Shown here: positions 1 to 64,000 of the stretch, in pieces | Layout of the letters: each line of letters begins with the position of its first letter | How positions within the stretch are numbered: the first letter of the stretch is position 1 | Virus record (IMG/VR): IMGVR_UViG_3300033149_006567 | Location: 33,843 to 97,842 of that record | Direction: 5' to 3' (one strand) | Length of the DNA stretch: 64,000 nucleotides | Source of the DNA: a virus | Program-made: the position numbers and the translations under genes | The notes under the pieces: generated by a model | Databases searched by the model: none | The model's input: the letters and a program-made list of their open reading frames with translations, nothing else | What the model was told of the DNA's origin: nothing

Positions 1-117
1 TGTTTCCGACTATTGTTATGCGATTGCCTACACAGGAGAGATGTACGTAGGTGTAGGGAATGAAATTGCCACTGGGGATGGGTACATAACGTTAATTAAA
101 AAATATTTGAAACAGTA
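1..117 (+). CDS. C-terminal end of an unidentified gene (partial)
   Basis: An open frame enters from the left edge (codons in phase from base 2) and stops at TAG 115-117, giving about 38 residues that end in YLKQ. The next gene starts 13 bases downstream in the same direction, so this is probably the previous gene of the virion cluster. Too little is present to assign a function. Confidence 0.55.
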
Positions 118-130
118 GAGGTAGATAGTT

Positions 131-2518
131 ATGCCAGACAAAATGAGAAGGACTTTTCCGATAAATATCACGCTAACAGATAGGGAGCAGCCTACTGCCG
201 CTAAATTGACAGCCATAGCGACTCAGTCTAGAGGTGGCCTGGGCATAATTGAAGAGGCAGTTGGAGATATTTGGAATCAATCTGGCGATTCTTATTTGTC
301 TTCGGGGGCTTCTAGGCGCACTCTGCGGATACCTTCTATTGGTCGTTTACTTGGTACTTCTGATGCTTTGAGTCCTTATTTTGAAATGCCGGATGATGAC
401 TTTTTGTTCGAAGAGGATTTAGTCGATTACGCTGATTGCAATAGTGTCCCCCTGACCTTTGAGGCTACAACTTTTTCGGGAGTGCTTTTTTCTGGTCTTC
501 AAAAAGATTATATTACCCAAGTAGACAGTGACGGGGATTGGTTTTATGATGAAACTACAGACAAAGTATTTACTTACGATACGATAGATGGGCACGATGA
601 CTTAGTCTATGAGGTTGTTACCGCAAATTTCCCAACTCATCCCTCTACGTTTGATTTGACCTCCAATACGATTCCTCCGGAAGACCAGGACGGGACATTT
701 ACTGGCTGTAAGGTTGTTCCAAAAACTGGGAGTTCGGGATACTATTATATAATTTTTCCGCCTCGCCTAAGGCTTTCGAATAGAACTGATGTTGACCTGT
801 ATCCCACTGATGCGGGCAATGACGGGACAGATCCGGTTGCAGTTACTCCTATGTATTTTTGGGATGAATCGACAGATGCTCCTGGATTAGGGACGGCCTG
901 GGATGATCATTACCGATACCATTTACCCTCTCTCCTTGATAGTGCGAGTTGGGGGGACAGATTGCCTGACGGATTTTTGAGGCTTGAAATTAACAACGAA
1001 GTGGCTGACGGAGTGGTCTTTTTTAAACCAGCAGCTGTTGCTTATCAATATGGATATATCCTTGAAATTTATGCCCCCTATAGTATTACCGCCCTAGATG
1101 CCGTAGCTTCTGCCGTAGGAACCCATACGACTGCCGCTTATGATACTGGAGTGAAAGTAATTACCACGGGGACTTCAACTGCCGAATTGCTTAATCAGAT
1201 AGTCAGGATGCTTTTAAACCACAAACATAATTCTACTCAAACTGGTTGGAGCAGCAGGGTTGACCATAATGATTTGGTGGGGTTAGATCCAAATTATGAT
1301 GCTGATTTTGATGACGATGGAGGGGGGTATCCCTATTGGCCGTTTGGAACCAACGATGTTAGGTTGACTAAGAGTAATTGGGAGAATGACGGGCATTTGC
1401 AGTATCTTCATCGAGCTGGCTCGTTAGCCTTAGGAGATTCTGATTATTATCGAGACATATATAATAATGCTTTTATTGGTGATTTATTGATAGGGTCGGC
1501 CACCAAGGGTGTTGTGGTCCCGTATTTTAATAATGTAATCAATGATAGCTTTAAGGTCTATTTCGGAAGTGTGGATTACGGACCATGTTTGTATCTGGAG
1601 ACTGCCATTTATGACGCGATTGTTGCTCAAGGGATATCGGGAGAGCCGGGGTTGGTTGGAATTAGTGACACAGATAGTGGACTTTACGGGATAGCGGGGG
1701 CTGCTCCTGGGGTTGTAGGAGAAACTGCCAGCGTTGATGGAGTACAAGGGGGTGGTGGAGATACGGGCATCGGAGTCCATGGATATGGTGGGTCTACTTC
1801 TGGTGTGGGAGTAAAAGGTGAAGCTCAGGGGGGCGATAGTAGTGGCGTTGAGGGGATTGGGCATGGAGATGGTACTGGCGTAAAAGGAGCCGGAGGGACA
1901 ACGGGTGATGGAGTCTATGGGCTAGGGGGAGCGAGTGGGGGGTATGGTGTGGTAGCAGAGCAGCAGGGTAACACAAGAGCTGCTTTAAGAACCGTGCCTC
2001 AGGCATGTCCTCCTGTCGCGGGGTATGAAGGAGACGTACTTTCAAATTCTATGTATAATAACCAGCTCTTTCAGTGTTTGGCTGCGGGAAGTCCTGGTAC
2101 TTGGGATCCTGTTGGACATACGTTGTTGGCTGAGGTTACAGTTTCTCCGGCAGAAGTTAAAACGCTGAGGGCTTCGCCGAAAGAGATCGTAGCGGCACCG
2201 GGAGCTGGGATGGCGATAGTATTCATTATGGCGACCATAGAGTTGGATTATGGCGGGACTCAGTATGTCATTCCAGATGCGGATGACGACTTGAGGATTC
2301 AATATAGTGCGATAGCGGCTGTTACGGAGACCTATAACAGCGCTGGTTTTATAGATGGAGCAAACGACAAGATAAAAGCCCTTTCTTGTGCGAATCCGGC
2401 TTATGAAGTCAAAGAGAATGTTCATTTAGAGTTGGATAATGTAGGATCCTCCGAATACACAACGGGGAATTCTTCATTGTATGTGAAGTGTTGGTATCGA
2501 CTGATACGGACCCATTAA
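131..2518 (+). CDS. Large glycine-rich tail fibre or virion surface protein
   Basis: The protein has 795 residues and no enzyme motif. Its first two thirds are Asp/Tyr/Thr-rich beta-type sequence typical of phage adhesins. From about residue 500 to 620 there is a run of short glycine repeats (GVxGxG, GIGVHGYGG, GVKGxG) like those of collagen-like or beta-helical fibre shafts. The C-terminal 150 residues look globular. It opens a cluster of virion-type genes on the plus strand. A structural role in the tail fibre or baseplate periphery is inferred from composition, size and neighbours. Its exact place in the particle is unknown. Confidence 0.6.
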   Translation: MPDKMRRTFPINITLTDREQPTAAKLTAIATQSRGGLGIIEEAVGDIWNQSGDSYLSSGASRRTLRIPSIGRLLGTSDALSPYFEMPDDDFLFEEDLVDYADCNSVPLTFEATTFSGVLFSGLQKDYITQVDSDGDWFYDETTDKVFTYDTIDGHDDLVYEVVTANFPTHPSTFDLTSNTIPPEDQDGTFTGCKVVPKTGSSGYYYIIFPPRLRLSNRTDVDLYPTDAGNDGTDPVAVTPMYFWDESTDAPGLGTAWDDHYRYHLPSLLDSASWGDRLPDGFLRLEINNEVADGVVFFKPAAVAYQYGYILEIYAPYSITALDAVASAVGTHTTAAYDTGVKVITTGTSTAELLNQIVRMLLNHKHNSTQTGWSSRVDHNDLVGLDPNYDADFDDDGGGYPYWPFGTNDVRLTKSNWENDGHLQYLHRAGSLALGDSDYYRDIYNNAFIGDLLIGSATKGVVVPYFNNVINDSFKVYFGSVDYGPCLYLETAIYDAIVAQGISGEPGLVGISDTDSGLYGIAGAAPGVVGETASVDGVQGGGGDTGIGVHGYGGSTSGVGVKGEAQGGDSSGVEGIGHGDGTGVKGAGGTTGDGVYGLGGASGGYGVVAEQQGNTRAALRTVPQACPPVAGYEGDVLSNSMYNNQLFQCLAAGSPGTWDPVGHTLLAEVTVSPAEVKTLRASPKEIVAAPGAGMAIVFIMATIELDYGGTQYVIPDADDDLRIQYSAIAAVTETYNSAGFIDGANDKIKALSCANPAYEVKENVHLELDNVGSSEYTTGNSSLYVKCWYRLIRTH

Positions 2519-2534
2519 TAACAGGAGTAAAAAA

Positions 2535-2843
2535 ATGAATCAGCAACAACAAACGCAGTATCTTAATCAAATTCTCGGTGACCCGGATTTTCGATTTGAA
2601 GATCCAGTGGAACAAGAGATACTGGAGGCTCTCCGAAATGTCTCGACTCAAAGTGAAAGGTTGGTTGAAACCGTTCGGCAAGCCCAGGAGGAACAAAAGT
2701 TGCTTCGAGGGGAAACTCGAGGGTACGCTAAGCTTCTTTTGGCCAAAGAGGTCGCTCGTAGAGAAGAGTTGGCCAAGGAGGAGGTTGCCGAGGATTTACC
2801 TGTCGGCGAAAAAGAAGATTTACTGGAGGAAAGTGAGGGCTAG
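2535..2843 (+). CDS. Small acidic coiled-coil protein
   Basis: This 102-residue protein is rich in Glu, Gln, Leu and Arg and has no predicted membrane segment. It reads as one long helix or coiled coil, with an acidic C-terminus (EKEDLLEESEG). An AGGAG ribosome binding site precedes the ATG. It sits between two large fibre-like genes, so it may be an assembly chaperone or small structural component. No family was recognised. Confidence 0.6.
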   Translation: MNQQQQTQYLNQILGDPDFRFEDPVEQEILEALRNVSTQSERLVETVRQAQEEQKLLRGETRGYAKLLLAKEVARREELAKEEVAEDLPVGEKEDLLEESEG

Positions 2844-2848
2844 TCTGG

Positions 2849-5101
2849 ATGCCTTCTCGTCAGACTCAAAAATTTAAGGTTAGCTCGGTAAATTACTTGG
2901 CCGTCTCTGATGTATTTTTAAACATACAGAAACGGCACGAGGATATCGTCTATAAGACTTTTACTGGAGATGAGGACGCCCTGATATCTTACCTTAACGC
3001 AGTCCGAATATCCGCAGATGACAATCTGTCTATTGTAGATAGGTCTGCAGAAAAGTTGGTGGAAAATCGCATAGAAAGTGCCTCCGAGTATTCAGTTGAA
3101 GAAAGTGCCCTGACGATAACAACTGAGACTGACGAGGTTTTGATTACTGACGAGTTTTTGACAGGGAATTCTCTTGAGGAGCCCGTACCCCTCTTCTATA
3201 AACACCAGATCCCTGAATCTCATTTCGACCCAGACAGCGGACATAAGATCGTATCCATGAGACTCCTAGATGACTCTTTGGAAGAGGTTTCTGTAGCCGA
3301 TTATTCTTTAGATTCTTCCACGGGAACTCTTTTTAATAATTTTGAGCACGAGTTCGACGCAGGAGACAATTCCTACAGTCTCTATTATCTTCAATATACG
3401 GTTAAGGAATCGTCGGCAGTCGTCAAAAACTATACGGTGCTTTTAGATAATGAGCCAGTTTACGCTTTGGCCGAAGCCTCTGATTTGAATGAGTGGGGAG
3501 CTCTCATCAACGATGGCCGGAAGGTTTTTCTAAGAGAAGAGCTATTCGATGGGACCTATCAATTTACATTTCCTTCGATTGCAGACTATGCTTTTCGAGA
3601 AGTTTTAACTAATCGCATAAAGGTTTTGCCTCCTGTCTTGGGGTCGAGAAGTGATCCTTGGTATATACGAGTCTCTAATGGCCTGTTTTATTCGACGGTA
3701 GACGGAATAACCTACAAGTATTATGTTCCTGAGATTACTGGCCAAACCTTTAATCCCTATTATCCCTACAGGAAGGCCACTAAAGAGCCAGCCGCTATAG
3801 TTAATAAGAACTTGATCAAGCTCGGCTATGACAAGATATATGAAGACGGGTCTACTCTGCATTTAGATGTCTTTATATACGATGCAGATGATTATCTAAA
3901 GTATGCCTTTACTACTGACAGTTCCCTTCATGGGACTGCGGCGGGGAATGGGCGAACCGAGGTGGTTTTGTATTCCAACTTGGAAGCTGGGGGTGACTAT
4001 GGTATCCGGAGCGTAGATCATTTGTATGGATTTGTTGATATACGAGGGATGGACTTGTCTTCTTCTTGTACGGCGAAGGCTACCTATTATTATGAATATT
4101 CGGATCTTCCCATTAATTCCGTGAATTTCAATTTCACTCAGAATCAAGACATCATTCATTATGATATAGTTCTATTCCTCATCCCCGACACTTTAGTCTC
4201 GTCTTCAACTCAGACGGTATACCTGCTAAAGGTGGACGAGAATGGGCAGGTAGTCTATTCTGATTGGACTTCTTTTGACAATACGGAGCGGTCCCTAGAT
4301 GGCAAGCCCCTCTTTTATCGAGAGCCCCCAAGTTGGTGGACAGTTTTGCATGGAAGTGACTATTCGAATTTCGAAGAAACATATACGGTAAATGGGAACG
4401 GATATTACTTGACTTTAGCTGAGATTCATCCTGTTCTGGCCTACAAGCTTGACGGGATAGAAGATTCGGATATACGTCAGCAGGGCGGAGGGCTTCGGGG
4501 GGACTCTTCTTTGGTGAATACAGAGGAGGCTCAGAGCTGTTGGGATGTAATGAAGTGGGATGGCAGGCATTATCCGGGAGCAGGTTCTTTTCTCGTTGAA
4601 GTTCCTTCGAGTGTTTTGTCTGGGGCAGGTGGGAGTTTTTATTCAGATGAAGTTCGAGAAGTCATAAATAAGCATATAGGATACGGGCTTTATCCGGTTA
4701 TTAGAGGCTATGGAGTTGACCCTCGGATCACTAGCGTAGAACCTGGTGATGGGTCGATAACGGTGGTTTGGTCTCATGGAAATTCAGATGCCTATTATAA
4801 AATATATATAGCGAAAACTCTTCAGGGACCTTTTACGGCGGTCAATGATTCCAGTCCAGTTCAAGAGAACAGTACAGAAAATTCGTACACCATTACGGGA
4901 CTGGAAAATGATATGATTTATTATATATTTGTAGTTGGAGGATTTATCTCGGGTAGTACGTGGACCGAGAGTTCTGAGCAAATTATCGGGCCGGGGAATT
5001 TGACGGCCAAGACCGGAAGCACCTTAGAGTATGTTAAATGTAAGCCTGGGATCCCACGCGGCTCAAACTTTTTGAGTCAAAGATTTACGGTAATTTCCTG
5101 A
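2849..5101 (+). CDS. Virion protein with C-terminal fibronectin type III domain
   Basis: The protein has 750 residues. Most of it is beta-rich sequence without a recognised motif. Residues about 630-725 have the pattern of a fibronectin type III domain: a start like ITSVEPGDGSITVVWS, then YYKIYIAK, then YTITGLENDMIYYIFV. Such Ig-like domains are common on phage tail and baseplate proteins, where they may bind carbohydrate. The start lies 5 bases after the previous stop. It probably belongs to the tail or baseplate. Confidence 0.6.
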   Translation: MPSRQTQKFKVSSVNYLAVSDVFLNIQKRHEDIVYKTFTGDEDALISYLNAVRISADDNLSIVDRSAEKLVENRIESASEYSVEESALTITTETDEVLITDEFLTGNSLEEPVPLFYKHQIPESHFDPDSGHKIVSMRLLDDSLEEVSVADYSLDSSTGTLFNNFEHEFDAGDNSYSLYYLQYTVKESSAVVKNYTVLLDNEPVYALAEASDLNEWGALINDGRKVFLREELFDGTYQFTFPSIADYAFREVLTNRIKVLPPVLGSRSDPWYIRVSNGLFYSTVDGITYKYYVPEITGQTFNPYYPYRKATKEPAAIVNKNLIKLGYDKIYEDGSTLHLDVFIYDADDYLKYAFTTDSSLHGTAAGNGRTEVVLYSNLEAGGDYGIRSVDHLYGFVDIRGMDLSSSCTAKATYYYEYSDLPINSVNFNFTQNQDIIHYDIVLFLIPDTLVSSSTQTVYLLKVDENGQVVYSDWTSFDNTERSLDGKPLFYREPPSWWTVLHGSDYSNFEETYTVNGNGYYLTLAEIHPVLAYKLDGIEDSDIRQQGGGLRGDSSLVNTEEAQSCWDVMKWDGRHYPGAGSFLVEVPSSVLSGAGGSFYSDEVREVINKHIGYGLYPVIRGYGVDPRITSVEPGDGSITVVWSHGNSDAYYKIYIAKTLQGPFTAVNDSSPVQENSTENSYTITGLENDMIYYIFVVGGFISGSTWTESSEQIIGPGNLTAKTGSTLEYVKCKPGIPRGSNFLSQRFTVIS

Positions 5102-5113
5102 TCGGAGTCGAGG

Positions 5114-5668
5114 ATGGCAGTAACAGTTTATTGGGCTAGTGATAATTCGGGCACTTTGTTAAATCAGGTCGTAGATCATGGATCTGTAGCAAAAGGGAAT
5201 AATAGCGGGGCAACCGCTTTTTATCTATATCATAATGGCCAGAATGACATAACTAATTGCGGCTTTTACATACAGCCTCGGTCTGGGTTGTACGAGGGAG
5301 ACTTTTCTGCTCTCACAGATTACCAAGAGCTTATCGATTGGGGGGACTCTACGAACGCTAATGGGTTTGGCGGCTATATGATAAATATGAATGCGACGGG
5401 AGCTTGGGCTAATGGTTGGGCGGCAGTCGGAGATAAATTTCCTGCGTACGGCTTTGTTTGTCGAAGTGGAGTGGCAGATTCTTTTGGTAATGCTCAGACT
5501 TTGATGTCAGAGATGGGGTGTTCGTCTTCTGGCGTGGTACAGAATAATTATCCGAATGGATATGGAATTAATGTCCGGTTTCAATGTAGAATAGCGGTTC
5601 CCTCCAATGAGACTTCGTTGGGTCAAAGGGAAATCGATCTTTGTCTTCGATATTCTTATACGAGTTAA
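5114..5668 (+). CDS. Unrecognised virion-cluster protein
   Basis: This 184-residue protein is rich in Gly, Asn, Ser and Tyr, contains four cysteines, and has no signal peptide or membrane segment. Its stop codon overlaps the next start (TAATG at 5666-5670), so the two genes are probably translationally coupled. Position and composition suggest a virion component. No family was recognised. Confidence 0.55.
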   Translation: MAVTVYWASDNSGTLLNQVVDHGSVAKGNNSGATAFYLYHNGQNDITNCGFYIQPRSGLYEGDFSALTDYQELIDWGDSTNANGFGGYMINMNATGAWANGWAAVGDKFPAYGFVCRSGVADSFGNAQTLMSEMGCSSSGVVQNNYPNGYGINVRFQCRIAVPSNETSLGQREIDLCLRYSYTS

Positions 5669-6117
5669 TGATGCGCGTGAATGGTTGGATTAAAAGATTC
5701 GTGGATGGTTCCTGGGAAGAGGGGAAAGACAAGGAAGTATTAGCCGGAAGAGCTAGCTGGTCTAGGGGTCGCCTAGAGGGCATGCTGAGGGCAGAGGTTC
5801 ATCACGGAAGATATTTTCTGGGAATTTGTGGTCCTGGAGAATATTGGCAGTCAGATGATTTTTCTGTAAATCTTTCTTCAGGAGAGACGCAGTTAGAGAC
5901 GAGGAGGCTGCAGAGGAAGATAGTGCTTCCCGACACTAACATGGTAGTGCAGAGAAAAGAAAGCGAGTTGCTTGTGTTTGTGTATACGGGTTCTCCTCCG
6001 TACATGCCAGGAGAGTTTCTTTGTGTGAGCCCAGAGATGTTGGGAAAATGGCTGACGCTTGAATTAAACTTGAAGGACGACTCTCTCCAGATGAACATTT
6101 TGCCGGAGCGGATATAG
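5668..6117 (+). CDS. Unrecognised small protein of the virion cluster
   Basis: The start is taken at the ATG of the TAATG overlap with the previous gene (a second ATG follows at 5671). It gives about 149 residues with a mixed alpha/beta look and a basic N-terminus (MMRVNGWIKRF). The stop TAG overlaps the GTG start of the next gene. No enzyme motif is visible; a structural or assembly role is suggested only by the neighbours. Confidence 0.55.
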   Translation: MMRVNGWIKRFVDGSWEEGKDKEVLAGRASWSRGRLEGMLRAEVHHGRYFLGICGPGEYWQSDDFSVNLSSGETQLETRRLQRKIVLPDTNMVVQRKESELLVFVYTGSPPYMPGEFLCVSPEMLGKWLTLELNLKDDSLQMNILPERI

Positions 6118-8108
6118 TGGCACAATATTTAAATAAGTTCAAAAGTTCTATAAGCAAGAATCAGTTCGAAAAGCTCACCAGACTCCTAGATGCCCAGAAG
6201 AGGCGCGGGCAGTTTTCTACCATTGATGAATTCCGGAAACATCTTGATTCTGTGATGAAGGAGTTGTTTGCAAAGAGGATAACTCCCTTACTCGAGGTTT
6301 TTCTTGCTATTCCTGGAGAAGTTGCCGATGTAGAAACTTACAATTTTATGCTTGAAAGAATTCAGGATGATTTGGAGGTTGCCTTTAAGGAGATAGCTAA
6401 TATAGAGGAAGTTCTTCGGGGTCATCGAGCTGTTGTTCAGGATGTACTTCTTAAGGGCCTGAAGCATGCTGCGGCGGATCTAGAAAATAAAATATCTACT
6501 TATGAGTTGATGGTTACTTCTGGTCATGGATTTAATTCAGCTTTGGCTAGCAATTTTGACGGAGCGATTAGCCCTAGGCTTAAGCGGGCTGAGGATGTGG
6601 GGGGATATTTTAAAGATCCTCGCACTGGCAAGGCCATATCTGCTGACTATGACATATATTTGGACCAAATGGGAAAGTTTTTGACTCTCCCCGTACAGTC
6701 CTCTAGCTACGTCAATATAGTCGGAGTGCGTCAGATATTTGACTCAGATGCCACAGCTACGGAAAAGAATGTAGAACCAGAGGATTCTTCTGTTTCCAAT
6801 TTGATAGACGGGGAAAATGGAACTTATTGGATGGTTTTATCCCTGTTCGAGGACAACAAGAATGACAAGTTTCCTGCGGAAGTTAAGACCAGAATTGAAC
6901 TCGATCTTGGGGGGGCCAAAGAAGTAAATTTCTTGGAGATAGAACCGGCGCTTTTGAATGACGTGACACTTGACTCTATGTCTTATATAAGGAAGGATGG
7001 GTCGGTGGAGACTGTTGCAGGCGTATCGGAAACAATTGGCCGCCATAGGGTCAAGATCCTTTTTAGAAAAATCGGAGCTAAAAAAATAATTTTGACTTTT
7101 TCCAACGAGACCTCTCATGCTTTGGCTTATGAAGTTCCAGATACCGAAGTCACCCTAGAAGAGCTCCTTACTGAGCCCGTAAATGAAAAGATTAGCCAGA
7201 TGCAGGTCTCTCTGACCGAGAGTTTTAGCGGAAGGCAGTTCCAGATTGGATTTGACAATATTCGAGTCGGATTGGCCAAGTACTTGGATAAGGGCGTCTT
7301 CATTAATAAGGCCCTGGAACTAAAAAGTAAGCCTGCGAGAAGTTTCGGTTTGCAAGTTGAAGAGGAGCGTCCGGCGAATTCTACTGCCCTCCCTTCTGGC
7401 ATTAGTTTTACCGAGGACACTTACGATGATGGTGACACAAAATTTATGTACGGAAGCGTAGAATATTGGCTTATTCGAAATTCCTACGACAGCAATGAGC
7501 GATTTATCGCATCTGATTTTTTACCTATCCTACCTTTGGAAGTTAGTCGAGTCAATCATGAACGATTGATACTGACGCATAAGTACGGGGCCACTTCAGT
7601 TGTTAATGATTCGGGAACAACGATGTTTTATACTGATGCGACAAATGGGAACATAAAGGTCTATCGGAATGGAGAATTAACTCCGTTGACTCAATTGACT
7701 CCTGGAGATACTGCAGACGGATGGGTGGAAGAAAGCAATCTCGTTAACACTTCTTCCGGGAATGGGACTCCCATGTCTTATGGCATCCGGATTACTCAGC
7801 CAAAAGCCGGAGATATTTTTACCGTTAGTTATGACCCAATAGTTTCTAATGTCCTAACTATTTCGACGGCTAGCGGTGCAACTCAACAAAATCTAGTGGA
7901 TTTACTAGGAGATTTGTCGGCCAGAAGTTACACGGACCAGATTCTTTTATCTTCCGACCACAAGGGGGCTTTTGAAATAGAATCTTCAAAAGTATATCTA
8001 ATGACTATTTTGCGACGAAACACTTCGGATGAATTTTTGTCTCCTCTGGTAAAAGAGCATCTTTTAGGAGTCAGCACTAAAAATCCGAGCAAGTTCCAGG
8101 GATTTTAA
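6117..8108 (+). CDS. Baseplate/adhesin-like protein, paralogue 1 of 3
   Basis: The protein has 663 residues and a GTG start overlapping the previous stop. The first 140 residues are helical (heptad-like, with RLLDAQKRRGQF and IANIEEVLRGHRAV). A beta-sandwich-like region follows, with the pattern LIDGENGTYW then IELDLGGAKEVNFLEIEP. This resembles a discoidin or F5/8-type C module, a fold that often binds carbohydrate. The same order of parts recurs in the next two genes, and the three are adjacent, so they look like diverged duplicates. A role in the tail tip or baseplate is inferred. Confidence 0.6.
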   Translation: MAQYLNKFKSSISKNQFEKLTRLLDAQKRRGQFSTIDEFRKHLDSVMKELFAKRITPLLEVFLAIPGEVADVETYNFMLERIQDDLEVAFKEIANIEEVLRGHRAVVQDVLLKGLKHAAADLENKISTYELMVTSGHGFNSALASNFDGAISPRLKRAEDVGGYFKDPRTGKAISADYDIYLDQMGKFLTLPVQSSSYVNIVGVRQIFDSDATATEKNVEPEDSSVSNLIDGENGTYWMVLSLFEDNKNDKFPAEVKTRIELDLGGAKEVNFLEIEPALLNDVTLDSMSYIRKDGSVETVAGVSETIGRHRVKILFRKIGAKKIILTFSNETSHALAYEVPDTEVTLEELLTEPVNEKISQMQVSLTESFSGRQFQIGFDNIRVGLAKYLDKGVFINKALELKSKPARSFGLQVEEERPANSTALPSGISFTEDTYDDGDTKFMYGSVEYWLIRNSYDSNERFIASDFLPILPLEVSRVNHERLILTHKYGATSVVNDSGTTMFYTDATNGNIKVYRNGELTPLTQLTPGDTADGWVEESNLVNTSSGNGTPMSYGIRITQPKAGDIFTVSYDPIVSNVLTISTASGATQQNLVDLLGDLSARSYTDQILLSSDHKGAFEIESSKVYLMTILRRNTSDEFLSPLVKEHLLGVSTKNPSKFQGF

Positions 8109-10979
8109 ATGGCGAATAAATACCGCAGGCACAGATACGCGAAGCTCCTAGAGGCCAAGCTGAAAAAGCTTTCAGAGACTTTGGGGGCGAGTTTGAGTTC
8201 TCCCAACTTTTATACTAAGGAGCAGTATATAGCAGAATCAGTTAGGGTGCTGACCACCTTTTACAAAGACCTCGATGGGCCGATAACCAGTGAAGAAGAC
8301 TATCCTCTCGCCGCTAGTTTGCCAGACGCCGATCAATTTAATGCCATGCTTCAGAATATCAAAAATAACCTGGATATTACCTTTGCCGAATTTGAGAATC
8401 TAGAAGATTTAATATTGGCAAATTTTAATTTTGCAGTAACTGGGCATAATCGCTTAAATGCTCGCCTTAAGAAGGTTTATTCTCTGGCGGGAGATTACGC
8501 AGTCTATGCGAATTATGACGATGATATAATTGTTGTCAAAGACAGTTTTAGTAATACCGACAAGCTCGAGATTGGTAGTTCTTTATTGAATTCTGACGAA
8601 TGCTACGTTAATGAAGGGGAGGGCATTGTTTGTTTGCCCATAGATACGAGTAAAGAAAGTACCATATTGGTCCACAATAGCCCTCGTATTGATCCGTCTT
8701 CTAATGGCGTGGCGGGGAATAATTATCAGCTTGGAGCTGACTGGAATGGAGACGTTAGGGCGATTATAGACGATAATGCAGATACTTGGTTTGAGTATGA
8801 GCGTACATGTCGACTTTCGAAGGATCCCGGAGATCCTTTGATGCTGGACTTAACTATTGTTTTAACTGAACCCAAAATAGCGAATTACATCCGCGTAAAT
8901 CCGAACAATTTTGGAACGAGAACTTCTGTATTTATAGAAAAGATAGAGACCTCTCTCGATGGAGACAGTTACCTTAGCATTAAAGATGATATTCCCGTAG
9001 CTGGCTATCTGCAAGAGGACGAGGAGAATATATTTACTTTGGCTCCATCAACTTCTAAGTACAAGGGACAGGGGCTTTACACTTTTACTCCCAGGAAAAT
9101 AAAGTATATACATTTTGTGTTTTCTCAGCCTGACCCTTATGTGATTGAAACGGCTAATGGGCAGCGTCTTAGATACGCGATTGGCATCAAGGACATAGAA
9201 TTAAAGGCTTTAACTTTCTTGAATGCGGGGGAAATCGTTGGGGTTAATCAAAATGTTGGTCGAGAGATAGAGAAGGTCGGATTACAGGCAAGTCAAGATC
9301 CTATTCTTCCTTCTTCTATCGCCTCTGTAGAGCATTTTGTTTCGACCGACAACGGGGCTTCTTGGAATCAAATTCAGCCTCAAGCTGAATTAGGGGTGTC
9401 TGGGCAAGTTTCTGAAATTCCAGAAATATTAAACTTTAATAATGCAGATGTAAATAGTATAGTTACCCCTTATATTCCAACGACTATTCGATGGAAGGCC
9501 GTTCTAAAAAGGAATGATGGGGCTTTCAAGGAGGGAGGAGCAGCTCTTTCCGAAAAGATAGCGGTTGCTTCGGAAATACATGGCGTAGCGAATACCACCC
9601 CTCACACCATTACCCTGGAAAATGTACCACTAGAGAATACCATTCAGGTTATAGATCCTATGTATGGTTGTCGAGGTGATGCCCGAAATACGTATGTTAT
9701 TCGCTCTGGAGAGGAGCAGGGTCTTTATCCTCTCCCCGATTGGGGTGACATAAACTCTAAGCGTCCCTGGAAGAAGGAGTCTATTGGCGATGGGATGTAT
9801 GGGACCGTGAAATCTGATGATTCAGATTGGATAAATGTTCACGTCGGAGGGAAGGCCTGGGACTGTGTAACAGACGATATATCCACATATGGTTCTACCG
9901 ACAAGGTTTATCAGATAGATTGGAACGACGACATACTTCATTTCGGGGACGGCACCAACGGAGATTTACCTCCAGCTAATTCTAAGATAACGATGTTTTT
10001 TGAGCCCGAGAGATTGATGCCTGTAGGGGGGGAGAATTCCATTGTGCCCCTTGTTTTCCCGACTGGCTCAGATAAGAAACAGATAGTAATCGAGAGATAC
10101 GGAGCCCGGAAAAGTGGCGCCAGCAGTATTCCTCGGGGAGAAACTGTGTTGAATTTGCAGCATGACCATATAGACTCTCTCATAACTGATGCCCTGCCTG
10201 TCCTTTCAACCGACGAGCAGACTTTCATAAATGGGCGAGACGAACTTTCCAGTTCGGGCGATTGGTCCCTAGATGCCGAACGAGGAATAATCTATCTTTA
10301 TGAGCCGTCCGATACTTTTACGGAGGTTGAGTATTATTATTATCCCGTTTATACCTTGTCTGAGAGTGATTGGGAGTGGACGAGTAATACGGCCTTGAAT
10401 GATAGTATTAAAATTAAGCCTAGCGGATGGCAAACCAATTCTGCCACCTTTACTATAGCTGCTATGCCGTCTCCTATTTCTGATGGATTTTCATATTGTT
10501 TGCACCTTCCCAATTTGAGCATAATAAGGAAAACCTTGCAAATAAGTGCGACAGTTTCTGGCGACGACCCTTTTGTTGAAGAAGTCCCTTATGTTGATGG
10601 TCGAGTTGAATTGAAAGAGATACCTTCGGATACGGGACTTTATTCTGTTGACTATGAGGGGGGGCGGATATTTGTCCAAAGAGCCTTGTCTAACATAACG
10701 GCGATTACTGTTCAATACGAATATGCCGACTATAGGATGCAATATCCCATAGCTCGACTTATTGATCCGTCTAGCTACAAGATTGACTATGACAATAAAA
10801 AAATTACGCTTGACAGTTCTGTGATATTGGGAGGATACAATATCCCTCGTGGAGAGCATGGTGGCTATCTGGTTTCCTATTCTTATGTTTTGAAATCGAG
10901 GACAGATTTGCCCGCTCTTAAGAACTATTTTTCTCCTGTTTTAAAAGATTATGCCCTGAGAATTTTACCGAGAGAATAA
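8109..10979 (+). CDS. Baseplate/adhesin-like protein, paralogue 2 of 3
   Basis: This 956-residue protein starts at the base after the previous stop. It has a helical N-terminal region of about 130 residues, then a discoidin-like stretch with IIDDNADTWFEYE, LDLTIVLTEPKIANYIRVNP and SLDGDSYLSI. About 500 further beta-rich residues follow, with one segment (YQIDWNDDILHFGDGTNGD) reminiscent of phage baseplate wedge proteins of the gp6/J family. It is the longest of the three paralogues. A virion surface role is inferred. Confidence 0.6.
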   Translation: MANKYRRHRYAKLLEAKLKKLSETLGASLSSPNFYTKEQYIAESVRVLTTFYKDLDGPITSEEDYPLAASLPDADQFNAMLQNIKNNLDITFAEFENLEDLILANFNFAVTGHNRLNARLKKVYSLAGDYAVYANYDDDIIVVKDSFSNTDKLEIGSSLLNSDECYVNEGEGIVCLPIDTSKESTILVHNSPRIDPSSNGVAGNNYQLGADWNGDVRAIIDDNADTWFEYERTCRLSKDPGDPLMLDLTIVLTEPKIANYIRVNPNNFGTRTSVFIEKIETSLDGDSYLSIKDDIPVAGYLQEDEENIFTLAPSTSKYKGQGLYTFTPRKIKYIHFVFSQPDPYVIETANGQRLRYAIGIKDIELKALTFLNAGEIVGVNQNVGREIEKVGLQASQDPILPSSIASVEHFVSTDNGASWNQIQPQAELGVSGQVSEIPEILNFNNADVNSIVTPYIPTTIRWKAVLKRNDGAFKEGGAALSEKIAVASEIHGVANTTPHTITLENVPLENTIQVIDPMYGCRGDARNTYVIRSGEEQGLYPLPDWGDINSKRPWKKESIGDGMYGTVKSDDSDWINVHVGGKAWDCVTDDISTYGSTDKVYQIDWNDDILHFGDGTNGDLPPANSKITMFFEPERLMPVGGENSIVPLVFPTGSDKKQIVIERYGARKSGASSIPRGETVLNLQHDHIDSLITDALPVLSTDEQTFINGRDELSSSGDWSLDAERGIIYLYEPSDTFTEVEYYYYPVYTLSESDWEWTSNTALNDSIKIKPSGWQTNSATFTIAAMPSPISDGFSYCLHLPNLSIIRKTLQISATVSGDDPFVEEVPYVDGRVELKEIPSDTGLYSVDYEGGRIFVQRALSNITAITVQYEYADYRMQYPIARLIDPSSYKIDYDNKKITLDSSVILGGYNIPRGEHGGYLVSYSYVLKSRTDLPALKNYFSPVLKDYALRILPRE

Positions 10980-10980
10980 G

Positions 10981-13194
10981 ATGGCCATAGACAGTACCTA
11001 TAAAAAAATTCTTATTGATTCTTACTTGAAGGCTCTGCTTAAAAATGGCGTAGCTTTGACTGCCCCCCAAGTGGAGGGGCTGATAGAGAATTTTGAGTCG
11101 GACAAAGATTTTACGAAGCCTCAGTTTGTCGCAGAAGACCATATGGTCGAAAAGGGAGAGGCATCTTCTGCCAGTAAGCAGAGGGCGACTCTTGATGCGA
11201 TTTATGCCGATATGAGAGCGATTTTTTCTGAATTGCGAATTTTGACTACTACTGCCATCAGGCAGTATGAACGGTGGGATTCTGAATACGATGCCATAGA
11301 AAAGACTCTGGTGAGTTTGGAAGATCGCATAGGGGATTTGACTCTTATAGCTCAGGATACCGAAGGGTATGTAAATTTTGTTTTAGATGATTTTAAAGAT
11401 TTGTCAAGGATTGACCAAACCAATACTACTGTTACGGTTAATCCTGCGCTGAGGGTTGCGGGCCTTTTTCCTAAGACTAGGGATCACAAAGCTATATATT
11501 TCGATATAGACCCTAAAAAAGACATATCTTTTAGGGCTACGTCTAAGCTGGGAGCCATAACTCAGAACAACTATGGCGGGGCCCTAGAAAACGCTTTTAG
11601 CGACCTAAATACTTATTGGCAAACGAAATTGTCTGCCAGCAAGCAAGGGGTAGTTACAGGAGAACTACTGGTCAAATTGGGTGATACCGCGACAAGTTTG
11701 TCGAAGATAGAGTTTGTAGCCCATAGCTCTAACTATTCTTCTCCTCTTGAAGTTACTCCTCTTTATTCTTTTGATGGATATAATTTTGAGCAGCTTCCTG
11801 GGAAAACGGTTTCCCTTTCGATTCGAGATAGCGGGACCTTTATTTTTCAGCCGGTAGAAGCCACCTATATTAAGTTTTTACTGACGAAGAGGTCGGCGGA
11901 TTATCTTGAGGGAGGGAAATTTGTATATGAGTTCGGGGCAAAATTAATTCAATTTTTTAAAGAAACGTTTACCCTGACCCTAGAGGACGATGAAATAAGA
12001 AAATTAATTTCTAAGCCGTTGTCTATTACGGACGCGGAAGGAAGTTTAGTCGAATTTAGCAAGCTTAGGCTTGAAACTTGTGAGGTGATAAATGAGGGGA
12101 CCAATATCCGATATTTTGTTACTGTTAGCAATGACTCTTCTGTGCCTATAGATGGTTCGCCAGAATGGGTTCCAGTAGATCCAGTTGGTAGAACAGAAAA
12201 AGAAAGCGGTTCTGTTATTGATGTTGGAGATTTGAGTTCGGTAGAAATAGGAGATGATGAAACTGTCGTTGTCTCTTATGATGCCACAGGAAATGCCGCC
12301 CAGGGGCTCCAGAATCCCTCAGGTTCGTTTTATTTGGTTAGTTATGACTCAGGAACTAGCTCGTTCATAAATACGAGCAAGACGGCTCTTGTCAATCGAT
12401 ATATGTTGATCAATAGCAATGACCGCATCTTAAACTATCAGTTAAAAAGCCCCAAGGATTCCTCGGTCGTAGAGAGCGACGACACTTATTTTTTGGTTGA
12501 TATGAATGAATTTGAGATATTTCGAAACATAGGAGAGCGGGGAGTTTCAGATCTTGTTCGGGAGACGGAGAGGGGCTGGGGATTCGATGATCCTTATTAT
12601 TTCTGTGTTGTTGAGATAGACAATAGTAGCGGGCTTCTAGTGGACACCGGCGATTTTGATATTTGGGTTGACAATAGAATTAAAAGCGGCAAGGTTACTA
12701 TTCCTTATGGTACGCACAGGATTAAGGTTTACAAAGATTACTGGTATGATGTGACTCCGGAACTGACTACTCTCTCAGCCTTAATTGCGGCGGATCCACT
12801 TTATCCTCACAATTTAAAGCTTTTGATAGAAGGATATGATTATGGAGCGGGCTTTAATGAGAGCGAAAAAATATATCAGGGAGCAGATGTATTCGCCGAG
12901 TGTTTAATGAAAAAGGTTTCTGTTTTCGACTTCGCCAACAATATAGCCGAAGACGACTACGAACATTATGCGATTGATTGGGACATTCCCGATAGTTATT
13001 CAAACGATTGTGGCAATATGCTATTCATGGTTAAAATAAACGAGGACATAGACGACAGTGACAATGAACAATTTCTTGTTCGTTTCAAGGCTGTCGACCA
13101 GAAGTTTAAATATCTTCGTTTGAGAGCGGATTTTGAAACTGAGGATGCCAATTTGACGCCGATGCTTACTTCTTATAAGATCAAGTTGGGTTAG
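10981..13194 (+). CDS. Baseplate/adhesin-like protein, paralogue 3 of 3
   Basis: This 737-residue protein begins 1 base after the previous stop. It repeats the architecture of its two upstream neighbours: a helical N-terminus of about 150 residues, then a discoidin-like segment with FSDLNTYWQTKLSA, LLVKLGDTATSLSKIEFVAH and YSFDGYNFEQL. The rest is beta-rich without a recognised motif. Similarity to the other two is mainly in order of parts, so the duplication is old. Confidence 0.55.
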   Translation: MAIDSTYKKILIDSYLKALLKNGVALTAPQVEGLIENFESDKDFTKPQFVAEDHMVEKGEASSASKQRATLDAIYADMRAIFSELRILTTTAIRQYERWDSEYDAIEKTLVSLEDRIGDLTLIAQDTEGYVNFVLDDFKDLSRIDQTNTTVTVNPALRVAGLFPKTRDHKAIYFDIDPKKDISFRATSKLGAITQNNYGGALENAFSDLNTYWQTKLSASKQGVVTGELLVKLGDTATSLSKIEFVAHSSNYSSPLEVTPLYSFDGYNFEQLPGKTVSLSIRDSGTFIFQPVEATYIKFLLTKRSADYLEGGKFVYEFGAKLIQFFKETFTLTLEDDEIRKLISKPLSITDAEGSLVEFSKLRLETCEVINEGTNIRYFVTVSNDSSVPIDGSPEWVPVDPVGRTEKESGSVIDVGDLSSVEIGDDETVVVSYDATGNAAQGLQNPSGSFYLVSYDSGTSSFINTSKTALVNRYMLINSNDRILNYQLKSPKDSSVVESDDTYFLVDMNEFEIFRNIGERGVSDLVRETERGWGFDDPYYFCVVEIDNSSGLLVDTGDFDIWVDNRIKSGKVTIPYGTHRIKVYKDYWYDVTPELTTLSALIAADPLYPHNLKLLIEGYDYGAGFNESEKIYQGADVFAECLMKKVSVFDFANNIAEDDYEHYAIDWDIPDSYSNDCGNMLFMVKINEDIDDSDNEQFLVRFKAVDQKFKYLRLRADFETEDANLTPMLTSYKIKLG

Positions 13195-13203
13195 GAGGTT
13201 CCT

Positions 13204-14247
13204 GTGAGCAAGATAGAGCAAATGAGAGTTAATTTTATGCAGCGAAATGCTCGGAAGAATGGCCCAGCGACGTCTGCGCTAATAAATGACAGTATAGATG
13301 AGCTAGCCGTTGATTGGGCCAATTTGGAAGTTCAATGGAACGATTCTCTTTATCCCCTTTTGGATACCGTTCCCAGCGGAAGTGCCAGTGACGGGACTGA
13401 CAAGGTTGATGCCTTTACAAATGGACTAGATGGAAGCACTCTCTATGTGGATTCAGATACGTCTTCTACGGGGACGGGGGCTACATACTACAATTCTTCT
13501 CGGAGCCGCCCGAATACGATAAGTGAACAGTTTGTTGCTCTTTACGATTATCTTGATGAGACCTGGGACGACATAAGGAGTGAGTTGGTTACAGCCGCAA
13601 ATCCGTGGAGTGAGGCCGTTAAAGAACGGATTGGGATGAATATCTTTGACAGTTCTGAGACCAGCTCTGCCACCAGCTTAGATGGGAAAATTGACACCAA
13701 TACGAATAACATCACTCAACTGGCCAAGGATATGTATGGATCTGGTGCAGCTCTTGGTGGCGATGGAGTCGCGGATTTAGCCACTGATGTTTCGACCAAT
13801 CTGGATAATATTGAGACTTTTGTTGGAATGGCTGACGCAACGGATGCAACTCCGACATACTCTTCTAATAATTATGTGACCGACGGAGATAGCCTGGAGA
13901 CGGCTATTGGGAAATTAGATACTACTGTAGCTGATGCCTTGGACGGCATTAGCACCATGAATGGATTAACTGTAGCCTATGGTTCGGAGACCGTAGGTGA
14001 TGATGACGAAGTCATTGTCGCAACGGGAGTCACAGGCTGGGGTTTTGCTCAGGCTGGCGACAACCAGGAATACGCCCAATTTACTTGGACTGCCGCTGGG
14101 GCTGTGACTCTGATAGTCAATACGGCAAATGTTAATAATGCCGATGTTGACGGCGATTTTTGCATATATGACAACGGGGCGGGAATTGCGATAAAGAACC
14201 GGCTCGGCGCAGATCTTATCGTCAGATATTCACTATTTTATTCATAA
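13204..14247 (+). CDS. Probable tail fibre or fibre-attachment protein
   Basis: The start is GTG, 5 bases after a strong AGGAGG site. The 347-residue product has a helical N-terminus, then Asp/Thr/Asn-rich sequence with repeated short helices (KIDTNTNNITQLAKDM, VSTNLDNIETFVG) and a beta-type C-terminal domain of about 90 residues. This is typical of trimeric phage fibres or their adaptors. The next gene is a second, longer fibre. Confidence 0.55.
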   Translation: MSKIEQMRVNFMQRNARKNGPATSALINDSIDELAVDWANLEVQWNDSLYPLLDTVPSGSASDGTDKVDAFTNGLDGSTLYVDSDTSSTGTGATYYNSSRSRPNTISEQFVALYDYLDETWDDIRSELVTAANPWSEAVKERIGMNIFDSSETSSATSLDGKIDTNTNNITQLAKDMYGSGAALGGDGVADLATDVSTNLDNIETFVGMADATDATPTYSSNNYVTDGDSLETAIGKLDTTVADALDGISTMNGLTVAYGSETVGDDDEVIVATGVTGWGFAQAGDNQEYAQFTWTAAGAVTLIVNTANVNNADVDGDFCIYDNGAGIAIKNRLGADLIVRYSLFYS

Positions 14248-14262
14248 TAAGGAGGCCCCTAG

Positions 14263-16251
14263 ATGCCACTAAAACTCCACAATAACGGAATTACGATACA
14301 AGATGATGGTGATTTAGATGATACTACTGTAGATGGAGATCTAACCATAACTGGAGATGTAGAAGTCGGTAGTACAGGTACTCTAAAGGCTTTTACCGAA
14401 GAGATACATTTTGGTGGAGCTGACGGTTCAAAGTCTAATCGAATTTATTGCGACGAGACAACTGATCAAACTAATATCGGGTTAAACAGTGATCTCGGAA
14501 GACAGCTAGTTATTTGTGATAGGGACGTAGTTGAGGATGATTTTGGCCATGCCGTTCCGACTAATCCTACCCTTTTTATTCAAAGTGCTTTAGACCCCGA
14601 TACGAATAACACAAGGTGGGGTTCGTTTTCTCATACAGGCGATGCGGCTAATGCTGGATATTTTGATTATGTCTTGGGGGCAGGAGTACATCGTTTTGGT
14701 GGAGCTGGAGTCCCAGGCGTTGCGACTGCTGTTAACGACGTGTTTGTCAATGGAGCTTTTGAAGTTGACGGAGCGGTCGACTTTGGTTCCACTCTCGATG
14801 TAGCGGGGGCGGTAAATATTGTTTCCATCCTTGATGTAACAGGAGCGGCATCTTTGGCTTCCACTTTTAGCGTTGGAGGTAATGCTGATTTTGAATCTGA
14901 CGTAACGGTTTCTGGTCAATTAGATGTTGACGGAGCGGTCGACTTTGGGTCTGCCCTTGGCGTTGATGGAGCAGTTACTTTCAATTCTACTCTTGACGTA
15001 ACTGGCGGCACGTCTACTTTTGGTAGTCCAGCCATTTATTTAAGAAGCGATGGGAAAATAAGTACTGGCGGGGAAACAGCCCCTGATTGCGCAGCAGGCG
15101 GAATCACGCTTGACATAAATGCGAATGATGGGATATTTTTTTCTGCGAAGTCAAGTGACATTGCCCATGCGTTAGCTAGTTATGGTGAGACAGATACGTT
15201 TTATTCTTTGAGAAAATATGATGGTGATGGCGGTGGGACCCGGATAAGAAGTTTTGCAGATGGAGATGAAGCACATCCTGTTGGATATTTTGTCGAAACA
15301 TTTGTTGAAAATAACGCAGATACAGTTACAGGCAAAGCAGGTTACGGGTTACTCAATTTTTACGCTGCGCAACATGATGGAGCCGGTAATCTTGTGGATG
15401 TTGCAGATGCCGGGAATGCCTTTTCCATTAGATGTCGGAAAAATAATGCTTCGGAAACTAAATTTTTGTTGAAAGGTAATGGCGATTTTTGGCATGCAGG
15501 AAGTGGGGTAATTGATGGAGGCTTAAGTACTGGCGGGGAAACAGCTCCTGATTGCGAGGATGGTGGGATCACACTTAACATGGGAGCCAATGACGGAATA
15601 TTTTTGTCGGCAAAATCAAGTGACATTGCCCATGGACTTACAGCTTATGCGGAGACGGATACGTTTTTTACCATGAACAAGAGAGATGCTGCGGGCGGGG
15701 GACTTTCTATGCGAAGCTTCACCGATGGAGGAGAAGGTGAAGCTATAGGTTGGAGTGTGTCGACTTTTATCAGGGATACGTTAGACACGACGACTTCTGT
15801 CGCCGGGTTGGGAGGGATTAATTTTTCTGTGTGTCAGCATGATGGTTCGAACAACAAGGTCACTTGTGCGGCAAACGGAAATCTTTTTACTGTTCGTAGA
15901 TGGTATAATAGTGGGGGAGGAGCTGATTGGGAGGTAGCTTTTATAATTAAGGGTGACGGAGACATTTATTATGACGGAGCAGATCAGGGAGCTTTTGATG
16001 CAGAGCAAGATGCACTGGCTTGTCGAGACGCCGCATACACAATCGCCGGGGAGTTCGATAAAGTTCTGGCGTATAACCGAGAGGAGCTGGAACGTATCGG
16101 TGTAATGCAGAATGGTTTCATTTCTAATCGCAAGATGACAAAACTCAATCTTTTTGGTTTAGCCGAGGTATATGCCGTAGTGGAAAAGCTTTGCGAAAAG
16201 TTTGGTTTGAGTTACGAAGACATTCGCAAGGAGATTCGCGGATTAAAATAG
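14263..16251 (+). CDS. Tail fibre with internal duplication
   Basis: The protein has 662 residues. Residues about 165-260 hold repeats of the type VDGAVDFGSxLDVxGAV, a beta-helical or shaft-like pattern. Then a domain of about 155 residues is present twice in tandem, each copy beginning STGGETAPDC (DNA at 15061 and 15526, offset 465 bases). The C-terminal 65 residues are helical (NREELERIGVMQNGFISNRK), as in many metagenomic phage fibres, and may act in trimerisation. The ATG follows a GGAGG site. It is probably the receptor-contacting fibre. Confidence 0.65.
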   Translation: MPLKLHNNGITIQDDGDLDDTTVDGDLTITGDVEVGSTGTLKAFTEEIHFGGADGSKSNRIYCDETTDQTNIGLNSDLGRQLVICDRDVVEDDFGHAVPTNPTLFIQSALDPDTNNTRWGSFSHTGDAANAGYFDYVLGAGVHRFGGAGVPGVATAVNDVFVNGAFEVDGAVDFGSTLDVAGAVNIVSILDVTGAASLASTFSVGGNADFESDVTVSGQLDVDGAVDFGSALGVDGAVTFNSTLDVTGGTSTFGSPAIYLRSDGKISTGGETAPDCAAGGITLDINANDGIFFSAKSSDIAHALASYGETDTFYSLRKYDGDGGGTRIRSFADGDEAHPVGYFVETFVENNADTVTGKAGYGLLNFYAAQHDGAGNLVDVADAGNAFSIRCRKNNASETKFLLKGNGDFWHAGSGVIDGGLSTGGETAPDCEDGGITLNMGANDGIFLSAKSSDIAHGLTAYAETDTFFTMNKRDAAGGGLSMRSFTDGGEGEAIGWSVSTFIRDTLDTTTSVAGLGGINFSVCQHDGSNNKVTCAANGNLFTVRRWYNSGGGADWEVAFIIKGDGDIYYDGADQGAFDAEQDALACRDAAYTIAGEFDKVLAYNREELERIGVMQNGFISNRKMTKLNLFGLAEVYAVVEKLCEKFGLSYEDIRKEIRGLK

Positions 16252-16346
16252 GTATGTCCTGTATTTCCATTCTTTTTTTTCTCTTGCCTTGCCTTATTTT
16301 ATCTGTTATAATCATTTTGGTTCTCAAATTTCGAGGGAAATTTTCT

Positions 16347-16778
16347 GTGGCCGATCGACTAAGGTTAAATAAAGACGGTAAAGTAGTCAAAGATCATAAT
16401 CTTCCTGGCTTTAAAAAGGGAGGGGCGTTTTCAGTTCCCTCTCTTTCTATTGACGAAAAGCAGTTGAAAAGGTTGGCCATTATTGTTGGGAAAACCATCG
16501 CCAGGGAACTACTTAAGCATCCGGAATTATTTAAGACTGAAGTGACTCTTAAACCAGCTTTATTGCCCGAAAGCGTTCAATATCCCCAGGTAACTTACGA
16601 TGACATACGGACACCCGATGATTGGAGTAAGCTAGAGGACATAGTTGACGTGGGGGTGTCTACGGAGGGAATGGAAGGTTCTTTTGATGAAGCTTTTAAA
16701 GAGGAGCTGGTTAAGGATGAAGGCGTCGAGGGGGCCCGAGAAAAATTATCTAAGTTGAAAAGTAAGCAGGGAGTTTAG
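16347..16778 (+). CDS. Small protein with a 22-residue N-terminal tag shared with the GT9 gene
   Basis: The preferred start is GTG 16347, 8 bases after GAGGGA, giving 143 residues. An upstream ATG at 16254 would add a hydrophobic segment of about 25 residues that could be a membrane anchor, and cannot be excluded. The N-terminus (MADRLRLNKDGKVVKDHNLP) shares 11 of 22 positions with the start of the glycosyltransferase at 17784. The rest is helical and acidic, without a known domain. It sits between the fibre genes and the actin-like ATPase. Function unknown. Confidence 0.55.
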   Translation: MADRLRLNKDGKVVKDHNLPGFKKGGAFSVPSLSIDEKQLKRLAIIVGKTIARELLKHPELFKTEVTLKPALLPESVQYPQVTYDDIRTPDDWSKLEDIVDVGVSTEGMEGSFDEAFKEELVKDEGVEGAREKLSKLKSKQGV

Positions 16779-16779
16779 A

Positions 16780-17775
16780 ATGTTAGGTTTAGATGTAGGG
16801 ACGTCTTATGTTATTGGGGCCAGGGAAACTGACAAGGGGATAACTTATCGAGAGTTTCGGGACGCCTTTTTCAGGATTAAGCCCGCTACGCCCATAGCGG
16901 CCAAGATGATAGAGAAGGGTTTGAAAGGCACCAAATATTTTAAAGATTCGGATGGAAGTTTCGTTGTTATTGACAAGGAGGCTATTGTCAAGGCAGTTGA
17001 GAGGAACTCGTCGGCTCTAAGGCCTCTTGCTCGAGGGATTTTATCTCCCAAAGAGAGGGATGCTCGCAGGGTATTCAAGTTCCTTTTGGGCAAATTACTA
17101 GGCAAGCCGAAAGAAAAGAAGGAAAAGCTTGTTTATTCGATTCCTGCGGCTCCGGCAGACGTATCCTCAGACGATTTCGATGTTGGATATCACTGCGATG
17201 CCATTGGGAACGATCTTAAGGAACTCGGTTTTGATCCCAGCCCCTTAAATGAGGCAGAGGCAATTTGTTATGCAGAATTAGAAGAGGATGATTATACGGG
17301 CGTTTCTATTTCGGCAGGCGCGGGAATGCAAAATGTTTGTGTCATGTCTTCTGGTGAGCCAGTATTAATATTTAGTCTAGCCAGGTCTGGAGATTATGTT
17401 GATCGTATGGCTGCGGCTTCTACAGCGGAACCGGATTCTGTTGTTCAAATGGAGAAGGAGGCTGGAGATTGGGAAGTGGGGAAGGAAAATGAGAATCGTA
17501 TTTTGAGCGCTGTTTCCATATATTACGTCAGACTTATTAAATACGTAGTAGAAATGCTTTCGAAAAAGCTTAATTCAGCAGATGAACTTCCCAGGTTTCC
17601 TTCAGCGATACCAGTTGTTTTGTCTGGGGGAACTTCGCTAGCGAAGGGGTACGTAGAGGAGTTTAAAAAGCAGTTGGCCCCGGTTGATTTGCCGTTCGAA
17701 GTCAAGGAAGTTCGTCACGCTAAGGAGCCCCTTAGGGCTGTCGCAAAAGGCTGCTTAATCGCCGCGTCTTTATAG
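16780..17775 (+). CDS. Actin/Hsp70-fold ATPase (ParM/PilM/FtsA-like)
   Basis: The 331-residue protein shows the three nucleotide-binding signatures of the actin/Hsp70 superfamily in order: phosphate-1 LGLDVGTSYV at the N-terminus, phosphate-2 VSISAGAGMQNV near residue 172, and the adenosine motif VVLSGGTSLAKGY near residue 282. The segment EAEAICYAEL before phosphate-2 is also typical. The family includes filament-forming segregation and cytoskeletal proteins. It starts 1 base after the tagged small gene and is followed by glycosyltransferases. Whether it forms filaments, positions DNA or scaffolds assembly is not readable here. Confidence 0.65.
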   Translation: MLGLDVGTSYVIGARETDKGITYREFRDAFFRIKPATPIAAKMIEKGLKGTKYFKDSDGSFVVIDKEAIVKAVERNSSALRPLARGILSPKERDARRVFKFLLGKLLGKPKEKKEKLVYSIPAAPADVSSDDFDVGYHCDAIGNDLKELGFDPSPLNEAEAICYAELEEDDYTGVSISAGAGMQNVCVMSSGEPVLIFSLARSGDYVDRMAAASTAEPDSVVQMEKEAGDWEVGKENENRILSAVSIYYVRLIKYVVEMLSKKLNSADELPRFPSAIPVVLSGGTSLAKGYVEEFKKQLAPVDLPFEVKEVRHAKEPLRAVAKGCLIAASL

Positions 17776-17783
17776 GACCCCAG

Positions 17784-18890
17784 ATGGCTAAAAAACTTGC
17801 TTTAAATAAGAACGGGGTTGTTACTAAAAGAATTAATATGCCAGACCTTAAGGTTGTTCCAACGACTAAAGCTGGGCGCAGATTGGTTCGGTTGCATAAG
17901 TTGATAGTCGGAGAGTCTCCTAAGATATGTATTGTTCGAGGTGGAGGAATAGGCGACCTTTTGATGACTACTCCTGCTGCTAAATTTATCAAGAAGCAGT
18001 ATCCTCATGTCCATCTGACTTATGCCGTTGACTTTCATTATTTAGACGGGGCTCTTCCTTCAGTTTTAGAGGGTAATCCTTATGTTGACAAGGTAGTCCA
18101 CTGGAAGTCATATGACGAAGATGATTTTGATGCTGTTTTAAATCTTCAGTGTCCTTGTGTTGCTCACGAAAGACCAGGCGCGAAACCGATTAGCAGAATA
18201 GACCTTTTTGCTCGTCACCTGGGTATTTATGAGATGGAAGATAAGCGGCCCGTTTACGTCGGATCAGCGGAAGAGGACGCAGAAGTTGACGCTTGGTTAA
18301 ATAGTCGGCTTCATTATGATAGTTCTCGTCATAAATTACTTGTTGTGAGTCCTTTTTCTTCTGCTGGTGGACGTAGTTTTCCGATTGAGAGGATGAAAGA
18401 GACTCTTAGGTATGTTAAACAGGTTCTTCCTGAGGTAAAGGTGGTTGTTTGCACTCATGACTCAGATTTTCTCAAGGACACGTACTGGGATTCTGTTGCA
18501 GATGCTGTAGCTCATGAATTTAAAGTTCGAAAATTTGCTTCTCTTTTGAGTTTTTCTCGATTAGTTCTTTGTCAGGATTCAGCTGCTCTTCATCTTTGCG
18601 GGGCACTTGACATTTCTGTTTTGGCCCTTTTTGGTTCCACCGATCCTCGCGCCAGAGTAAATCATTACCCTAAGGCGGTCGGGTACTGTCCAGGTCTTAA
18701 GCTGCAGTGTTTTCCATGTTGGTATAATTACGGAAATTGTTCTCACAGTACTTGTTGGCGTTTGATAGAGCCGAAAGACGTGGCCGGTATTATGGTAAAT
18801 ATGTTGACTCAAAAACCAGTTGTGTCCGAGTTTCTATCCCTCGGAGAGAAAAAACCTCCGAGAAATCGCATTCGAACTGAAACCCTTTAG
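17784..18890 (+). CDS. GT9 (heptosyltransferase-like) glycosyltransferase
   Basis: The 368-residue product has a GT-B fold pattern: KICIVRGGGIGDLLMTTPA near residue 47 is the family 9 N-terminal loop, and FSRLVLCQDSAALHLCGAL with LALFGSTDPRARV is the C-terminal donor-binding region. A cysteine cluster (LKLQCFPCWYNYGNC) near residue 313 occurs in many GT9 enzymes. The first 22 residues match the tag of the gene at 16347 and precede the catalytic domain, which is unusual. It opens the carbohydrate island. Donor and acceptor are unknown. Confidence 0.75.
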   Translation: MAKKLALNKNGVVTKRINMPDLKVVPTTKAGRRLVRLHKLIVGESPKICIVRGGGIGDLLMTTPAAKFIKKQYPHVHLTYAVDFHYLDGALPSVLEGNPYVDKVVHWKSYDEDDFDAVLNLQCPCVAHERPGAKPISRIDLFARHLGIYEMEDKRPVYVGSAEEDAEVDAWLNSRLHYDSSRHKLLVVSPFSSAGGRSFPIERMKETLRYVKQVLPEVKVVVCTHDSDFLKDTYWDSVADAVAHEFKVRKFASLLSFSRLVLCQDSAALHLCGALDISVLALFGSTDPRARVNHYPKAVGYCPGLKLQCFPCWYNYGNCSHSTCWRLIEPKDVAGIMVNMLTQKPVVSEFLSLGEKKPPRNRIRTETL

Positions 18891-18903
18891 CCCGAGTCCC
18901 CAG

Positions 18904-20178
18904 ATGTCTAAAAAAATTAAGCTACTTGCTTGGTGCGATTTGGTTGCGCATACAGGTTTTTCAAATGTAGCAGAGCATGTCTTGAAGGCACTTTATTCTA
19001 CCGGGTTATATGATATAGATGTTTTAGCCATCAATTATCACGGAGACTTTCTCGATAAAGAAAGATATCCTTATCAAATAGTTCCGGCTAAACTGAAGGA
19101 CCCCAAGGATCCCTATGGAAAGGGCATGTTCGTTAGGTCTCTAGAGAATAAGGCCTATGATGCTGTTTGGATAATAAATGACGTGTATGTGGTTGAACCT
19201 GTTTCTAGGGCCGTGACGCAGATGAAAGAGGCTTTTCAGAATAGAGGGAAGACGCCTCCCTGTATTTTCTATTACTTTCCAATAGATAGCAAGCTTTTGC
19301 CTGGATATTCGGGGATGATCAAGGTAGCTGATGTTCCTGTTGCTTATACTCAGTTTGCTTTGGATGAAACTCTGAAGACAGTCCCCTCTCTAAAGTCCAA
19401 GAATATCCCGATTATTTATCATGGAGTCGACACTTCTGTTTTCCGCCCCCTTTCGCTCGAGGAGCGCTCTAGATGGCGAAGAGATTATTTGAAAGTCGAA
19501 GATGACACTTTTGTTATTATTAACGTCAATAGAAACAGTGAGAGAAAACAGTTAACTAGAACTCTATTGGCTTTTGAGGAGTTTAGAAAACATGTTCCGA
19601 AGTCTAAGCTTTATGTGCATGCAGCCCCCAGAGATTCTGGCATTGATCTTTTTTCTGCTTGCAATGATCTAGGATTTGACATAAGGAGGGATGTCATATT
19701 TCCTGACCCAAGAAATTTTTCGCCATCTAAGGGGTATCCGGCTGAGGTGTTAAATCGGTTTTATAATGCAGCTGATTGCTTTCTGACGACTACCCTAGGC
19801 GAGGGATACGGGTTGTGCGCCCAAGAATCTCTCGCTGCTGAGATTCCCGTAGTTGTTCCCGATAATACCGTTCATCCTGAAATTTTTGGAGAAGATGGAG
19901 AACGAGCTCTAATATATGATTGCAAAGAACTTATTTGGGTAGACAACACTGCCTATCGCCCCCTGGGTCGAGTGGAAGACATAGTCGAGAAATTGCTCCA
20001 GGTTTATAACGAGCCCCTAGATGCCAAGCGATCTCGAGCTAAAAGAGGACGTGAATGGTGTGTTAAAAATGACTGGAAAGAGATAGGGGAGCAATGGATA
20101 AGTCTCTTTAATAGAGAGCTTTCTTCTAGAAAAGTTAAGGGGGAAGATACTTCTCGCATTAAGGCTAGTTTGGTATGA
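18904..20178 (+). CDS. GT4-family glycosyltransferase
   Basis: The ATG at 18904 begins MSKKIKLLAWCDLV, giving 424 residues and the usual GT-B length. The N-terminal acceptor domain contains the loop AHTGFSNVAEHVLKAL. The C-terminal donor domain has INVNRNSERKQLTRTL and LGEGYGLCAQESLAAEIPVV, the E-x7-E-type signature of GT4 enzymes. It follows the GT9 gene and precedes the intein-bearing glycosyltransferase, so the three probably act on one glycan. Confidence 0.75.
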   Translation: MSKKIKLLAWCDLVAHTGFSNVAEHVLKALYSTGLYDIDVLAINYHGDFLDKERYPYQIVPAKLKDPKDPYGKGMFVRSLENKAYDAVWIINDVYVVEPVSRAVTQMKEAFQNRGKTPPCIFYYFPIDSKLLPGYSGMIKVADVPVAYTQFALDETLKTVPSLKSKNIPIIYHGVDTSVFRPLSLEERSRWRRDYLKVEDDTFVIINVNRNSERKQLTRTLLAFEEFRKHVPKSKLYVHAAPRDSGIDLFSACNDLGFDIRRDVIFPDPRNFSPSKGYPAEVLNRFYNAADCFLTTTLGEGYGLCAQESLAAEIPVVVPDNTVHPEIFGEDGERALIYDCKELIWVDNTAYRPLGRVEDIVEKLLQVYNEPLDAKRSRAKRGREWCVKNDWKEIGEQWISLFNRELSSRKVKGEDTSRIKASLV

Positions 20179-20185
20179 GGAAAAA

Positions 20186-22450
20186 ATGTCTCTAAAGATT
20201 AGATGGGTAGGTCCTTACTCGGATCCTTGTTATGATGATCAGACTGAGGTGTTAACTTCTAGCGGTTGGAAATTTTTCAAAGATATTTCTTTCGAAGATG
20301 GTCTTGCCACTCTGAATGAATGGCATATCATAGAATACCAAAAGCCTTCTCATATAATAAACAGAGAGTATGAGGGCGAAATGTATTACCTGGACGCTCC
20401 AAGGGCTAAAATAAATATTTGTGTGACTCCTAATCATTCTATGTACGTGACTACGGAAAGCGGTAGGCGTTCAGGGCGAGCGAATGCGTGGCGTCTCGAA
20501 GAGGCGAGGGATATATATGGGAAAACGCGAGCTTTTAAAAGAGATGGTCGGTGGCGAAAAAAGGGGAAGGAGCATTTTCGGATATGTGGAAGAAAGATAA
20601 AGGCGGAGCATTGGCTGGAGTTTTTGGGATATTATCTTAGCGAAGGATCTGCAACTATTTACAAAAGGCCTGCTGGTGTTACAAAAGGGGGCAGGCATCC
20701 GGTATATAGGGATCGTTACGTGAATAGGACTTACGAGCGTTCTGAGTCAACAGAGTACATATTGCAAATCAGGCAGGTTAAAGGCGAGGAGAATCGGGTT
20801 CGAATGGCAGAGGCGGTTCGGCGAGTGACGAATAATTCGGTAAATACTCGAAACAAAGACGGGCGAATACTGGTGCACGACAAAGATCTGGTGCTTTATT
20901 TGAAGCGATTTGGAAATTGCTGTACCAAGTATATACCGAGAGACGTGTTAAACAAATGCTCTAAGGAACAGCTGGAGGTACTTTTCGAAGCTCTTGTTTT
21001 GGGAGGCGGAACAGACAACAGAAAGAAAGGTGGCGGGGTTATTTACAAGACCTTTTCCAAACGCCTTCGGGACGATTTTCTGGAGCTATTGCTTAAAGTC
21101 GGATTTTCTGGGCACTATAAGCGTGAGATCGTGAAGGGCGAAGAGATAAGAATAAACGGCAGAGTTTGCCATGCGAAAGAGGATGGCTGGAAAATAGGGG
21201 TACGATTTAAAAACCGCGGTTTTTTGAAAAAATCATCTCAATGTTCGGTCCCGAGTAAACATGAAGAAAAGATAGTCCCCTATAAGGGGCGAATTTATTG
21301 CGCTACGGTCCCTAACCATGTGCTTTTTGTAAGGCGAAATGGCTGCGTTTTATGGTGTGGGAACTCGGGCTACGGTAGTAACTCGAGAAAGTTCGTGCAT
21401 GCCCTATATAAGTTGCAAAAAAAATACGACTTTCGTCTTGGAACTATGCCGGTTTCTTTCGAAAAACAAAGGGCGGATTATGGAGAGGCCGGAAGAATTT
21501 GTAAACGCCTGGAGGAGCATGCACTTCAAGAGGACATCCGGATAATTAACACTACTCCAGAGTTTTATGATCGTTTGAAAAGGCCCGGAGTGTTAAATGC
21601 TGCTTATGTTACATTCGAACTAGATGGTATTCCCGATTTATGGGTCAGAGAGCTTAACAAGATGGACGCGGTATTTACTACGGCGGAGTTTTGTGCGGAA
21701 GTGTTTAGGAAGAGTGGGGTAAAAACGCCAGTATTTTCTGTCCCCCCGGGCTTGTTTCCCGAAGATTATCGGAGAGTGGAACCGTTGTCCTCCCTAGATG
21801 TCCCCGAAGATGTCTTTTCTTTTTATTCTATCTTTCAGTGGACTCCTCGCAAAAATCCCCAGGCTTTACTTCATGCGTATTGGTCGGAATTCACTGGACA
21901 AGATGATGTTTGTCTGGTTCTGAAGACTTACAAGAATGATACGTCTCCTCAGCAAGTTGATATGCTCAGGAGAATTATTGCTCAGGAAAAACGGGGTTTT
22001 CGGCTTGATCATCACCCCAAGATATTCTTTATCTCTCAATTGTTGAGTGCTAGTCAATTAGAAGATTTACATTTGTCTTGTGACGCCTTTGTCTCGACTA
22101 CGGCAGGGGAAGGAAATTTTATCCCCGCTTTTAACGCCATGGCATATGCTAAGCCAGTAATAGTTACGGGGTGGTCTGGGCATACAGAATATTGTCGACC
22201 CGAATATAATTATTTGTCTAAATACCAATTGAGGCCAGCTCACTCGATGAGTTGGTGTGCCTGGAATGAGGCTCGATTTAATTGGGCCGATGTTAATATA
22301 CTTCATTTTCGAAAATTGATGCGAGAGGTTTATGAAAATCGAGCCCAGGCGAAGAAGAAAGCTGAGAAAGGACAGCGATTTTTATTTAAGGAGTTTTCTT
22401 GGGAAAAAATGATTAAAAGACTCGTAGATGGTATTGAGGAGGTTTTGTGA
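20186..22450 (+). CDS. GT-B glycosyltransferase interrupted by an intein
   Basis: The precursor is 754 residues. Residues 1-14 (ending VGPYSDP) and 394-754 form the extein; joined, they give about 375 residues starting VGPYSDP-SGYGSNSRKF, the glycine-rich acceptor loop of GT-B enzymes. The donor domain has SFYSIFQWTPRKNPQALL and TTAGEGNFIPAFNAMAYAKPVIV. The intein occupies 20228-21364. Without splicing the active-site loop is broken, so activity should depend on splicing. It is the third glycosyltransferase in a row. Confidence 0.75.
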   Translation: MSLKIRWVGPYSDPCYDDQTEVLTSSGWKFFKDISFEDGLATLNEWHIIEYQKPSHIINREYEGEMYYLDAPRAKINICVTPNHSMYVTTESGRRSGRANAWRLEEARDIYGKTRAFKRDGRWRKKGKEHFRICGRKIKAEHWLEFLGYYLSEGSATIYKRPAGVTKGGRHPVYRDRYVNRTYERSESTEYILQIRQVKGEENRVRMAEAVRRVTNNSVNTRNKDGRILVHDKDLVLYLKRFGNCCTKYIPRDVLNKCSKEQLEVLFEALVLGGGTDNRKKGGGVIYKTFSKRLRDDFLELLLKVGFSGHYKREIVKGEEIRINGRVCHAKEDGWKIGVRFKNRGFLKKSSQCSVPSKHEEKIVPYKGRIYCATVPNHVLFVRRNGCVLWCGNSGYGSNSRKFVHALYKLQKKYDFRLGTMPVSFEKQRADYGEAGRICKRLEEHALQEDIRIINTTPEFYDRLKRPGVLNAAYVTFELDGIPDLWVRELNKMDAVFTTAEFCAEVFRKSGVKTPVFSVPPGLFPEDYRRVEPLSSLDVPEDVFSFYSIFQWTPRKNPQALLHAYWSEFTGQDDVCLVLKTYKNDTSPQQVDMLRRIIAQEKRGFRLDHHPKIFFISQLLSASQLEDLHLSCDAFVSTTAGEGNFIPAFNAMAYAKPVIVTGWSGHTEYCRPEYNYLSKYQLRPAHSMSWCAWNEARFNWADVNILHFRKLMREVYENRAQAKKKAEKGQRFLFKEFSWEKMIKRLVDGIEEVL
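20228..21364 (+). mobile_element. Full-length intein with LAGLIDADG homing endonuclease
   Basis: These 379 codons begin with Cys (CYDDQTEVLTSSGWKFFKDI, splicing block A) and end CVLWCGN followed by Ser, the C-terminal Asn and nucleophile +1. Block B is seen in CVTPNHSMYVTT. Two LAGLIDADG-type motifs, LEFLGYYLSEGS and LFEALVLGGGT, are about 120 residues apart, as in monomeric homing endonucleases. It lies in frame within the glycosyltransferase. The penultimate residue is Gly rather than the usual His, a known variation. Splicing and cutting are inferred from intact motifs. Confidence 0.85.
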
Positions 22451-22451
22451 A

Positions 22452-23393
22452 GTGGAACATACGGCAGCAGTAATTGGTTGCGGCTATTGGGGTCCCAATA
22501 TAGCTCGTAATTTAGTTGATTTTGCTAACCTAAAATATGTTGTTGACAAAAATCTAGAGCTTGCTTCTGGAGTTGCAGGAAAATATGAAGGGGTCCAGGC
22601 CATAGGGGACGTTCAGGTCGCCCTGGATGATGAAGAAGTTGATATGATTGCGATAGTGACTCCTCCATCAACTCATGCTGAATTGACAGAAAGAGCCTTG
22701 GCAGCGAACAAGCATGTCTTCGTAGAGAAACCCCTTGCTCATTCAGAAAAAGATGCCATGAGGATGCTAAACGTCGCTTTAGAATATCCTTACGCGGTTT
22801 GCTGCGTGGGACATACTTTTTTGTTTGTCCCCGAGATAATCAAGATGAGAGAGCTTATAAAAAATGGTCTTATCGGAAATATAGACCTTATCAGTGTAAG
22901 TCGTTTGAACTTCGGGAAATATCAGGAATGTGGTGTGGCAATGGACTTGTTACCCCATGACATTTCTATTATGGAGTTCCTTTTAGACAGAGAAAGTTAT
23001 CCTTTGGGGATGTCTACTGCTGAATTAGGTGGAATTAGCGTGGTGGGTTCGGCGACTTTTGGCTTTAAGGGGTCTTCCGCCAGGGGAGCTGCTGCCATGA
23101 GCTGGGTACATACCGATAAGACAAGGAAGCTGATAGTCACTGGTAGCCGAGGCGTACTTGAATTCGACATGAGCATGCCGCATTTTGTTAAGCATTATGT
23201 CGGGCGGGATGTTCGGGTGAACCGATCTGGAGATTTACGATTAATTGAGATCGATGACCACTCAGAGGCTCTCGCGTCTGAAATGAAGTATTGGATAAGC
23301 TTGATAAATAATCCGGGTTCTAAAAATAAGATTAGCTTTACTCGAGGCTACAGTGTGGTTAAGACCATCGAAGGGTTAAGAGATGGCCCATAG
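22452..23393 (+). CDS. Gfo/Idh/MocA-family NAD(P)-dependent sugar oxidoreductase (WbpB-like)
   Basis: The GTG at 22452 follows GAGGAGG by 9 bases and gives 313 residues. The Rossmann motif VIGCGYWGPNIARNL is at the N-terminus, with IAIVTPPSTHAEL and the family signature HVFVEKPLA near residue 100. The C-terminal domain is the usual alpha/beta substrate domain. In surface-polysaccharide clusters this family includes WbpB, which oxidises C3 of UDP-N-acetylglucosaminuronate. That substrate is inferred from companion genes (dehydrogenase next door, aminotransferase at 37386, acyltransferases). Confidence 0.7.
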   Translation: MEHTAAVIGCGYWGPNIARNLVDFANLKYVVDKNLELASGVAGKYEGVQAIGDVQVALDDEEVDMIAIVTPPSTHAELTERALAANKHVFVEKPLAHSEKDAMRMLNVALEYPYAVCCVGHTFLFVPEIIKMRELIKNGLIGNIDLISVSRLNFGKYQECGVAMDLLPHDISIMEFLLDRESYPLGMSTAELGGISVVGSATFGFKGSSARGAAAMSWVHTDKTRKLIVTGSRGVLEFDMSMPHFVKHYVGRDVRVNRSGDLRLIEIDDHSEALASEMKYWISLINNPGSKNKISFTRGYSVVKTIEGLRDGP

Positions 23394-24150
23394 GGAAAAC
23401 ATCGTCATTGGACAGGGAGAAACAGGAGCTCCGCTTCTTAAGGTGCTTAAGAGAGGCGACTTGGGGGCAGCTGGAGTAGATATCCAAAAGGGTTTTGATG
23501 TTAGGGGGGGGACAACCTGTACTTTTCTTCATGTATGCATCCCGGGAGGTTTGGATAATTTTGTCGACATAGTGAATGGGTATAAAAAGCGTTTTAGTCC
23601 AGATATTATTATTATTCATAGTACCGTTTTTCCTGGGACGACGAGGAAGATAGGTCATGTTCCGACTCGTACCTTTCATAGTCCCATAAATGGAAAGCAT
23701 AAAGAAATGTACGAGGCTCTTCTCCGTCACCCTAAGTTTTTTAGTGTGGCAGAGGAATGCTTGGGGTCGATCGCTAAGATAGAAAATCTTTATTCTGGCT
23801 GTGGGATGCGTCCCGAATATGTAGAGGGTGGACCTGAAACTACTGAGCTTGGAAAGATATTGGCCACTACGGCATATTACTATAATATCGTTTGGGCCCA
23901 ACAAGTCCAGGCTATTTGTGAGGAGCTGGGAGTAAACGAGAAAGAGGCGAAAAAGTGCTATGAGCTTATTGAGTCCTCCGACTATACCATGAAGGGAAAG
24001 TTCGCCGGAGCAGTTGGGGGGCATTGTTGCCGCGAGAACGTCTGGCTTCTTGAGGAGGGTGGCGTATCTTCGGATCTCCTTGACTACCTTTCTAGGTCAG
24101 ACGAAGATTTTCGAATAAGACATAAAATAGACCCTGATTGGCGTCGGTAA
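23383..24150 (+). CDS. Short UDP-sugar 6-dehydrogenase homologue (WbpA/UGDH-like)
   Basis: The 255-residue product starts with VIGQGETGAPLL, a Rossmann-type loop. It then has IIHSTVFPGTTRKIG, TTELGKILATTAYYYNIVWAQ and VGGHCCRENVWLL, which parallel the NAD-binding domain, central helix and catalytic-Cys motif (GGHCIPVDPYYL) of the UDP-glucose/GDP-mannose dehydrogenases. Those enzymes are about 430 residues; this one lacks the C-terminal UDP-binding domain. It overlaps the preceding oxidoreductase by 11 bases. It may be a minimal enzyme or have lost the original reaction. Confidence 0.6.
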   Translation: MAHRENIVIGQGETGAPLLKVLKRGDLGAAGVDIQKGFDVRGGTTCTFLHVCIPGGLDNFVDIVNGYKKRFSPDIIIIHSTVFPGTTRKIGHVPTRTFHSPINGKHKEMYEALLRHPKFFSVAEECLGSIAKIENLYSGCGMRPEYVEGGPETTELGKILATTAYYYNIVWAQQVQAICEELGVNEKEAKKCYELIESSDYTMKGKFAGAVGGHCCRENVWLLEEGGVSSDLLDYLSRSDEDFRIRHKIDPDWRR

Positions 24151-24864
24151 ATGCGGAAGTACTTCAAGGTGTACGGTCTTCAGAGAACTGGGACCAATTA
24201 TATGCATCGTCTTTTGGCTAAGAATTTCAAGGTCGGTCCACTTTGGGAGAAGACGTACATATCGCACAAAGACATGTACAAGCATGCTCCCCCAGGGGCG
24301 ATTGTCGATAGGCTCCTAGAAGGCGCCATACCTCCGTTCAGCAAGGATAATGTATTTTTTGTTGTTATGGTGAAGCATCCCTATTCTTGGTTGGTAAGTC
24401 GCATGCGATTGGCCAAGAAAACTATTGAGGGAAACGAGGGGGAGGCTCTGGATAGACTGAAGGAATATAATCTCAAGTACAGAGAGTGGCTTCGATTCCT
24501 CTTTTGTAAGCCTTCTTGTTCCATTCTGGTTCGATACGAAGATTTAGTCAAAAATTACAAGGCACCTCTGGGGATTTTGCAGGCAGCCTTTAACCTAGAA
24601 ATGACTGGAGACTCGCTTGAGAATGTTCGGGGGGTTATGCGGAAAAATAATACGGAAGACAAGGGTCAGTTATTTGATGTCAATTATTATCTTAAGAAGT
24701 TTTACCTGGAAGAATATCCGGAGCAATTTAAACGCCCTGTTTATCGAGCGATAGATTGGGGTGTAGTGCGTGAGCTGGGATATCGAGATGCATTACGTAA
24801 AGATATTTGGGGCTCGTCGGACGGCGACGAACTATTTGACGGTTTTGCTCCCCCTCAATTTTGA
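24151..24864 (+). CDS. Sulfotransferase-like protein 1
   Basis: The 237-residue product has a sulfotransferase P-loop near its N-terminus (KVYGLQRTGTNYMHRLL, the 5'-phosphosulfate loop). It also has VVMVKHPYSWLVSRMRLAK, matching the 3'-phosphate-binding strand and helix, and LVRYEDLVKNY. These are the PAPS-binding elements of Golgi/bacterial sulfotransferases. Its ATG follows the previous stop directly. Its 3' end overlaps the next sulfotransferase gene by 77 bases. The acceptor is unknown; the sugar-gene context suggests a glycan. Confidence 0.7.
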   Translation: MRKYFKVYGLQRTGTNYMHRLLAKNFKVGPLWEKTYISHKDMYKHAPPGAIVDRLLEGAIPPFSKDNVFFVVMVKHPYSWLVSRMRLAKKTIEGNEGEALDRLKEYNLKYREWLRFLFCKPSCSILVRYEDLVKNYKAPLGILQAAFNLEMTGDSLENVRGVMRKNNTEDKGQLFDVNYYLKKFYLEEYPEQFKRPVYRAIDWGVVRELGYRDALRKDIWGSSDGDELFDGFAPPQF

Positions 24865-25417
24865 TATTGAAATCGTCAAGGGTCTTTCTTTTAAGCACAA
24901 CCCTCCCACAGGTCGTTTCGTGGGGGCGATGAAGTCTGATTCTGGGAGACTCAATAAAACTTCTCTGTGTGCTATTGTTATGGTTAAACATCCATATCCC
25001 TGGGTACTTAGTCGAGCTAGATTTGCCAACATAAAAAAAATGAGAATGGGACGACACGAGTCTTTTCTCGAGAAATTTATCGCAGATTATAATTTGAAAT
25101 ATAAGGCTTGGCTGGATTTCATTAGTAAGTTTCCCGAAAATACCTCCTTGGTTCGTTATGAGGATTTGCTCGATCATCCCAAGAAAGCCACCCTTAAACT
25201 CATGCGAAAATTCGGGTGGAAACTTAAAAAGAGTTGGTTTCGAGATATAAAGCAGGTTGTGGCGCCGGGAGAGATAATTAGGGAGGGCAGAAAATTTAAT
25301 AAATTTTATTATACTCAAAAAAGGTATCTAGAAGAGTTGTCCCCCGATATCAGGAAGTTTCTGAACAAAAAATTTGACTGGAAGATGGCTGGAAAAATGG
25401 GGTATAAACCTGAATGA
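24788..25417 (+). CDS. Sulfotransferase-like protein 2
   Basis: The ATG at 24788 gives MHYVKIFGARRTATNYLTVLL, which aligns with the N-terminus of the preceding gene, so this start is preferred over an upstream one. The 209-residue product repeats the pattern: P-loop, then IVMVKHPYPWVLSRARFAN, then LVRYEDLLDHP. The two adjacent genes are evident paralogues. Overlap of their ends (24788-24864) in different frames suggests duplication followed by reuse of the 3' end. Confidence 0.7.
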   Translation: MHYVKIFGARRTATNYLTVLLPLNFDIEIVKGLSFKHNPPTGRFVGAMKSDSGRLNKTSLCAIVMVKHPYPWVLSRARFANIKKMRMGRHESFLEKFIADYNLKYKAWLDFISKFPENTSLVRYEDLLDHPKKATLKLMRKFGWKLKKSWFRDIKQVVAPGEIIREGRKFNKFYYTQKRYLEELSPDIRKFLNKKFDWKMAGKMGYKPE

Positions 25418-26190
25418 TACTTCTAGTGACTGGTCCCCCCAGAACGGGTTCTTCTGCTTTATGTAGAGCCTTGAGCATGCACGACAAGATACTTCTTACC
25501 GACGAAATGGGCATTTTTCACGACTACAACTGGAAGCCAAATAAAAAGTATCCCGGAAAGCTCTTGAATTTTCTTAAAAAGCCTGCCAGGCCATTTTTGT
25601 ACCCCGTCTTTAAGAAGAAGGGCATCTCCAGGAGCGCCCTAGAGGCCTTTGTCGAGAATCAAAAACCTTGTTCGGCTGACGTCCTTAAGTATATGATAAG
25701 AAAGAGTAGTCCAAGACCTCTCATAGCTGGAGACAAGTGTCCCTCTAGTTACTTACTTAGATTCGATGATGTTTCTAGACGAGCCGATAAATTTATTTTT
25801 ACGATGCGAGACGGCCGGGCAGTTATTGCGTCTCAAGTCAGAAACTGGAGAAGAAATTTTCGTCTGAATCGGCCTACTGATCATTGGATGAAGCCGTCCA
25901 TTGAGGGGTCAGTGAAGCTCTGGCTTCGGGACGCCAAGTTGGTTCTGAAATGTTTCAGAAGGGTCCGAGATCGTGCGATTATTTGCCGATACGAGGATTT
26001 TTTTGACGGGAAAACCGATTTGTTCGATTCCATAGGAAGTTTTCTGGAGATTGACGGCGTGGCCCGGGAGGCTAGGAGGTGGTTTAAGCCCGTTCATTTA
26101 TCCTCTTGGCAGGATGAAATCCCTGAGATTGATGATAAAATAACAACGGAGTTTAAATCTGTGCTCCGTGACTTTGGCTATGAGGTTTAA
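25414..26190 (+). CDS. Sulfotransferase family protein
   Basis: The 258-residue protein is the most canonical sulfotransferase of the island. It has the N-terminal P-loop LLVTGPPRTGSSALCRAL, then FIFTMRDGRAVIASQVRNW for 3'-phosphate binding, and AIICRYEDFFDGKTDLFDSI. Length fits the bacterial Sulfotransfer_1/3 families. Its ATG overlaps the previous stop (ATGA). It should transfer sulfate from PAPS to a hydroxyl or amine; the acceptor is not readable. Confidence 0.75.
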   Translation: MILLVTGPPRTGSSALCRALSMHDKILLTDEMGIFHDYNWKPNKKYPGKLLNFLKKPARPFLYPVFKKKGISRSALEAFVENQKPCSADVLKYMIRKSSPRPLIAGDKCPSSYLLRFDDVSRRADKFIFTMRDGRAVIASQVRNWRRNFRLNRPTDHWMKPSIEGSVKLWLRDAKLVLKCFRRVRDRAIICRYEDFFDGKTDLFDSIGSFLEIDGVAREARRWFKPVHLSSWQDEIPEIDDKITTEFKSVLRDFGYEV

Positions 26191-26192
26191 TT

Positions 26193-27038
26193 ATGTCTAT
26201 CGCCGCCCTCTATCGTGTCCATAATGTCGAAAGAATGGACTATCCCTTTGAACAGTCAGTCCGTCAAACCCTGCTTTTGTGCGATGAGATTTGCGTTGCG
26301 GCTGGTTATTCAGAAGATAATACTCTTGAGATTATTCTGAATTTGCAAAAAGAATTCGGGAAGGATAGGGTTAAGTATGTACAGTACGAGTTTGTGTATA
26401 ACAGAGAATGGCAAGTGCTTGCCTGGAATAAGGCCCGGAAGCTCACTAAAGCCGACTGGCTCTTGCTCATAGACGCCGACGAGGCTTTTCACGAGCAAGA
26501 CATTCCTCGACTTAAGAAAATGCTCAAGAAGACAGATAGGCAATTGGTTAATTTTCCTATGTACCACTTCTATGGAACGCCAAATTTTTTAGTCACCGGA
26601 GGTCATTTTTACAAGAGGCATACGAGGATGGGTTGTAAGGGAATAAAATTCGGGATGAAGAACTTCCGTCGCGATGGCAATTTAGCGCCCGTGTGCGATG
26701 TTGTGGCGACTCTCGGGGGGCGTGAAAAGAAAGTTCATAGGTATGGTGGACCTGAGATGCTTCAAGTCGATATTCCTATTTATCATTACGGATGGGTTCG
26801 TTCTGCCGAAGCTATGGGTATGAGACGGGTAAAGGGGCGTGCTTGGTATACAAATGACAAGAAGTTTTTCGATGGGCATCTACCTGAATTAAAAAAGCGG
26901 TTTAATTATCAAATGAAAAAAAATCGTTCTGTTTATAAAAACTTTAAGGGGACTCATCCAAGATTTATGAGGAGCTGGTTTGAGAAAGACCCCCACCCCA
27001 AAGAATGGGATACCCTTAGGAGGCAGGCCGATGAGTAA
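26193..27038 (+). CDS. GT2-like (GT-A) glycosyltransferase 1
   Basis: The 281-residue product has a GT-A core: SIAALYRVHNVER at the N-terminus, DEICVAAGYSEDNTLEII and WLLLIDADEAFHEQD with the metal-binding DAD. The C-terminal half is basic and unusual, with HYGWVRSAEAMGMRRVKGR. It is followed without a gap by a second enzyme of the same fold. Confidence 0.65.
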   Translation: MSIAALYRVHNVERMDYPFEQSVRQTLLLCDEICVAAGYSEDNTLEIILNLQKEFGKDRVKYVQYEFVYNREWQVLAWNKARKLTKADWLLLIDADEAFHEQDIPRLKKMLKKTDRQLVNFPMYHFYGTPNFLVTGGHFYKRHTRMGCKGIKFGMKNFRRDGNLAPVCDVVATLGGREKKVHRYGGPEMLQVDIPIYHYGWVRSAEAMGMRRVKGRAWYTNDKKFFDGHLPELKKRFNYQMKKNRSVYKNFKGTHPRFMRSWFEKDPHPKEWDTLRRQADE

Positions 27039-27783
27039 GCCTCGCGTATCTGCGATCATGTTGGTGTTAAACGAGCGCTTTTACATAAAGGCCTCGATGT
27101 ATAATGCTCTTCAGTTTTTTGACGAGATATTAGTCCTTGACGGAGGTTCTCAAGATGGAACATTTGAGTTTTTAGAGGAATTTGCCTCTAAATTTTCTAG
27201 GGTCAAGATCGAGCAATGGCCTCAAGCTGACGCAAGACATTATCACCCTAGTTGGAATCAACCCGCTCGATGGAACAAGCTTATCGAGAAGGCTCGGTTT
27301 GATTGGATAGCGGTGCTTGGCGCAGATGAATGTTGGTGTGACCATGCTCGACCTAGACGTTTGATAATGAAGTATCAGGATACTCCGGCTTTTGCTTTTC
27401 CCAGATATGCCGTTACCGGAAGGCATGAATATACTCCCAATTGGTTTCCAGATTATCAACTTCGGCTATTTGACAGGGCTGCCCTCGGGGGAGTTCGTTT
27501 CAAAAATATGCCTCGACATTGCACTCCAAAAACCCACATGGGGGCCGGAAGTACTCCTCCGAAGAAAAATTTTAAGAAATATTATTTAGTTCATTACCAT
27601 CATGGATTTGGACCCAAAAGACACTCTCTCGGCAAGGGTATGAGAGTTGAAAAACTTCCTGGCTCTTTCGATCATCCTCGACATGCCCGCAAATATATAA
27701 TCAACCACCCAGAAAGGGTAGATTTTAAATATGATTTTCGGCTATATGGAAGGGCTGGGTTTGTCCCCAAGGAGACTCGATAG
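27031..27783 (+). CDS. GT2-like (GT-A) glycosyltransferase 2
   Basis: The ATG at 27031 overlaps the previous stop by 8 bases and gives MSKPRVSAIMLVLNERFYI, a typical GT2 start. DEILVLDGGSQDGTFEFL is the nucleotide-binding region and WIAVLGADECW carries the DxD-like metal site as GADE. The 250-residue length is normal for a small GT2 enzyme. VHYHHGFGPKRHSLGKGM near the C-terminus resembles the equivalent HYGW region of the preceding gene. Confidence 0.7.
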   Translation: MSKPRVSAIMLVLNERFYIKASMYNALQFFDEILVLDGGSQDGTFEFLEEFASKFSRVKIEQWPQADARHYHPSWNQPARWNKLIEKARFDWIAVLGADECWCDHARPRRLIMKYQDTPAFAFPRYAVTGRHEYTPNWFPDYQLRLFDRAALGGVRFKNMPRHCTPKTHMGAGSTPPKKNFKKYYLVHYHHGFGPKRHSLGKGMRVEKLPGSFDHPRHARKYIINHPERVDFKYDFRLYGRAGFVPKETR

Positions 27784-28719
27784 ATGGCGAAACCAAAAAT
27801 CTTAATGATAGTCGGTTTTGATTGGGCCAATGCGGCTTACAAAATGTACGAGGCTATTAACGAATTTGGAGATGTAGCTTCCATCCGTCTTTGGACTCGG
27901 TGGCCCTTTAAGGCACAAGGAAAGCGTAAGGGCTACAAGTATGACATGAAGGGGAATGAGCAACTTGCCGAGGCAAAGAATCTTGTCAAGGAGGCCGATG
28001 TCATACATTTTATAGATAGGGCTCATCCAGCGTTATCAAAGTCTCCCCTGCCAGCATTGGCTCCTCCCGACAAGAAGGCAATAGTGAGTCTGAATACATC
28101 GGCGTGGTATTCGGTGGGACCAGGAAGAGTCAAAAAGCTGTACGGCAAAATTAAAAATCGAAACCAAAATTGCTTAATTACCACCCTTACCGCTTCTATG
28201 CCTCTTCAGGCTATTCCCTTTAAGTATACTCCGCAACCAATAGACACCAGAAAGATAGGGTTCAGGGAAAAAGTTTTTTCTCGAGAGAAGCTTGTTGTTG
28301 GTCACATGCCATTTTCTGGAAGGTTTGGGAAAAAGGGAACCAGGGAGATACAGGAGGCATTAAAAAGATACGAGAAGGCTGAGCTTCGTATTACAACTGG
28401 AGCTTCCCAAGAAGAGGCCATCGCTCGGAAAAGAAAGCTTGATGTTCTGATAGATCAGCTGGTGCTAGGGGCTTATGGCTACAACGCCCTAGAAGCCGCT
28501 TGTATCGGCATCCCGGTTATGTGCCATTTAAAAGAGGATTGCTGGCCATTAATTAATTGTCGGCGAGATGGGACGGATATACCTCAGAAGTTGGATTGGC
28601 TACAAGATCGTGCGAAACGGAAAACCGTGGGTAAGAAAACTCGGCGTTGGGTTGAAGAGACTCATGGTTATCCAGTTATAGGCAAAATGTGGAGTGAAAT
28701 ATACCGTGATTTTTGTTAA
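27784..28719 (+). CDS. Divergent GT-B glycosyltransferase-like protein
   Basis: The 311-residue product begins KILMIVGFDWANAAYKMYEAI, a GT-B N-terminal pattern. It ends with a donor-domain-like segment VLGAYGYNALEAACIGIPVMC in the place of the E-x7-E region of GT4 enzymes. It is shorter than typical GT4 members. The first codon follows the previous stop directly. Membership in a GT-B family is likely, the exact family uncertain. Confidence 0.6.
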   Translation: MAKPKILMIVGFDWANAAYKMYEAINEFGDVASIRLWTRWPFKAQGKRKGYKYDMKGNEQLAEAKNLVKEADVIHFIDRAHPALSKSPLPALAPPDKKAIVSLNTSAWYSVGPGRVKKLYGKIKNRNQNCLITTLTASMPLQAIPFKYTPQPIDTRKIGFREKVFSREKLVVGHMPFSGRFGKKGTREIQEALKRYEKAELRITTGASQEEAIARKRKLDVLIDQLVLGAYGYNALEAACIGIPVMCHLKEDCWPLINCRRDGTDIPQKLDWLQDRAKRKTVGKKTRRWVEETHGYPVIGKMWSEIYRDFC

Positions 28720-29413
28720 ACAATATGGTGAACGAAGAACTTGCACTAATCTTGCAAAATATTTTGTGGAGCAGAATACTGTCGGAGTCGAAGTCTTGGC
28801 TTCGGTTTTGGGGTGGAAACACGGGTTTCATTCTGGGAAAATAGACTGGAGTGGAGAAACATGGGGCGAGGAATATGGTAGGCCGCTTAAAGATCAAGTT
28901 AAAAATCTTTTGGAGATAAAAGAGGCTTATACGGCAGGGGAATTGAGATACTTAGTTTGTGTGAAAGATCCGTATTCTTGGTGTTTATCCTTTGCTCGCT
29001 ATCAAAGAAAAATAAACCCTGTTGGGTACGTAAGACCTGCTTATTTAAAAAATATCATTGGTGTTTGGAACAAAAAGTATTTGAACTGGGAAAAGCTTTT
29101 AAATTCTGTTGAATTGAGTTTTTTATTTCGTTACGAGGATTTTCTTCGTGAGCCGAGGAGCGTGAGAGAGAGGCTGCTTAAGTCTTTATGTCTTCCTGGT
29201 AGTCAGAAAAGTTCTCTATCTTTTCCTCAGAAATTTTCCAGGGGAGGGCAGAGGCTTAACAAAAAAAACGCTTTTTCTTCTACTGCTTTTGATAGGGATT
29301 ACTACCTGAATAGGCGGTATATGAAATTCTATAATTCTGATCACAAGGGCATATTCAGGAAGTGTCTGGATATCGCTCTGGCGAAAAGACTAGGATACAC
29401 ATTGTGCGAGTAG
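28694..29413 (+). CDS. Sulfotransferase-like protein 3
   Basis: The 239-residue product (GTG start; a second GTG 12 bases on is possible) contains VKQYGERRTCTNLAKYFV in the P-loop position, YLVCVKDPYSWCLSFARYQ and FLFRYEDFLREP. These are the same three blocks as the genes at 24151 and 24788, so it is a third member of that set, separated by four genes. It overlaps its upstream neighbour by 26 bases. Confidence 0.65.
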   Translation: MKYTVIFVKQYGERRTCTNLAKYFVEQNTVGVEVLASVLGWKHGFHSGKIDWSGETWGEEYGRPLKDQVKNLLEIKEAYTAGELRYLVCVKDPYSWCLSFARYQRKINPVGYVRPAYLKNIIGVWNKKYLNWEKLLNSVELSFLFRYEDFLREPRSVRERLLKSLCLPGSQKSSLSFPQKFSRGGQRLNKKNAFSSTAFDRDYYLNRRYMKFYNSDHKGIFRKCLDIALAKRLGYTLCE

Positions 29414-30222
29414 GTTTTTCAAAAAGAAAGCCCGTAGAGTCTGCGGTGGCTCGAGCTTTTTCGACTTTAGGACATGAGGTCATTTTTAAAAGAAGCAAGG
29501 CTGATTTTGAGAGTTTTGTTCGGAACAATAACCTAGACATTCTTTTTCTGTCTTCTAGCGCCCCCGTTCCTTCCCCCAAGATTGTCCAAAAATTACAGAA
29601 TAATTGTCGAGTTATCTACTGGGAGAGAAGGGCTCCTCCAAAAGGAATAGACAATAATCGCTATCGATTTAGGAACTATTTTACCATTTATAATGACGGG
29701 AGTGGGCGGTATCTTCCTTGCGCAGCGGAAGATCACCTATTTCTTAAGGAGGACGAAAGGTACGGGGTTTCGCTGGTGGCAAAAGATGTTTTCAAAAAGC
29801 CACGGAAGAGACAGCATGAGAAAAGAGTCCGATTGCAGAAGATGATATTCAAAGACGCATCGAATAGGTTTACGATGTACGGGGATATTCCCGAGAAAAG
29901 ATACGATGATCGTTTTGAAATAATGGCGAATTCTGTTTGTTCTATCGGGATTTGGAATGCTGACAAAGCGGTTCCTCTTCGATATTTTGAGATAATTTCA
30001 ACTTCTACGCCATTGATAACCTACCCCTATGAGACATTCAGGAGTCTGTTTGTTCCGGGGGAGCATTACGTGGAGACAGAGTCTCTTTCCCTGACCCTAG
30101 ATGCCTTATCTGGAGATAAAGAACGTTTTGAGGCGATAGGTCGAGCGGGTTATGAACATTTTTTGCAATATCATACTTATAAGCATCGAGTCAAATTTAT
30201 GCTGAATCACCTGAAGGGATAG
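29404..30222 (+). CDS. GT-B glycosyltransferase-like protein (C-terminal donor domain)
   Basis: The start is taken at GTG 29404 (MRVGFSKRKPVESAVARAF), which overlaps the previous stop, giving 272 residues. The C-terminal half carries SIGIWNADKAVPLRYFEIISTSTPLITYPYE and then LDALSGDKERFEAIGRAGYEHFLQYHTY, the pattern of the Glyco_trans_1_2 domain. It continues the sugar-transfer block. Confidence 0.6.
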   Translation: MRVGFSKRKPVESAVARAFSTLGHEVIFKRSKADFESFVRNNNLDILFLSSSAPVPSPKIVQKLQNNCRVIYWERRAPPKGIDNNRYRFRNYFTIYNDGSGRYLPCAAEDHLFLKEDERYGVSLVAKDVFKKPRKRQHEKRVRLQKMIFKDASNRFTMYGDIPEKRYDDRFEIMANSVCSIGIWNADKAVPLRYFEIISTSTPLITYPYETFRSLFVPGEHYVETESLSLTLDALSGDKERFEAIGRAGYEHFLQYHTYKHRVKFMLNHLKG

Positions 30223-30229
30223 TGGCGCA

Positions 30230-30679
30230 TTGAAAGGGGAAGTTATTTTAAAAGCTGATGATTTTGTCCGATTAGATGACAAGTGGAAGAGGTTCTTTTT
30301 TATTTTAGAGCAGTCGGACGTTTTGGCTTCTGTTGGAGTTTCTGGGAAACATTTTCTTCCTAAGTCAAGGAAAAGGGGCAGTTACTCAGATGTCCAAAAG
30401 ATTTATCAAATTGGAAAGTCAGCCAAGATAGCAGAAAAATTTGAAGAACCGATTGAACTTCTTTGGATTGATGGAGACCACTCTCATAAGGGGGCAAAGG
30501 AGGATATATCGAATTGGCGGAAGTTTGTCATTGTTGGAGGGATAATGGCTTTTCATGATTATGGAAGAAGTGGCGTAACACAGGCGGTTGATGAGTTTCT
30601 AGAAAAGGAATCGGATTGCTGGGAGGTTGTCTCGAACAGAGAGGTGGGCAGCATTTTTGTGCTGAGGAGACTGAAGTAG
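30230..30679 (+). CDS. Methyltransferase-like protein lacking the usual N-terminal half
   Basis: The 149-residue product starts with TTG. Residues 75-135 match the C-terminal part of Methyltransf_24 enzymes: IELLWIDGDHSHKGAKEDI, then GGIMAFHDYGRSGVTQAVDEFL. The N-terminal SAM-binding glycine motif of that family is not present. It may be a truncated remnant or a protein that kept only part of the fold. It lies between a glycosyltransferase and a deacetylase. Confidence 0.55.
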   Translation: MKGEVILKADDFVRLDDKWKRFFFILEQSDVLASVGVSGKHFLPKSRKRGSYSDVQKIYQIGKSAKIAEKFEEPIELLWIDGDHSHKGAKEDISNWRKFVIVGGIMAFHDYGRSGVTQAVDEFLEKESDCWEVVSNREVGSIFVLRRLK

Positions 30680-30732
30680 TTGAAAAGAGCACACCCATAG
30701 ACATCGAGCGAAACAGATACTGAGTGTTTTAA

Positions 30733-31491
30733 ATGTTTAATTGGCCATTAAATCAGCGTTGTGCAGTGTCTTTGACCTATGACGATGGGAGAAAAACTCA
30801 TTGTAAAGCAGCTGTTCCGCTGTTAAATAAATACGGACTAAAGGGCACTTTTTATGTGGATTCTAGTTCAAAGTTTTTTAGAAGGCGACCCTATTTGTGG
30901 AAGAAAGTTGCCGAGGCAGGACACGAGCTGGGGAATCATGGCCTTTTTCATTCTTGTCGAAGAATTGAATCTCGGAAGGAGTGGCTGAAGCCTTATTTGG
31001 ATTTGTGCGAATATACTCCAGACAGATTCGAAGAAGAACTTCAGATGGCGAATTTTATTTTATATTTAATAGACGGCAAAAAGAAAAGAACTTACGGAAA
31101 TACCTGTTGGGACATCACTATTGGACGAGGAAAAGGAGAGGTGTCCATGGATGCTATTTTAAGGAAGAATTTTATTGCCGCCAGAGGTCCTCTCCGCCAG
31201 AAACCAGCCAGGATTGATTCGGAATTTAATTTGATGCAGGTAGGGACTTTGCAGGCTGACGGGAAAACTTTCTCAGATCTGCAGCGTTTTATCGTCAAGG
31301 CGACCTTTCCCGGGAGTTGGGTAGTTTTGACCATTCATGGAGTTCAAGAAGATGGGCCGGGCCTGTTTTTAGAAAGCAAGGAACATCGGCGTTTAATTGA
31401 GTGGCTTTCGGCCCAAAGAAACAACATATGGACTGCTCCGTTCATAGAAGTCGCTCGATACGTCAGAGACCGGCGGGAAAAGAAATCTTAG
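30733..31491 (+). CDS. Polysaccharide deacetylase (NodB/CE4-type)
   Basis: The 252-residue product has the CE4 motif 1 as LTYDDGRKTH near residue 17 and motif 2 as HELGNHGLFHS near residue 60, which carries the metal-binding histidines. The C-terminal half contains SWVVLTIHGV, matching motif 5. No signal peptide is visible, so it would act in the cytoplasm, on sugar precursors or lipid-linked glycan rather than on peptidoglycan outside. It fits the carbohydrate island. Confidence 0.75.
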   Translation: MFNWPLNQRCAVSLTYDDGRKTHCKAAVPLLNKYGLKGTFYVDSSSKFFRRRPYLWKKVAEAGHELGNHGLFHSCRRIESRKEWLKPYLDLCEYTPDRFEEELQMANFILYLIDGKKKRTYGNTCWDITIGRGKGEVSMDAILRKNFIAARGPLRQKPARIDSEFNLMQVGTLQADGKTFSDLQRFIVKATFPGSWVVLTIHGVQEDGPGLFLESKEHRRLIEWLSAQRNNIWTAPFIEVARYVRDRREKKS

Positions 31492-31761
31492 ATGCTTAAG
31501 TTGGAGAAAAAATTTCGGAATCGTGTTACTGGAGAAGTATTTTCCGACTTCTTGGATGTGATTGGCGATAGGGTTACCTTAAACTATTCTTTTAGATATT
31601 GTAGTGGTGGATATCGAGGGGAATGCGGAAAAATTGCCAAGAAAAATGCGCTTTCAACACCGACTCTTTGGTTCGAGAAATTCCTCGCAAGCAACGACGC
31701 TATCGCCTCGGGGGAGATATATCACGAGGCAGAAGTCGAGAGGGTGGGCGGCAATGGTTAA
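31492..31761 (+). CDS. Unrecognised short protein
   Basis: The 89-residue frame starts at the base after the deacetylase stop. It has no recognised motif, two cysteines (RYCSGGYRGEC) and no membrane segment. Two other frames of 60-66 codons overlap its 3' half, so the true frame is less sure there, and a truncated or frameshifted gene is possible. Bases 31762-31843 hold no clear gene. Confidence 0.4.
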   Translation: MLKLEKKFRNRVTGEVFSDFLDVIGDRVTLNYSFRYCSGGYRGECGKIAKKNALSTPTLWFEKFLASNDAIASGEIYHEAEVERVGGNG

Positions 31762-31843
31762 GTTGGACTTCTGTTTCCCTTATTGAGCATTTAGTTAATC
31801 AGGGAGTTAAAATAAAATTTTAGAATAGAAGGGAAGGTAAGGG

Positions 31844-32344
31844 ATGGGAGAAAGAGGCAATTTTATACATCCTTCTGCGGCAAAATTCGTCAAAAGAAAT
31901 AAGGTTCGGTTAGGCGTGGGGGTTGTGGTATGCAAAGGAGTCCGAATTGGAAAAAATGTTTACATAAACAACAATGTCGTTATTCAAAAGGGGGCTCATA
32001 TAGGAAATCATGTCGGGATACAAGCTTTGGCTCATATATGTGTAAACGCCATTATTGAAGATGACGTTTTTATTGGGCCTAGTGTGTCTTTGGCGGGCGT
32101 AAGAGATATCAGGCATGGGCGAGGACCTTATGTCAGAGAGGCCCCGGTAATCAAGAGGGGGGCTCGGATCGGCGTGGGTGCTATCATTTTACCAGGGGTT
32201 GTCGTTGGAGAGGAGTGTTTAATAGGGGCTGGAGCTGTTGTCACGAAAAGTACAGAGCCATTTGGTATTTATATGGGTTGTCCAGCTCGAAAAGTTGGAG
32301 TTGTGGAAGAAAAAGATCGCCTGAAAAAGGAGATGAAATCATGA
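31844..32344 (+). CDS. Left-handed beta-helix acyltransferase (hexapeptide repeat, WbpD-like)
   Basis: The 166-residue protein is built of hexapeptide repeats: VRLGVGVVVCKGVRIGKNV, IQKGAHIGNHVGI, IEDDVFIGPSVS, IKRGARIGVGAII and VVGEECLIGAGAVV. The end GIYMGCPARKVG is the usual cap of sugar-nucleotide N-acetyltransferases. These enzymes acetylate amino sugars from acetyl-CoA. A second family member is at 38492 on the other strand. A good AGGGAAGG-type site precedes the ATG. Confidence 0.75.
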   Translation: MGERGNFIHPSAAKFVKRNKVRLGVGVVVCKGVRIGKNVYINNNVVIQKGAHIGNHVGIQALAHICVNAIIEDDVFIGPSVSLAGVRDIRHGRGPYVREAPVIKRGARIGVGAIILPGVVVGEECLIGAGAVVTKSTEPFGIYMGCPARKVGVVEEKDRLKKEMKS

Positions 32345-32637
32345 GAACATGTATGGTCGGGGGGTCTAGAAGCGGGACAACAGTGGTGAGTTGTTTGTTG
32401 AGGCTATTTCCTCGCTTATTCGCCGTCAATGAAGCTCGACGGAAGCCGAGAGAGCTCGGCCTAGAGGTCAATATAATTTTTATTCATCTCGAGAATTTTC
32501 TGCTATCAATAAGAAGAAAAATCGTGTGGGCTATTTCAAACATTTTATTCCCGATTAGCAAAAACAGTTTTCTAATGAAGCAAAGAAATATCTTAAAAAA
32601 TATAAGTACATCTGATTTTTTCAAACTTTCTTCTTGA
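32341..32637 (+). pseudogene. Truncated sulfotransferase-like gene
   Basis: The ATG at 32341 follows AAGGAG and gives 98 residues. The first 20, MRTCMVGGSRSGTTVVSCLL, are an intact sulfotransferase P-loop region. After that the sequence loses resemblance and turns Lys/Ile/Phe-rich (AT-rich DNA), with no 3'-phosphate-binding block. It looks like the 5' end of a fifth sulfotransferase fused to unrelated sequence, at the boundary just before a new promoter. A short functional protein cannot be excluded. Confidence 0.5.
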
Positions 32638-32663
32638 CCCCGCTCCTCTTTCTGTGGTATTCT
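32634..32663 (+). promoter_or_regulatory. Sigma70-type promoter
   Basis: TTGACC at 32634-32639 and TATTCT at 32658-32663 are 18 bases apart, 29 bases upstream of the ATG at 32692. It overlaps the end of the truncated sulfotransferase frame and probably starts transcription of the nuclease, primase-helicase and permease genes. Confidence 0.55.
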
Positions 32664-32691
32664 TATTTCGAACTTTACCAAAGGAGCGAGA

Positions 32692-33633
32692 ATGTCTCAA
32701 GACTACCTTAACTCTGGTGGCTATGACAGCTATAGCTTTTGGGGTGACATTGACGAACATGTCACCAGAATCAAGCCAGTTTCAAAACACAGCAAGAACT
32801 TTTATCCTTCAGAAGCTTCGGTTGTTTTAACCGATGAGTACGGAGATCGCAAAGTAGAGGGAGCTTGTTTAAGGAAGGCCTTCTATCGTATCAAGGCTTT
32901 TCAGCCTGCCCCCCCGAGAGTATATTCAGAATACATATTCCAGCAGGGACGTGATTGTGAGAAGGCTATCATCAATTGGGCCAAAGAGCGGGGTCGCTGG
33001 GTAGACAATAGCCATAAATTTTCCACTAGTGAGCTGGGGTTCCCCATTAAGGGAGAGCTTGACGGGATATTCATAGAGCCACATACGGGGAACCTGTACA
33101 TAATGGAAGCAAAAACTTTTTATGGATATTACGCGACTAAAGAGATAATGGGCAACTATAAGCAAAAGGGATTCCCTAAGATGTCTCATTTGCTTCAATT
33201 GCTTCTCTATGTCTACCTATTCAGGCCCAACAGTGGGTTTAATTTCACTGACTATGAGATTCCTTATGGACGTCTTGTTTATTGGGCTCGAGATAACGCT
33301 GCCAATCGAAAAACTTTCAAAGTTGAATTAAAGCAAGAGGGCGAGATATTTTTTCCTGTGGTCGAAGGCGAAGTTGTTCGTACTTTTACCGTGAATGACA
33401 TGATTGCTCGATATCGAAAGCTTAAGGAACATTTGGATAACGATGAGGTTCCACCTCGCGATTTTGAACATCAGTATTCTCCCGAAAAGATAAGGGATTT
33501 TTTTGAAAAAGGAAAAGTTTCCAAGAAAGCCTTTGGTGATTGGCAGAAGAGGAAGAAAGTGCCGGGAGACCCCCTTTGTTCCCCGACTTATTGTCCCTAT
33601 TTCCACCATTGTTACGAACGAGCCAACCTCTAA
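32692..33633 (+). CDS. PD-(D/E)XK nuclease, Cas4/RecB-like, with C-terminal cysteine cluster
   Basis: The 313-residue protein has a first cysteine region (EGACLRKAFYRIKAF), a helix with GRDCEKAIINWAKERG, then IKGELDGIF and LYIMEAKTFYGYYATKE. These give the D...ExK of the RecB nuclease core, followed by HLLQLLLYVYLF. The C-terminus CSPTYCPYFHHC supplies three cysteines that, with C59, resemble the Fe-S site of Cas4/AddB nucleases. It lies 17 bases before the primase-helicase, so a role in phage DNA replication or recombination is likely. There is no CRISPR array nearby. Confidence 0.7.
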   Translation: MSQDYLNSGGYDSYSFWGDIDEHVTRIKPVSKHSKNFYPSEASVVLTDEYGDRKVEGACLRKAFYRIKAFQPAPPRVYSEYIFQQGRDCEKAIINWAKERGRWVDNSHKFSTSELGFPIKGELDGIFIEPHTGNLYIMEAKTFYGYYATKEIMGNYKQKGFPKMSHLLQLLLYVYLFRPNSGFNFTDYEIPYGRLVYWARDNAANRKTFKVELKQEGEIFFPVVEGEVVRTFTVNDMIARYRKLKEHLDNDEVPPRDFEHQYSPEKIRDFFEKGKVSKKAFGDWQKRKKVPGDPLCSPTYCPYFHHCYERANL

Positions 33634-33650
33634 AACTAGCAGGTATCCAG

Positions 33651-36599
33651 ATGCCTAAGATCAAGAATCTTGAAGAACTGATGGACAAGTTGACCCCTAA
33701 GCTTGAACATTATCTTCGTTCTTTCGGGATAGAAACTGAAAGAAACTTTAGCTGCATTAGCCCCGACCATGAAGACAGAAACCCATCTTGCAGTATTCAA
33801 GGAAATGACAAGAGGACCTTTTTTTGTCATGGCTGTGGGATCGAAGGCGGGATATTCGCTGCTTGCCACTATCTAGAAGGCAAGCCTTTGCATGGGCAGC
33901 ATTTTGTCCAGGAAAATGTTCGTTATTTAGCGGATAAGTTTGGCATAGAATACGAGATGGAAGAGGCCTCTGAGGCGGAGTTGTATCGGTTTGACACTCT
34001 GCGGGCTTACCAAGCGGCCGCCGAATACATCCGAAGAGTTCCCAAAAGCAAGAAGGCTCTAAAAGAGATTAAGAGGCGGGGATGGACTGAAGAATTGTGT
34101 TTTCGCGAGGGAGTAGGCGCTGTTGAAGATTTTAAAAGCTTTAGGGAGTATCTAAAGGACAAGGGGTTTGCCGCAGGGTTTCTAGATGACATAGACCTTG
34201 GTCGCAAGGACATGTTTAACGAAGAAAACCTCATTTTTACTATTCGAGATGAAACGGGTCACCCCGTAGGCTTTGCCTGTAAAATTTTATCTGACTACAA
34301 CAAGGGCGCCAAGTACGTAAATCAAAAAACCACTGGCCAGAAGTGCAATATCTACAAAAAGGGAGAGCGTCTTTACGGGTTTGATTATGTCATGCAGGTT
34401 TTTCGGGATGACCCCCCATTTATCTATGTGTTTGAAGGTTACAGTGACGTTCTGACAGCTCGTCAGAATGGTATCGAAAATTGTTGTGCCGTTGGGGGTG
34501 TAAATTTTACCTATGAGCATCTTAGGCTCTTAAAGACCAATAACTTTTACAAGATATGCCTGTGTTTGGACGGAGATGCGAGAGGACAGGGAGCCACATC
34601 TCGTTTATTAGATAATATATTCTCTGATCATAAAGATGTAGACTTATATGTCATAGATATTCCCGAAGAAGAGGATCCTGACGGTTACATCAGGAAACAT
34701 GGAATAGAAAAATTTAAAAGGCTCCAGCAAAAAACGGCCTTTGAGTGGCGGCTCAACCAGTTCGAAGACTTAGGAGATGATGAGGCTATTTGCGCGGCCA
34801 TGATACCTCTTGTGGTAAATGAGCCCAGCTATATTAAGCAAGAAAAGATGGTCAGTCTTCTTTCTAATCACACAGGAATTTCCCTTCAAGCTATCCAAAG
34901 CGAAGTCCAACGTCAGCAGAGTGACTTTGAGAACAAAAAATCCCTGGAGAGGCGAGATATCATTAAGAGAATGATAAAGCGCCTAGAATTTGATCCCGGA
35001 CAAGCCGAAGGGGTAATAGCAGAGACCGAGTCAGAGTTGCATAATTTGATGCGTAAGTATAACGAGGACTCACTCTCTCCCGATTCTTTTCTCAGCCTCC
35101 TAGAAGCCCAGAAACGAGAGCAAGAAGAGAAGGGAGACGAGTTTAGTGGATTCATACTTGGAGAAGATCTAGAGGAGTTTCAGAACGTTTTAAATGGAGA
35201 GTGGAAGGAAGATGTTTTTTGTGTGCTTGGGGGCAGAAGTAACGCCGGGAAGTGCCTTCCGGAAAGTGCAATGGTACTAACTGGTTCAGGAGAATACAAA
35301 AGCATCAAGGATATGGTTGAAGGAAAAGACGATAGCGTGATAGCGATGGATAAGTTTCATAAAATGGTCCCAGCTAAGGTCATCGGTTGGCAAAATGTTG
35401 GAGAGAAACAATGCGCTAATATCAAAACGATTGACGGGATAAGTATCGAGGCCGCTTATACTCATCCGTTTTATACGCTGAACGGGTGGAAAAAAGTGTC
35501 GGAATTGCAAAAAGGAGATAGGGTCGCCATTGCTTCAGATTTGACCTGTTTGAACAAGGGGTATGAACGAGGCATTTCTGGAGATGACACTGAACTTCTG
35601 GGGCACCATATAGGAGACGGAGCTATTACTGAAGGAGATATATGCTTTGCGGAAATCACAGAAATAGAAAACGTTGGGAGAAAGGAGTGCTATGACCTGG
35701 AAGTCGAAAAGCATCATACTTTCTTGGCTAATGATTTTGTAGTGCACAATAGCAGCTTGTGCGTAAAACTCGGAGTGGCTATTGCGTCTCATTTGGAGAA
35801 TGATGCTTGTGTTATTTACCATTCGATAGATGATTCGGCCAGGCAAATACTTCCCAAGTTTGTTTGTGTTTCCGAAGGCAGTCGTTTATTAGAGATTAAC
35901 CAGGTGGTGAATCCTGGATACCATATGGCCCAAGGACGAAAAGATATTGTGCAGCGAAGGAATGCTGGGTATGAGACTCTTCGCCAATTAGGGGCTGAGG
36001 GACGATTGATTCTTAAGGATTCGGGGAATGGAAATTCTCTGGCTTTTTCGGAGTCTCTTGTTAAGTACTATAGAAGCAAATACCCCTCTAGGCGCCTTGT
36101 TTATATATTAGATAACTTTCACAAACTCAGCGACCTTGCCAGTTCTGATGTAGATCAAGGGACCTATAAGGCTATGTCTCAGCGGATAAAAGAGATGGCA
36201 TGTAAGTATAGGGCTGCTGTGATTGCTACTGTTGAATACACTAAGCTTGTGCCGGGAACTCGTCCAACCAACTATAATATATCCAATAGCGTACAAATAG
36301 ACTATGACGCCAATTTAGCCCTACACCTTTATAATGAGCTTCACGAGATTAGAGGCCGGGCTGAAAATTATCATGTTGTCACTGTTAATTCTGAAGTAAT
36401 GAAGCTCCCCCGTATTGAAATGGATTTTGGAAAGAACAAGATCACAGATTTTAAGGGAAGTCTTTGCTTTAATTTCTATCCATATTGCTCAGATATAGAG
36501 GGGGTTCGGTGGGACGAAGTAGAGAGGGAGAAAGAAGAGAGAAAGCCGGAGCCTTCGAGTAGCTCGAGTTCTGGGAGGTATGAGAATATTTTTAAATAG
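33651..36599 (+). CDS. T7-type primase-helicase with an intein in the Walker A motif
   Basis: The ATG at 33651 (MPKIKNLEELMDKL) gives a 982-residue precursor, about 816 after splicing. A CHC2-type zinc finger is at the N-terminus (C35, H40, C59, C62). A TOPRIM domain follows, with YVFEGYSDVLTARQ near 258 and CLCLDGDARGQGA near 303. The RecA-like helicase has Walker A GGRSNAGK-SS, split by the intein after K534, Walker B LVYILDNFHKL near 817 and NLALHLYNE beyond. It would prime and unwind at the replication fork. Its C-terminus is Glu/Ser-rich. Confidence 0.85.
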   Translation: MPKIKNLEELMDKLTPKLEHYLRSFGIETERNFSCISPDHEDRNPSCSIQGNDKRTFFCHGCGIEGGIFAACHYLEGKPLHGQHFVQENVRYLADKFGIEYEMEEASEAELYRFDTLRAYQAAAEYIRRVPKSKKALKEIKRRGWTEELCFREGVGAVEDFKSFREYLKDKGFAAGFLDDIDLGRKDMFNEENLIFTIRDETGHPVGFACKILSDYNKGAKYVNQKTTGQKCNIYKKGERLYGFDYVMQVFRDDPPFIYVFEGYSDVLTARQNGIENCCAVGGVNFTYEHLRLLKTNNFYKICLCLDGDARGQGATSRLLDNIFSDHKDVDLYVIDIPEEEDPDGYIRKHGIEKFKRLQQKTAFEWRLNQFEDLGDDEAICAAMIPLVVNEPSYIKQEKMVSLLSNHTGISLQAIQSEVQRQQSDFENKKSLERRDIIKRMIKRLEFDPGQAEGVIAETESELHNLMRKYNEDSLSPDSFLSLLEAQKREQEEKGDEFSGFILGEDLEEFQNVLNGEWKEDVFCVLGGRSNAGKCLPESAMVLTGSGEYKSIKDMVEGKDDSVIAMDKFHKMVPAKVIGWQNVGEKQCANIKTIDGISIEAAYTHPFYTLNGWKKVSELQKGDRVAIASDLTCLNKGYERGISGDDTELLGHHIGDGAITEGDICFAEITEIENVGRKECYDLEVEKHHTFLANDFVVHNSSLCVKLGVAIASHLENDACVIYHSIDDSARQILPKFVCVSEGSRLLEINQVVNPGYHMAQGRKDIVQRRNAGYETLRQLGAEGRLILKDSGNGNSLAFSESLVKYYRSKYPSRRLVYILDNFHKLSDLASSDVDQGTYKAMSQRIKEMACKYRAAVIATVEYTKLVPGTRPTNYNISNSVQIDYDANLALHLYNELHEIRGRAENYHVVTVNSEVMKLPRIEMDFGKNKITDFKGSLCFNFYPYCSDIEGVRWDEVEREKEERKPEPSSSSSSGRYENIFK
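35253..35750 (+). mobile_element. Mini-intein in the helicase P-loop
   Basis: These 166 codons run from Cys (CLPESAMVLTGSGEYKSIKDM, block A) through AAYTHPFYTLNGWKKVSEL (block B). They end with GRKECYDLEVEKHHTFLANDF (block F) and VVHN followed by Ser. The splice residues are intact. The short piece ELLGHHIGDGAI is what remains of a LAGLIDADG motif; the rest of the homing endonuclease is gone. The insertion lies between K and S of the GKS motif, a favoured site for inteins in phage helicases. Confidence 0.85.
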
Positions 36600-36607
36600 G
36601 AATTTTC

Positions 36608-37372
36608 GTGGGAACTATTGAAGTCTTTTTTTTGATTTTAGGACTGGCTATAGTTTGTGAGGCAATCGATGCTTCTATTGGGATGGGTTATGGTACCATT
36701 TTGAGCCCTTTGCTGATAATATTAGGGTTTTCGCCTCTTGTTGTCGCCCCAAGTATCTTGCTGTCTCAAGCCTTGGGGGGAGGTATCGCTGCGTTTAAGC
36801 ACCATCATTATGGCAATGTGTCATTTCTTCCGAAGTCTATAAACTTAAAGTCGGGGCTATTGATTGGGGGGCTGGGTTTGGTGGCGGTGACTGGCTCGGC
36901 CTTTTTGGCTGTTTCAGTCCCAAAGTATATACTGAAAACCTATATCGGGGTTGTTGTTTTAGCCATGGGGGGGCTTCTTTTAGCGAATCTAAGGTTCTCT
37001 TTTTCTTGGCTAAAGATGTTAACGTTGAGTATCGTTGGCGCGTTTAATAAAGGCTGGTTCGGTGGTGGTTTTGGACCGATTACTACTTCTGGGCAAATTA
37101 TTGTAGGGCAAGACCACAAGAATGCTATCGGGGTAACCACTTTCGCAGAGGTTCCGATTTGTTTAGCTGGATTTTTAACCTTCTTGCTAATCAACGGAAC
37201 GGGCCTTTTTTCTTTTCCTCTTATTTATGCCATGTGCCTTGGGGCTATGATAGGAGCCCCCCTGGGTGCCAGAGTAACTAAATGGATTAAGCTCGCCCAT
37301 ATGAGATACTTTGTCGGAGCAACAGTTCTTGTATTGGGAGCCTGGACTCTCTTAAAAACTTGGGTATTTTAA
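36608..37372 (+). CDS. TauE/SafE (TSUP) family membrane permease
   Basis: The GTG start is 8 bases after an AGGA site and gives 254 residues with about seven or eight hydrophobic segments. The pattern EAIDASIGMGYGTILSPLLI near the N-terminus, repeated in the second half as GWFGGGFGPITTSGQIIVG, is the internal duplication of TSUP carriers. These move sulfite, sulfate, sulfonates or organic acids across the inner membrane. It is unusual in a phage. The sulfotransferase genes upstream make a sulfur substrate plausible, but nothing in the sequence fixes the substrate or direction. Confidence 0.75.
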   Translation: MGTIEVFFLILGLAIVCEAIDASIGMGYGTILSPLLIILGFSPLVVAPSILLSQALGGGIAAFKHHHYGNVSFLPKSINLKSGLLIGGLGLVAVTGSAFLAVSVPKYILKTYIGVVVLAMGGLLLANLRFSFSWLKMLTLSIVGAFNKGWFGGGFGPITTSGQIIVGQDHKNAIGVTTFAEVPICLAGFLTFLLINGTGLFSFPLIYAMCLGAMIGAPLGARVTKWIKLAHMRYFVGATVLVLGAWTLLKTWVF

Positions 37373-37385
37373 AAAGGAGTTTTAG

Positions 37386-38507
37386 ATGACTGTGAATTTT
37401 GTTGACATTCCGGGGCAATGGGCCCCCTTGCAAGACAAAATTTTTGAGGAGATGAAGGAGGCGGCCAACAAGGGGGCTTTCGTCGGGGGAGAAAATCTTA
37501 AGCGATTCGAATCAAGTTTGGCTGACTATGTTGGTGTTGACCATGCCATTGCGTGTAATTCTGGTACAGCGGCCCTTCAGTTGATTCTGATGGGACTCGG
37601 GGTAGGTCCGGGTGACGAAGTAATTCTTCCCGTTAATACTTTTATTGCTACTTATTTTGCCGTTCAGCATGTTGGTGCAACAGCGGTATTGGTTGACTGC
37701 GAAAGCCAAGGATACACTATAGACCCCTTCTTGGTTAGGATGGCCGTTACGGATAAGACTAAGGCCATAATAGCCGTACATTTGTATGGTCAATGTGCCC
37801 TAATGGAGGAACTCGCCGAAATTGCCGACGACTACAACCTTTTTCTAATAGAGGATTCCGCCCAAGCCCTAGGAGCCCAAAGAAACGGCAAGATGACTGG
37901 CTCTATTGGCTTTGCGGCAGGAATAAGTTTTTATCCAGCTAAAAACTTGGGTGCTTGGGGAGAGGGTGGAGCTGTTACCACGAACGATGACTTACTTGCC
38001 AAGCGTATTAGACGGATACTTGATCAGGGACAAAAAGAAAAGTATGTACACACAGAGTTAGGACATAATTTTCGTCTTCCTCCTCTGCAATCTATCCCAC
38101 TTTATTATGGCCTGAAGGAGCTCGATGATTGGAACAATAATCGGCGTTCTGCGGCAGACATGTATCGGGCCGGGATAGAGAGAGAAGGAAGTTGCCCCGT
38201 TGAATTAGAGGGAAATAGGCACGTTTATCATTTGTTTGAGTTCAATGCGGGTGGTTATCGGGATGAGCTTAAGGAATATTTGGCGGAGAAAAATATACCC
38301 GTTGGGCTACATTATCCTCGCCTAATTTGTGATCAACCTATTTTTTGCAAACGGAGTCGAACAAGTTACTGCATGGGAGACAAGATGTTTTTTAAGGCTC
38401 GCCATGTAGTCCGCAAACTTTTGTCCCTCCCCATGCACCCTCTGATGTCCAAGGGGGACGTAAATGAAATTTGTGGTGCGATAAAGGATTTTTACGACAG
38501 CTTGTGA
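37386..38507 (+). CDS. DegT/DnrJ/EryC1-family sugar aminotransferase (WbpE-like)
   Basis: The 373-residue protein has the family's full length and motifs: HAIACNSGTAALQLILMGLG, DEVILPVNTFIATYFAV, LIEDSAQALGAQ and the PLP lysine region ISFYPAKNLGAWGEGGAV. These PLP enzymes transfer amino groups to keto-sugar nucleotides; WbpE makes the 3-amino sugar of UDP-GlcNAc3NA. The ATG follows AAGGAG. Its 3' end overlaps by 16 bases the 3' end of an N-acyltransferase on the opposite strand, the enzyme expected to act next. Confidence 0.8.
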   Translation: MTVNFVDIPGQWAPLQDKIFEEMKEAANKGAFVGGENLKRFESSLADYVGVDHAIACNSGTAALQLILMGLGVGPGDEVILPVNTFIATYFAVQHVGATAVLVDCESQGYTIDPFLVRMAVTDKTKAIIAVHLYGQCALMEELAEIADDYNLFLIEDSAQALGAQRNGKMTGSIGFAAGISFYPAKNLGAWGEGGAVTTNDDLLAKRIRRILDQGQKEKYVHTELGHNFRLPPLQSIPLYYGLKELDDWNNNRRSAADMYRAGIEREGSCPVELEGNRHVYHLFEFNAGGYRDELKEYLAEKNIPVGLHYPRLICDQPIFCKRSRTSYCMGDKMFFKARHVVRKLLSLPMHPLMSKGDVNEICGAIKDFYDSL

Positions 38508-38962
38508 GCCGGATTTCCCACCCAGATCTCTCCTGCCGGTACGTCTTTTGTGACAACAGCTCCAGCCCCTATTAGGGCTCCTTCTCCGATAGTAATCCCA
38601 CAAAGAATAGTGGCGTTTGACCCTATTGAGGCACCCTTTTTCACTACTGTTTCTTCGCAAGTCCAATCGTCAGCCCCTTCTAGGGAGCCATTTGGATTAC
38701 AGGAGCGAGGAAGCCGGTCATTGATAAACATTACCCCATGTCCGACAAAGACTTCGTTTTCTATTCTGACGCCAGAACATATGAAGGAGTGAGAGCTTAT
38801 TTTACAGCGTTCACCGATGACTACGCCCTCTTGTATTTCTGTAAAAGGCCCGATAAACGTGTCAGAACCTATTTCGCAGTCATATAGATTGACGGGAAAG
38901 ACGCATCGAACGTTTTCGCCCTCTTTGACGTCGTCTCTTACTTGGCAACGATAAGTTTTCAT
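38492..38962 (-). CDS. Left-handed beta-helix N-acetyltransferase (WbpD-like)
   Basis: The 156-residue product shows hexapeptide repeats (CEIGSDTFIGPFTEIQEGV, VRIENEVFVGHGVMFIND, VVKKGASIGSNATIL, ITIGEGALIGAGAVV) and ends GEIWVGNPAHKLS. FVGHGVMFINDRLPR with the Asn/Asp pair resembles the active-site loop of WbpD/WlbB-type UDP-amino-sugar N-acetyltransferases. It is closer to that group than the protein at 31844. It lies convergent to the aminotransferase and downstream of three small genes driven by the divergent promoter. Confidence 0.75.
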   Translation of the reverse strand: MKTYRCQVRDDVKEGENVRCVFPVNLYDCEIGSDTFIGPFTEIQEGVVIGERCKISSHSFICSGVRIENEVFVGHGVMFINDRLPRSCNPNGSLEGADDWTCEETVVKKGASIGSNATILCGITIGEGALIGAGAVVTKDVPAGEIWVGNPAHKLS

Positions 38963-39162
38963 GCTGAAGTTTGTAGAATGCCGAGTTGACTTTCTATGTC
39001 ATCAAGGCTACTTTTAATCTCCTCTATCTCTTGTTGTCTTAGGGCATAAAGTTGTCTCAGCTGCTGTATGGATGCAAGATTTTGCACAGCTGTCTGAAGA
39101 TCCGTAATTGCTTGCTCTATGGCCAAAAGTCTTGACTCAAGTTGCTCTGTTGTCATTGCCAT
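38959..39162 (-). CDS. Small coiled-coil protein
   Basis: The ATG at 39162 lies 7 bases after AAGGAG. It gives 67 residues of almost pure coiled coil (LESRLLAIEQAITDLQTAV, LRQQEIEEIKSSLDDIE). Its last bases overlap the next start. No function is recognised. The set of three small genes here (this, a two-TM protein and a TM-coiled-coil protein) might form an envelope complex. Confidence 0.55.
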   Translation of the reverse strand: MAMTTEQLESRLLAIEQAITDLQTAVQNLASIQQLRQLYALRQQEIEEIKSSLDDIESQLGILQTSA

Positions 39163-39380
39163 TTTGAAACTCCTTGTGGCCTCTGGGGTTTTATACTGTT
39201 GTCGCTGGCTTTTTCCTTGACCCATTGTTCTGCGACACGTCCGCCACAAAGAAGGGCGAATAGTGTCCCAATTGCTCCGCAAATCACGGGCGTCTGGGAC
39301 AGGTCTAGGGGGGCTATCCCGCAAATAACCAGTAGGGCAAGGCAAAATCCTAGGAGTTTTACGCTAATTAGTTTAGTCAT
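39153..39380 (-). CDS. Small membrane protein, two TM segments
   Basis: The 75-residue product has a hydrophobic segment at residues 5-22 and another at about 32-46, joined by a short loop, with a charged C-terminus. This topology occurs in small phage holins, but no holin family is recognised and the endolysin genes are elsewhere. Its start overlaps the stop of the upstream gene. Confidence 0.5.
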   Translation of the reverse strand: MTKLISVKLLGFCLALLVICGIAPLDLSQTPVICGAIGTLFALLCGGRVAEQWVKEKASDNSIKPQRPQGVSKWQ

Positions 39381-39712
39381 CTATCTTTTCCAAGTATCAG
39401 TTCCAAGATTCTTTGTACGGTTTTCGCGATATCGTCGACTTTTTTCTCGGTATTTTCTGTTTTTTCTTTGATAGTCGCTATATCTGAAACGAGTGTGCTG
39501 ACCTTTTTGGCCGTAGAAGACCGCTCTTCGTAAGCAATTTTGACGTCCTCTTTGAGGCCGTCTATCTCTGCGCTTTTTCCTCCGTAAGAATACGCAAAGG
39601 ATCCTAGGGAGGTCAATAGGGCTACTGCCGATGCTATGGCTGTTATATACGAGAATAGTTTTAATTTTTCTTTTGAAGGAGAGTCAGTGTTTTTCGCGAC
39701 GGCTTTGGGCAT
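39377..39712 (-). CDS. Membrane-anchored coiled-coil protein
   Basis: The 111-residue product has a basic N-terminus, one membrane segment at about 22-42 (SYITAIASAVALLTSLGSFA) and then a coiled coil to the end. It is the first gene after the minus-strand promoter. It resembles small phage envelope proteins of unknown role; a spanin or holin-partner role is a guess. Confidence 0.5.
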   Translation of the reverse strand: MPKAVAKNTDSPSKEKLKLFSYITAIASAVALLTSLGSFAYSYGGKSAEIDGLKEDVKIAYEERSSTAKKVSTLVSDIATIKEKTENTEKKVDDIAKTVQRILELILGKDR

Positions 39713-39744
39713 GAGAGGCTCCCGAAATCATTATCCTGTAAATA

Positions 39745-39773
39745 AGTATATCATTTTCCTTTGAGCTTGACAA
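39745..39773 (-). promoter_or_regulatory. Minus-strand sigma70-type promoter of a divergent pair
   Basis: Read on the minus strand, TTGTCA (39773-39768) and TATACT (39750-39745) are 17 bases apart, upstream of the gene that starts at 39712. Its -35 box shares five bases with the -35 box of the plus-strand promoter. Confidence 0.6.
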
Positions 39774-39796
39774 GCTGGGGGTAAGCGCGATATAAT
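39767..39796 (+). promoter_or_regulatory. Consensus sigma70 promoter, plus strand
   Basis: TTGACA (39767-39772) and TATAAT (39791-39796) are exact consensus boxes with an 18-base spacer. It precedes the plus-strand operon 39857-45918 by about 60 bases. It is the best promoter seen in the window. Confidence 0.75.
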
Positions 39797-39856
39797 AGAC
39801 AGGTAACTGCCTAGGAGTTTTCGTGTTTTCCCGTTCACAGCCAAGAGGAGTAAGAG

Positions 39857-40033
39857 ATGCCGATGTACGACTATGTCTGTACTGAGTGCGGAAGGGTTCA
39901 GGAAAAAACTCACAAAATTTCAGAAAATAATACCGAGCCCTGTGAAGAATGCGGGGCTCCTCCAGAAAGTCTAGAGAAAAAATTTTCTTCTTTTTCCAAA
40001 CATGTTAGCTGGACGACCTGGAGAGTGCGATGA
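39857..40033 (+). CDS. FmdB-type small zinc-ribbon protein
   Basis: The 58-residue protein begins MPMYDYVCTECGRVQEK and continues EPCEECGAPPESL, the CxxC...CxxC pattern and start of the FmdB/zinc-ribbon family. A GAGGAG site precedes the ATG. The stop overlaps the next start (ATGA). It is the first gene of the plus-strand operon behind the consensus promoter, suggesting a regulatory or nucleic-acid-binding role; the family has no firm function. Confidence 0.75.
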   Translation: MPMYDYVCTECGRVQEKTHKISENNTEPCEECGAPPESLEKKFSSFSKHVSWTTWRVR

Positions 40034-41001
40034 AATCTTTTTTGAAAAAACATTGGAAGGCTATTTTGCGAATATTTTTTGCACTTCTTGCGGGCTTAGC
40101 CATACTGTGGGGGCTTCGAGAAGTGCGAGATTTGATTACCTCCAATTTTGAAAGGGGAGAGTCCCTCGCATTAGCTCAGACAGACCTCGAAGCGGCTGAA
40201 ACTTATGGGGTATTTACCCGCAAAAAACTCCGAGAGGTTCAGGCTAAGTACAAGGGCCTCTTAGATGACTATAATGACAGAGTTTCTGCATATGCGGAAC
40301 TTAAGGCCGAATACGACTATCAGCAAAGCCACCAAGTTTCTGCTACTTCATCTGTTCCAGATGGAAATTCTCTCTCCATTGACGGCTGTTCTGTAGAAAA
40401 GTGCTACAAGATGCTGGAAGGAGAGAGCTTCAGCATAGAATACGCCGACTACCATATTGAAATTACCGGGAAATTTTGGCGCTCCTATGGGTCGAAATGG
40501 AACTGTGCGTTGGGATACATACTTCATCAGCGTTTTGCCCTCGAAATTTTGGAAACAGAAAACCTGGATACTGGCAAAAAGAAAATGCATGCCTCTCTTT
40601 ATGAGCTAGACGGAGAAGAGAAGGCCATCAGGCTTAAAGTAAAAGAGTTTAAGGTGGTCCACAACTATGAAGGCCAAAAAGTCGGGATGGTTTGGTGGGC
40701 TCCTAATATAAAGCTTGGGATCCATCAGCCTCTTTATACCACCACCAGCTGGTTCCCAGCAGGAACGCTGGGAGTTTCCTTTAGCAAATATGTATCCCCC
40801 AAAAGGGGCGATATACTTAATTTCTTCCAGGTGGGAGTCGGGTTCAGCCCCAAGAAGGATTTTAAATTTATGATAACTCCAGTCTCGTATAATTTAGGAG
40901 CTTATATACCCTTAATAAGCGACTTATGGCTTGGAGCAGACCTAGGTGTCAATTTGGAGAGTAAACTGTCTTTCGGTATATCACTTACTACGAACTTGTG
41001 A
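40030..41001 (+). CDS. Membrane-anchored protein with coiled coil and beta-rich C-terminal domain
   Basis: The 323-residue product has a basic N-terminus, one membrane segment at about 13-31 (ILRIFFALLAGLAILWGLR) and a coiled coil at about 45-105. The C-terminal domain alternates polar and aromatic/hydrophobic residues and ends with strand-like pieces (GAYIPLISDLWLGADLGVNL, LSFGISLTTNL) resembling outer-membrane beta strands. An envelope-spanning role is possible. It starts within the stop of the zinc-ribbon gene. Confidence 0.55.
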   Translation: MKSFLKKHWKAILRIFFALLAGLAILWGLREVRDLITSNFERGESLALAQTDLEAAETYGVFTRKKLREVQAKYKGLLDDYNDRVSAYAELKAEYDYQQSHQVSATSSVPDGNSLSIDGCSVEKCYKMLEGESFSIEYADYHIEITGKFWRSYGSKWNCALGYILHQRFALEILETENLDTGKKKMHASLYELDGEEKAIRLKVKEFKVVHNYEGQKVGMVWWAPNIKLGIHQPLYTTTSWFPAGTLGVSFSKYVSPKRGDILNFFQVGVGFSPKKDFKFMITPVSYNLGAYIPLISDLWLGADLGVNLESKLSFGISLTTNL

Positions 41002-41013
41002 AAGGACTTACGA

Positions 41014-41328
41014 ATGCTGGTCAAAGTATGTAAGACAGAATATGGAGAATTTGGTGAAATAACAGACATTCCAGAAGAGGCCATAAGGCAAAACTGCACT
41101 TATATAGCTGCTCGAAATGGACAGCTTACAAGGGCTTTATTGCGGGCGCTTCAGGCGACAGGCTGGTGGGAACTTAAGGCGGCTGGATTTTTAGATCCTA
41201 GAGGACGCATAATTTCTGAGAAATTTCTTTCGTTTGATATTGTTTACTTTGCCCACCCCTCGAGGGTCTATAGGCCCGTGCGAAAAGTTTACGAACAATT
41301 GATCGAGGCGGTGAGAAAGCTCGTATGA
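41014..41328 (+). CDS. Unrecognised small protein
   Basis: This 104-residue mixed alpha/beta protein starts after a GAAAGGA site and overlaps the next gene by ATGA. No motif was recognised. The neighbouring gene is a Cas4-like protein, so it may take part in DNA handling, but that is only context. Confidence 0.5.
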   Translation: MLVKVCKTEYGEFGEITDIPEEAIRQNCTYIAARNGQLTRALLRALQATGWWELKAAGFLDPRGRIISEKFLSFDIVYFAHPSRVYRPVRKVYEQLIEAVRKLV

Positions 41329-42077
41329 GAATTTCTTTAAGAGACATAGAGCTCTACTCGAGATGCCCCCTTCTTTGCCAGCGAGAGCAAGGTGGCGGGA
41401 CAACTCCTGCAGTATTTTCTCCTGGTATTTTTTCTCACCAGGAGAGGGGGTCGCTGTACCACCAGATTATCTATGGAGCGTATTCTCATCGCTTACTTGC
41501 CGGGAAGGATTTGGAGTGGCGCTTTATCCGGAAAAGATTGAGTTCTTTTTATGCAAAACCTATGTCTCGGATGGCTTCCAATTCCGTTGAATACGGCAAG
41601 CTAAAAGACTCCCTAGAAGTCGAAATAGCCCGTTTAATAAATTGGTATAAGAACTATTATAGGCGAGACCTGCGGAGTGGACTTCCTCACTTGGAGGCAA
41701 ACGTTCAAGTAGGAAATGTAAGTATAGTTAACATCCTTCCTTTGTACCTAACTAAGGCGGGACGAAAAGAAAGCTGTCTATTTTGGCCCGTAGTATCTCC
41801 AGACAGAGTGGACGTAAAGGGACTATATAACGATATATACGTAAGGGCCTCTCTTTGGCTGGCTTCTAGATATCTTGGGGCGGAAGTCACCTCTTTCGAG
41901 GTCATGTATTTTAACGGGAATGTTTTAAAAAAGGAGGAGATGAACGTTCATAAAGGAAATGATTCTATTGGTCGGGTAATACAAAATATTGCCAGAGGAA
42001 TTGGCGAAAGGATATTTTATCCTTCAAGAGGAGCGCACTGCGGGCAGTGTGTACATAAAGAGGAGTGTGTGCTATGA
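41325..42077 (+). CDS. Cas4-like cysteine-cluster protein with degenerate nuclease core
   Basis: The 250-residue product opens MRISLRDIELYSRCPLLCQ and ends GAHCGQCVHKEECVL, the N- and C-terminal cysteine sites of Cas4/AddB Fe-S proteins. The middle shows no clear GxxD...ExK, so nuclease activity is doubtful. It differs from the better preserved homologue at 32692. An Fe-S protein that binds DNA without cutting is one possibility. Confidence 0.55.
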   Translation: MRISLRDIELYSRCPLLCQREQGGGTTPAVFSPGIFSHQERGSLYHQIIYGAYSHRLLAGKDLEWRFIRKRLSSFYAKPMSRMASNSVEYGKLKDSLEVEIARLINWYKNYYRRDLRSGLPHLEANVQVGNVSIVNILPLYLTKAGRKESCLFWPVVSPDRVDVKGLYNDIYVRASLWLASRYLGAEVTSFEVMYFNGNVLKKEEMNVHKGNDSIGRVIQNIARGIGERIFYPSRGAHCGQCVHKEECVL

Positions 42078-42229
42078 GTATTGAATTCGTTGATAGTGAA
42101 GGAAAAGTTGTCTTTGTGCAACGCGATAAGGATAGGCAGCCTATCCCTATTGAAAAGCTCAGGGGCATTGAAGGCTCTGAAGACAAGGAATCCCCAGAAG
42201 ACGAAGAGGAGGAAGAAGATGCCGTTTGA
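42074..42229 (+). CDS. Small acidic protein
   Basis: The ATG overlaps the previous stop (ATGA at 42074). The 51-residue product starts MSIEFVDSEGKVVFVQRD and ends in an acidic tail (SPEDEEEEEDAV). Its end overlaps the next start by 11 bases. The tight coupling on both sides supports a real gene; function unknown. Confidence 0.55.
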   Translation: MSIEFVDSEGKVVFVQRDKDRQPIPIEKLRGIEGSEDKESPEDEEEEEDAV

Positions 42230-42575
42230 TTGGAGTAAACCGAAACGTCGAGAGAGAGAATTGATAGTTTGCGAGGAGTGTGGAGGAACTTATTTCGAAG
42301 CAGTTGATGCTTCTCAGTATTTTGCCGATCACTCGGTGGTGCTGGGACAACAGATTCCTCCTCGACCAGATCAAGCTCCTTTTCAATTTTTGAGGTGCAT
42401 ATTATGCGGAAAGCTCCGGGAACCTAACGTGTTGCGCGGTGCCAGAGACTGTATGAACGAAAAGTACGATGCTTTTCTGGATCAACTTGAAGAAAAGAAA
42501 GAAAAAGAGAAGATAGAGAAGGAGTCTAAGGAGAAAATTGTCGAAAAGGAAGTAATTCCCGCAGAGGACCTTTGA
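42219..42575 (+). CDS. Zinc-finger-like protein with charged tail
   Basis: The ATG at 42219 follows GAGGAGGAAGAAG and gives MPFDWSKPKRRERELIVCEECGG. CEEC at 19-22 and CILC near 60 form a probable zinc site. The last 35 residues are Glu/Lys-rich (EKKEKEKIEKESKEK). It is likely a small nucleic-acid-associated protein; no family was recognised. Confidence 0.55.
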   Translation: MPFDWSKPKRRERELIVCEECGGTYFEAVDASQYFADHSVVLGQQIPPRPDQAPFQFLRCILCGKLREPNVLRGARDCMNEKYDAFLDQLEEKKEKEKIEKESKEKIVEKEVIPAEDL

Positions 42576-42919
42576 TGCGATTCAAAGTCAAAAATACAGA
42601 TCTTTTTCTAATGCCAGGCAACCCCCATATGCTTCACCTGGCCACCGTTTCCTATGGGCTGAGAGAATTTGTGGCAATGGTATGCCTAAAGGGTCCCAAG
42701 CAGGGGTGCTGTTACATAGAAGAGGTTGTGTTAAATACGGTAGATTTTACTACAGATGTTTTTGCAAATTTAAAATTCATAGAAGATGACGAGCTTGCTT
42801 TTGATTTAGCTAAGTTTTTAGAGGATAGACAGGTCTTGGATATTCCCAAACGAATTGAGGAAATAATGACCTTCCCCGCCTATGCCTCGATCAGGAGACA
42901 GCTTTCGGGAGAAACATGA
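42575..42919 (+). CDS. Unrecognised small protein
   Basis: The start is the ATG overlapping the previous stop (TGATG, 42573-42577). The 114 residues have a mixed fold with four cysteines or fewer and no membrane segment. No motif was recognised. It is coupled at both ends, so it is probably real. Confidence 0.55.
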   Translation: MRFKVKNTDLFLMPGNPHMLHLATVSYGLREFVAMVCLKGPKQGCCYIEEVVLNTVDFTTDVFANLKFIEDDELAFDLAKFLEDRQVLDIPKRIEEIMTFPAYASIRRQLSGET

Positions 42920-43572
42920 TGAGAATCAAGATCGGGTTGTTTGCTTTTTTAGTGTTCTTTCTGGTGGCATGCAGTAATCATTTGTATATAACTCCGTCTC
43001 ATCAGGCAACTCGTCATTGGTGTTGGGCTTCTACCCTAGTGATGCTAGCTAAACACTATAAAGGTTTTCAGGTAAATGACTGCGAAATGGTTAGTGCGAT
43101 TAACGAGGAGACAGGGAGAACCTTCTTTTGCTGTGACAACCCAGACGGTGATTGCCTAAGGGGGGGGTATCCTTCAGACGTGATGATAGGACTAGAAAAC
43201 GTTCTTAAAATAAAATATCGCCTTGTTTATCGTGCGGCTGAATTCGATGAGATAATATCCTCCATTAATGCCGGAAATCCCATTTTGATACTGAGGTATT
43301 ATATATGGGGCGGAGGACATGCTCAATTGATAACAGGATACAATTGGAGAGACAAGACCATTTTGGTGGCAGATCCTACACATGGGAAAGAACTAAGGGT
43401 TCCCTTTGATAAGTTTACTTCAAGCGTAAGGCGGGGTGTGTGGCGAACCACATTTTTTATCACTGACACCCCTCTTCCTTATGACGCAAAGCCTATGTGT
43501 GAGTGGCTCTGCGCAGAGGGGGACTGCTTTAGGATGCGATGTAAATCGCGGGAGGACTATCTGTCCCAGTGA
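42916..43572 (+). CDS. Papain-like cysteine peptidase lipoprotein
   Basis: The 218-residue product has a lipoprotein signal peptide (hydrophobic residues 5-18, lipobox LVACS). The mature part has RHWCWASTLVMLAKHY with the catalytic Cys, GGGHAQLITGYNW with the His and ILVADPTHG with the third residue, as in papain-like C39/C70 peptidases. Two cysteine-rich stretches (FFCCDNPDGDC; CEWLCAEGDCFRMRC) suggest disulfides outside the cytoplasm. It would be exported and lipid-anchored in the host envelope, where it could cleave a host surface protein or act in superinfection exclusion or lysis. Confidence 0.7.
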   Translation: MMRIKIGLFAFLVFFLVACSNHLYITPSHQATRHWCWASTLVMLAKHYKGFQVNDCEMVSAINEETGRTFFCCDNPDGDCLRGGYPSDVMIGLENVLKIKYRLVYRAAEFDEIISSINAGNPILILRYYIWGGGHAQLITGYNWRDKTILVADPTHGKELRVPFDKFTSSVRRGVWRTTFFITDTPLPYDAKPMCEWLCAEGDCFRMRCKSREDYLSQ

Positions 43573-44006
43573 AGTTAAGTCGGTTAAAATATGCCTACAG
43601 AGAGTCAGCCAGTCAATTACATATAGCTGTCGGCGAAGCCCTTCGGAATTCTCCCTATTTCCAGAACTATCGCATATATCAGGAGTATCCCGTGTCCCGA
43701 GTAAACTCTGACTATTATTTTAGTCGGGAACATTTTGATTTTGTTCTTCCAGAACTTCACCTGGTAATAGAGGCCCACGGCATGCAGCATTTTCGTCCCT
43801 CCAGTTTTGGGAGAGAGGAAACGGACACCCTAGAAAAGTTTTCAGAGCAAAAGAAAAGGGATAGGAGAAAGCGGCAGGCAGCCCTAGAGGCCGGATATCT
43901 CTACTTGGTGGTCACCTATAAGGAATTAAAAAAAATAACCGGTGATTTCCTTTGGGATAGGTATATGTCTCTTTGGGAGTCAGAGGAGGAATTCGATGGG
44001 AGTTAA
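43569..44006 (+). CDS. Vsr/EDxHD-like endonuclease
   Basis: The GTG start overlaps the previous stop. The 145-residue product contains YYFSREHFDFVLPELHLVIEAHGMQHF and later KRDRRKRQAALEAGYLYLVVTY. This is the DFxxP...VIExxGxxHF...D..K...A pattern of Vsr-type and phage-borne homing-like nucleases. The catalytic D and E/H are present. It could be a free-standing mobile endonuclease or a phage repair/recombination nuclease. Confidence 0.65.
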   Translation: MKLSRLKYAYRESASQLHIAVGEALRNSPYFQNYRIYQEYPVSRVNSDYYFSREHFDFVLPELHLVIEAHGMQHFRPSSFGREETDTLEKFSEQKKRDRRKRQAALEAGYLYLVVTYKELKKITGDFLWDRYMSLWESEEEFDGS

Positions 44007-44715
44007 AATTAAAAATCTTGTTGACGTTTTACCTAGGCACCCAGTTAAAAAGTATAAAACGCGAGCTATTTCGGATATTAAGCGCTTAGTTCTCCATTGC
44101 ACTCCACCATTTGTTGAAAGTCCAGAGCAAATAGCCAACTATGATATAAGTCCAACCACTGTTTGGCCAGATGGAGTGGTCCGGGAGAATCACATATCGA
44201 AAGACGGCTGTCCCGCTTGCACCTATACTTATCTCATTAAAAGGCTGGACATATGGCAAACGTTAAATCTCGATGAAATAGGATGGCATGCAGGGGTTTG
44301 GAATAAAGGATCTGTCGGAATAGGCTTGCTCTATAATCCCTGTGACCTTGACGGAGTTGATGACGGTAGTATTGAACCTCCTTCTACTACGTATAACTCT
44401 GCTGTTAGACTTTGCGGAGCCCTTGCTCTTAAATTGGGTCTATCTCCCGATGAAGTTGTTGGACATCGGGAGCTCAGGGGGACTGGCTGGTTTATGTTTA
44501 AGGGGTCGAAAAGATTGAGGAAAACTTGTCCTGGTCTGTCAATTGACATGAAAGAGTTTCGACACAAAGTCGCGAAGAACATGCAGTGGACCCTAGCTCT
44601 TCTTAAGGCGTACAGGGGGGAAGTTGATGGCATTTGGGGTCCTCAGTCTCGGGCCGCTTTACATTATTTCTGGCTGGCTAACTTTAGAAAGAGGGATCTA
44701 GTTTATGAGCAGTAG
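43996..44715 (+). CDS. N-acetylmuramoyl-L-alanine amidase (endolysin) with peptidoglycan-binding tail
   Basis: The ATG at 43996 lies 6 bases after GAGGAGG. The 239-residue protein has the Amidase_2/PGRP zinc site: LVLHCTPPF near the start, IGWHAGVWNKGSVGIGLLYN in the middle and GHRELRGTG...KTCPG at the end. The C-terminal 50 residues (LLKAYRGEVDGIWGPQSRAAL) are half of a PG_binding_1 repeat. It has no signal peptide, so export would need a holin. It is one of two cell-wall enzymes in the window. Confidence 0.8.
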   Translation: MGVKIKNLVDVLPRHPVKKYKTRAISDIKRLVLHCTPPFVESPEQIANYDISPTTVWPDGVVRENHISKDGCPACTYTYLIKRLDIWQTLNLDEIGWHAGVWNKGSVGIGLLYNPCDLDGVDDGSIEPPSTTYNSAVRLCGALALKLGLSPDEVVGHRELRGTGWFMFKGSKRLRKTCPGLSIDMKEFRHKVAKNMQWTLALLKAYRGEVDGIWGPQSRAALHYFWLANFRKRDLVYEQ

Positions 44716-45292
44716 GAATCGTTTTCAAAAAGTTATCTGGAGTCAAGTCGAAGAGCGCTTTTTAAAAAGGAATCGGGATAAACTTCCTTTAACTCAGCTT
44801 ACTCAAGAACTTGCCAAGTCAGTTAGTGCCATCAAGAGAAAGTTGGACGAATTTGACGGCAAACCAGCTCCAATCAAAAAAAATAAAGTGTCTCGAATAG
44901 GACGTCGCAAGGACTTGGGCATTTCGGTTAGATCGGGCTGGGAGGCGAATTGCCTGAGATACCTTAATCATTTAGAAATTAAATGGGAATACGAGCCTGA
45001 AGTTTTTTTCTTTGAGGGGATTAAGCATGGGACAGTTTCCTATACCCCCGACATTTATTTGCCCGAGAAAGATATCTGGATTGAGGTAAAAGGACAGTTA
45101 ATCCCGAAGGCTCGCACAGCCATCCGGAGATTCAAGAAGCATTATCCTAAAAAATTTAAAAGACTTCAAATGATAGTTGGCAGGCTCAACACAAAAGCCG
45201 ATAAATTCGCCAAGCAAATGAAGATACCCATCTTCGCGTACTACAATGAGCTGGACAAAGAATTTAAGGATGTGATCAAGTATTGGGAATAG
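44705..45292 (+). CDS. PD-(D/E)XK nuclease (T7 endonuclease I/TnsA-like core)
   Basis: The 195-residue product has an N-terminal SANT/HTH-like region of about 55 residues. A nuclease core follows: VRSGWEANCLRYLNHLEIKWEYEP, then YTPDIYLPEKDIWIEVKGQ with D, E and K of the active site. This layout recurs in phage junction resolvases and phage-borne homing nucleases. Its start overlaps the amidase stop. Confidence 0.7.
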   Translation: MSSRNRFQKVIWSQVEERFLKRNRDKLPLTQLTQELAKSVSAIKRKLDEFDGKPAPIKKNKVSRIGRRKDLGISVRSGWEANCLRYLNHLEIKWEYEPEVFFFEGIKHGTVSYTPDIYLPEKDIWIEVKGQLIPKARTAIRRFKKHYPKKFKRLQMIVGRLNTKADKFAKQMKIPIFAYYNELDKEFKDVIKYWE

Positions 45293-45918
45293 ACACCACA
45301 GACGTTCTTCTCTCCCACAGAAAGACTGCTCAGAAACTTTTTCGCCTTACCACCGGCACTTACCATAAATTAGATTCTTACCGAAAACATTTCTATAGTT
45401 TTCTCGGCAACCCTCCAGAGGGGATTGAAGCCGCTCTCCAGGACTTACTCGGCACTTCTTGGGAGCCAGAAGACATATACCAGGAAATTTATCTAGAATT
45501 CCACAAGACTGTTTTAAGATATTTCTCCCGAAAAGGCCGAAAAACGCGCAGGAGGCCCTATAGCCTAAAAAAACTACTCTACCTAAGGGGGACCCTCCGT
45601 CTCACCACGATCATTCGTCAGAAGCTAACCTCGAGACAACGAGAGGCACTTCTGGCCCCGTTACCCCCCCCTGCTCAGCCCGCGCCACTGAGCCCCCTAG
45701 GCGCCATTGCCCCGAATCGATTATTTAAGATATGTTCTCATTTAACACACCTTCCCATTAGAGACAGAGTATTTCTCTACAGATTTTTAGTCGAAGATAA
45801 ATCTCTTAATGAACTCAAGAGTGAGTTCGGTGGAGAATATAAGAATTTAAGAGAAATACTTGATCGGGTAGGGGAAGCTTTGTATCCTGAACTTACTCGG
45901 AAGTTTCAGTCTCGGTAA
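45283..45918 (+). CDS. Possible divergent sigma-like factor
   Basis: The product is 211 residues from a TTG start that overlaps the previous stop. Residues 60-85 (WEPEDIYQEIYLEFHKTVLRYF) recall sigma region 2 (DLxQE). The C-terminal 55 residues (LPIRDRVFLYRFLVEDKSLNELKSEFGG...LREILDRVGEAL) have the helix spacing of region 4, a DNA-binding HTH. A proline-rich linker (LPPPAQPAPLSPLG) joins them. The match is by pattern only. It ends the plus-strand operon, convergent with the next gene and overlapping it by 26 bases. Confidence 0.4.
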   Translation: MGIDTTDVLLSHRKTAQKLFRLTTGTYHKLDSYRKHFYSFLGNPPEGIEAALQDLLGTSWEPEDIYQEIYLEFHKTVLRYFSRKGRKTRRRPYSLKKLLYLRGTLRLTTIIRQKLTSRQREALLAPLPPPAQPAPLSPLGAIAPNRLFKICSHLTHLPIRDRVFLYRFLVEDKSLNELKSEFGGEYKNLREILDRVGEALYPELTRKFQSR

Positions 45919-46444
45919 TTTCTTCTCTGGCAACATCTTCGACGGTTTCTTCTTCGGGAATATCGACCGCGTCAGATTCTTCCCATTCCTGCTTAAGATG
46001 TCTCATCTTTTCGTTCCATGCTTTGTCCATCTCTTCTCTGTTTATTACCTTTTTGTCTAGCAGGACAGTAAATAGTGTAGCCGTCTGCTGGCGCATAAAG
46101 AAATTGTTTGCCTTCTCTTCTTCAAGTCCCTGAATCAGATTGGCCACGTCATTAAGCAGCATGTTAATTACCGTCTCATGTGCCTTCAGAACAGAAAACA
46201 GAGCCCCGATACACTTCTTTACATCCCCCTTGCTTAGGGGATTTTTGGCGAGTTTCCTCGCGAGAGTATTTATGGCAGCATTTTTTTCCTCTTTCATTTT
46301 GGTAAATATCTCTACTTGTTTTTCCTGTTCAGCCTTGCGAGAATCCTCTGTGCTGGACAAACGCTCCCCATCGGGACCTACGATACTCGAGTCGCCAGGA
46401 TCGCCGCTTAGAGGACGTCCTGAGAGATCTACTACCTTACCCAT
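45893..46444 (-). CDS. Unrecognised helical acidic protein
   Basis: This 183-residue protein has a disordered-looking N-terminus (LSGRPLSGDPGDSSIVGP), a helical core and a Glu-rich C-terminus. There is no known motif. The ATG overlaps the UDG stop by 8 bases, so it is translated with the repair genes upstream. Its 3' end overlaps the convergent plus-strand gene. Confidence 0.55.
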   Translation of the reverse strand: MGKVVDLSGRPLSGDPGDSSIVGPDGERLSSTEDSRKAEQEKQVEIFTKMKEEKNAAINTLARKLAKNPLSKGDVKKCIGALFSVLKAHETVINMLLNDVANLIQGLEEEKANNFFMRQQTATLFTVLLDKKVINREEMDKAWNEKMRHLKQEWEESDAVDIPEEETVEDVAREEITETETSE

Positions 46445-47066
46445 TGATAACCTCCTGGATTAATTGTTTGAACTTAAGGGCGTGAGCCCACATTTTCCTC
46501 TTCGTCTGTTCGTGAAAATCTTTCCCCCTTTTTTTGGAGTGCAAAAGATAACTGGGATGATACATAAAAAACAGCTTTATCTGCTGGCCACTAGGGGCCG
46601 TCCAATTTCTGCTGGAGCCTACGTAATCTCCCACTCTTATTTGAGGTTCTTTCAGAAAGGCCTTAATCGCGGATCCTCCCAGGAGACAAATAACCCTGGG
46701 CTTTAGTAGCACTATTTCTCTTTCCAAGAATCTAGAGCAAGTGTCAATAATCTCTCGAGTAGGGGACAGGTTCTCTCTTCCAGATCCTTTTGGCGCTCGG
46801 GGGCGAGCCTTGACTACGTTGGTGACATAAAACTCCTTCAGCCCTATCCCTTCCACCATTTGGTCAAATATTTTCCCGGCAGGACCTACGAAAGGGACGC
46901 CCTCTCTTTCTTCTATCTTACCCGGGGCTTCTCCAATAAACCACACCTTTGCATCTGGACTTCCTCGATAGATGACATGTCTTTTAAATTCCGGATCTTG
47001 TCCCAGAGGACAATCTCTGCAGAGATGGATCTCTTTCACTAGTTGTTGAAAAAGTTTAGTTTTCAT
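46437..47066 (-). CDS. Family 4 (Fe-S) uracil-DNA glycosylase
   Basis: The 209-residue product has CRDCPLG near residue 16 and VWFIGEAPGKIEEREGVPFVGPAGKIF, the family 4 motif 1 with the activating Glu. VTNVVKARPR follows, then MYHPSYLLHS as motif 2. Cysteines for the 4Fe-4S cluster are present (CxxC; Cys near 109 and 125). It removes uracil from DNA. Bases 47067-47177 upstream hold no gene; a weak promoter may be there (TTGTGT, 18 bases, TACAAT), but it is not convincing. Confidence 0.85.
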   Translation of the reverse strand: MKTKLFQQLVKEIHLCRDCPLGQDPEFKRHVIYRGSPDAKVWFIGEAPGKIEEREGVPFVGPAGKIFDQMVEGIGLKEFYVTNVVKARPRAPKGSGRENLSPTREIIDTCSRFLEREIVLLKPRVICLLGGSAIKAFLKEPQIRVGDYVGSSRNWTAPSGQQIKLFFMYHPSYLLHSKKRGKDFHEQTKRKMWAHALKFKQLIQEVING

Positions 47067-47177
47067 TCGGATGTTCCTATTCGATAAATTGTAATTACAA
47101 AAGGTATGTTAACACAAAAGGGTATATGAAGGCAAGAACTATTTAGCCCAAAAGGACGTAAGGCTTTGCATAAAGAA

Positions 47178-48026
47178 TCAGGTTTCAAAAACATCAGCGA
47201 ATAAGGCAGCCACGGGAGAACGTTCACATTTAGAAAGCTCCACGACCGCCACTAATTCGCTGGCCTTGGCGAGAGGGTCATTGATAAAGCGAGCGATACC
47301 AGTTTTTTCTATGGTTATCTTTTCATCTCGCTGAAGCATATCGCCCATGATGACTATTTTGCTTTTTTCACCCACTCGAGTGCCGAGCGTAACTAACTCG
47401 TGGAAGTCGAGGCATTGTGCTTCATCCCCGATAACAAAAGAGTCCCACCAAGAGGCCCCTCGAATGAGCTGTAGAGGAATAAAATCCATACGGGCAGATT
47501 CCTCTAGCATTTCTAGGTCTGGAGCTCCAGTGATTTGTTCGATGTTATTGATATAGTTCTGCAGATAAGGCCCAAATTTTTCTTTTATATCACCTGGAAG
47601 TATGCCCAGCTCTCTCTTCCCTACCTGACTCATGGGCCGAGTAAGTATCATTCTCTGATACTCTTCTTTCCGAATTTTTTCAAAAGCACATGCCATGGCG
47701 CAGATGGTTTTTCCCGTCCCGGCCCTTCCCGTGAGAACTACAACAGGAACTGAATCGTCCAATAAGACATCCATGGCCATTACTTGTTCTTTATTCCGAG
47801 GTCGGATTCCTGCGGCCCGAAGCTTGGGGTCAACAAGATAAAGTTCGGTGTTTTTGACTCGAGTAATTGCAGATTGGCTTTCGCCATTTTTTAGAACAAC
47901 GAACATGTTCGGATAGAGGGCGTGTCGTCTGTCGGGAATTTCGACCTTTCCTTTGGCGTAGATTTCGTCTATTAGTTCAGATTGCACAGAAAGCTCTTTA
48001 ATGCCAGTGTACAGCTTGGTGCTCAT
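47178..48026 (-). CDS. phoH: PhoH-like ATPase
   Basis: The 282-residue protein has Walker A VVVLTGRAGTGKTICAMACAF near residue 96, LTRPMSQVGKRELGILPGDIKEKF, and Walker B FVIGDEAQCLDFHELV near 202, followed by KIVIMGDMLQRD. This is the PhoH/SF1-like ATPase signature common in phages. The N-terminal 90 residues are a short version of the region that in longer PhoH2 proteins carries a PIN nuclease; no PIN is seen here. An AAGGA site precedes the ATG. Confidence 0.85.
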   Translation of the reverse strand: MSTKLYTGIKELSVQSELIDEIYAKGKVEIPDRRHALYPNMFVVLKNGESQSAITRVKNTELYLVDPKLRAAGIRPRNKEQVMAMDVLLDDSVPVVVLTGRAGTGKTICAMACAFEKIRKEEYQRMILTRPMSQVGKRELGILPGDIKEKFGPYLQNYINNIEQITGAPDLEMLEESARMDFIPLQLIRGASWWDSFVIGDEAQCLDFHELVTLGTRVGEKSKIVIMGDMLQRDEKITIEKTGIARFINDPLAKASELVAVVELSKCERSPVAALFADVFET

Positions 48027-48052
48027 TCAGCATTATCCTTTCAGCAGATTGT

Positions 48053-49135
48053 TTAGAATTCTCCTGTTACGTCAGGAAATATAGAATGGGATTCGGCTTT
48101 AAGAGTTAACTTGGCGAGTCCGACAGGAGTCGGGGTATAGAGCTTTTTGAGGGCATACATAGGAAAGTTAAGAATGCATCCGGTTCGAATGCAAAAAAAC
48201 TTTTTGATACCCGCTTGGGTGTAGTGTACCCCAGGGGAGGCCCTAAGTCTATGGTCGTGCCCAAGGCAGTACACATCTGCTCCGGGGAGGGTATTTCTCA
48301 GGCTTTCGAACTCTCTGTCATTAGAGAGGGCAGCACTTTGTCCATGATTCGTTACGAAGAGATAGCCTTGTGCTCCAGACGAAGATTTAACTGTAACCTT
48401 TAGATAGTTAGGGGCAGCATGGAAGTGGGCCCCGAACATATCGGCCATCAATCTAGTGAGAGAAATACTGGTAGACTTGACTATGCGTTCTTCGTGATTT
48501 CCCTCTATTAACCAGAGGGCTTTATGACTGACTGGCTTGAGAATAGCAAGCAAGCCTCGGAATTGATCTTCTGGGGTAAGTTTTTGACCCCATGTAGGGA
48601 TCTTATAGTTGGCGGGAATAGACTCAAGAAGGTCTCCCATGCCGAACCAATAGCAGTTCTTTTTGTTTTTAATATAGTCAACTACGCCGAGAAGATACTC
48701 CTCATTGCATTGATGGTTTCCAAAATGAACGTCACCTATCGGAATAAGCTCTACGGCTTTAGATTTTCCGACATCGAGAGTGAACTCCTTGACTTGTCCG
48801 GTATACTGTAAAAGATTTTTCTCGGGTTCTAAGGGAACGACATCCGTCGGTATTTCAGCCCGTCGAAAAACTTGGTTAACCTCGCCTATTGAAGAGGCCA
48901 GGTTTTCTTCGGCGAAACCTGACGCTAACACCTCATTGATGGCTTCTGTCTCTTCTTCGTTAAGTTTTACAGAAAAGGGAGAGGAACCGGATCTTTGGGA
49001 CTGTTTTTCTATGGCCGCGTAAGTTCTTTTATAGCCCAATTCGTCGAAAATGGTTTTTATTTGCTTCAGAGACGCTTTGGGTGGATGCAGATATTGGAGA
49101 AGCTCTAATTCTCTGTCTGTCCATTTAATGCTCAT
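48053..49135 (-). CDS. Calcineurin-like metallophosphoesterase with N-terminal helical domain
   Basis: The ATG at 49135 lies 6 bases after AGGAGG, so this start (MSIKWTDRELELLQYL) is preferred to an upstream one overlapping the polymerase gene. The product is 360 residues. Residues 1-45 look like a SANT/HTH helical domain. The phosphoesterase core has IPIGDVHFGNHQ, YWFGMGDLLES, LIEGNHEERI, VTNHG and CLGHDHRL, the five metal-binding blocks. Such proteins act on DNA ends or nucleotides in phages. It has its own promoter and operator-like palindrome. Confidence 0.8.
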   Translation of the reverse strand: MSIKWTDRELELLQYLHPPKASLKQIKTIFDELGYKRTYAAIEKQSQRSGSSPFSVKLNEEETEAINEVLASGFAEENLASSIGEVNQVFRRAEIPTDVVPLEPEKNLLQYTGQVKEFTLDVGKSKAVELIPIGDVHFGNHQCNEEYLLGVVDYIKNKKNCYWFGMGDLLESIPANYKIPTWGQKLTPEDQFRGLLAILKPVSHKALWLIEGNHEERIVKSTSISLTRLMADMFGAHFHAAPNYLKVTVKSSSGAQGYLFVTNHGQSAALSNDREFESLRNTLPGADVYCLGHDHRLRASPGVHYTQAGIKKFFCIRTGCILNFPMYALKKLYTPTPVGLAKLTLKAESHSIFPDVTGEF

Positions 49136-49166
49136 TCTGACCTCCTGGCCTAAATTCTCTTCCCCC

Positions 49167-49196
49167 ATTATAACATGGCCTGTCCGTAACGGACAG
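49167..49196 (-). promoter_or_regulatory. Promoter with palindromic operator
   Basis: On the minus strand TATAAT (49172-49167) lies 32 bases upstream of the ATG at 49135. The expected -35 region is occupied by the perfect inverted repeat CTGTCCGTAACGGACAG (49180-49196; 8-bp arms, 1-bp centre). The -35 box itself is poor (CTGTCC/TGTCCG), as in regulated promoters. A dimeric repressor or activator could bind the palindrome. It starts in the 6 bases after the polymerase stop. Confidence 0.5.
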
Positions 49197-49202
49197 ACAT
49201 TT

Positions 49203-51884
49203 TTAAACACCTATACATCCTAAAAGACCCGAGGGCAAAGGGTCCGGAAGATAAATTGGTTTTTTAAAATCAAGTGTTACATCAGACTTAAGGGCTATTT
49301 TTAAGTGAAACTTTTTTTTATTTTTCATGCCCGAAATGGCCGACAACAGGACGGGAATTTTTTCGATGGGGAGAGAAAGCAAAGGAATGTCGTCTTTTTT
49401 GTCTTTCTTTTTTTTATGAATAATTTTTACTGGAGCCACATGGCGAACAATAAACTTTGCAATATTTTTTTCTCCGTCTATTTCTATTACTTCTGTTTTA
49501 CCGCTAAAAAGAAGAGGGGTAAGAGGGGTCAAAAATTTGTTACACTTTTTGAATACCGAAGGAAATATTACGGCCTCTATACTCCCAGTTGTATCTTCTA
49601 GTCGAGCAAAGGCCATTTGTTGTTTTTTCCTCGAAGTCGTATGCTCTTTCATTACAGAAAGAATTGCCAGAATATTTGCGTCAGAGCCACTAGGCAAATC
49701 TGAGAGTAACGATATGTCGTCTATTTCATAAGAATTTTCTATCGAAATGCCCTCCAGGGGGTGCCCACTTAGGAAAAAGTTTAAGTGAAAGTGTTCCTCC
49801 TCTAGCAGGACTTGTTTTTCTACTTCAGGTATATCTGGGACTGTAGGGACGCGGGGCGCTAGAGGTCGAACGGGCTTTTTTAGTGGAGTAAGTTTGACTT
49901 TTTGTTCTTTCCCGTTTTTATCTACTCGAGTTCTGTATTCCCCATTGACGACCTTTTCCAACCTTTCCTCATAGGCTTTCATCTTTTTATTATATGTTTT
50001 CAGCTTAGACTCAAAGCTTTTTTGCTCTTTCATCCAGTCCCAGCGTTTTTCTGCGTAGACCAGCAGGGAGGCCCGTGTGTGGCCAAAAGAATCAAAGGCA
50101 CCCGCTTTGATAAGAGACTCTATCTTAAGCTTGTTCACCCTGGAAAGATGAACTCTAGCGCAAAAATCTCTTATTCCACTAAAGGGACCCTGTTTGAAAC
50201 GCTTGTCTAATATTTCCTTGGTGGGGCCTTCCCCGATATTTCTGATAGGGATTAGCCCAAAGCGAATAGAACCTGACTTCGTTATAACAAAACGGTCCTT
50301 GCTTTCATTGATGTCAGGGGGGAGCACTTTGATACCTAGGCGCTGACATTCTCCCAAATACTTAATCATCTGGTTAACGTCACCGGCATCTTTGGTCATA
50401 CAGGCGGCCATAAATTCTACTGGATAGTGTGTTTTTAAGTAGGCTGTTTGAAAGGCTAAAAGGGCATAACCTAAACTATGAGACTTGTTAAAAGAGTAAG
50501 AGCTAAAACCGTGAAGTCGTTCCCAAAACTCCTCAAAACCCGCAGGAGAGAGTCCCCTTTTTAGCCATCCTTTTTTGAACCTTTCCTTTTGAGCTTGAAG
50601 AAGTTTATCGTCTTTTTTCCCGATGGCTTTTCTGAGCGTATCTGCCTCGGCCATGGAGAAACCACCGAAGGCCCGGGAGAGTTGCATTACCTGTTCTTGG
50701 TAAACCACGATTCCGCAAGTGTTTGATAATATCGGTTTTGCATCTGGATGAAAGTAAGTGGGCTCTTTTTCTCCACTCTTACAGGCTACGTATTCGTCAA
50801 CAAGCCCCGATTCGAGAGGGCCTGGCCTGAATAACGCTATAACATCGGATAGCTCAGAGATGCTAGTAGGCTTAGCCCTTACGGTCAGGTCTCTGAGGCC
50901 CTGCGATCCTTCGAGTTGAAAACAGCCAAGTAAATGTCCTTGCTGTATCATTTTGAATGTTTCTTTATCTTCTGTATCTAAGTTTTCTATGTCAATCGTT
51001 TTTTCATGTCTTTCTTTTATCAGATCCAGACACAGACCGATTTTATCGAGGACTAGAAGCCCAAGAAGATCAAATTTTATTAAACCTATTTCTTCTACTT
51101 CATTTTTGTCCCACTGGGTAGCCGCTCCACCATCGCCTTTTGTTCTGTAAAGAGGAGTCTTTTCATATATAGGCTCATTAGATATTAAAAGACCTGATGC
51201 GTGAACTCCAGCCGAGGCTATTCTTCCTTCAAATTTTTCTGCCCATTCCAGTATTTCTTTTTGAGGACCTGGGTTGATTCTGTAATTTTTAAGTTCTTTA
51301 ACTTTTTGGTAGCAGGCATCAAGGGACTGGGGCTTGCCGTGAACAGGGGCAAGTACCAATTTTCTTAGCTCTTCTCCGGTTTGTATTGAATAGCCTAGGG
51401 CGCTACAAACTTTTTGAATGGCCTGTTTCGCTTTCATGGTTCCTATTGTCCCCACTTGGGCCACACAGTCCTTTCCGTATTTCTGGGTAAGATATTTTAC
51501 AACAGATTCTCTTTGCCCCTTGGGAAAGTCTAGGTCGATATCGGGAGGTGATATTCTGTGGGGGTTTTGAAAGCGCTCAAAGAAAAGGTCATACTTGATG
51601 GGATCTACGGTGGTTATCTCAAGAACATAGGCTATTAAACTTCCGGCCACACTGCCTCTCGCGGGTCCTCGGGGGATGTCATTTCTTTTGGCCCACAAAA
51701 CAAAGTCTTGAACAACAAGAAAATAGCTCGAGAATCCCATGGACTTTATGACGTCCATTTCGTATTCAAGCCGTTTTACGTACTCAGGTTCGCTATCCAA
51801 ACCCCTTTTCTTTAGTCCCCCGCGACATTTAAACTCGAAATAAAGGTCTAGATCTTTCTTGTCAAAACCAGATTGTTCAGTCAT
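49203..51884 (-). CDS. dnaE: DNA polymerase III alpha, polymerase part of a split DnaE
   Basis: The ATG at 51884 overlaps the stop of a micro-ORF (ATGA), giving 893 residues. It begins where the PHP domain of a normal DnaE has ended: IPRGPARGSVAGSLIAYVL and PPDIDLDFPKG carry the palm-domain glycine loop and catalytic aspartates (D115, D117 region). The fingers region (FRPGPLESGLVDEYVACKSG, YQEQVMQLSRAFGGFS, SYSFNKSHSLGYALLAFQTAY) is intact. A helix-hairpin-helix segment (SRVNKLKIESLIKAGAFDSF) and an OB-fold (FARLEDTTGSIEAVIFPSVF) follow. The PHP half is encoded separately at 53723-54676. An alternative start is 51923. Confidence 0.9.
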   Translation of the reverse strand: MTEQSGFDKKDLDLYFEFKCRGGLKKRGLDSEPEYVKRLEYEMDVIKSMGFSSYFLVVQDFVLWAKRNDIPRGPARGSVAGSLIAYVLEITTVDPIKYDLFFERFQNPHRISPPDIDLDFPKGQRESVVKYLTQKYGKDCVAQVGTIGTMKAKQAIQKVCSALGYSIQTGEELRKLVLAPVHGKPQSLDACYQKVKELKNYRINPGPQKEILEWAEKFEGRIASAGVHASGLLISNEPIYEKTPLYRTKGDGGAATQWDKNEVEEIGLIKFDLLGLLVLDKIGLCLDLIKERHEKTIDIENLDTEDKETFKMIQQGHLLGCFQLEGSQGLRDLTVRAKPTSISELSDVIALFRPGPLESGLVDEYVACKSGEKEPTYFHPDAKPILSNTCGIVVYQEQVMQLSRAFGGFSMAEADTLRKAIGKKDDKLLQAQKERFKKGWLKRGLSPAGFEEFWERLHGFSSYSFNKSHSLGYALLAFQTAYLKTHYPVEFMAACMTKDAGDVNQMIKYLGECQRLGIKVLPPDINESKDRFVITKSGSIRFGLIPIRNIGEGPTKEILDKRFKQGPFSGIRDFCARVHLSRVNKLKIESLIKAGAFDSFGHTRASLLVYAEKRWDWMKEQKSFESKLKTYNKKMKAYEERLEKVVNGEYRTRVDKNGKEQKVKLTPLKKPVRPLAPRVPTVPDIPEVEKQVLLEEEHFHLNFFLSGHPLEGISIENSYEIDDISLLSDLPSGSDANILAILSVMKEHTTSRKKQQMAFARLEDTTGSIEAVIFPSVFKKCNKFLTPLTPLLFSGKTEVIEIDGEKNIAKFIVRHVAPVKIIHKKKKDKKDDIPLLSLPIEKIPVLLSAISGMKNKKKFHLKIALKSDVTLDFKKPIYLPDPLPSGLLGCIGV

Positions 51885-51964
51885 TCCACGGGTACCGTTT
51901 TTTGATTCAAAAAACAAAACCATTCCTGAGGTCGCGTCTTTGAAATCTTACTTAAAAAAGTCAT
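51881..51964 (-). CDS. Micro-ORF coupled to the polymerase gene
   Basis: This 27-residue frame (MTFLSKISKTRPQEWFCFLN...) begins 1 base after the stop of the upstream peptidase gene (TGAAATG). It ends with TGA overlapping the polymerase start (ATGA). Perfect joints on both sides suggest it is translated and couples the two genes, perhaps only as a leader. No function is known. Confidence 0.4.
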   Translation of the reverse strand: MTFLSKISKTRPQEWFCFLNQKTVPVE

Positions 51965-51965
51965 T

Positions 51966-52307
51966 TCACTCGCTTTTAAATGGGTCAATTAAAGATGGGT
52001 TATCTTGCAAAACCCCACTGATGCCCGTGGCCAGTCGATCTATGGCGTCTTCATTGTCCCTTAGTTCTTCGAGCCTTAAGACTTGGCAGATAGCATGCAA
52101 CATTTCATGCCAAATGGTATGGTAGATAGACTGTAGAGTGCGTTCTTTCCCGGCGTAAACCCTGATGATACAAGTCCAATAATCTACTTGACCGAAGAGG
52201 GCTTCGCGTTTATGAACGTCAACGTCTGCCGGATTATCAACATATTTTATCGAATAAACTTCATTAAAGATTTTAACTTTTTTGGGAAGCTTATCTTTGT
52301 TCGTCAT
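51966..52307 (-). CDS. Phage zinc metallopeptidase-like protein
   Basis: The 113-residue product contains YHTIWHEMLHAICQVL, the HExxH zinc motif with a following His-Ala. It ends NEDAIDRLATGISGVLQDNPS, which supplies the third ligand region. This compact layout is seen in many phages (SprT/ImmA-like fold). The substrate is unknown. It is the first gene after the promoter at 52336. Confidence 0.7.
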   Translation of the reverse strand: MTNKDKLPKKVKIFNEVYSIKYVDNPADVDVHKREALFGQVDYWTCIIRVYAGKERTLQSIYHTIWHEMLHAICQVLRLEELRDNEDAIDRLATGISGVLQDNPSLIDPFKSE

Positions 52308-52335
52308 TCAGGACTCCCTTTGTTAGTGCTTTTTA

Positions 52336-52365
52336 ATTATATCCTAAGGCAGAAAAGAAAGTCAA
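52336..52365 (-). promoter_or_regulatory. Sigma70-type promoter
   Basis: On the minus strand TTGACT (52365-52360) and TATAAT (52341-52336) are 18 bases apart, 28 bases upstream of the ATG at 52307. It lets the polymerase half be expressed apart from the PHP half. The -10 region reads TTAGGATATAAT, the same 12 bases as at the promoter at 56898. Confidence 0.65.
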
Positions 52366-52877
52366 CGAATTTCTTCAAAGGTTTCTGGGTGTCTTAGACA
52401 GTAGAGATATATGTCATGGGGAGAGATATCCTTGGGATTCCAGGAGGAGGTGAAGGGAAGGTTAATTAGGGAGAAAAATCTTGCAATCAATTCGGAGCAA
52501 AAATAAGAACTTGACGATTGTCTGGGGCTTTCTGTTTTAGTTTTGATTATCCTTTTAAAAAGTCTCGTCAACAATATCAAAAATGCACCTCGATAATCGT
52601 AGCGATTTCCTATGAGCTTTTTGATAGCCCTAAGTCCTTCGTCTCCGTTTATCTTGAGACGAAAACGTCCATAGGTCTCGTATTCAATGTTTTCGCAAGG
52701 AATGGTTTGAACCCCAAAACAGTTAGCCTCCAGAAGCCAACGCTCTTCAAAAAGTTTATTGTAGTATTCTACTCCTACATGGGAAACTGGACTTTTTTCT
52801 GCCCATCTTAGCATTTTGCTCCTAGAGGCGGGTCCTGCGGTAAAGATCAAATAAATATCAAATTTATTCAAAACCAA
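52362..52877 (-). CDS. Permuted NlpC/P60 (YiiX-like) papain-fold protein
   Basis: The 171-residue product has SPVSHVGVEYYNKLF with the catalytic His first. Near residue 130 comes SSSYFCSELIARFFSLI with the Cys, the circularly permuted order of YiiX/DUF830-type NlpC/P60 proteins. These cleave peptide, amide or thioester bonds. It lacks a signal peptide. It overlaps the phosphoesterase gene upstream by 14 bases and lies inside the split polymerase locus. Confidence 0.65.
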   Translation of the reverse strand: MVLNKFDIYLIFTAGPASRSKMLRWAEKSPVSHVGVEYYNKLFEERWLLEANCFGVQTIPCENIEYETYGRFRLKINGDEGLRAIKKLIGNRYDYRGAFLILLTRLFKRIIKTKTESPRQSSSSYFCSELIARFFSLINLPFTSSWNPKDISPHDIYLYCLRHPETFEEIR

Positions 52878-53415
52878 CTCCTTTCAACTCGGAGATAATT
52901 ACGTCTAAATTGACGGGGAAATAGTTCCAAGCATCTACTCCCACATTAATAGCCTTGTCTTTAGAGTTTATGGCTACTTTTTGGTGACTATGTCCGTAAG
53001 CATGATAGTACCCGAAGTGCTTTTTATCCCAGGTTCTCATTTGATAGTGACAGAGTACTATTCCTGTGTGTTTTTTGCCACCAAGGCCAAGTTCAACTGT
53101 TTTTAAATCATGAATACCTTCTATTTTACACATCAGGTCTGGTCTTTTTTTCGCAAGTTTACCCCACAATTTAAAATCATGATTGCCCCTAATGATGGTC
53201 CATTTTCCGTGCAATTTAGGGAAGATTCCTTGCAGATAATGCCATTTCATCGAGAAGTCGCCAAGGAATAGGACCTTATCCTTTTCCTTGACCGAAGAAT
53301 TAAAATTTTGAATGAGCGCCTCGTTCATTTCGTAAGCATTAGAGAAGGGGCGATTGGAATACACCAGAATGTTACTGTGCCCGAAATGGAAATCTGAAGT
53401 CAGCCAAATGTCCAC
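52864..53415 (-). CDS. Calcineurin-like phosphoesterase
   Basis: The 183-residue product (GTG start) has WLTSDFHFGHSNIL, VLFLGDFSMKW, TIIRGNHDFKLW, VLCHYQMRTW and YHAYGHSHQ, the full series of metallophosphoesterase motifs. It is a short single-domain member, as found in many phages, distinct from the longer enzyme at 48053. It has a probable promoter at 53489. Confidence 0.8.
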   Translation of the reverse strand: MDIWLTSDFHFGHSNILVYSNRPFSNAYEMNEALIQNFNSSVKEKDKVLFLGDFSMKWHYLQGIFPKLHGKWTIIRGNHDFKLWGKLAKKRPDLMCKIEGIHDLKTVELGLGGKKHTGIVLCHYQMRTWDKKHFGYYHAYGHSHQKVAINSKDKAINVGVDAWNYFPVNLDVIISELKGVGFE

Positions 53416-53488
53416 AATTTGCTCCAGCGCTCGACAGCCACTCAGTTAAGGGGGGGCAAAAATACCCCTCTTACTGTCTCAACGCTAG

Positions 53489-53517
53489 ATTCTATCAAAC
53501 TCAAGCGTTATTTTCAA
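53489..53517 (-). promoter_or_regulatory. Probable sigma70-type promoter
   Basis: On the minus strand TTGAAA (53517-53512) and TAGAAT (53494-53489) are 17 bases apart, about 74 bases upstream of the phosphoesterase GTG at 53415. The leader contains a G-run/C-run inverted repeat (53448-53470) that could form a weak hairpin. Confidence 0.5.
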
Positions 53518-53747
53518 GATTTTTCTGAAGTTTCTTCTGGAGAGTTTTTCGTTATATCATGGAAGGACTCAAGCCTATCTATTATTTTTTGGCATTTGGG
53601 GCAGACCCAGCCTAGTTTTTGGGTATATATCCAGCCGAATACTTTCGCACACCTAGAGGCCTCCCGCTTATTGGCACCGTCTAACATTTCCCAATTACCA
53701 CACCTACATTCAACAAGAAATTCTAAGATGAGTTGGCCTCTTTCCAC
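53514..53747 (-). CDS. Small cysteine-rich protein (zinc ribbon-like)
   Basis: The 77-residue product (GTG start 8 bases after GAGGAG) contains CRCGNWEML, then CAKVFGWIY, then VCPKCQKII. Four or more cysteines could bind zinc. Its start overlaps the 3' end of the PHP gene by 25 bases. It may be a nucleic-acid-binding partner; no family was recognised. Confidence 0.55.
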   Translation of the reverse strand: MERGQLILEFLVECRCGNWEMLDGANKREASRCAKVFGWIYTQKLGWVCPKCQKIIDRLESFHDITKNSPEETSEKS

Positions 53748-54676
53748 TCAAGAAACTCCTCTAGATCCAGGGCCTTGTTTAGGTCGAAGACAGGTGGGTG
53801 TAAAACTCCCAGCTCTATTTCTATTAAATCACACATTTCAGAAATTAATAGGGTGTTTTCGGTGGCTTCTGGAATATTGTATTTTTCTAAAGTGAGGACT
53901 ATTTCTTCGTAATTTTTAATGTAGAAACTCGTTCCGTAAATCATCTTGTCGGCTTCTAGGTACTTCTCGACTGTCTGCCTCATTTGCATTGCCATCATAA
54001 GAGTGTGCAGTTTATGGTGGGCTTTGGTGAGATAATGGGCGTCTGTTGTGACGATTATGGGAACGTTCCTCTTTCTTGCCAGACTTATAAGCCATCTATT
54101 GTACGGCTCCTGCCTAGGGTCATCGGTATCTATAACTTCCGCAAAAAAATTATTTCCAAAAATGGCCCTTAATAGGTCAAATTTCTTTTCTGCGCGGCCA
54201 TCTGGGTCACGAACTTTGAAGCCATCGTTTTCGTTGTATTCCAAGAGCTTTGCGCAAACTCCACCAAGACAGGCAGTAGACGCGATGAAGTTCTCTCCAC
54301 ACCCCTTAAGGTTCTCTATCGAAATGCGAGGTTTGTAATAGAAATTATGCATATTGGAGAGGGACACCAATCTCAGGAGGTCTTTGTACCCCTGTTGGTT
54401 CTTGGCTATCAAGACCATATGATGATTATCTCTGGTCTTCTTTTCTGTGCCGTCTGGGTCTTCGGTCGTGTAAGCCTCTACGCCCAACAGCCCCTTGATG
54501 CCCTTCTTTTTACATTCTTTGTAGAAATTGAGAGTGTTATGCAAGCATCCGTGATCGGTAAGTGCTACAGCTGGCATATTCAATTGTTTTACCCGAGAAA
54601 CTAGTTCATCACAGCGGATAGATCCGTCAAGTATACTGCCCTCTGAGTGCACATGTAGGTGAACAAAATTATTCAC
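53723..54676 (-). CDS. dnaE: PHP-domain part of a split DnaE polymerase
   Basis: The GTG start gives 317 residues. They match only the N-terminal third of DnaE: FVHLHVHSEGSILDGSI (H8, H10), VALTDHGCLHNTL, LLGVEAYTT (E67), DNHHMVLIAKN, FIASTACLGGVC (C136) and IIVTTDAHYLTKAHH. They end LHPPVFDLNKALDLEEFLEW, where an intact DnaE continues into the palm. All nine metal-ligand positions of active PHP nucleases appear present, so proofreading by this domain is possible. There is no split-intein sequence at the end. Confidence 0.85.
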   Translation of the reverse strand: MNNFVHLHVHSEGSILDGSIRCDELVSRVKQLNMPAVALTDHGCLHNTLNFYKECKKKGIKGLLGVEAYTTEDPDGTEKKTRDNHHMVLIAKNQQGYKDLLRLVSLSNMHNFYYKPRISIENLKGCGENFIASTACLGGVCAKLLEYNENDGFKVRDPDGRAEKKFDLLRAIFGNNFFAEVIDTDDPRQEPYNRWLISLARKRNVPIIVTTDAHYLTKAHHKLHTLMMAMQMRQTVEKYLEADKMIYGTSFYIKNYEEIVLTLEKYNIPEATENTLLISEMCDLIEIELGVLHPPVFDLNKALDLEEFLEWKEANSS

Positions 54677-54872
54677 TCTCTTCGTCCTCTCCGTCGGTAG
54701 AGTAGTTTAGAACCAAAGAGTAGTTTAGAACCAAAGAAGATGCGCTAAATGTACTCGAACCATAAATGTCGAACAGAAGGAAAGTCCTGGAATCGAGGGT
54801 GACACCGAGAGGGGGAGATTCTTCTTCGAATGGTATCTTCAATTGTTCCCCCTTAAGGGGCATAGATCTCAT
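54669..54872 (-). CDS. Small acidic protein with in-frame tandem repeat
   Basis: The ATG at 54872 lies 6 bases after AGGAG. The 67-residue product has a conserved-looking middle (LKIPFEEESPPLGVTLDSRTFLLFDIYG) and then SLVLNYSLVLNYS, encoded by an 18-bp perfect tandem repeat (54700-54735). The acidic end overlaps the PHP start. No function was recognised. Confidence 0.5.
   Translation of the reverse strand: MRSMPLKGEQLKIPFEEESPPLGVTLDSRTFLLFDIYGSSTFSASSLVLNYSLVLNYSTDGEDEESE
54700..54735. repeat. 18-bp perfect tandem repeat
   Basis: GAGTAGTTTAGAACCAAA occurs twice in tandem (54700-54717 and 54718-54735) inside a small minus-strand gene, adding six codons in frame. Confidence 0.9.
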
Positions 54873-54914
54873 CAAGGGCTCCTACTGAAAGAAAACACCG
54901 AAACAGTCGACATA

Positions 54915-55946
54915 TTATTTTTTAAGCTTTTCTTTTAAAGATGTTTCAATGGTTTGGAGTAATTCAGGATTGCCCTCGAGGGTTCTGACTGCTCCAAGTT
55001 CTCCCTGTCCGATAGTGGTCCCATCATAAGAAAACCAGGAGCCTTTCTTTTCTATTATTCCCTCTAAAGCCGCGAGGCCAACGAGAGAGGATACCGGATC
55101 GATTCCCTTCCCGAATAGGAGACTTAGTTCTGCCACTTTATAAGGACGCCAAATTTTATTCTTAACGCAGGTAACCTTGACCTTGTTTCCTATTACCTCT
55201 TCTCCTTGCTTGATGTACCCCATTCGCCGGACTTCCAGGCGTTGAGAGGCATAAAACTTCAAAGAATTTCCCCCCGGAGTGACGTTTTTCGGACCGTATC
55301 CAAAAGTGGATATATTACTTCTGGTTTGATTGACAAACATGACGTGAGTGTCAGTCCTGTTTATGGCCGCGATTGTTTTCCGGAAGAATTCACTCATTAA
55401 GCGAGCTTGTAAGCCAATAGTGGCATCTCCGATTTCTCCCTCCAGTTCAGCTTTAGGTACCAAGGCGGCAACAGAATCAACTACTATCAAATCAACTCCA
55501 CCACTTTTGCTAAGGATGTTAACTATGTTGAGAGCATCGTCTCCAGAGTCAGGCTGAGAAAGTAGCATATCGTCTACGTTTACGTTGGCATCTAGGGCAT
55601 ACGAAGGATTAAAGGCGTGTTCTGCGTCTATTAGGGCGCATTTTCCTCCGTTTTTTTGTGTCGCCGCGATAGACAGAAGAGAAACAGAAGATTTTCCTGC
55701 TGATTCTGGTCCAAATACTTCAGAAACTCTTCCTCTGGCCAGGCCGCCCCCTAGTATATAATCAAGAGGATGGCAACCTGTTGGATAAAATTCAACGCCA
55801 ATCCTTGGGGTATTTTTATCAAAGATGCAACCCTCTCCGTAGGCTTTTCGAATATTTTTTAGGGCCATTTCTACGGCCATGGCCCGTCTATCCTTAGGGC
55901 CGCCACCTTTAGGGTTACTATCCGTCTTTTCTTTCTTTGGTGGCAT
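54915..55946 (-). CDS. recA: RecA recombinase
   Basis: The 343-residue product has the bacterial RecA core: VFGPESAGKSSVSLLS as Walker A (79-87), ALIDAEHAFNPSYA, the Walker B strand VDLIVVDSVAALVPKAELEGE, then VMFVNQTRSN and the DNA-binding loop region GYGPKNVTPGGNSLKFYAS. The N-terminus is a short basic, glycine-rich extension (MPPKKEKTDSNPKGGG). It lacks the acidic C-terminal tail of E. coli RecA. A GAGGAGG site precedes the ATG. Confidence 0.95.
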   Translation of the reverse strand: MPPKKEKTDSNPKGGGPKDRRAMAVEMALKNIRKAYGEGCIFDKNTPRIGVEFYPTGCHPLDYILGGGLARGRVSEVFGPESAGKSSVSLLSIAATQKNGGKCALIDAEHAFNPSYALDANVNVDDMLLSQPDSGDDALNIVNILSKSGGVDLIVVDSVAALVPKAELEGEIGDATIGLQARLMSEFFRKTIAAINRTDTHVMFVNQTRSNISTFGYGPKNVTPGGNSLKFYASQRLEVRRMGYIKQGEEVIGNKVKVTCVKNKIWRPYKVAELSLLFGKGIDPVSSLVGLAALEGIIEKKGSWFSYDGTTIGQGELGAVRTLEGNPELLQTIETSLKEKLKK

Positions 55947-56304
55947 TTAGCCTCCTCTTTCTGAATGCTATTCCCTTTGCAATTTCTTTTCGGAGCTTTC
56001 TCCTCTCCCAAGAAGGATTAAGGTTCAATATAGCTCCGATATCGGCAAAAGAGATGGAAAAATCTCCCCAGTCTATTCTATAATCATCGTCGAACAAAAA
56101 ATCTTTTGCCTCATCCCACACTTCTTTATCAGAAGCGTCATCTGAGTCGGATAAATTGATGATGTCCCTTTTCGCTTGTAAAATAACGCGGAGCAATATT
56201 TCTCGGCACTCTTGTTCATTCAAGTCTCTACCGAGGTCATAATCGTCCAAAAAGAATTCTACATTTTGCTTACCAGCTCTGTATTTTTTGCCATATCTAT
56301 CCAC
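55918..56304 (-). CDS. Unrecognised protein upstream of recA
   Basis: The 128-residue product starts with GTG directly after the previous stop and ends within recA (29-base overlap). It has an acidic middle (INLSDSDDASDKEVWDEAKDF) and a basic C-terminus. It is co-transcribed with recA from the promoter at 56898. No family was recognised. Confidence 0.55.
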   Translation of the reverse strand: MDRYGKKYRAGKQNVEFFLDDYDLGRDLNEQECREILLRVILQAKRDIINLSDSDDASDKEVWDEAKDFLFDDDYRIDWGDFSISFADIGAILNLNPSWERRKLRKEIAKGIAFRKRRLNATKERKDG

Positions 56305-56877
56305 CTACTCCCACTCGTCCTCCTTTTCGTCAACTTCTTTGCCAAAGATATCTTCTTCGGTGGTTCCTCCGACACTATGTACGTTTCCTTCGACCTTAAG
56401 GGTAAGAGCATTGTTCATTGTCACCCCCTCGAGTTTCTTTCTCATTCGAGTGAGGTGGTTTATTTTATTTTTCCAGAATTCTCGTTCTATTTTGGCGGCT
56501 AGGGCGGCCTCCTCCATATCTTTGACTGCTGCCTTAGCCATGGTCTTGAAGAAATCGGCTGCTGGGAGTCTTTTTCCCTCCGCCCTGTATTCTGCCACCA
56601 GTTCTTCGTATTTGGACTCGTAGGATTGAATCCTGGCCCACTCAAGGGCAGTGTAACGAGCGTCTGCAGCGTCAAACATACCCGAGGCGAGCTGATTAAG
56701 CTTCATTAGTCGCACACCCATTCTATGACACTGAATGGGAGTCAAATCTTCATCTATGTCCAGGGAACAAAACTTTCGATTCCACTCCCTCATGGACTTA
56801 CCCCCTATCAAAAGGGCCTCATTTAGTTCCTGGCGTAACTGACCGAATCTTTGAATTGCGTCTTTGACCTTTTGCAT
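56305..56877 (-). CDS. Long helical protein, first gene of the recA operon
   Basis: The 190-residue product is nearly all helical, rich in Glu, Lys, Arg and Ala (EELVAEYRAEGKRLPAADFF, KIEREFWKNKINHLTRMRKK), and ends in an acidic tail. An AAGGAG site precedes the ATG, and a good promoter lies 21 bases farther up. A recombination accessory role is suggested only by position. Confidence 0.55.
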   Translation of the reverse strand: MQKVKDAIQRFGQLRQELNEALLIGGKSMREWNRKFCSLDIDEDLTPIQCHRMGVRLMKLNQLASGMFDAADARYTALEWARIQSYESKYEELVAEYRAEGKRLPAADFFKTMAKAAVKDMEEAALAAKIEREFWKNKINHLTRMRKKLEGVTMNNALTLKVEGNVHSVGGTTEEDIFGKEVDEKEDEWE

Positions 56878-56897
56878 TTCCCGCTCCTTGAAGCCTG

Positions 56898-56927
56898 ATT
56901 ATATCCTAATCAAGACTCAAAAGTCAA
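56898..56927 (-). promoter_or_regulatory. Sigma70-type promoter of the recA operon
   Basis: On the minus strand TTGACT (56927-56922) and TATAAT (56903-56898) are 18 bases apart and precede the ATG at 56877. The bases before the -10 (TTAGGATATAAT) repeat those of the promoter at 52336. Confidence 0.7.
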
Positions 56928-56935
56928 CATATATT

Positions 56936-57871
56936 TTAAGCTTTTACAATTTTTTTGCGAATTTCCGGATAAACGACAGGCAGGGGACAAGCATCGAAGT
57001 CGTATCTGTTTCTACAGCGATGTAAAAGTAATTTCATCTTGTCTACGTTTCGGACCACACCTTTGTAATCCGGATTAGGATGATGGGGACAACCAGTTGC
57101 AACTCCGTTGGGCCATACACAGCAAGTAGAAACATTGGCATCACACCCGTAATCAGATTTAAAGTAGGAAGCAGTAGCTTTAAGACAGGGATCTATTCTT
57201 ACCTTTTTGACTAAAATTTTAGGAAGTTTATTTTTTAGTGTCATATATAAAGAGATGGTAGCTCCGATCTCTTTTGCAGATAAAGAAGATTTGGGTGTCA
57301 AGATGGTGGCCGACTTGACTAAATATAGCTGCTCTTTAATATAGTCAAGTCTTTCGTCATCTAGGGGGGTGGGAAAGGCAGTCCAATTCCAATGCAGCTT
57401 GTCGCGAATATGTTTTGTTTTTATGAGAAGATCTTCCTTTTCTATATTTAAATTGTCAACAGAAATCTGGCTTGTTCGTTTCATCAAATCAGAGAAATAG
57501 GGTTGCCAATATTTGCTTCTCATTGAAAGGCGAGAGTAATGTGAATATGTATTTATGTCAGGAAAGCACAGTTCTATTTTAGGAAAGGCATACGTATTGC
57601 CAGAACCCTTGAGCAGAGTTTTCCAGTATTCCCACGAAAGATTGTGGGTATTTCTGTTGGTGGGACGACCAAAATATAACACTAGGTTTTTTACGATAAC
57701 GTCTTGGCGACCCAGGACATTCCCGAGAAACCCCGAATGTCCCCCTAGATGCCTCTTAATACCTCTATAGCCCTTAATGTTTCCGTTTTCTTGGATGAAT
57801 GGGCGGATGTGTAGTGTTGACAAATATAGGGTGCTTTCTCTCTCGAATTTCTTTCTGCGATACCTCGGCAT
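56936..57871 (-). CDS. Radical-SAM/SPASM-like protein without the CxxxCxxC motif
   Basis: The 311-residue product has a C-terminal cysteine block typical of SPASM or radical-SAM auxiliary regions: YGCDANVSTCCVWPNGVATGCPHHPN, followed by LLHRCRNRYDFDACPLP. The middle alternates strand and helix as in a TIM-like barrel. No CxxxCxxC for the SAM-binding cluster is present in the N-terminal part. It could be a degenerate member or a different Fe-S or zinc protein. It starts 6 bases after the upstream stop. Confidence 0.45.
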   Translation of the reverse strand: MPRYRRKKFERESTLYLSTLHIRPFIQENGNIKGYRGIKRHLGGHSGFLGNVLGRQDVIVKNLVLYFGRPTNRNTHNLSWEYWKTLLKGSGNTYAFPKIELCFPDINTYSHYSRLSMRSKYWQPYFSDLMKRTSQISVDNLNIEKEDLLIKTKHIRDKLHWNWTAFPTPLDDERLDYIKEQLYLVKSATILTPKSSLSAKEIGATISLYMTLKNKLPKILVKKVRIDPCLKATASYFKSDYGCDANVSTCCVWPNGVATGCPHHPNPDYKGVVRNVDKMKLLLHRCRNRYDFDACPLPVVYPEIRKKIVKA

Positions 57872-57877
57872 CTTGAC

Positions 57878-58456
57878 TCAAGATTCTCCCGTAGGCTTCG
57901 GAGAGATATTGTCGCTACTGTTCGGGCTATCTCTGTCGCTGATAGAATTATTGTCGTTGTCGGCGAGTTCAAGCTGTATCTCCTCTGCATTTATTTTCTG
58001 AAGAAGCTCCAGTAAATACTTGAACTCTTGAATATTTACGTCATCTTTTTTCCTTCCTCCTATTGTTACTCTAATGTCGCCATCTTTGATAGTTATCTTT
58101 TTTATTTTATCGATGGCAGACACTTCGCCTTCAAGAATACTTCTGAAGCCGTCCAAAACTGCTTTGGCCTCCTGAATGGCTCGTCGATTAGAAGATTTAT
58201 TCTCGAGCAAGGAAGGATGGGGGAACTTTAATATTTTATCAGCAGGGATATCCCCGAAGTTGGGATAGGTTTTTAGTTGAGAAAAGGCTTTTCTTCCGTA
58301 TATCAGAATGACATCACTTTCGATTCCCGATACTTGAAAGAATTTTAAGTCTAGAATATTTATTTTTTCTATTTTACTAGACAGCGACTGGGCCATCTTG
58401 GCGATTATCTTCTCGTGTTTGTCTTTTATGTTGAACGAGTAGGCAGTTGCTATCAT
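57878..58456 (-). CDS. Protein with a possible UDG-superfamily-like N-terminal fold
   Basis: The 192-residue product has DVILIYGRKAFSQLKTYPNF and ILKFPHPSLLENKSSNRRAI in its first half, reminiscent of the last strand and HPS loop of the uracil-DNA glycosylase superfamily. The catalytic motif 1 is not seen. The C-terminus is Asp/Ser/Asn-rich and probably disordered. Its ATG overlaps the stop of the small gene upstream (TAATG). Confidence 0.4.
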   Translation of the reverse strand: MIATAYSFNIKDKHEKIIAKMAQSLSSKIEKINILDLKFFQVSGIESDVILIYGRKAFSQLKTYPNFGDIPADKILKFPHPSLLENKSSNRRAIQEAKAVLDGFRSILEGEVSAIDKIKKITIKDGDIRVTIGGRKKDDVNIQEFKYLLELLQKINAEEIQLELADNDNNSISDRDSPNSSDNISPKPTGES

Positions 58457-58620
58457 TAAGAAAACTTTTCTGCTAAATGATCCAGGATTTCCTTGACAAT
58501 TTCTTCCTTTTCTTTGTTATTCACTAATTCAAAATTACCTCCTTCTTTTTTAAGCAGCGCATTGATTAACGATTCGGCTTGTACCAGCGAGGGGTCTCTA
58601 GTTTTCGAAATTCTTTCCAC
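58456..58620 (-). CDS. Small helical protein (54 residues)
   Basis: The GTG at 58620 lies 5 bases after GAGG. The frame reads VERISKTRDPSLVQAESLIN, then a helical, charged C-terminal half (NNKEKEEIVKEILDHLAEKF), and stops at TAA overlapping the next ATG (TAATG). It overlaps the end of the upstream gene by 55 bases. The clean junction and SD site support a real gene. Confidence 0.5.
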   Translation of the reverse strand: MERISKTRDPSLVQAESLINALLKKEGGNFELVNNKEKEEIVKEILDHLAEKFS

Positions 58621-58901
58621 TTTAACCTCAGTTCCGGGAATGGGTACCGGCCTTCGCCCTTATCTTTCATTATCCAGTATCCATGGTCTATATAAAAAAT
58701 GCTTCTAGGTTTTAATTCTTCTAATGCCTTTTCTTTCTCTGAGTCGTCGACCCAAAGGGAGACATGATAACGGCTGAATTCTTGTTTGCCGTATGTGCTT
58801 TGTCCTGCAACGTCAAAGTACAACATCCAGCCATTTTTGGCTTTGTATTCTCTTATTTGGATATCCTTCGGGATACCCACTATGCCATTGACATTCAGCA
58901 A
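58566..58901 (-). CDS. Possible OB-fold single-stranded DNA-binding protein
   Basis: The 111-residue product begins NVNGIVGIPKDIQIREY and continues WMLYFDVAGQSTYG, then FSRYHVSLWV, then LKPRSIFYIDHGYWIM. This is the strand order of SSB-type OB folds. It has a short C-terminus without the acidic SSB tail. The start is TTG, overlapping the stop of the upstream gene. The location among recombination genes fits; the assignment is tentative. Confidence 0.4.
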   Translation of the reverse strand: MLNVNGIVGIPKDIQIREYKAKNGWMLYFDVAGQSTYGKQEFSRYHVSLWVDDSEKEKALEELKPRSIFYIDHGYWIMKDKGEGRYPFPELRLKWKEFRKLETPRWYKPNR

Positions 58902-59449
58902 AGGTTTATCCTCTTTTTTATTCTGTCCATTTCCTCAATGTAGATGCCTTCACAAGAAACTAAATCGATGTCTACATTAGAGGCGACAGAGGTTTCTGCG
59001 ATTATCTCTGCTGCTGGGCTTTTCGATAGATTAGAAAAGTTAAGCAGAGGATAATCATTATTAAGAACGAAGAGTATCCGTTTTCCTTCGGCAGCGCTAG
59101 TGTTAAGCAGCTTCATTAACATCCTGTATATCTCGTCCAGATAAGGGTCATGTTTGCTTCGAAAAGTTCGAATGTTTATCGGCCAGCCCTCGGGAGGGGG
59201 CAAGGTGTTCGCAAAGGAGACGCTGTGGCCTGCGATATCTCTACTTTCCAGTCCTCTGGCGACTAAATAAACAGTAAAGTCGTGTCCAGTCACTAGGTCT
59301 ATTGGATTTCCAAGAACGTCTCGACAGGGATAAAAGTCCCTGAAGCCAGCCAGGAGCTTGGCCATAGACCCAGTTATTCTGTCTTTCATGTGCCTAAGAT
59401 AGTATTCGGCGCACCAGATACAACTGAAGCGAAAGTCTGAATTAATCAT
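58895..59449 (-). CDS. Unrecognised protein of the replication module
   Basis: The ATG at 59449 follows AGGAG by 6 bases, which excludes the longer frame running through the hairpin upstream. The 184-residue product has FSCIWCAEYYLRHM near its N-terminus and then GKRILFVLNNDYPLLNFSNL and VASNVDIDLVSCEGIYIEE, a pattern of alternating strands. No family was recognised. Confidence 0.5.
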   Translation of the reverse strand: MINSDFRFSCIWCAEYYLRHMKDRITGSMAKLLAGFRDFYPCRDVLGNPIDLVTGHDFTVYLVARGLESRDIAGHSVSFANTLPPPEGWPINIRTFRSKHDPYLDEIYRMLMKLLNTSAAEGKRILFVLNNDYPLLNFSNLSKSPAAEIIAETSVASNVDIDLVSCEGIYIEEMDRIKKRINLC

Positions 59450-59472
59450 TGGGCACTCCTGTAGACAAAAAG

Positions 59473-59513
59473 GCCCCCCGAGCAGGGCAAAGGGGGAAAG
59501 GCACTCGGGGGGC
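59473..59513 (-). terminator. GC-rich hairpin between two genes
   Basis: GCCCCCCGAG (59473-59482) pairs exactly with CTCGGGGGGC (59504-59513) around a 21-base loop. It lies between the stop of the Whirly-type gene (59551) and the ATG at 59449. There is no strong T-run, so it may attenuate or stabilise transcripts instead of ending them. Confidence 0.5.
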
Positions 59514-59550
59514 GAAGGCATCGTAGCTAACGATGCAACTCGATTTTAAA

Positions 59551-60072
59551 TTAGGACCAGCAGAGGATTTTGGGTATAGCAGCCTCGAAGATAATCTTAA
59601 GGACTCGAATTTCCTCTTTTGATATCGGGAGACTGTGTTCAATTTTATCATCCCCTATCTTTTTAAAAATCTTCAAGAAGTAGCTGCCGTCTCTTCCCAC
59701 TGAAAAAGTGAGTTTCTTATCGATTACTTGGGCGCCCGGCTTGCCCTTATTGGGATCATGGTAGATGCCTATCTTCTCTCCTCTAGAAAAAGCATTCAGT
59801 ATTTTGGAGATATCTGTGATATTCAGGGCCAATTTAATGCTGTTCTCCCAGTCGTATCGATTTCTGGCGACTGCGCTAGTAACTTCTACCAGAATGGCAC
59901 CTGTTATCACTCTCATTTCTCCATCGCAATGCTTATTTCGGGTATGATTCGGAGAAATAAAGTTTTCTTCTCGACACTTAGGGCATTTGAATTTGGTTTG
60001 TATTAACTTAAATTGAGCAGCCCCATACTTACCGGAAATTCCCTTGTAAATTGCAAAGTCTTGAGGTCTCAT
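59551..60072 (-). CDS. Whirly-family single-stranded DNA-binding protein with N-terminal zinc site
   Basis: The ATG at 60072 follows AGGGAGG. The 173-residue product has a CPKC...HTRNKHC motif (C30, C33, H43, C49). From about residue 55 it follows the plant Whirly domain closely: GAILVEVTSAVARNRYDWEN, LNITDISKILNAF, IGIYHDPNKGKPG, LTFSVGRDGSYFLKIF, LPISKEEIRVLK and the ending EAAIPKILCW. The YDWE, HDP and final ...PxxxxW positions match. Whirly proteins bind ssDNA as tetramers or 24-mers and act in repair. The neighbours are recombination genes. Confidence 0.7.
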   Translation of the reverse strand: MRPQDFAIYKGISGKYGAAQFKLIQTKFKCPKCREENFISPNHTRNKHCDGEMRVITGAILVEVTSAVARNRYDWENSIKLALNITDISKILNAFSRGEKIGIYHDPNKGKPGAQVIDKKLTFSVGRDGSYFLKIFKKIGDDKIEHSLPISKEEIRVLKIIFEAAIPKILCWS

Positions 60073-60214
60073 GGTTTTTACCTCCCTATCGGGACCATTA
60101 CTTGCCTCAAGTATATCATCTTTTTCAGGAAAATGCAATACTTTCAGTCCCTCTAGCCTTAAATTGCGCCTCCCATTACAGTAGAGGGGGTTAACTTGAT
60201 TCTCCCCGCGAAAA

Positions 60215-60511
60215 CTAATCTTGACCCTTGCCCCCGCTGTTGTTTTGGCCGCCACCGCTGCCAGAATTAGGTCTCTGTGGCTTGGGTGATTCAGGCCTAG
60301 TACTAGACGGAGGAGCTGAATTAACTCCTCCTTTCCTTATTTTACCCTCACTAAGTGGATCGTTTCTTTCTTTTCCATCTTCCATCAACCTGACCTCTTC
60401 TGGGTCCCCTCGGCCATCAGCAATGAGGTTTCGGGCCACATAAATGGCTCCTGGTTTACTCGCCGCCTTTACTTTTAGACGAAAGACTACTTCGTATTCC
60501 ACTTTTTCCAT
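60215..60511 (-). CDS. Small protein with Gly/Pro/Ser-rich tail
   Basis: The 98-residue product has a compact N-terminal half (MEKVEYEVVFRLKVKAASKPG) and a disordered tail (SSTRPESPKPQRPNSGSGGG) ending in Asp. Flexible tails of this type occur on SSB-like proteins, but no fold is recognised. It overlaps the upstream gene by 56 bases. Bases 60073-60214 hold no clear gene. Confidence 0.5.
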   Translation of the reverse strand: MEKVEYEVVFRLKVKAASKPGAIYVARNLIADGRGDPEEVRLMEDGKERNDPLSEGKIRKGGVNSAPPSSTRPESPKPQRPNSGSGGGQNNSGGKGQD

Positions 60512-60812
60512 CTGTTTTCTCCTCTGAAACTTCTTTAAGGTCCTCAGGCCACTTTTGATTCATCAGCAATCCCTGGGCCATCATAGCAAAACCGATACGC
60601 CCTGGCTTGGCATAGTACTCTTTCATGACTTCGGACGCTGGCGGGGTTTTATCCTTATACCCCTCTATAGAGGCCCCTACGGCATAGATTAAATTACTCA
60701 AGACCAATATTAAATCTTCTACAGTGAGAGGGTTATCATGTAGTGCGTTGATTAGCTTGGCCAGGACTTGATCTCGATTTAGTCTCTTTTTTTTCTTCTT
60801 TTTCTTGCCCAT
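60456..60812 (-). CDS. Small basic-start protein
   Basis: The 118-residue product begins MGKKKKKKKRLNRDQVLAKL, a highly basic start. A helical domain follows (VEDLILVLSNLIYAVGASIEGY), then a charged tail. The run of lysines is encoded by an A/G-rich tract. Its ATG follows the stop of a micro-ORF (TAAATG). Function unknown. Confidence 0.5.
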   Translation of the reverse strand: MGKKKKKKKRLNRDQVLAKLINALHDNPLTVEDLILVLSNLIYAVGASIEGYKDKTPPASEVMKEYYAKPGRIGFAMMAQGLLMNQKWPEDLKEVSEEKTDGKSGIRSSLSSKSKGGE

Positions 60813-60884
60813 TTAATCCTCGCCAGGTACCGTTTGACAATCTTTTGCTGTAATTGTGATAAGTTTTTGCTTATTTATCTTCAT
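60813..60884 (-). CDS. Micro-ORF (23 residues)
   Basis: The frame MKINKQKLITITAKDCQTVP... starts in an ATGA overlap with the upstream small gene and stops right before the next ATG. A GAGGAA site precedes it. The linkage on both sides suggests it is translated. Confidence 0.35.
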   Translation of the reverse strand: MKINKQKLITITAKDCQTVPGED

Positions 60885-61033
60885 TTTCTTCCTCGGCCCT
60901 TACCTCGGCCTCCACCTGTCCCTTTGCCTGGGCCACTATTCGAGCAGGGACCCTTATTTTTGTTGCGACGTCTACCGCCTGGCTTTCCCTTTCCTCTGCC
61001 ACTACCATCTTTCTTACCATAAGCCATTCTCAT
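60881..61033 (-). CDS. Small Arg/Gly/Lys-rich protein
   Basis: The 50-residue product (MRMAYGKKDGSGRGKGKPGG..., ending GGGRGKGRGRK) is composed almost only of Gly, Arg, Lys, Ser and Asn, like RGG-type nucleic-acid-binding tails. An AAGGAG site precedes it, and its ATG overlaps the stop of the upstream gene (ATGA). It probably binds DNA or RNA without a fixed fold. Confidence 0.55.
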   Translation of the reverse strand: MRMAYGKKDGSGRGKGKPGGRRRNKNKGPCSNSGPGKGTGGGRGKGRGRK

Positions 61034-61521
61034 TCTCCTTCTCCGTTAGAAAAACCGTTAATTTTCTCGAACAAATCTGGATAATCCGTCTTGAATGGTG
61101 CCCATCTGAGGGCGTTTTCGGCCAACTTGATAGACGTATCTATCAAGTTGTCCCGATTGTCCCTTAGAACATTCATTATTTTTTCTAGTGTATCTCTGTA
61201 AAATTTAAGGTATCGTTTGAACTCTTCTTTGTTTATCGGGCGCCTGGGGGCCTCCTGAATACCGGCCGAATTCATTGCTTCTTGGGGAGTAGAAAATATC
61301 CTTGGTGAACAGTCTTCTTTTGTGTACCAAGCCCAAGCATGAAGTTGATCTCCCCATTTTCCATAGTAATAAACTACATACTTTCTACTGTCGACAAGGT
61401 CTTCGCAGTGAAAGTCTCCGCTTTGATGATTTAACTTCCAGATTCGTCCGTATATGTCTTCACAGGCAATCTCTCCCATTTTCCTTTTTATGGGAACCCT
61501 TTTTAGGCCAAATTCGCTCAT
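61030..61521 (-). CDS. Unrecognised protein
   Basis: This 163-residue protein has an N-terminal beta-type half (GRIWKLNHQSGDFHCEDLVD, YVVYYYGKWGDQLHAWAWY) and a helical C-terminal half (FKRYLKFYRDTLEKIMNVLR). No family was recognised. The start has an AGGAG site. Upstream, 61522-61675 holds no gene on either strand. It contains an inverted repeat (CTGACG...CGTCAG, 61601-61639) of unknown role. Confidence 0.5.
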   Translation of the reverse strand: MSEFGLKRVPIKRKMGEIACEDIYGRIWKLNHQSGDFHCEDLVDSRKYVVYYYGKWGDQLHAWAWYTKEDCSPRIFSTPQEAMNSAGIQEAPRRPINKEEFKRYLKFYRDTLEKIMNVLRDNRDNLIDTSIKLAENALRWAPFKTDYPDLFEKINGFSNGEGE

Positions 61522-61675
61522 GATTAACTCCTACTAAATGTTCTCTGACCAACTAACGCTAGGGTACTCGTCTCCTTCCGATCGTTTCTTACAGAACATC
61601 CTCGTTGCCCTGACGGGTCTTCATGGGGTACGCGTCAGCGATAAAGGCTTCCGCTCCTAAGCAAGCAGTATCCTT

Positions 61676-62302
61676 TTATATGTCCACTCGGGAATCATAG
61701 AAGGGCTTACAAACATCCCACCAGTAATCTGAGACCGGCAAGATGTGAATCCTGCTTTCTCTGTTTATCTCAGAACCAAGTCTGTCTATCTTTTCAAGAT
61801 ATTTTTTGACAGACTGGATTACATGCGTATAGTGCTGCACCGGGCTTCTTCCCCGAGCAAGCTCCCTCCGAACCTTAGTTTCCCCCCTATTGTAGGCTGT
61901 TATTGCTAAGGTTTCATCGTAGTCAAACATTTCTAGGTAATTGGCAAAAATACTTGTGCCACAATCGATATTCTGTTTTATATCCCTTAGGTAAAAGCCC
62001 CTGCACAGGCCCCTAGAGGTCCAAAAAGGCATAACCTGCATAAGACCCGTGTCTCCTTGAGCTCCTTTTACCCACCACTTGAAACCGGATTCAATATACA
62101 TGATAGCTAAAACAGTATTAGGATCAAGCTCTTTTTCTCTACACTGTTCAGCTATTTCCTGAGCTATTCTTTTAGCAGTATTAGTGGAGGTTTTCTTGCG
62201 GAGGATCAATATCTTCATGAAGATTTTAGATTCATCTTCTATTTCTACTGGAGTACTTCCCAATAAGAAAATACCAAATAAAGCTAAAAGCAGAGTCCTC
62301 AC
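61676..62302 (-). CDS. Lytic transglycosylase (SLT/GH23-type)
   Basis: The GTG at 62302 follows AAGGAA and gives 208 residues beginning with a signal-peptide-like segment (VRTLLLALFGIFLLGSTPVE). The catalytic domain has AIMYIESGFKWWVKGAQGDTGLMQVMP with the catalytic Glu, NIDCGTSIFANYLEMFDYDE and LAITAYNRGETKVRRE, the GH23 motifs. It would cut peptidoglycan glycan strands in the periplasm. The start overlaps the stop of a hydrophobic micro-ORF (TAGTG). Confidence 0.8.
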   Translation of the reverse strand: MRTLLLALFGIFLLGSTPVEIEDESKIFMKILILRKKTSTNTAKRIAQEIAEQCREKELDPNTVLAIMYIESGFKWWVKGAQGDTGLMQVMPFWTSRGLCRGFYLRDIKQNIDCGTSIFANYLEMFDYDETLAITAYNRGETKVRRELARGRSPVQHYTHVIQSVKKYLEKIDRLGSEINRESRIHILPVSDYWWDVCKPFYDSRVDI

Positions 62303-62373
62303 TATCCATTTCCTTCGCCGGATAATAATATCACAAAGAAGACTAAAGCCGCAAGTAAAATAATTAACATCAT
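62302..62373 (-). CDS. Hydrophobic micro-ORF upstream of the transglycosylase
   Basis: The 23-residue frame MMLIILLAALVFFVILLSGE... is a single membrane segment and its stop overlaps the transglycosylase GTG (TAGTG). It is much shorter than known holins and its SD site is poor. Its position next to a lysis-type gene makes it worth noting. Confidence 0.4.
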   Translation of the reverse strand: MMLIILLAALVFFVILLSGEGNG

Positions 62374-62381
62374 GGGAATTC

Positions 62382-62407
62382 GGCCCCGAGGCAAAAGCCT
62401 CGGGGCC
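62382..62407 (-). terminator. Strong GC-rich hairpin
   Basis: GGCCCCGAGGC, loop AAAA, GCCTCGGGGCC: an 11-bp perfect stem with a tetraloop, between the gene at 62427 and the micro-ORF at 62373. No T-run follows on the minus strand, so it may be a processing or attenuation site as well as a terminator. Confidence 0.6.
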
Positions 62408-62426
62408 CCTAAATGAGAGTGACAGG

Positions 62427-62645
62427 TTAGGCTTCGACAGTGGCTTCAACAGGCTCGACCAGGCAATGTCCAGGAAGCTTGCGGATAGTGCCCTTGGAAA
62501 GGTTGGCAAGAGGTACGCAATCTGTGGCCAGATCTTTTACGCGGACCGAGGTTAAGCACATGTACAGCTGACCCTTGTAGAAACAGGCCTTACCAGGTGA
62601 CAGGTTAATGGCGGGAATCTTACTCCCAGTTGTGGAAATCTCCAT
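62427..62645 (-). CDS. Unrecognised small protein
   Basis: This 72-residue protein is beta-rich with several Pro and Gly (SKIPAINLSPGKACFYKGQL, YMCLTSVRVKD). It has an AGGAG site at a good distance. No family was recognised; the GC-rich hairpin follows its stop. Confidence 0.5.
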   Translation of the reverse strand: MEISTTGSKIPAINLSPGKACFYKGQLYMCLTSVRVKDLATDCVPLANLSKGTIRKLPGHCLVEPVEATVEA

Positions 62646-62659
62646 GGAATCCTCCTTGA

Positions 62660-62860
62660 TTAATGGCGGGTTAACTCCGCGAATATAGTTTCAAGTAACT
62701 CCTGTGCCCTCTGAGCCTCTCTGCTCGAGGTACAGGAGAACTTGCCAATGAATTTATTTTTGGCTGTGATATGTAAGGTTTCCCCCTTTCTTTTGATGCA
62801 TAGCGGTTTAGCTTCTATTTCATCTGCGTTTGCGGTTGTTTTTACCTTAAAGTCTTCCAT
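62660..62860 (-). CDS. Unrecognised small basic protein
   Basis: The 66-residue product has KPLCIKRKGETLHITAKNKF in its middle and a helical C-terminus. The ATG follows AGGGAGG. No motif was recognised. Confidence 0.5.
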   Translation of the reverse strand: MEDFKVKTTANADEIEAKPLCIKRKGETLHITAKNKFIGKFSCTSSREAQRAQELLETIFAELTRH

Positions 62861-62863
62861 TTT

Positions 62864-63184
62864 TTACCTCCCTATCGCTCGAAAATATTCAAGTAGATCT
62901 ATGATATTTTCTGCCGACAAATGACCTCTCAAACCGTTGTTTTTGCTTGGCATGAGCTCAAAGGAAGCTGCTTCTTCATATCCTTCGAGGTCCTCTAGGG
63001 CTTTTCGGGCCCTTCCAAGGGCAATTTTCCGGCCTATTTCTTTTACGAACATGTCTGTTTTGCTGCAGAGAGATATCCCAAAGTAAACTGTTTCTGACCG
63101 TTCGGGTCTAATGGTGCAAAGCGTGCTGATACGCCCCATATGCTTCTCGTCCCAGCCGTACCTGAATCTAATTTTTTCTTTCAT
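62864..63184 (-). CDS. Unrecognised protein of 106 residues
   Basis: The preferred ATG (63184) follows AGGAG. The sequence begins MKEKIRFRYGWDEKHMGRIS and has a helical C-terminal half (IGRKIALGRARKALEDLEG). A longer in-frame start at 63241 would include codons that overlap the beta-helix remnant and is less likely. No family was recognised. Confidence 0.5.
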   Translation of the reverse strand: MKEKIRFRYGWDEKHMGRISTLCTIRPERSETVYFGISLCSKTDMFVKEIGRKIALGRARKALEDLEGYEEAASFELMPSKNNGLRGHLSAENIIDLLEYFRAIGR

Positions 63185-63188
63185 GAAA

Positions 63189-63272
63189 CTATCTCCTACA
63201 AGTGCCGTTTTTCGAATCTTTTGTTTCATCAGTAAATTCATATTTGTCTAAGTTGAATAGTTTCAATTGCAT
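63189..63272 (-). pseudogene. Remnant of the 5' end of a beta-helix repeat gene
   Basis: The frame starts ATG at 63272, within the end of the copy upstream, and reads MQLKLFNLDKYEFTDETKDS before stopping after 27 codons. Its first 18 residues match the start of the gene at 63918 (MQLKLFDLDKYELTNETIDR). The rest of the gene is missing; its stop lies in the ribosome binding site of the next gene. Confidence 0.7.
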
Positions 63273-63354
63273 ATTTCACCTTCTGTGTACATACCGGTAA
63301 ACACACAAGCACCGCCATATATCCATGCATAACCAGATACTTGAGCGTTACCAA
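63223..63354. repeat. Direct repeat, copy A
   Basis: About 132 bases here recur at 63869-64000 (offset 646 bases) with roughly 10 percent differences. Each copy spans the junction between the end of one beta-helix gene and the start of the next. Confidence 0.85.
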
Positions 63355-63918
63355 ATACTTGAGCGTTACCATATACCCATGCATCACCATGTACATGAAC
63401 ATCATCATGTACCCGAGCATCACCAAATACTTGAGCATAACCATGTACCCATGCACTACCATATATATAAGCACCACCAGATACACGAGCATTATCGCAT
63501 ACGCGAGCATTACCGTATACGTGAGCATCACCAAATACTCGAGCATTACCAGACACATGAGCATTATCGCATACGCGAGCATTACCGTATACGTGAGCAT
63601 CACCAAATACTCGAGCATTACCAGACACATAAGCATTATCGCATACACGGGCATTACCATATACGTGAGCATCACCATATACTTGAGCATTACCAGACAC
63701 ATAAGCATTATCGCCACATAAGCATTATCGCCGATCCAACAGTCACCCTCCTGGCTCAGATTGGCTCCCGACTTAATGAAACCACCAAGATCACCTGCTT
63801 TGACGTCATACCTGGAGATGTCTCGCAAGGCACGGATACGGTGAAGTATATGGCCATGACGGTCAATCGTTTCATTAGTAAGTTCGTATTTGTCTAAGTC
63901 GAATAGTTTCAATTGCAT
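63263..63918 (-). pseudogene. YdcK-like left-handed beta-helix repeat gene, frameshifted by a 17-bp duplication
   Basis: From ATG 63918 the frame encodes about 65 residues of an N-terminal domain (MQLKLFDLDKYELTNETIDR...GDLGGFIKSGANLSQEG) and then enters repeats of the form GDNAYV. After a 17-bp tandem duplication at 63699-63732 it is out of frame, and the repeat series (NARVFGDAHVYGNARVCDNA...) continues in another frame from about 63700 down to TGA 63263. Removing one copy joins them into one protein of about 210 residues. The domain is the YdcK/phage beta-helix type, seen in adhesins and acyltransferases. SD and start are shared with the end of the next copy. Confidence 0.75.
63699..63732. 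repeat. 17-bp tandem duplication causing a frameshift
   Basis: ACATAAGCATTATCGCC occurs at 63699-63715 and again at 63716-63732. 17 is not a multiple of 3, so the duplication breaks the reading frame of the beta-helix gene. Confidence 0.9.
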
Positions 63919-64000
63919 ATTTCACCTTCTGCGTACATACCGGTAAACACACAAGCACCGCCATGTACCCAAGCATAACCAGACACTTGAGCGCTACCAG
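63869..64000. repeat. Direct repeat, copy B
   Basis: This is the second copy of the 63223-63354 segment. It runs to the window edge and may continue beyond it. Confidence 0.85.
63909..64000 (-). CDS. C-terminal end of a second beta-helix repeat gene (partial)
   Basis: From the right edge the minus strand reads GSAQVSGYAWVHGGACVFTG, then MYAEGEICN, and stops at TGA 63911-63909. This matches the end of the neighbouring copy (GGACVFTGMYTEGEICN) with few changes. Its stop overlaps the ATG at 63918. The remainder is outside the window. Confidence 0.75.
   Translation of the reverse strand, partial: GSAQVSGYAWVHGGACVFTGMYAEGEICN

What the first reader, a model, noticed from the sequence alone, without database searches (positions are those of the whole stretch)
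20186..22450. A homing-endonuclease-bearing intein inside a glycosyltransferase
The intein (20228-21364) has intact splice blocks and two LAGLIDADG-type motifs and splits the acceptor-loop glycine motif (VGPYSDP / SGYGSNSR). Inteins nearly always sit in replication or nucleotide-metabolism proteins at conserved active-site loops. A carbohydrate-modifying host protein is unusual and means that sugar transfer depends on protein splicing. The placement at the active-site loop follows the normal intein rule.
Basis: partly seen in the sequence, partly recalled or inferred. Interest (0 to 1): 0.72.

Follow-up and report, generated by a model that had tools for sequence, protein, structure and literature searches.

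The report
Self-splicing intein in a phage glycosyltransferase
A tailed phage carries a self-removing protein insert (an intein) in the substrate loop of a sugar-transferring enzyme; similar enzymes in other uncultured viruses carry inteins at this site and at three other conserved sites, so glycosyltransferases are a recurrent and apparently overlooked intein home.

Summary
Confirmed. ORF 20186-22450 (754 aa) is a GT-B/GT4-type glycosyltransferase (PHROG phrog_2170) interrupted after Pro14 by a 379-aa class 1-type intein (20228-21364). A profile of 61 related inteins built without the window finds residues 15-393 exactly (322 bits), and the AlphaFold model (pLDDT 91) matches solved inteins. 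The joined 375-aa extein aligns across the junction with about 80 intein-free viral homologues.

Two corrections. (1) The LAGLIDADG endonuclease is probably dead: its second catalytic Asp is Gly (codon 21005-21007), where 59 of 61 relatives and the three other alleles at this site have Asp. (2) The host is not a one-off. The same site carries inteins in three further viral contigs, and related phage glycosyltransferases carry inteins at three other conserved motifs (FQW|TERK, EGxGL|C, GMPW|S), some with two inteins; a second GT family also has one. The two site groups tested in a tree are separate clades, so separate invasions. Between two alleles dN/dS is 0.08, and intein dS exceeds extein dS threefold.

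Splicing, and dependence of sugar transfer on it, are inferred, not shown. No glycosyltransferase intein turned up in the searchable papers or annotated phage records.

The parts
20186..22450 (+). Precursor ORF (754 aa): glycosyltransferase interrupted by an intein
   Evidence: phrog_2170 glycosyltransferase E 3.7e-22; intein-bearing thymidylate-synthase and RNR profiles match the intein part
20186..20227 (+). N-extein, 14 aa (MSLKIRWVGPYSDP): first strand and start of the N-terminal glycine loop of the GT
   Evidence: D13 in 33 of 36 homologues; modelled as a strand in the precursor model, mean pLDDT 91 over residues 1-10
20228..21364 (+). Intein, 379 aa, Cys1 ... Gly-Asn, +1 Ser
20228..20272 (+). 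Block A (CYDDQTEVLTSSGWK)
20414..20440 (+). Block B (NICVTPNHS; Thr67 and His70)
20615..20650 (+). LAGLIDADG motif 1 (LEFLGYYLSEGS), acidic residue present
20978..21013 (+). LAGLIDADG motif 2 (VLFEALVLGGGT), acidic residue lost (codon GGC at 21005-21007)
21281..21364 (+). Blocks F and G (YKGRIYCATVPNHVLFVRRNGCVLWCGN)
21365..22450 (+). C-extein: remainder of the GT (SGYG..., QWTPRKNP donor-phosphate motif, GEGNFIPAFN = E-x7-E loop with second Glu replaced by Asn)
18820..20178 (+). Adjacent intein-free paralogous GT (phrog_2170); its counterpart in contigs L079 and L170 carries an intein at EGWGL|C

Best explanation
It is a class 1-type LAGLIDADG intein that sits in-frame between Pro14 and Ser15 of a phage GT-B glycosyltransferase, inside the conserved D-x-S-G-Y glycine loop of the N-terminal domain. 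The precursor is made as one 754-aa chain. Cys1 attacks the Pro14 carbonyl, the chain moves to Ser+1, the terminal Asn cyclises, and the 375-aa transferase is joined. The penultimate residue is Gly instead of His, which is normal for this clade. The intein spreads between phages by homing at this site, and this copy appears to have lost the second catalytic Asp of its endonuclease, so it is probably now an inherited, non-homing allele kept because precise loss is rare and splicing must work. Shown: intein identity and boundaries, predicted fold, GT identity, junction, alleles at the same site, other sites, loss of the Asp. Inferred: splicing, the catalytic steps, loss of nuclease activity, past homing, dependence of sugar transfer on splicing.
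For: Profile without the window recovers residues 15-393 at 322 bits. Full-length match to the annotated 'hypothetical intein' of Corynebacterium phage P1201 thymidylate synthase, 29%. AlphaFold model of the intein pLDDT 91, pTM 0.90; best PDB matches TliVMA intein 7qsu (E 2.4e-16), PI-PfuI, PI-SceI. GT part of the precursor model matches GT4 GT-B enzymes: chlorovirus GT 3oy2, GlgM, PimB'. Joined extein is about 29-36% identical end to end to intein-free viral GTs. Intein alleles at the same D-x|SGY site in L179, L170 and L201, 46-48% identical to this one against 30% to inteins at another GT site, while exteins are 31-36% identical; they form one clade, 100/100. L179 against L170: intein dN/dS 0.076, intein dS 1.28 against extein dS 0.45, as expected for a functional element not simply co-inherited with its gene. 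Motif 2 Asp present in 59 of 61 relatives, Gly here. Penultimate Gly in 58 of 61; a phage RDF intein with penultimate Gly splices completely (PMC5050341).
Against: No splicing experiment exists. The Pfam Intein_splicing model does not reach E 1 on this sequence, though it also scores weakly on relatives such as L167. The loss of the motif 2 Asp has not been tested for nuclease activity. The GT itself has Asn at the second Glu of E-x7-E, where 31 of 36 relatives have Glu, so its activity after splicing is not certain. dS values near or above 1 are close to saturation and rest on one pair.
Confidence: 0.95

Rival explanations
1. The insert is a decayed intein or bacterial intein-like domain that no longer splices, so the gene is a pseudogene or makes two cleaved fragments.
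For: The endonuclease has a catalytic loss and the GT has an altered E-x7-E, which could be signs of decay.
Against: All splice-site and block residues of the clade are present, including Cys1, Thr67, His70, Asn379 and Ser+1; the 754-aa frame is open and identical in two contigs; alleles at this site elsewhere are under strong purifying selection. A +1 Ser and C-terminal Gly-Asn argue against a bacterial intein-like domain.
Confidence: 0.04
2. Conditional splicing: the intein is kept as a switch that times or gates glycosylation (for example by redox state acting on Cys1 or Cys358).
For: Inteins sit at catalytic or substrate-binding motifs of the GT at four different sites in related phages; regulated splicing is reported for a mycobacterial DnaB intein (abstract of PMC6195587).
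Against: About 80 homologous GTs have no intein; a selfish element at conserved DNA explains the sites equally well; nothing here tests conditionality.
Confidence: 0.06
3. The endonuclease is still active in spite of the Asp to Gly change, and the intein is an actively homing copy.
For: Motif 1 is intact and the rest of the nuclease domain is mostly modelled with high confidence; some monomeric LAGLIDADG enzymes keep nicking activity with one acidic residue (own knowledge).
Against: The lost residue is near-invariant in relatives and present in the three other alleles at this site.
Confidence: 0.12
4. The interruption is an assembly chimera joining a GT gene and an intein from another molecule.
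For: The records are metagenomic.
Against: Exact in-frame ends at a conserved loop, a 100% identical second contig over 10.7 kb, the same arrangement in three divergent contigs, similar G+C in intein and extein (0.44 and 0.43).
Confidence: 0.01

Closest known systems
Corynebacterium phage P1201 thymidylate synthase (ThyX) intein (DQ499600, annotated 'contains hypothetical intein')
   Same: Full-length alignment, Cys1 ... Gly-Asn|Ser, LAGLIDADG domain with two motifs
   Different: Only 29% identical; host is a nucleotide-metabolism enzyme; second LAGLIDADG motif keeps its Asp (SDG)
Inteins of mycobacteriophages surveyed in PMC5050341 (TerL, RDF, nucleotidyltransferase, ThyX, methylases, RecB-like and others)
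   Same: Phage inteins at active-site motifs; class 1 variants with penultimate Gly that splice
   Different: Hosts there are nucleic-acid or nucleotide enzymes and a portal protein; the paper's text holds no 'glycosyl' term
PI-SceI, PI-PfuI and TliVMA inteins (solved structures)
   Same: Hint splicing domain plus LAGLIDADG endonuclease, best fold matches
   Different: About 10-18% identity; cellular hosts (V-ATPase, ribonucleotide reductase; own knowledge)
Alleles at the same GT site in uncultured viruses (L179, L170, L201)
   Same: Same insertion point D-x|SGY, 46-48% intein identity, one clade
   Different: Second LAGLIDADG motif intact (GDG); exteins only 31-36% identical to this one
Phage GT4-like glycosyltransferases (phrog_2170)
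   Same: Joined extein matches over its full length; a phrog_2170 paralogue lies next to it in the window
   Different: Most are intein-free; this one has Asn in place of the second Glu of E-x7-E

Membership tests
Class 1 intein | N-terminal Cys or Ser nucleophile in block A | tested here: met
   Cys1, invariant in 61 relatives
Class 1 intein | Block B Thr and His | tested here: met
   Thr67 and His70
Class 1 intein | C-terminal Asn and +1 Ser, Thr or Cys | tested here: met
   Asn379 and Ser+1
Class 1 intein | Penultimate His (common, not obligatory) | tested here: not met
   Gly378; this position is Gly in 58 of 61 relatives, and a penultimate-Gly phage intein splices experimentally (PMC5050341), so this does not exclude membership
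Class 1 intein | Hint splicing fold | tested here: met
   AlphaFold pLDDT 91; best PDB hits are inteins
Class 1 intein | Precise in-frame insertion relative to an intein-free homologue | tested here: met
Class 1 intein | Protein splicing activity | not testable with these tools
   needs expression
Active LAGLIDADG homing endonuclease | Two LAGLIDADG motifs each ending in an acidic catalytic residue | tested here: not met
   Motif 1 Glu139 present; motif 2 Gly260 where 59 of 61 relatives have Asp
Active LAGLIDADG homing endonuclease | Cleavage of the intein-free allele | not testable with these tools
   needs biochemistry
GT-B fold, GT4-type glycosyltransferase | GT-B fold | tested here: met
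   Best PDB matches of the precursor model are GT4 GT-B enzymes
GT-B fold, GT4-type glycosyltransferase | Sequence match to GT family models | tested here: met
   phrog_2170 E 3.7e-22; Pfam Glycos_transf_1 and Glyco_trans_1_4 only below the curated cut-off
GT-B fold, GT4-type glycosyltransferase | R/K donor-phosphate motif and E-x7-E | tested here: inconclusive
   QWTPRKNP present with R and K invariant; first Glu642 present, second is Asn650 (31 of 36 relatives Glu)

The most novel reading that the evidence does not exclude
Glycosyltransferases of uncultured phages are a regular intein host class in which several unrelated inteins have settled on catalytic motifs, sometimes two per enzyme and in two neighbouring enzymes, and part of this is kept because splicing times or gates surface glycosylation during infection.
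Probability: 0.1. Interest if true: 0.8.

Novelty: new member of a known kind. Interest (0 to 1): 0.52.

Why it matters
Inteins are usually described as clustering in DNA replication, repair and nucleotide-metabolism proteins, and this is used to argue either for regulatory roles or for target-site bias. Here a sugar-transferring enzyme family has been entered at four different conserved motifs by inteins of more than one lineage. That supports the conserved-motif rule (conserved DNA, imprecise loss not tolerated) over a link to DNA metabolism as such, and gives a comparative system in which intein gain, stacking, nuclease decay and mini-intein formation can be followed in one enzyme family. 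It also warns that such GTs will be misannotated as split or endonuclease genes in viral metagenomes.

Tried and rejected
Tested and rejected: bacterial intein-like domain or plain Hint domain (C-terminal Gly-Asn, +1 Ser and full block set present); assembly chimera (identical second contig, same arrangement in other viruses); a different junction (no shift of the two ends improves the GT profile score by more than 1.4 bits). The Pfam Intein_splicing model misses this intein and LAGLIDADG_3 is below its cut-off, so negative Pfam scans are not informative for this clade. Mixed alignments of GTs and inteins for folding the precursor were misaligned and were replaced by a GT-only one, which leaves the intein part of the precursor model at low confidence; the intein was modelled separately. 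phmmer of intein and extein against PDB sequences gave nothing useful. Annotated phage records gave no GT with an intein, and the EGxGL|C pattern had no hit in GTDB genomes; that pattern is specific and does not exclude others. PMC4760082 (intein clustering survey) is not held.

Full report
What is there. The ORF at 20186-22450 (+) encodes 754 aa. Residues 1-14 and 394-754 belong to a glycosyltransferase; residues 15-393 (20228-21364) are an intein of 379 aa. PHROG scans give glycosyltransferase phrog_2170 (E 3.7e-22) for the C-terminal part, and the intein-bearing thymidylate synthase profile phrog_85 (E 1.5e-18) for residues 14-129. Pfam is weak on both parts, which is why a routine annotation would miss this.

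Is it an intein? The whole insert aligns end to end with the intein annotated in the thymidylate synthase of Corynebacterium phage P1201 (29%), with an unannotated one in Prevotella phage Lak-A1, and with inteins in some 80 loci of IMG/VR. A profile of 61 of these, built without the window, recovers exactly residues 15-393 (322 bits). Block residues are those of the clade: C1, Y2, T6, E7, T67, H70, R369-R370, G378, N379 and Ser+1. The penultimate residue is Gly in 58 of 61 relatives; a mycobacteriophage RDF intein with penultimate Gly splices fully, and changing it to His slows it (PMC5050341). The AlphaFold model of the intein has pLDDT 91 and pTM 0.90, and the best solved matches are the TliVMA intein, PI-PfuI and PI-SceI.

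The endonuclease. Motif 1 (FLGYYLSEGS) is intact. Motif 2 reads ALVLGGGTD; the catalytic Asp, present in 59 of 61 relatives, is Gly (GGC codon at 21005-21007). The three other alleles at the same site have GDG. So this copy is most likely a nuclease-dead, non-homing allele.

Is the host a glycosyltransferase? The joined 375-aa extein aligns from end to end with intein-free viral GTs, about 29-36% identity, across the junction...GPYSDP|SGYGSNSR... against ...GPIFDN-SGYAKACR.... Joining raises the score of a GT profile from 367 (C-extein alone) to 381 bits. In the AlphaFold model of the precursor the GT part is confident and matches GT4 GT-B structures: a chlorovirus GT (3oy2), GlgM and PimB'. 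The insertion point lies between D13 (33 of 36 homologues) and S394-G395-Y396 (33-36 of 36), the glycine loop after the first strand of the N-terminal domain. The QWxxRKNP motif is kept; the second Glu of E-x7-E is Asn here (Glu in 31 of 36), so donor specificity or activity may differ.

Not a one-off. DNA-pattern scans of IMG/VR found inteins at the same D-x|SGY site in L179 (IMGVR_UViG_3300037264_004923), L170 (3300036760_000325) and L201 (3300033143_006241). These are 46-48% identical to the window intein, against 30% for inteins at another GT site; exteins are 31-36% identical. The four form one clade with support 100/100, next to inteins in an ADP-ribosylglycohydrolase (L089) and in papain-like peptidase genes (L091 by Pfam, L093 by its NSWG motif).

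Related phage GTs carry inteins at three more places. FQW|TERK in the donor-phosphate motif: L174, L193, L194, L196, a separate clade, 100/100. EGxGL|C in the E-x7-E loop: all nine hits of a motif-plus-block-A pattern in 2.9 million viral contigs were GTs with inteins, phrog_2170 wherever scanned. This pattern asks for a Cys after EGxGL followed by block A-like residues, so it selects for inteins at this loop and says nothing about how common they are. GMPW|S, a Ser1 intein, in L079. L079, L174 and L194 have two inteins in one GT; in L079 and L170 the adjacent paralogous GT carries one as well. L175 at the EGxGL site is a 141-aa mini-intein without endonuclease. A different GT family (phrog_7162, E 8e-42) has an intein of the window's clade at GGS|SHLKDL in L167. 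The same EGxGL pattern had no hit in the GTDB genome collection (84,980 species).

Selection and mobility. Between alleles L179 and L170, intein dN/dS is 0.076 (splicing part 0.058), with dS 1.28 against 0.45 for the extein. That means purifying selection on the intein, and more silent divergence in the intein than in its host gene, as expected if the intein was exchanged separately. This is one pair with high dS, so it is suggestive only.

Mechanism. The best reading is standard class 1 splicing with Ser+1, leaving an uninterrupted GT, plus past homing at a conserved site followed by nuclease decay. Splicing, and the need for splicing before sugar transfer, are inferred from the position of the insert (it separates the first strand and glycine loop from the rest of the N-terminal domain) and were not tested.

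Relation to the literature. Reviews stress DNA replication, repair and recombination hosts (PMC5874633); the mycobacteriophage survey lists terminase, RDF, nucleotidyltransferase, ThyX, helicase, RecB-like, methylase and portal proteins and does not mention glycosyl enzymes. Searches of the held open-access library for inteins with glycosyltransferases found no report of a GT intein; InBase and the 2016 clustering survey could not be consulted, so priority is not certain. In annotated phages no GT intein was found.

Context. The virus record is 97,842 bases; it encodes a baseplate J protein, so it is a tailed phage. The GT sits in a cassette of sugar-related genes (GT9-type, two phrog_2170 GTs, Gfo/Idh/MocA oxidoreductase, a sulfotransferase-like gene). 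A second intein lies in the primase-helicase of the same virus.

Noticed in passing
window 33540-36599 (intein about 35277-35750): DnaG-type primase/helicase ORF with a second, smaller intein (about 158 aa, Cys1 ... HN|S) inside the Walker A motif (GGRSNAGK|C ... HN|SSLCVKL); it has only a remnant LAGLIDADG-like stretch.
   Followed up: partly
window 49203-51923 (-) and 53723-54676 (-): DNA polymerase III alpha is split: the PHP domain and the polymerase part are separate ORFs, with two unrelated genes (a calcineurin-like phosphoesterase, 52864-53415, and 52362-52877 without Pfam match) between them; no split-intein sequence is evident at the ends and Rfam shows no intron in the window.
   Followed up: partly
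window 16780-17775: Actin-family protein matching Pfam Volactin (E 3e-58), a family named after a haloarchaeal actin (own knowledge), in a tailed phage just downstream of the tail genes.
   Followed up: no
window 22133-22135 (precursor residue 650): The glycosyltransferase has Asn where 31 of 36 relatives have the second Glu of the E-x7-E motif, which may change donor use or activity.
   Followed up: partly
window 24151-25417: Two adjacent genes, the first with a Sulfotransfer_3 match and the second similar by eye, within the sugar-modification cassette.
   Followed up: no
L079:74-2350 and 3001-6597: Two neighbouring phage glycosyltransferase genes that together carry three inteins (EGWGL|C; EGFGL|C; GMPW|S).
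   Followed up: yes
L145, L153, L163 (inteins at 3001-4071, 3001-4065, 3001-4044): Inteins of the same clade in viral UDP-glucose dehydrogenase genes (Pfam match tested for L145; the others by near-identical flanks), another sugar-metabolism host.
   Followed up: partly
L109, L118, L096: Single viral ORFs that appear to carry more than one intein (anaerobic RNR, DNA methylase, protease-like).
   Followed up: no
L004:694-2820 (Prevotella phage Lak-A1): An intein in an unannotated large-phage ORF of unknown function, read with TAG as Gln; about 35% aligned identity to the window intein.
   Followed up: no
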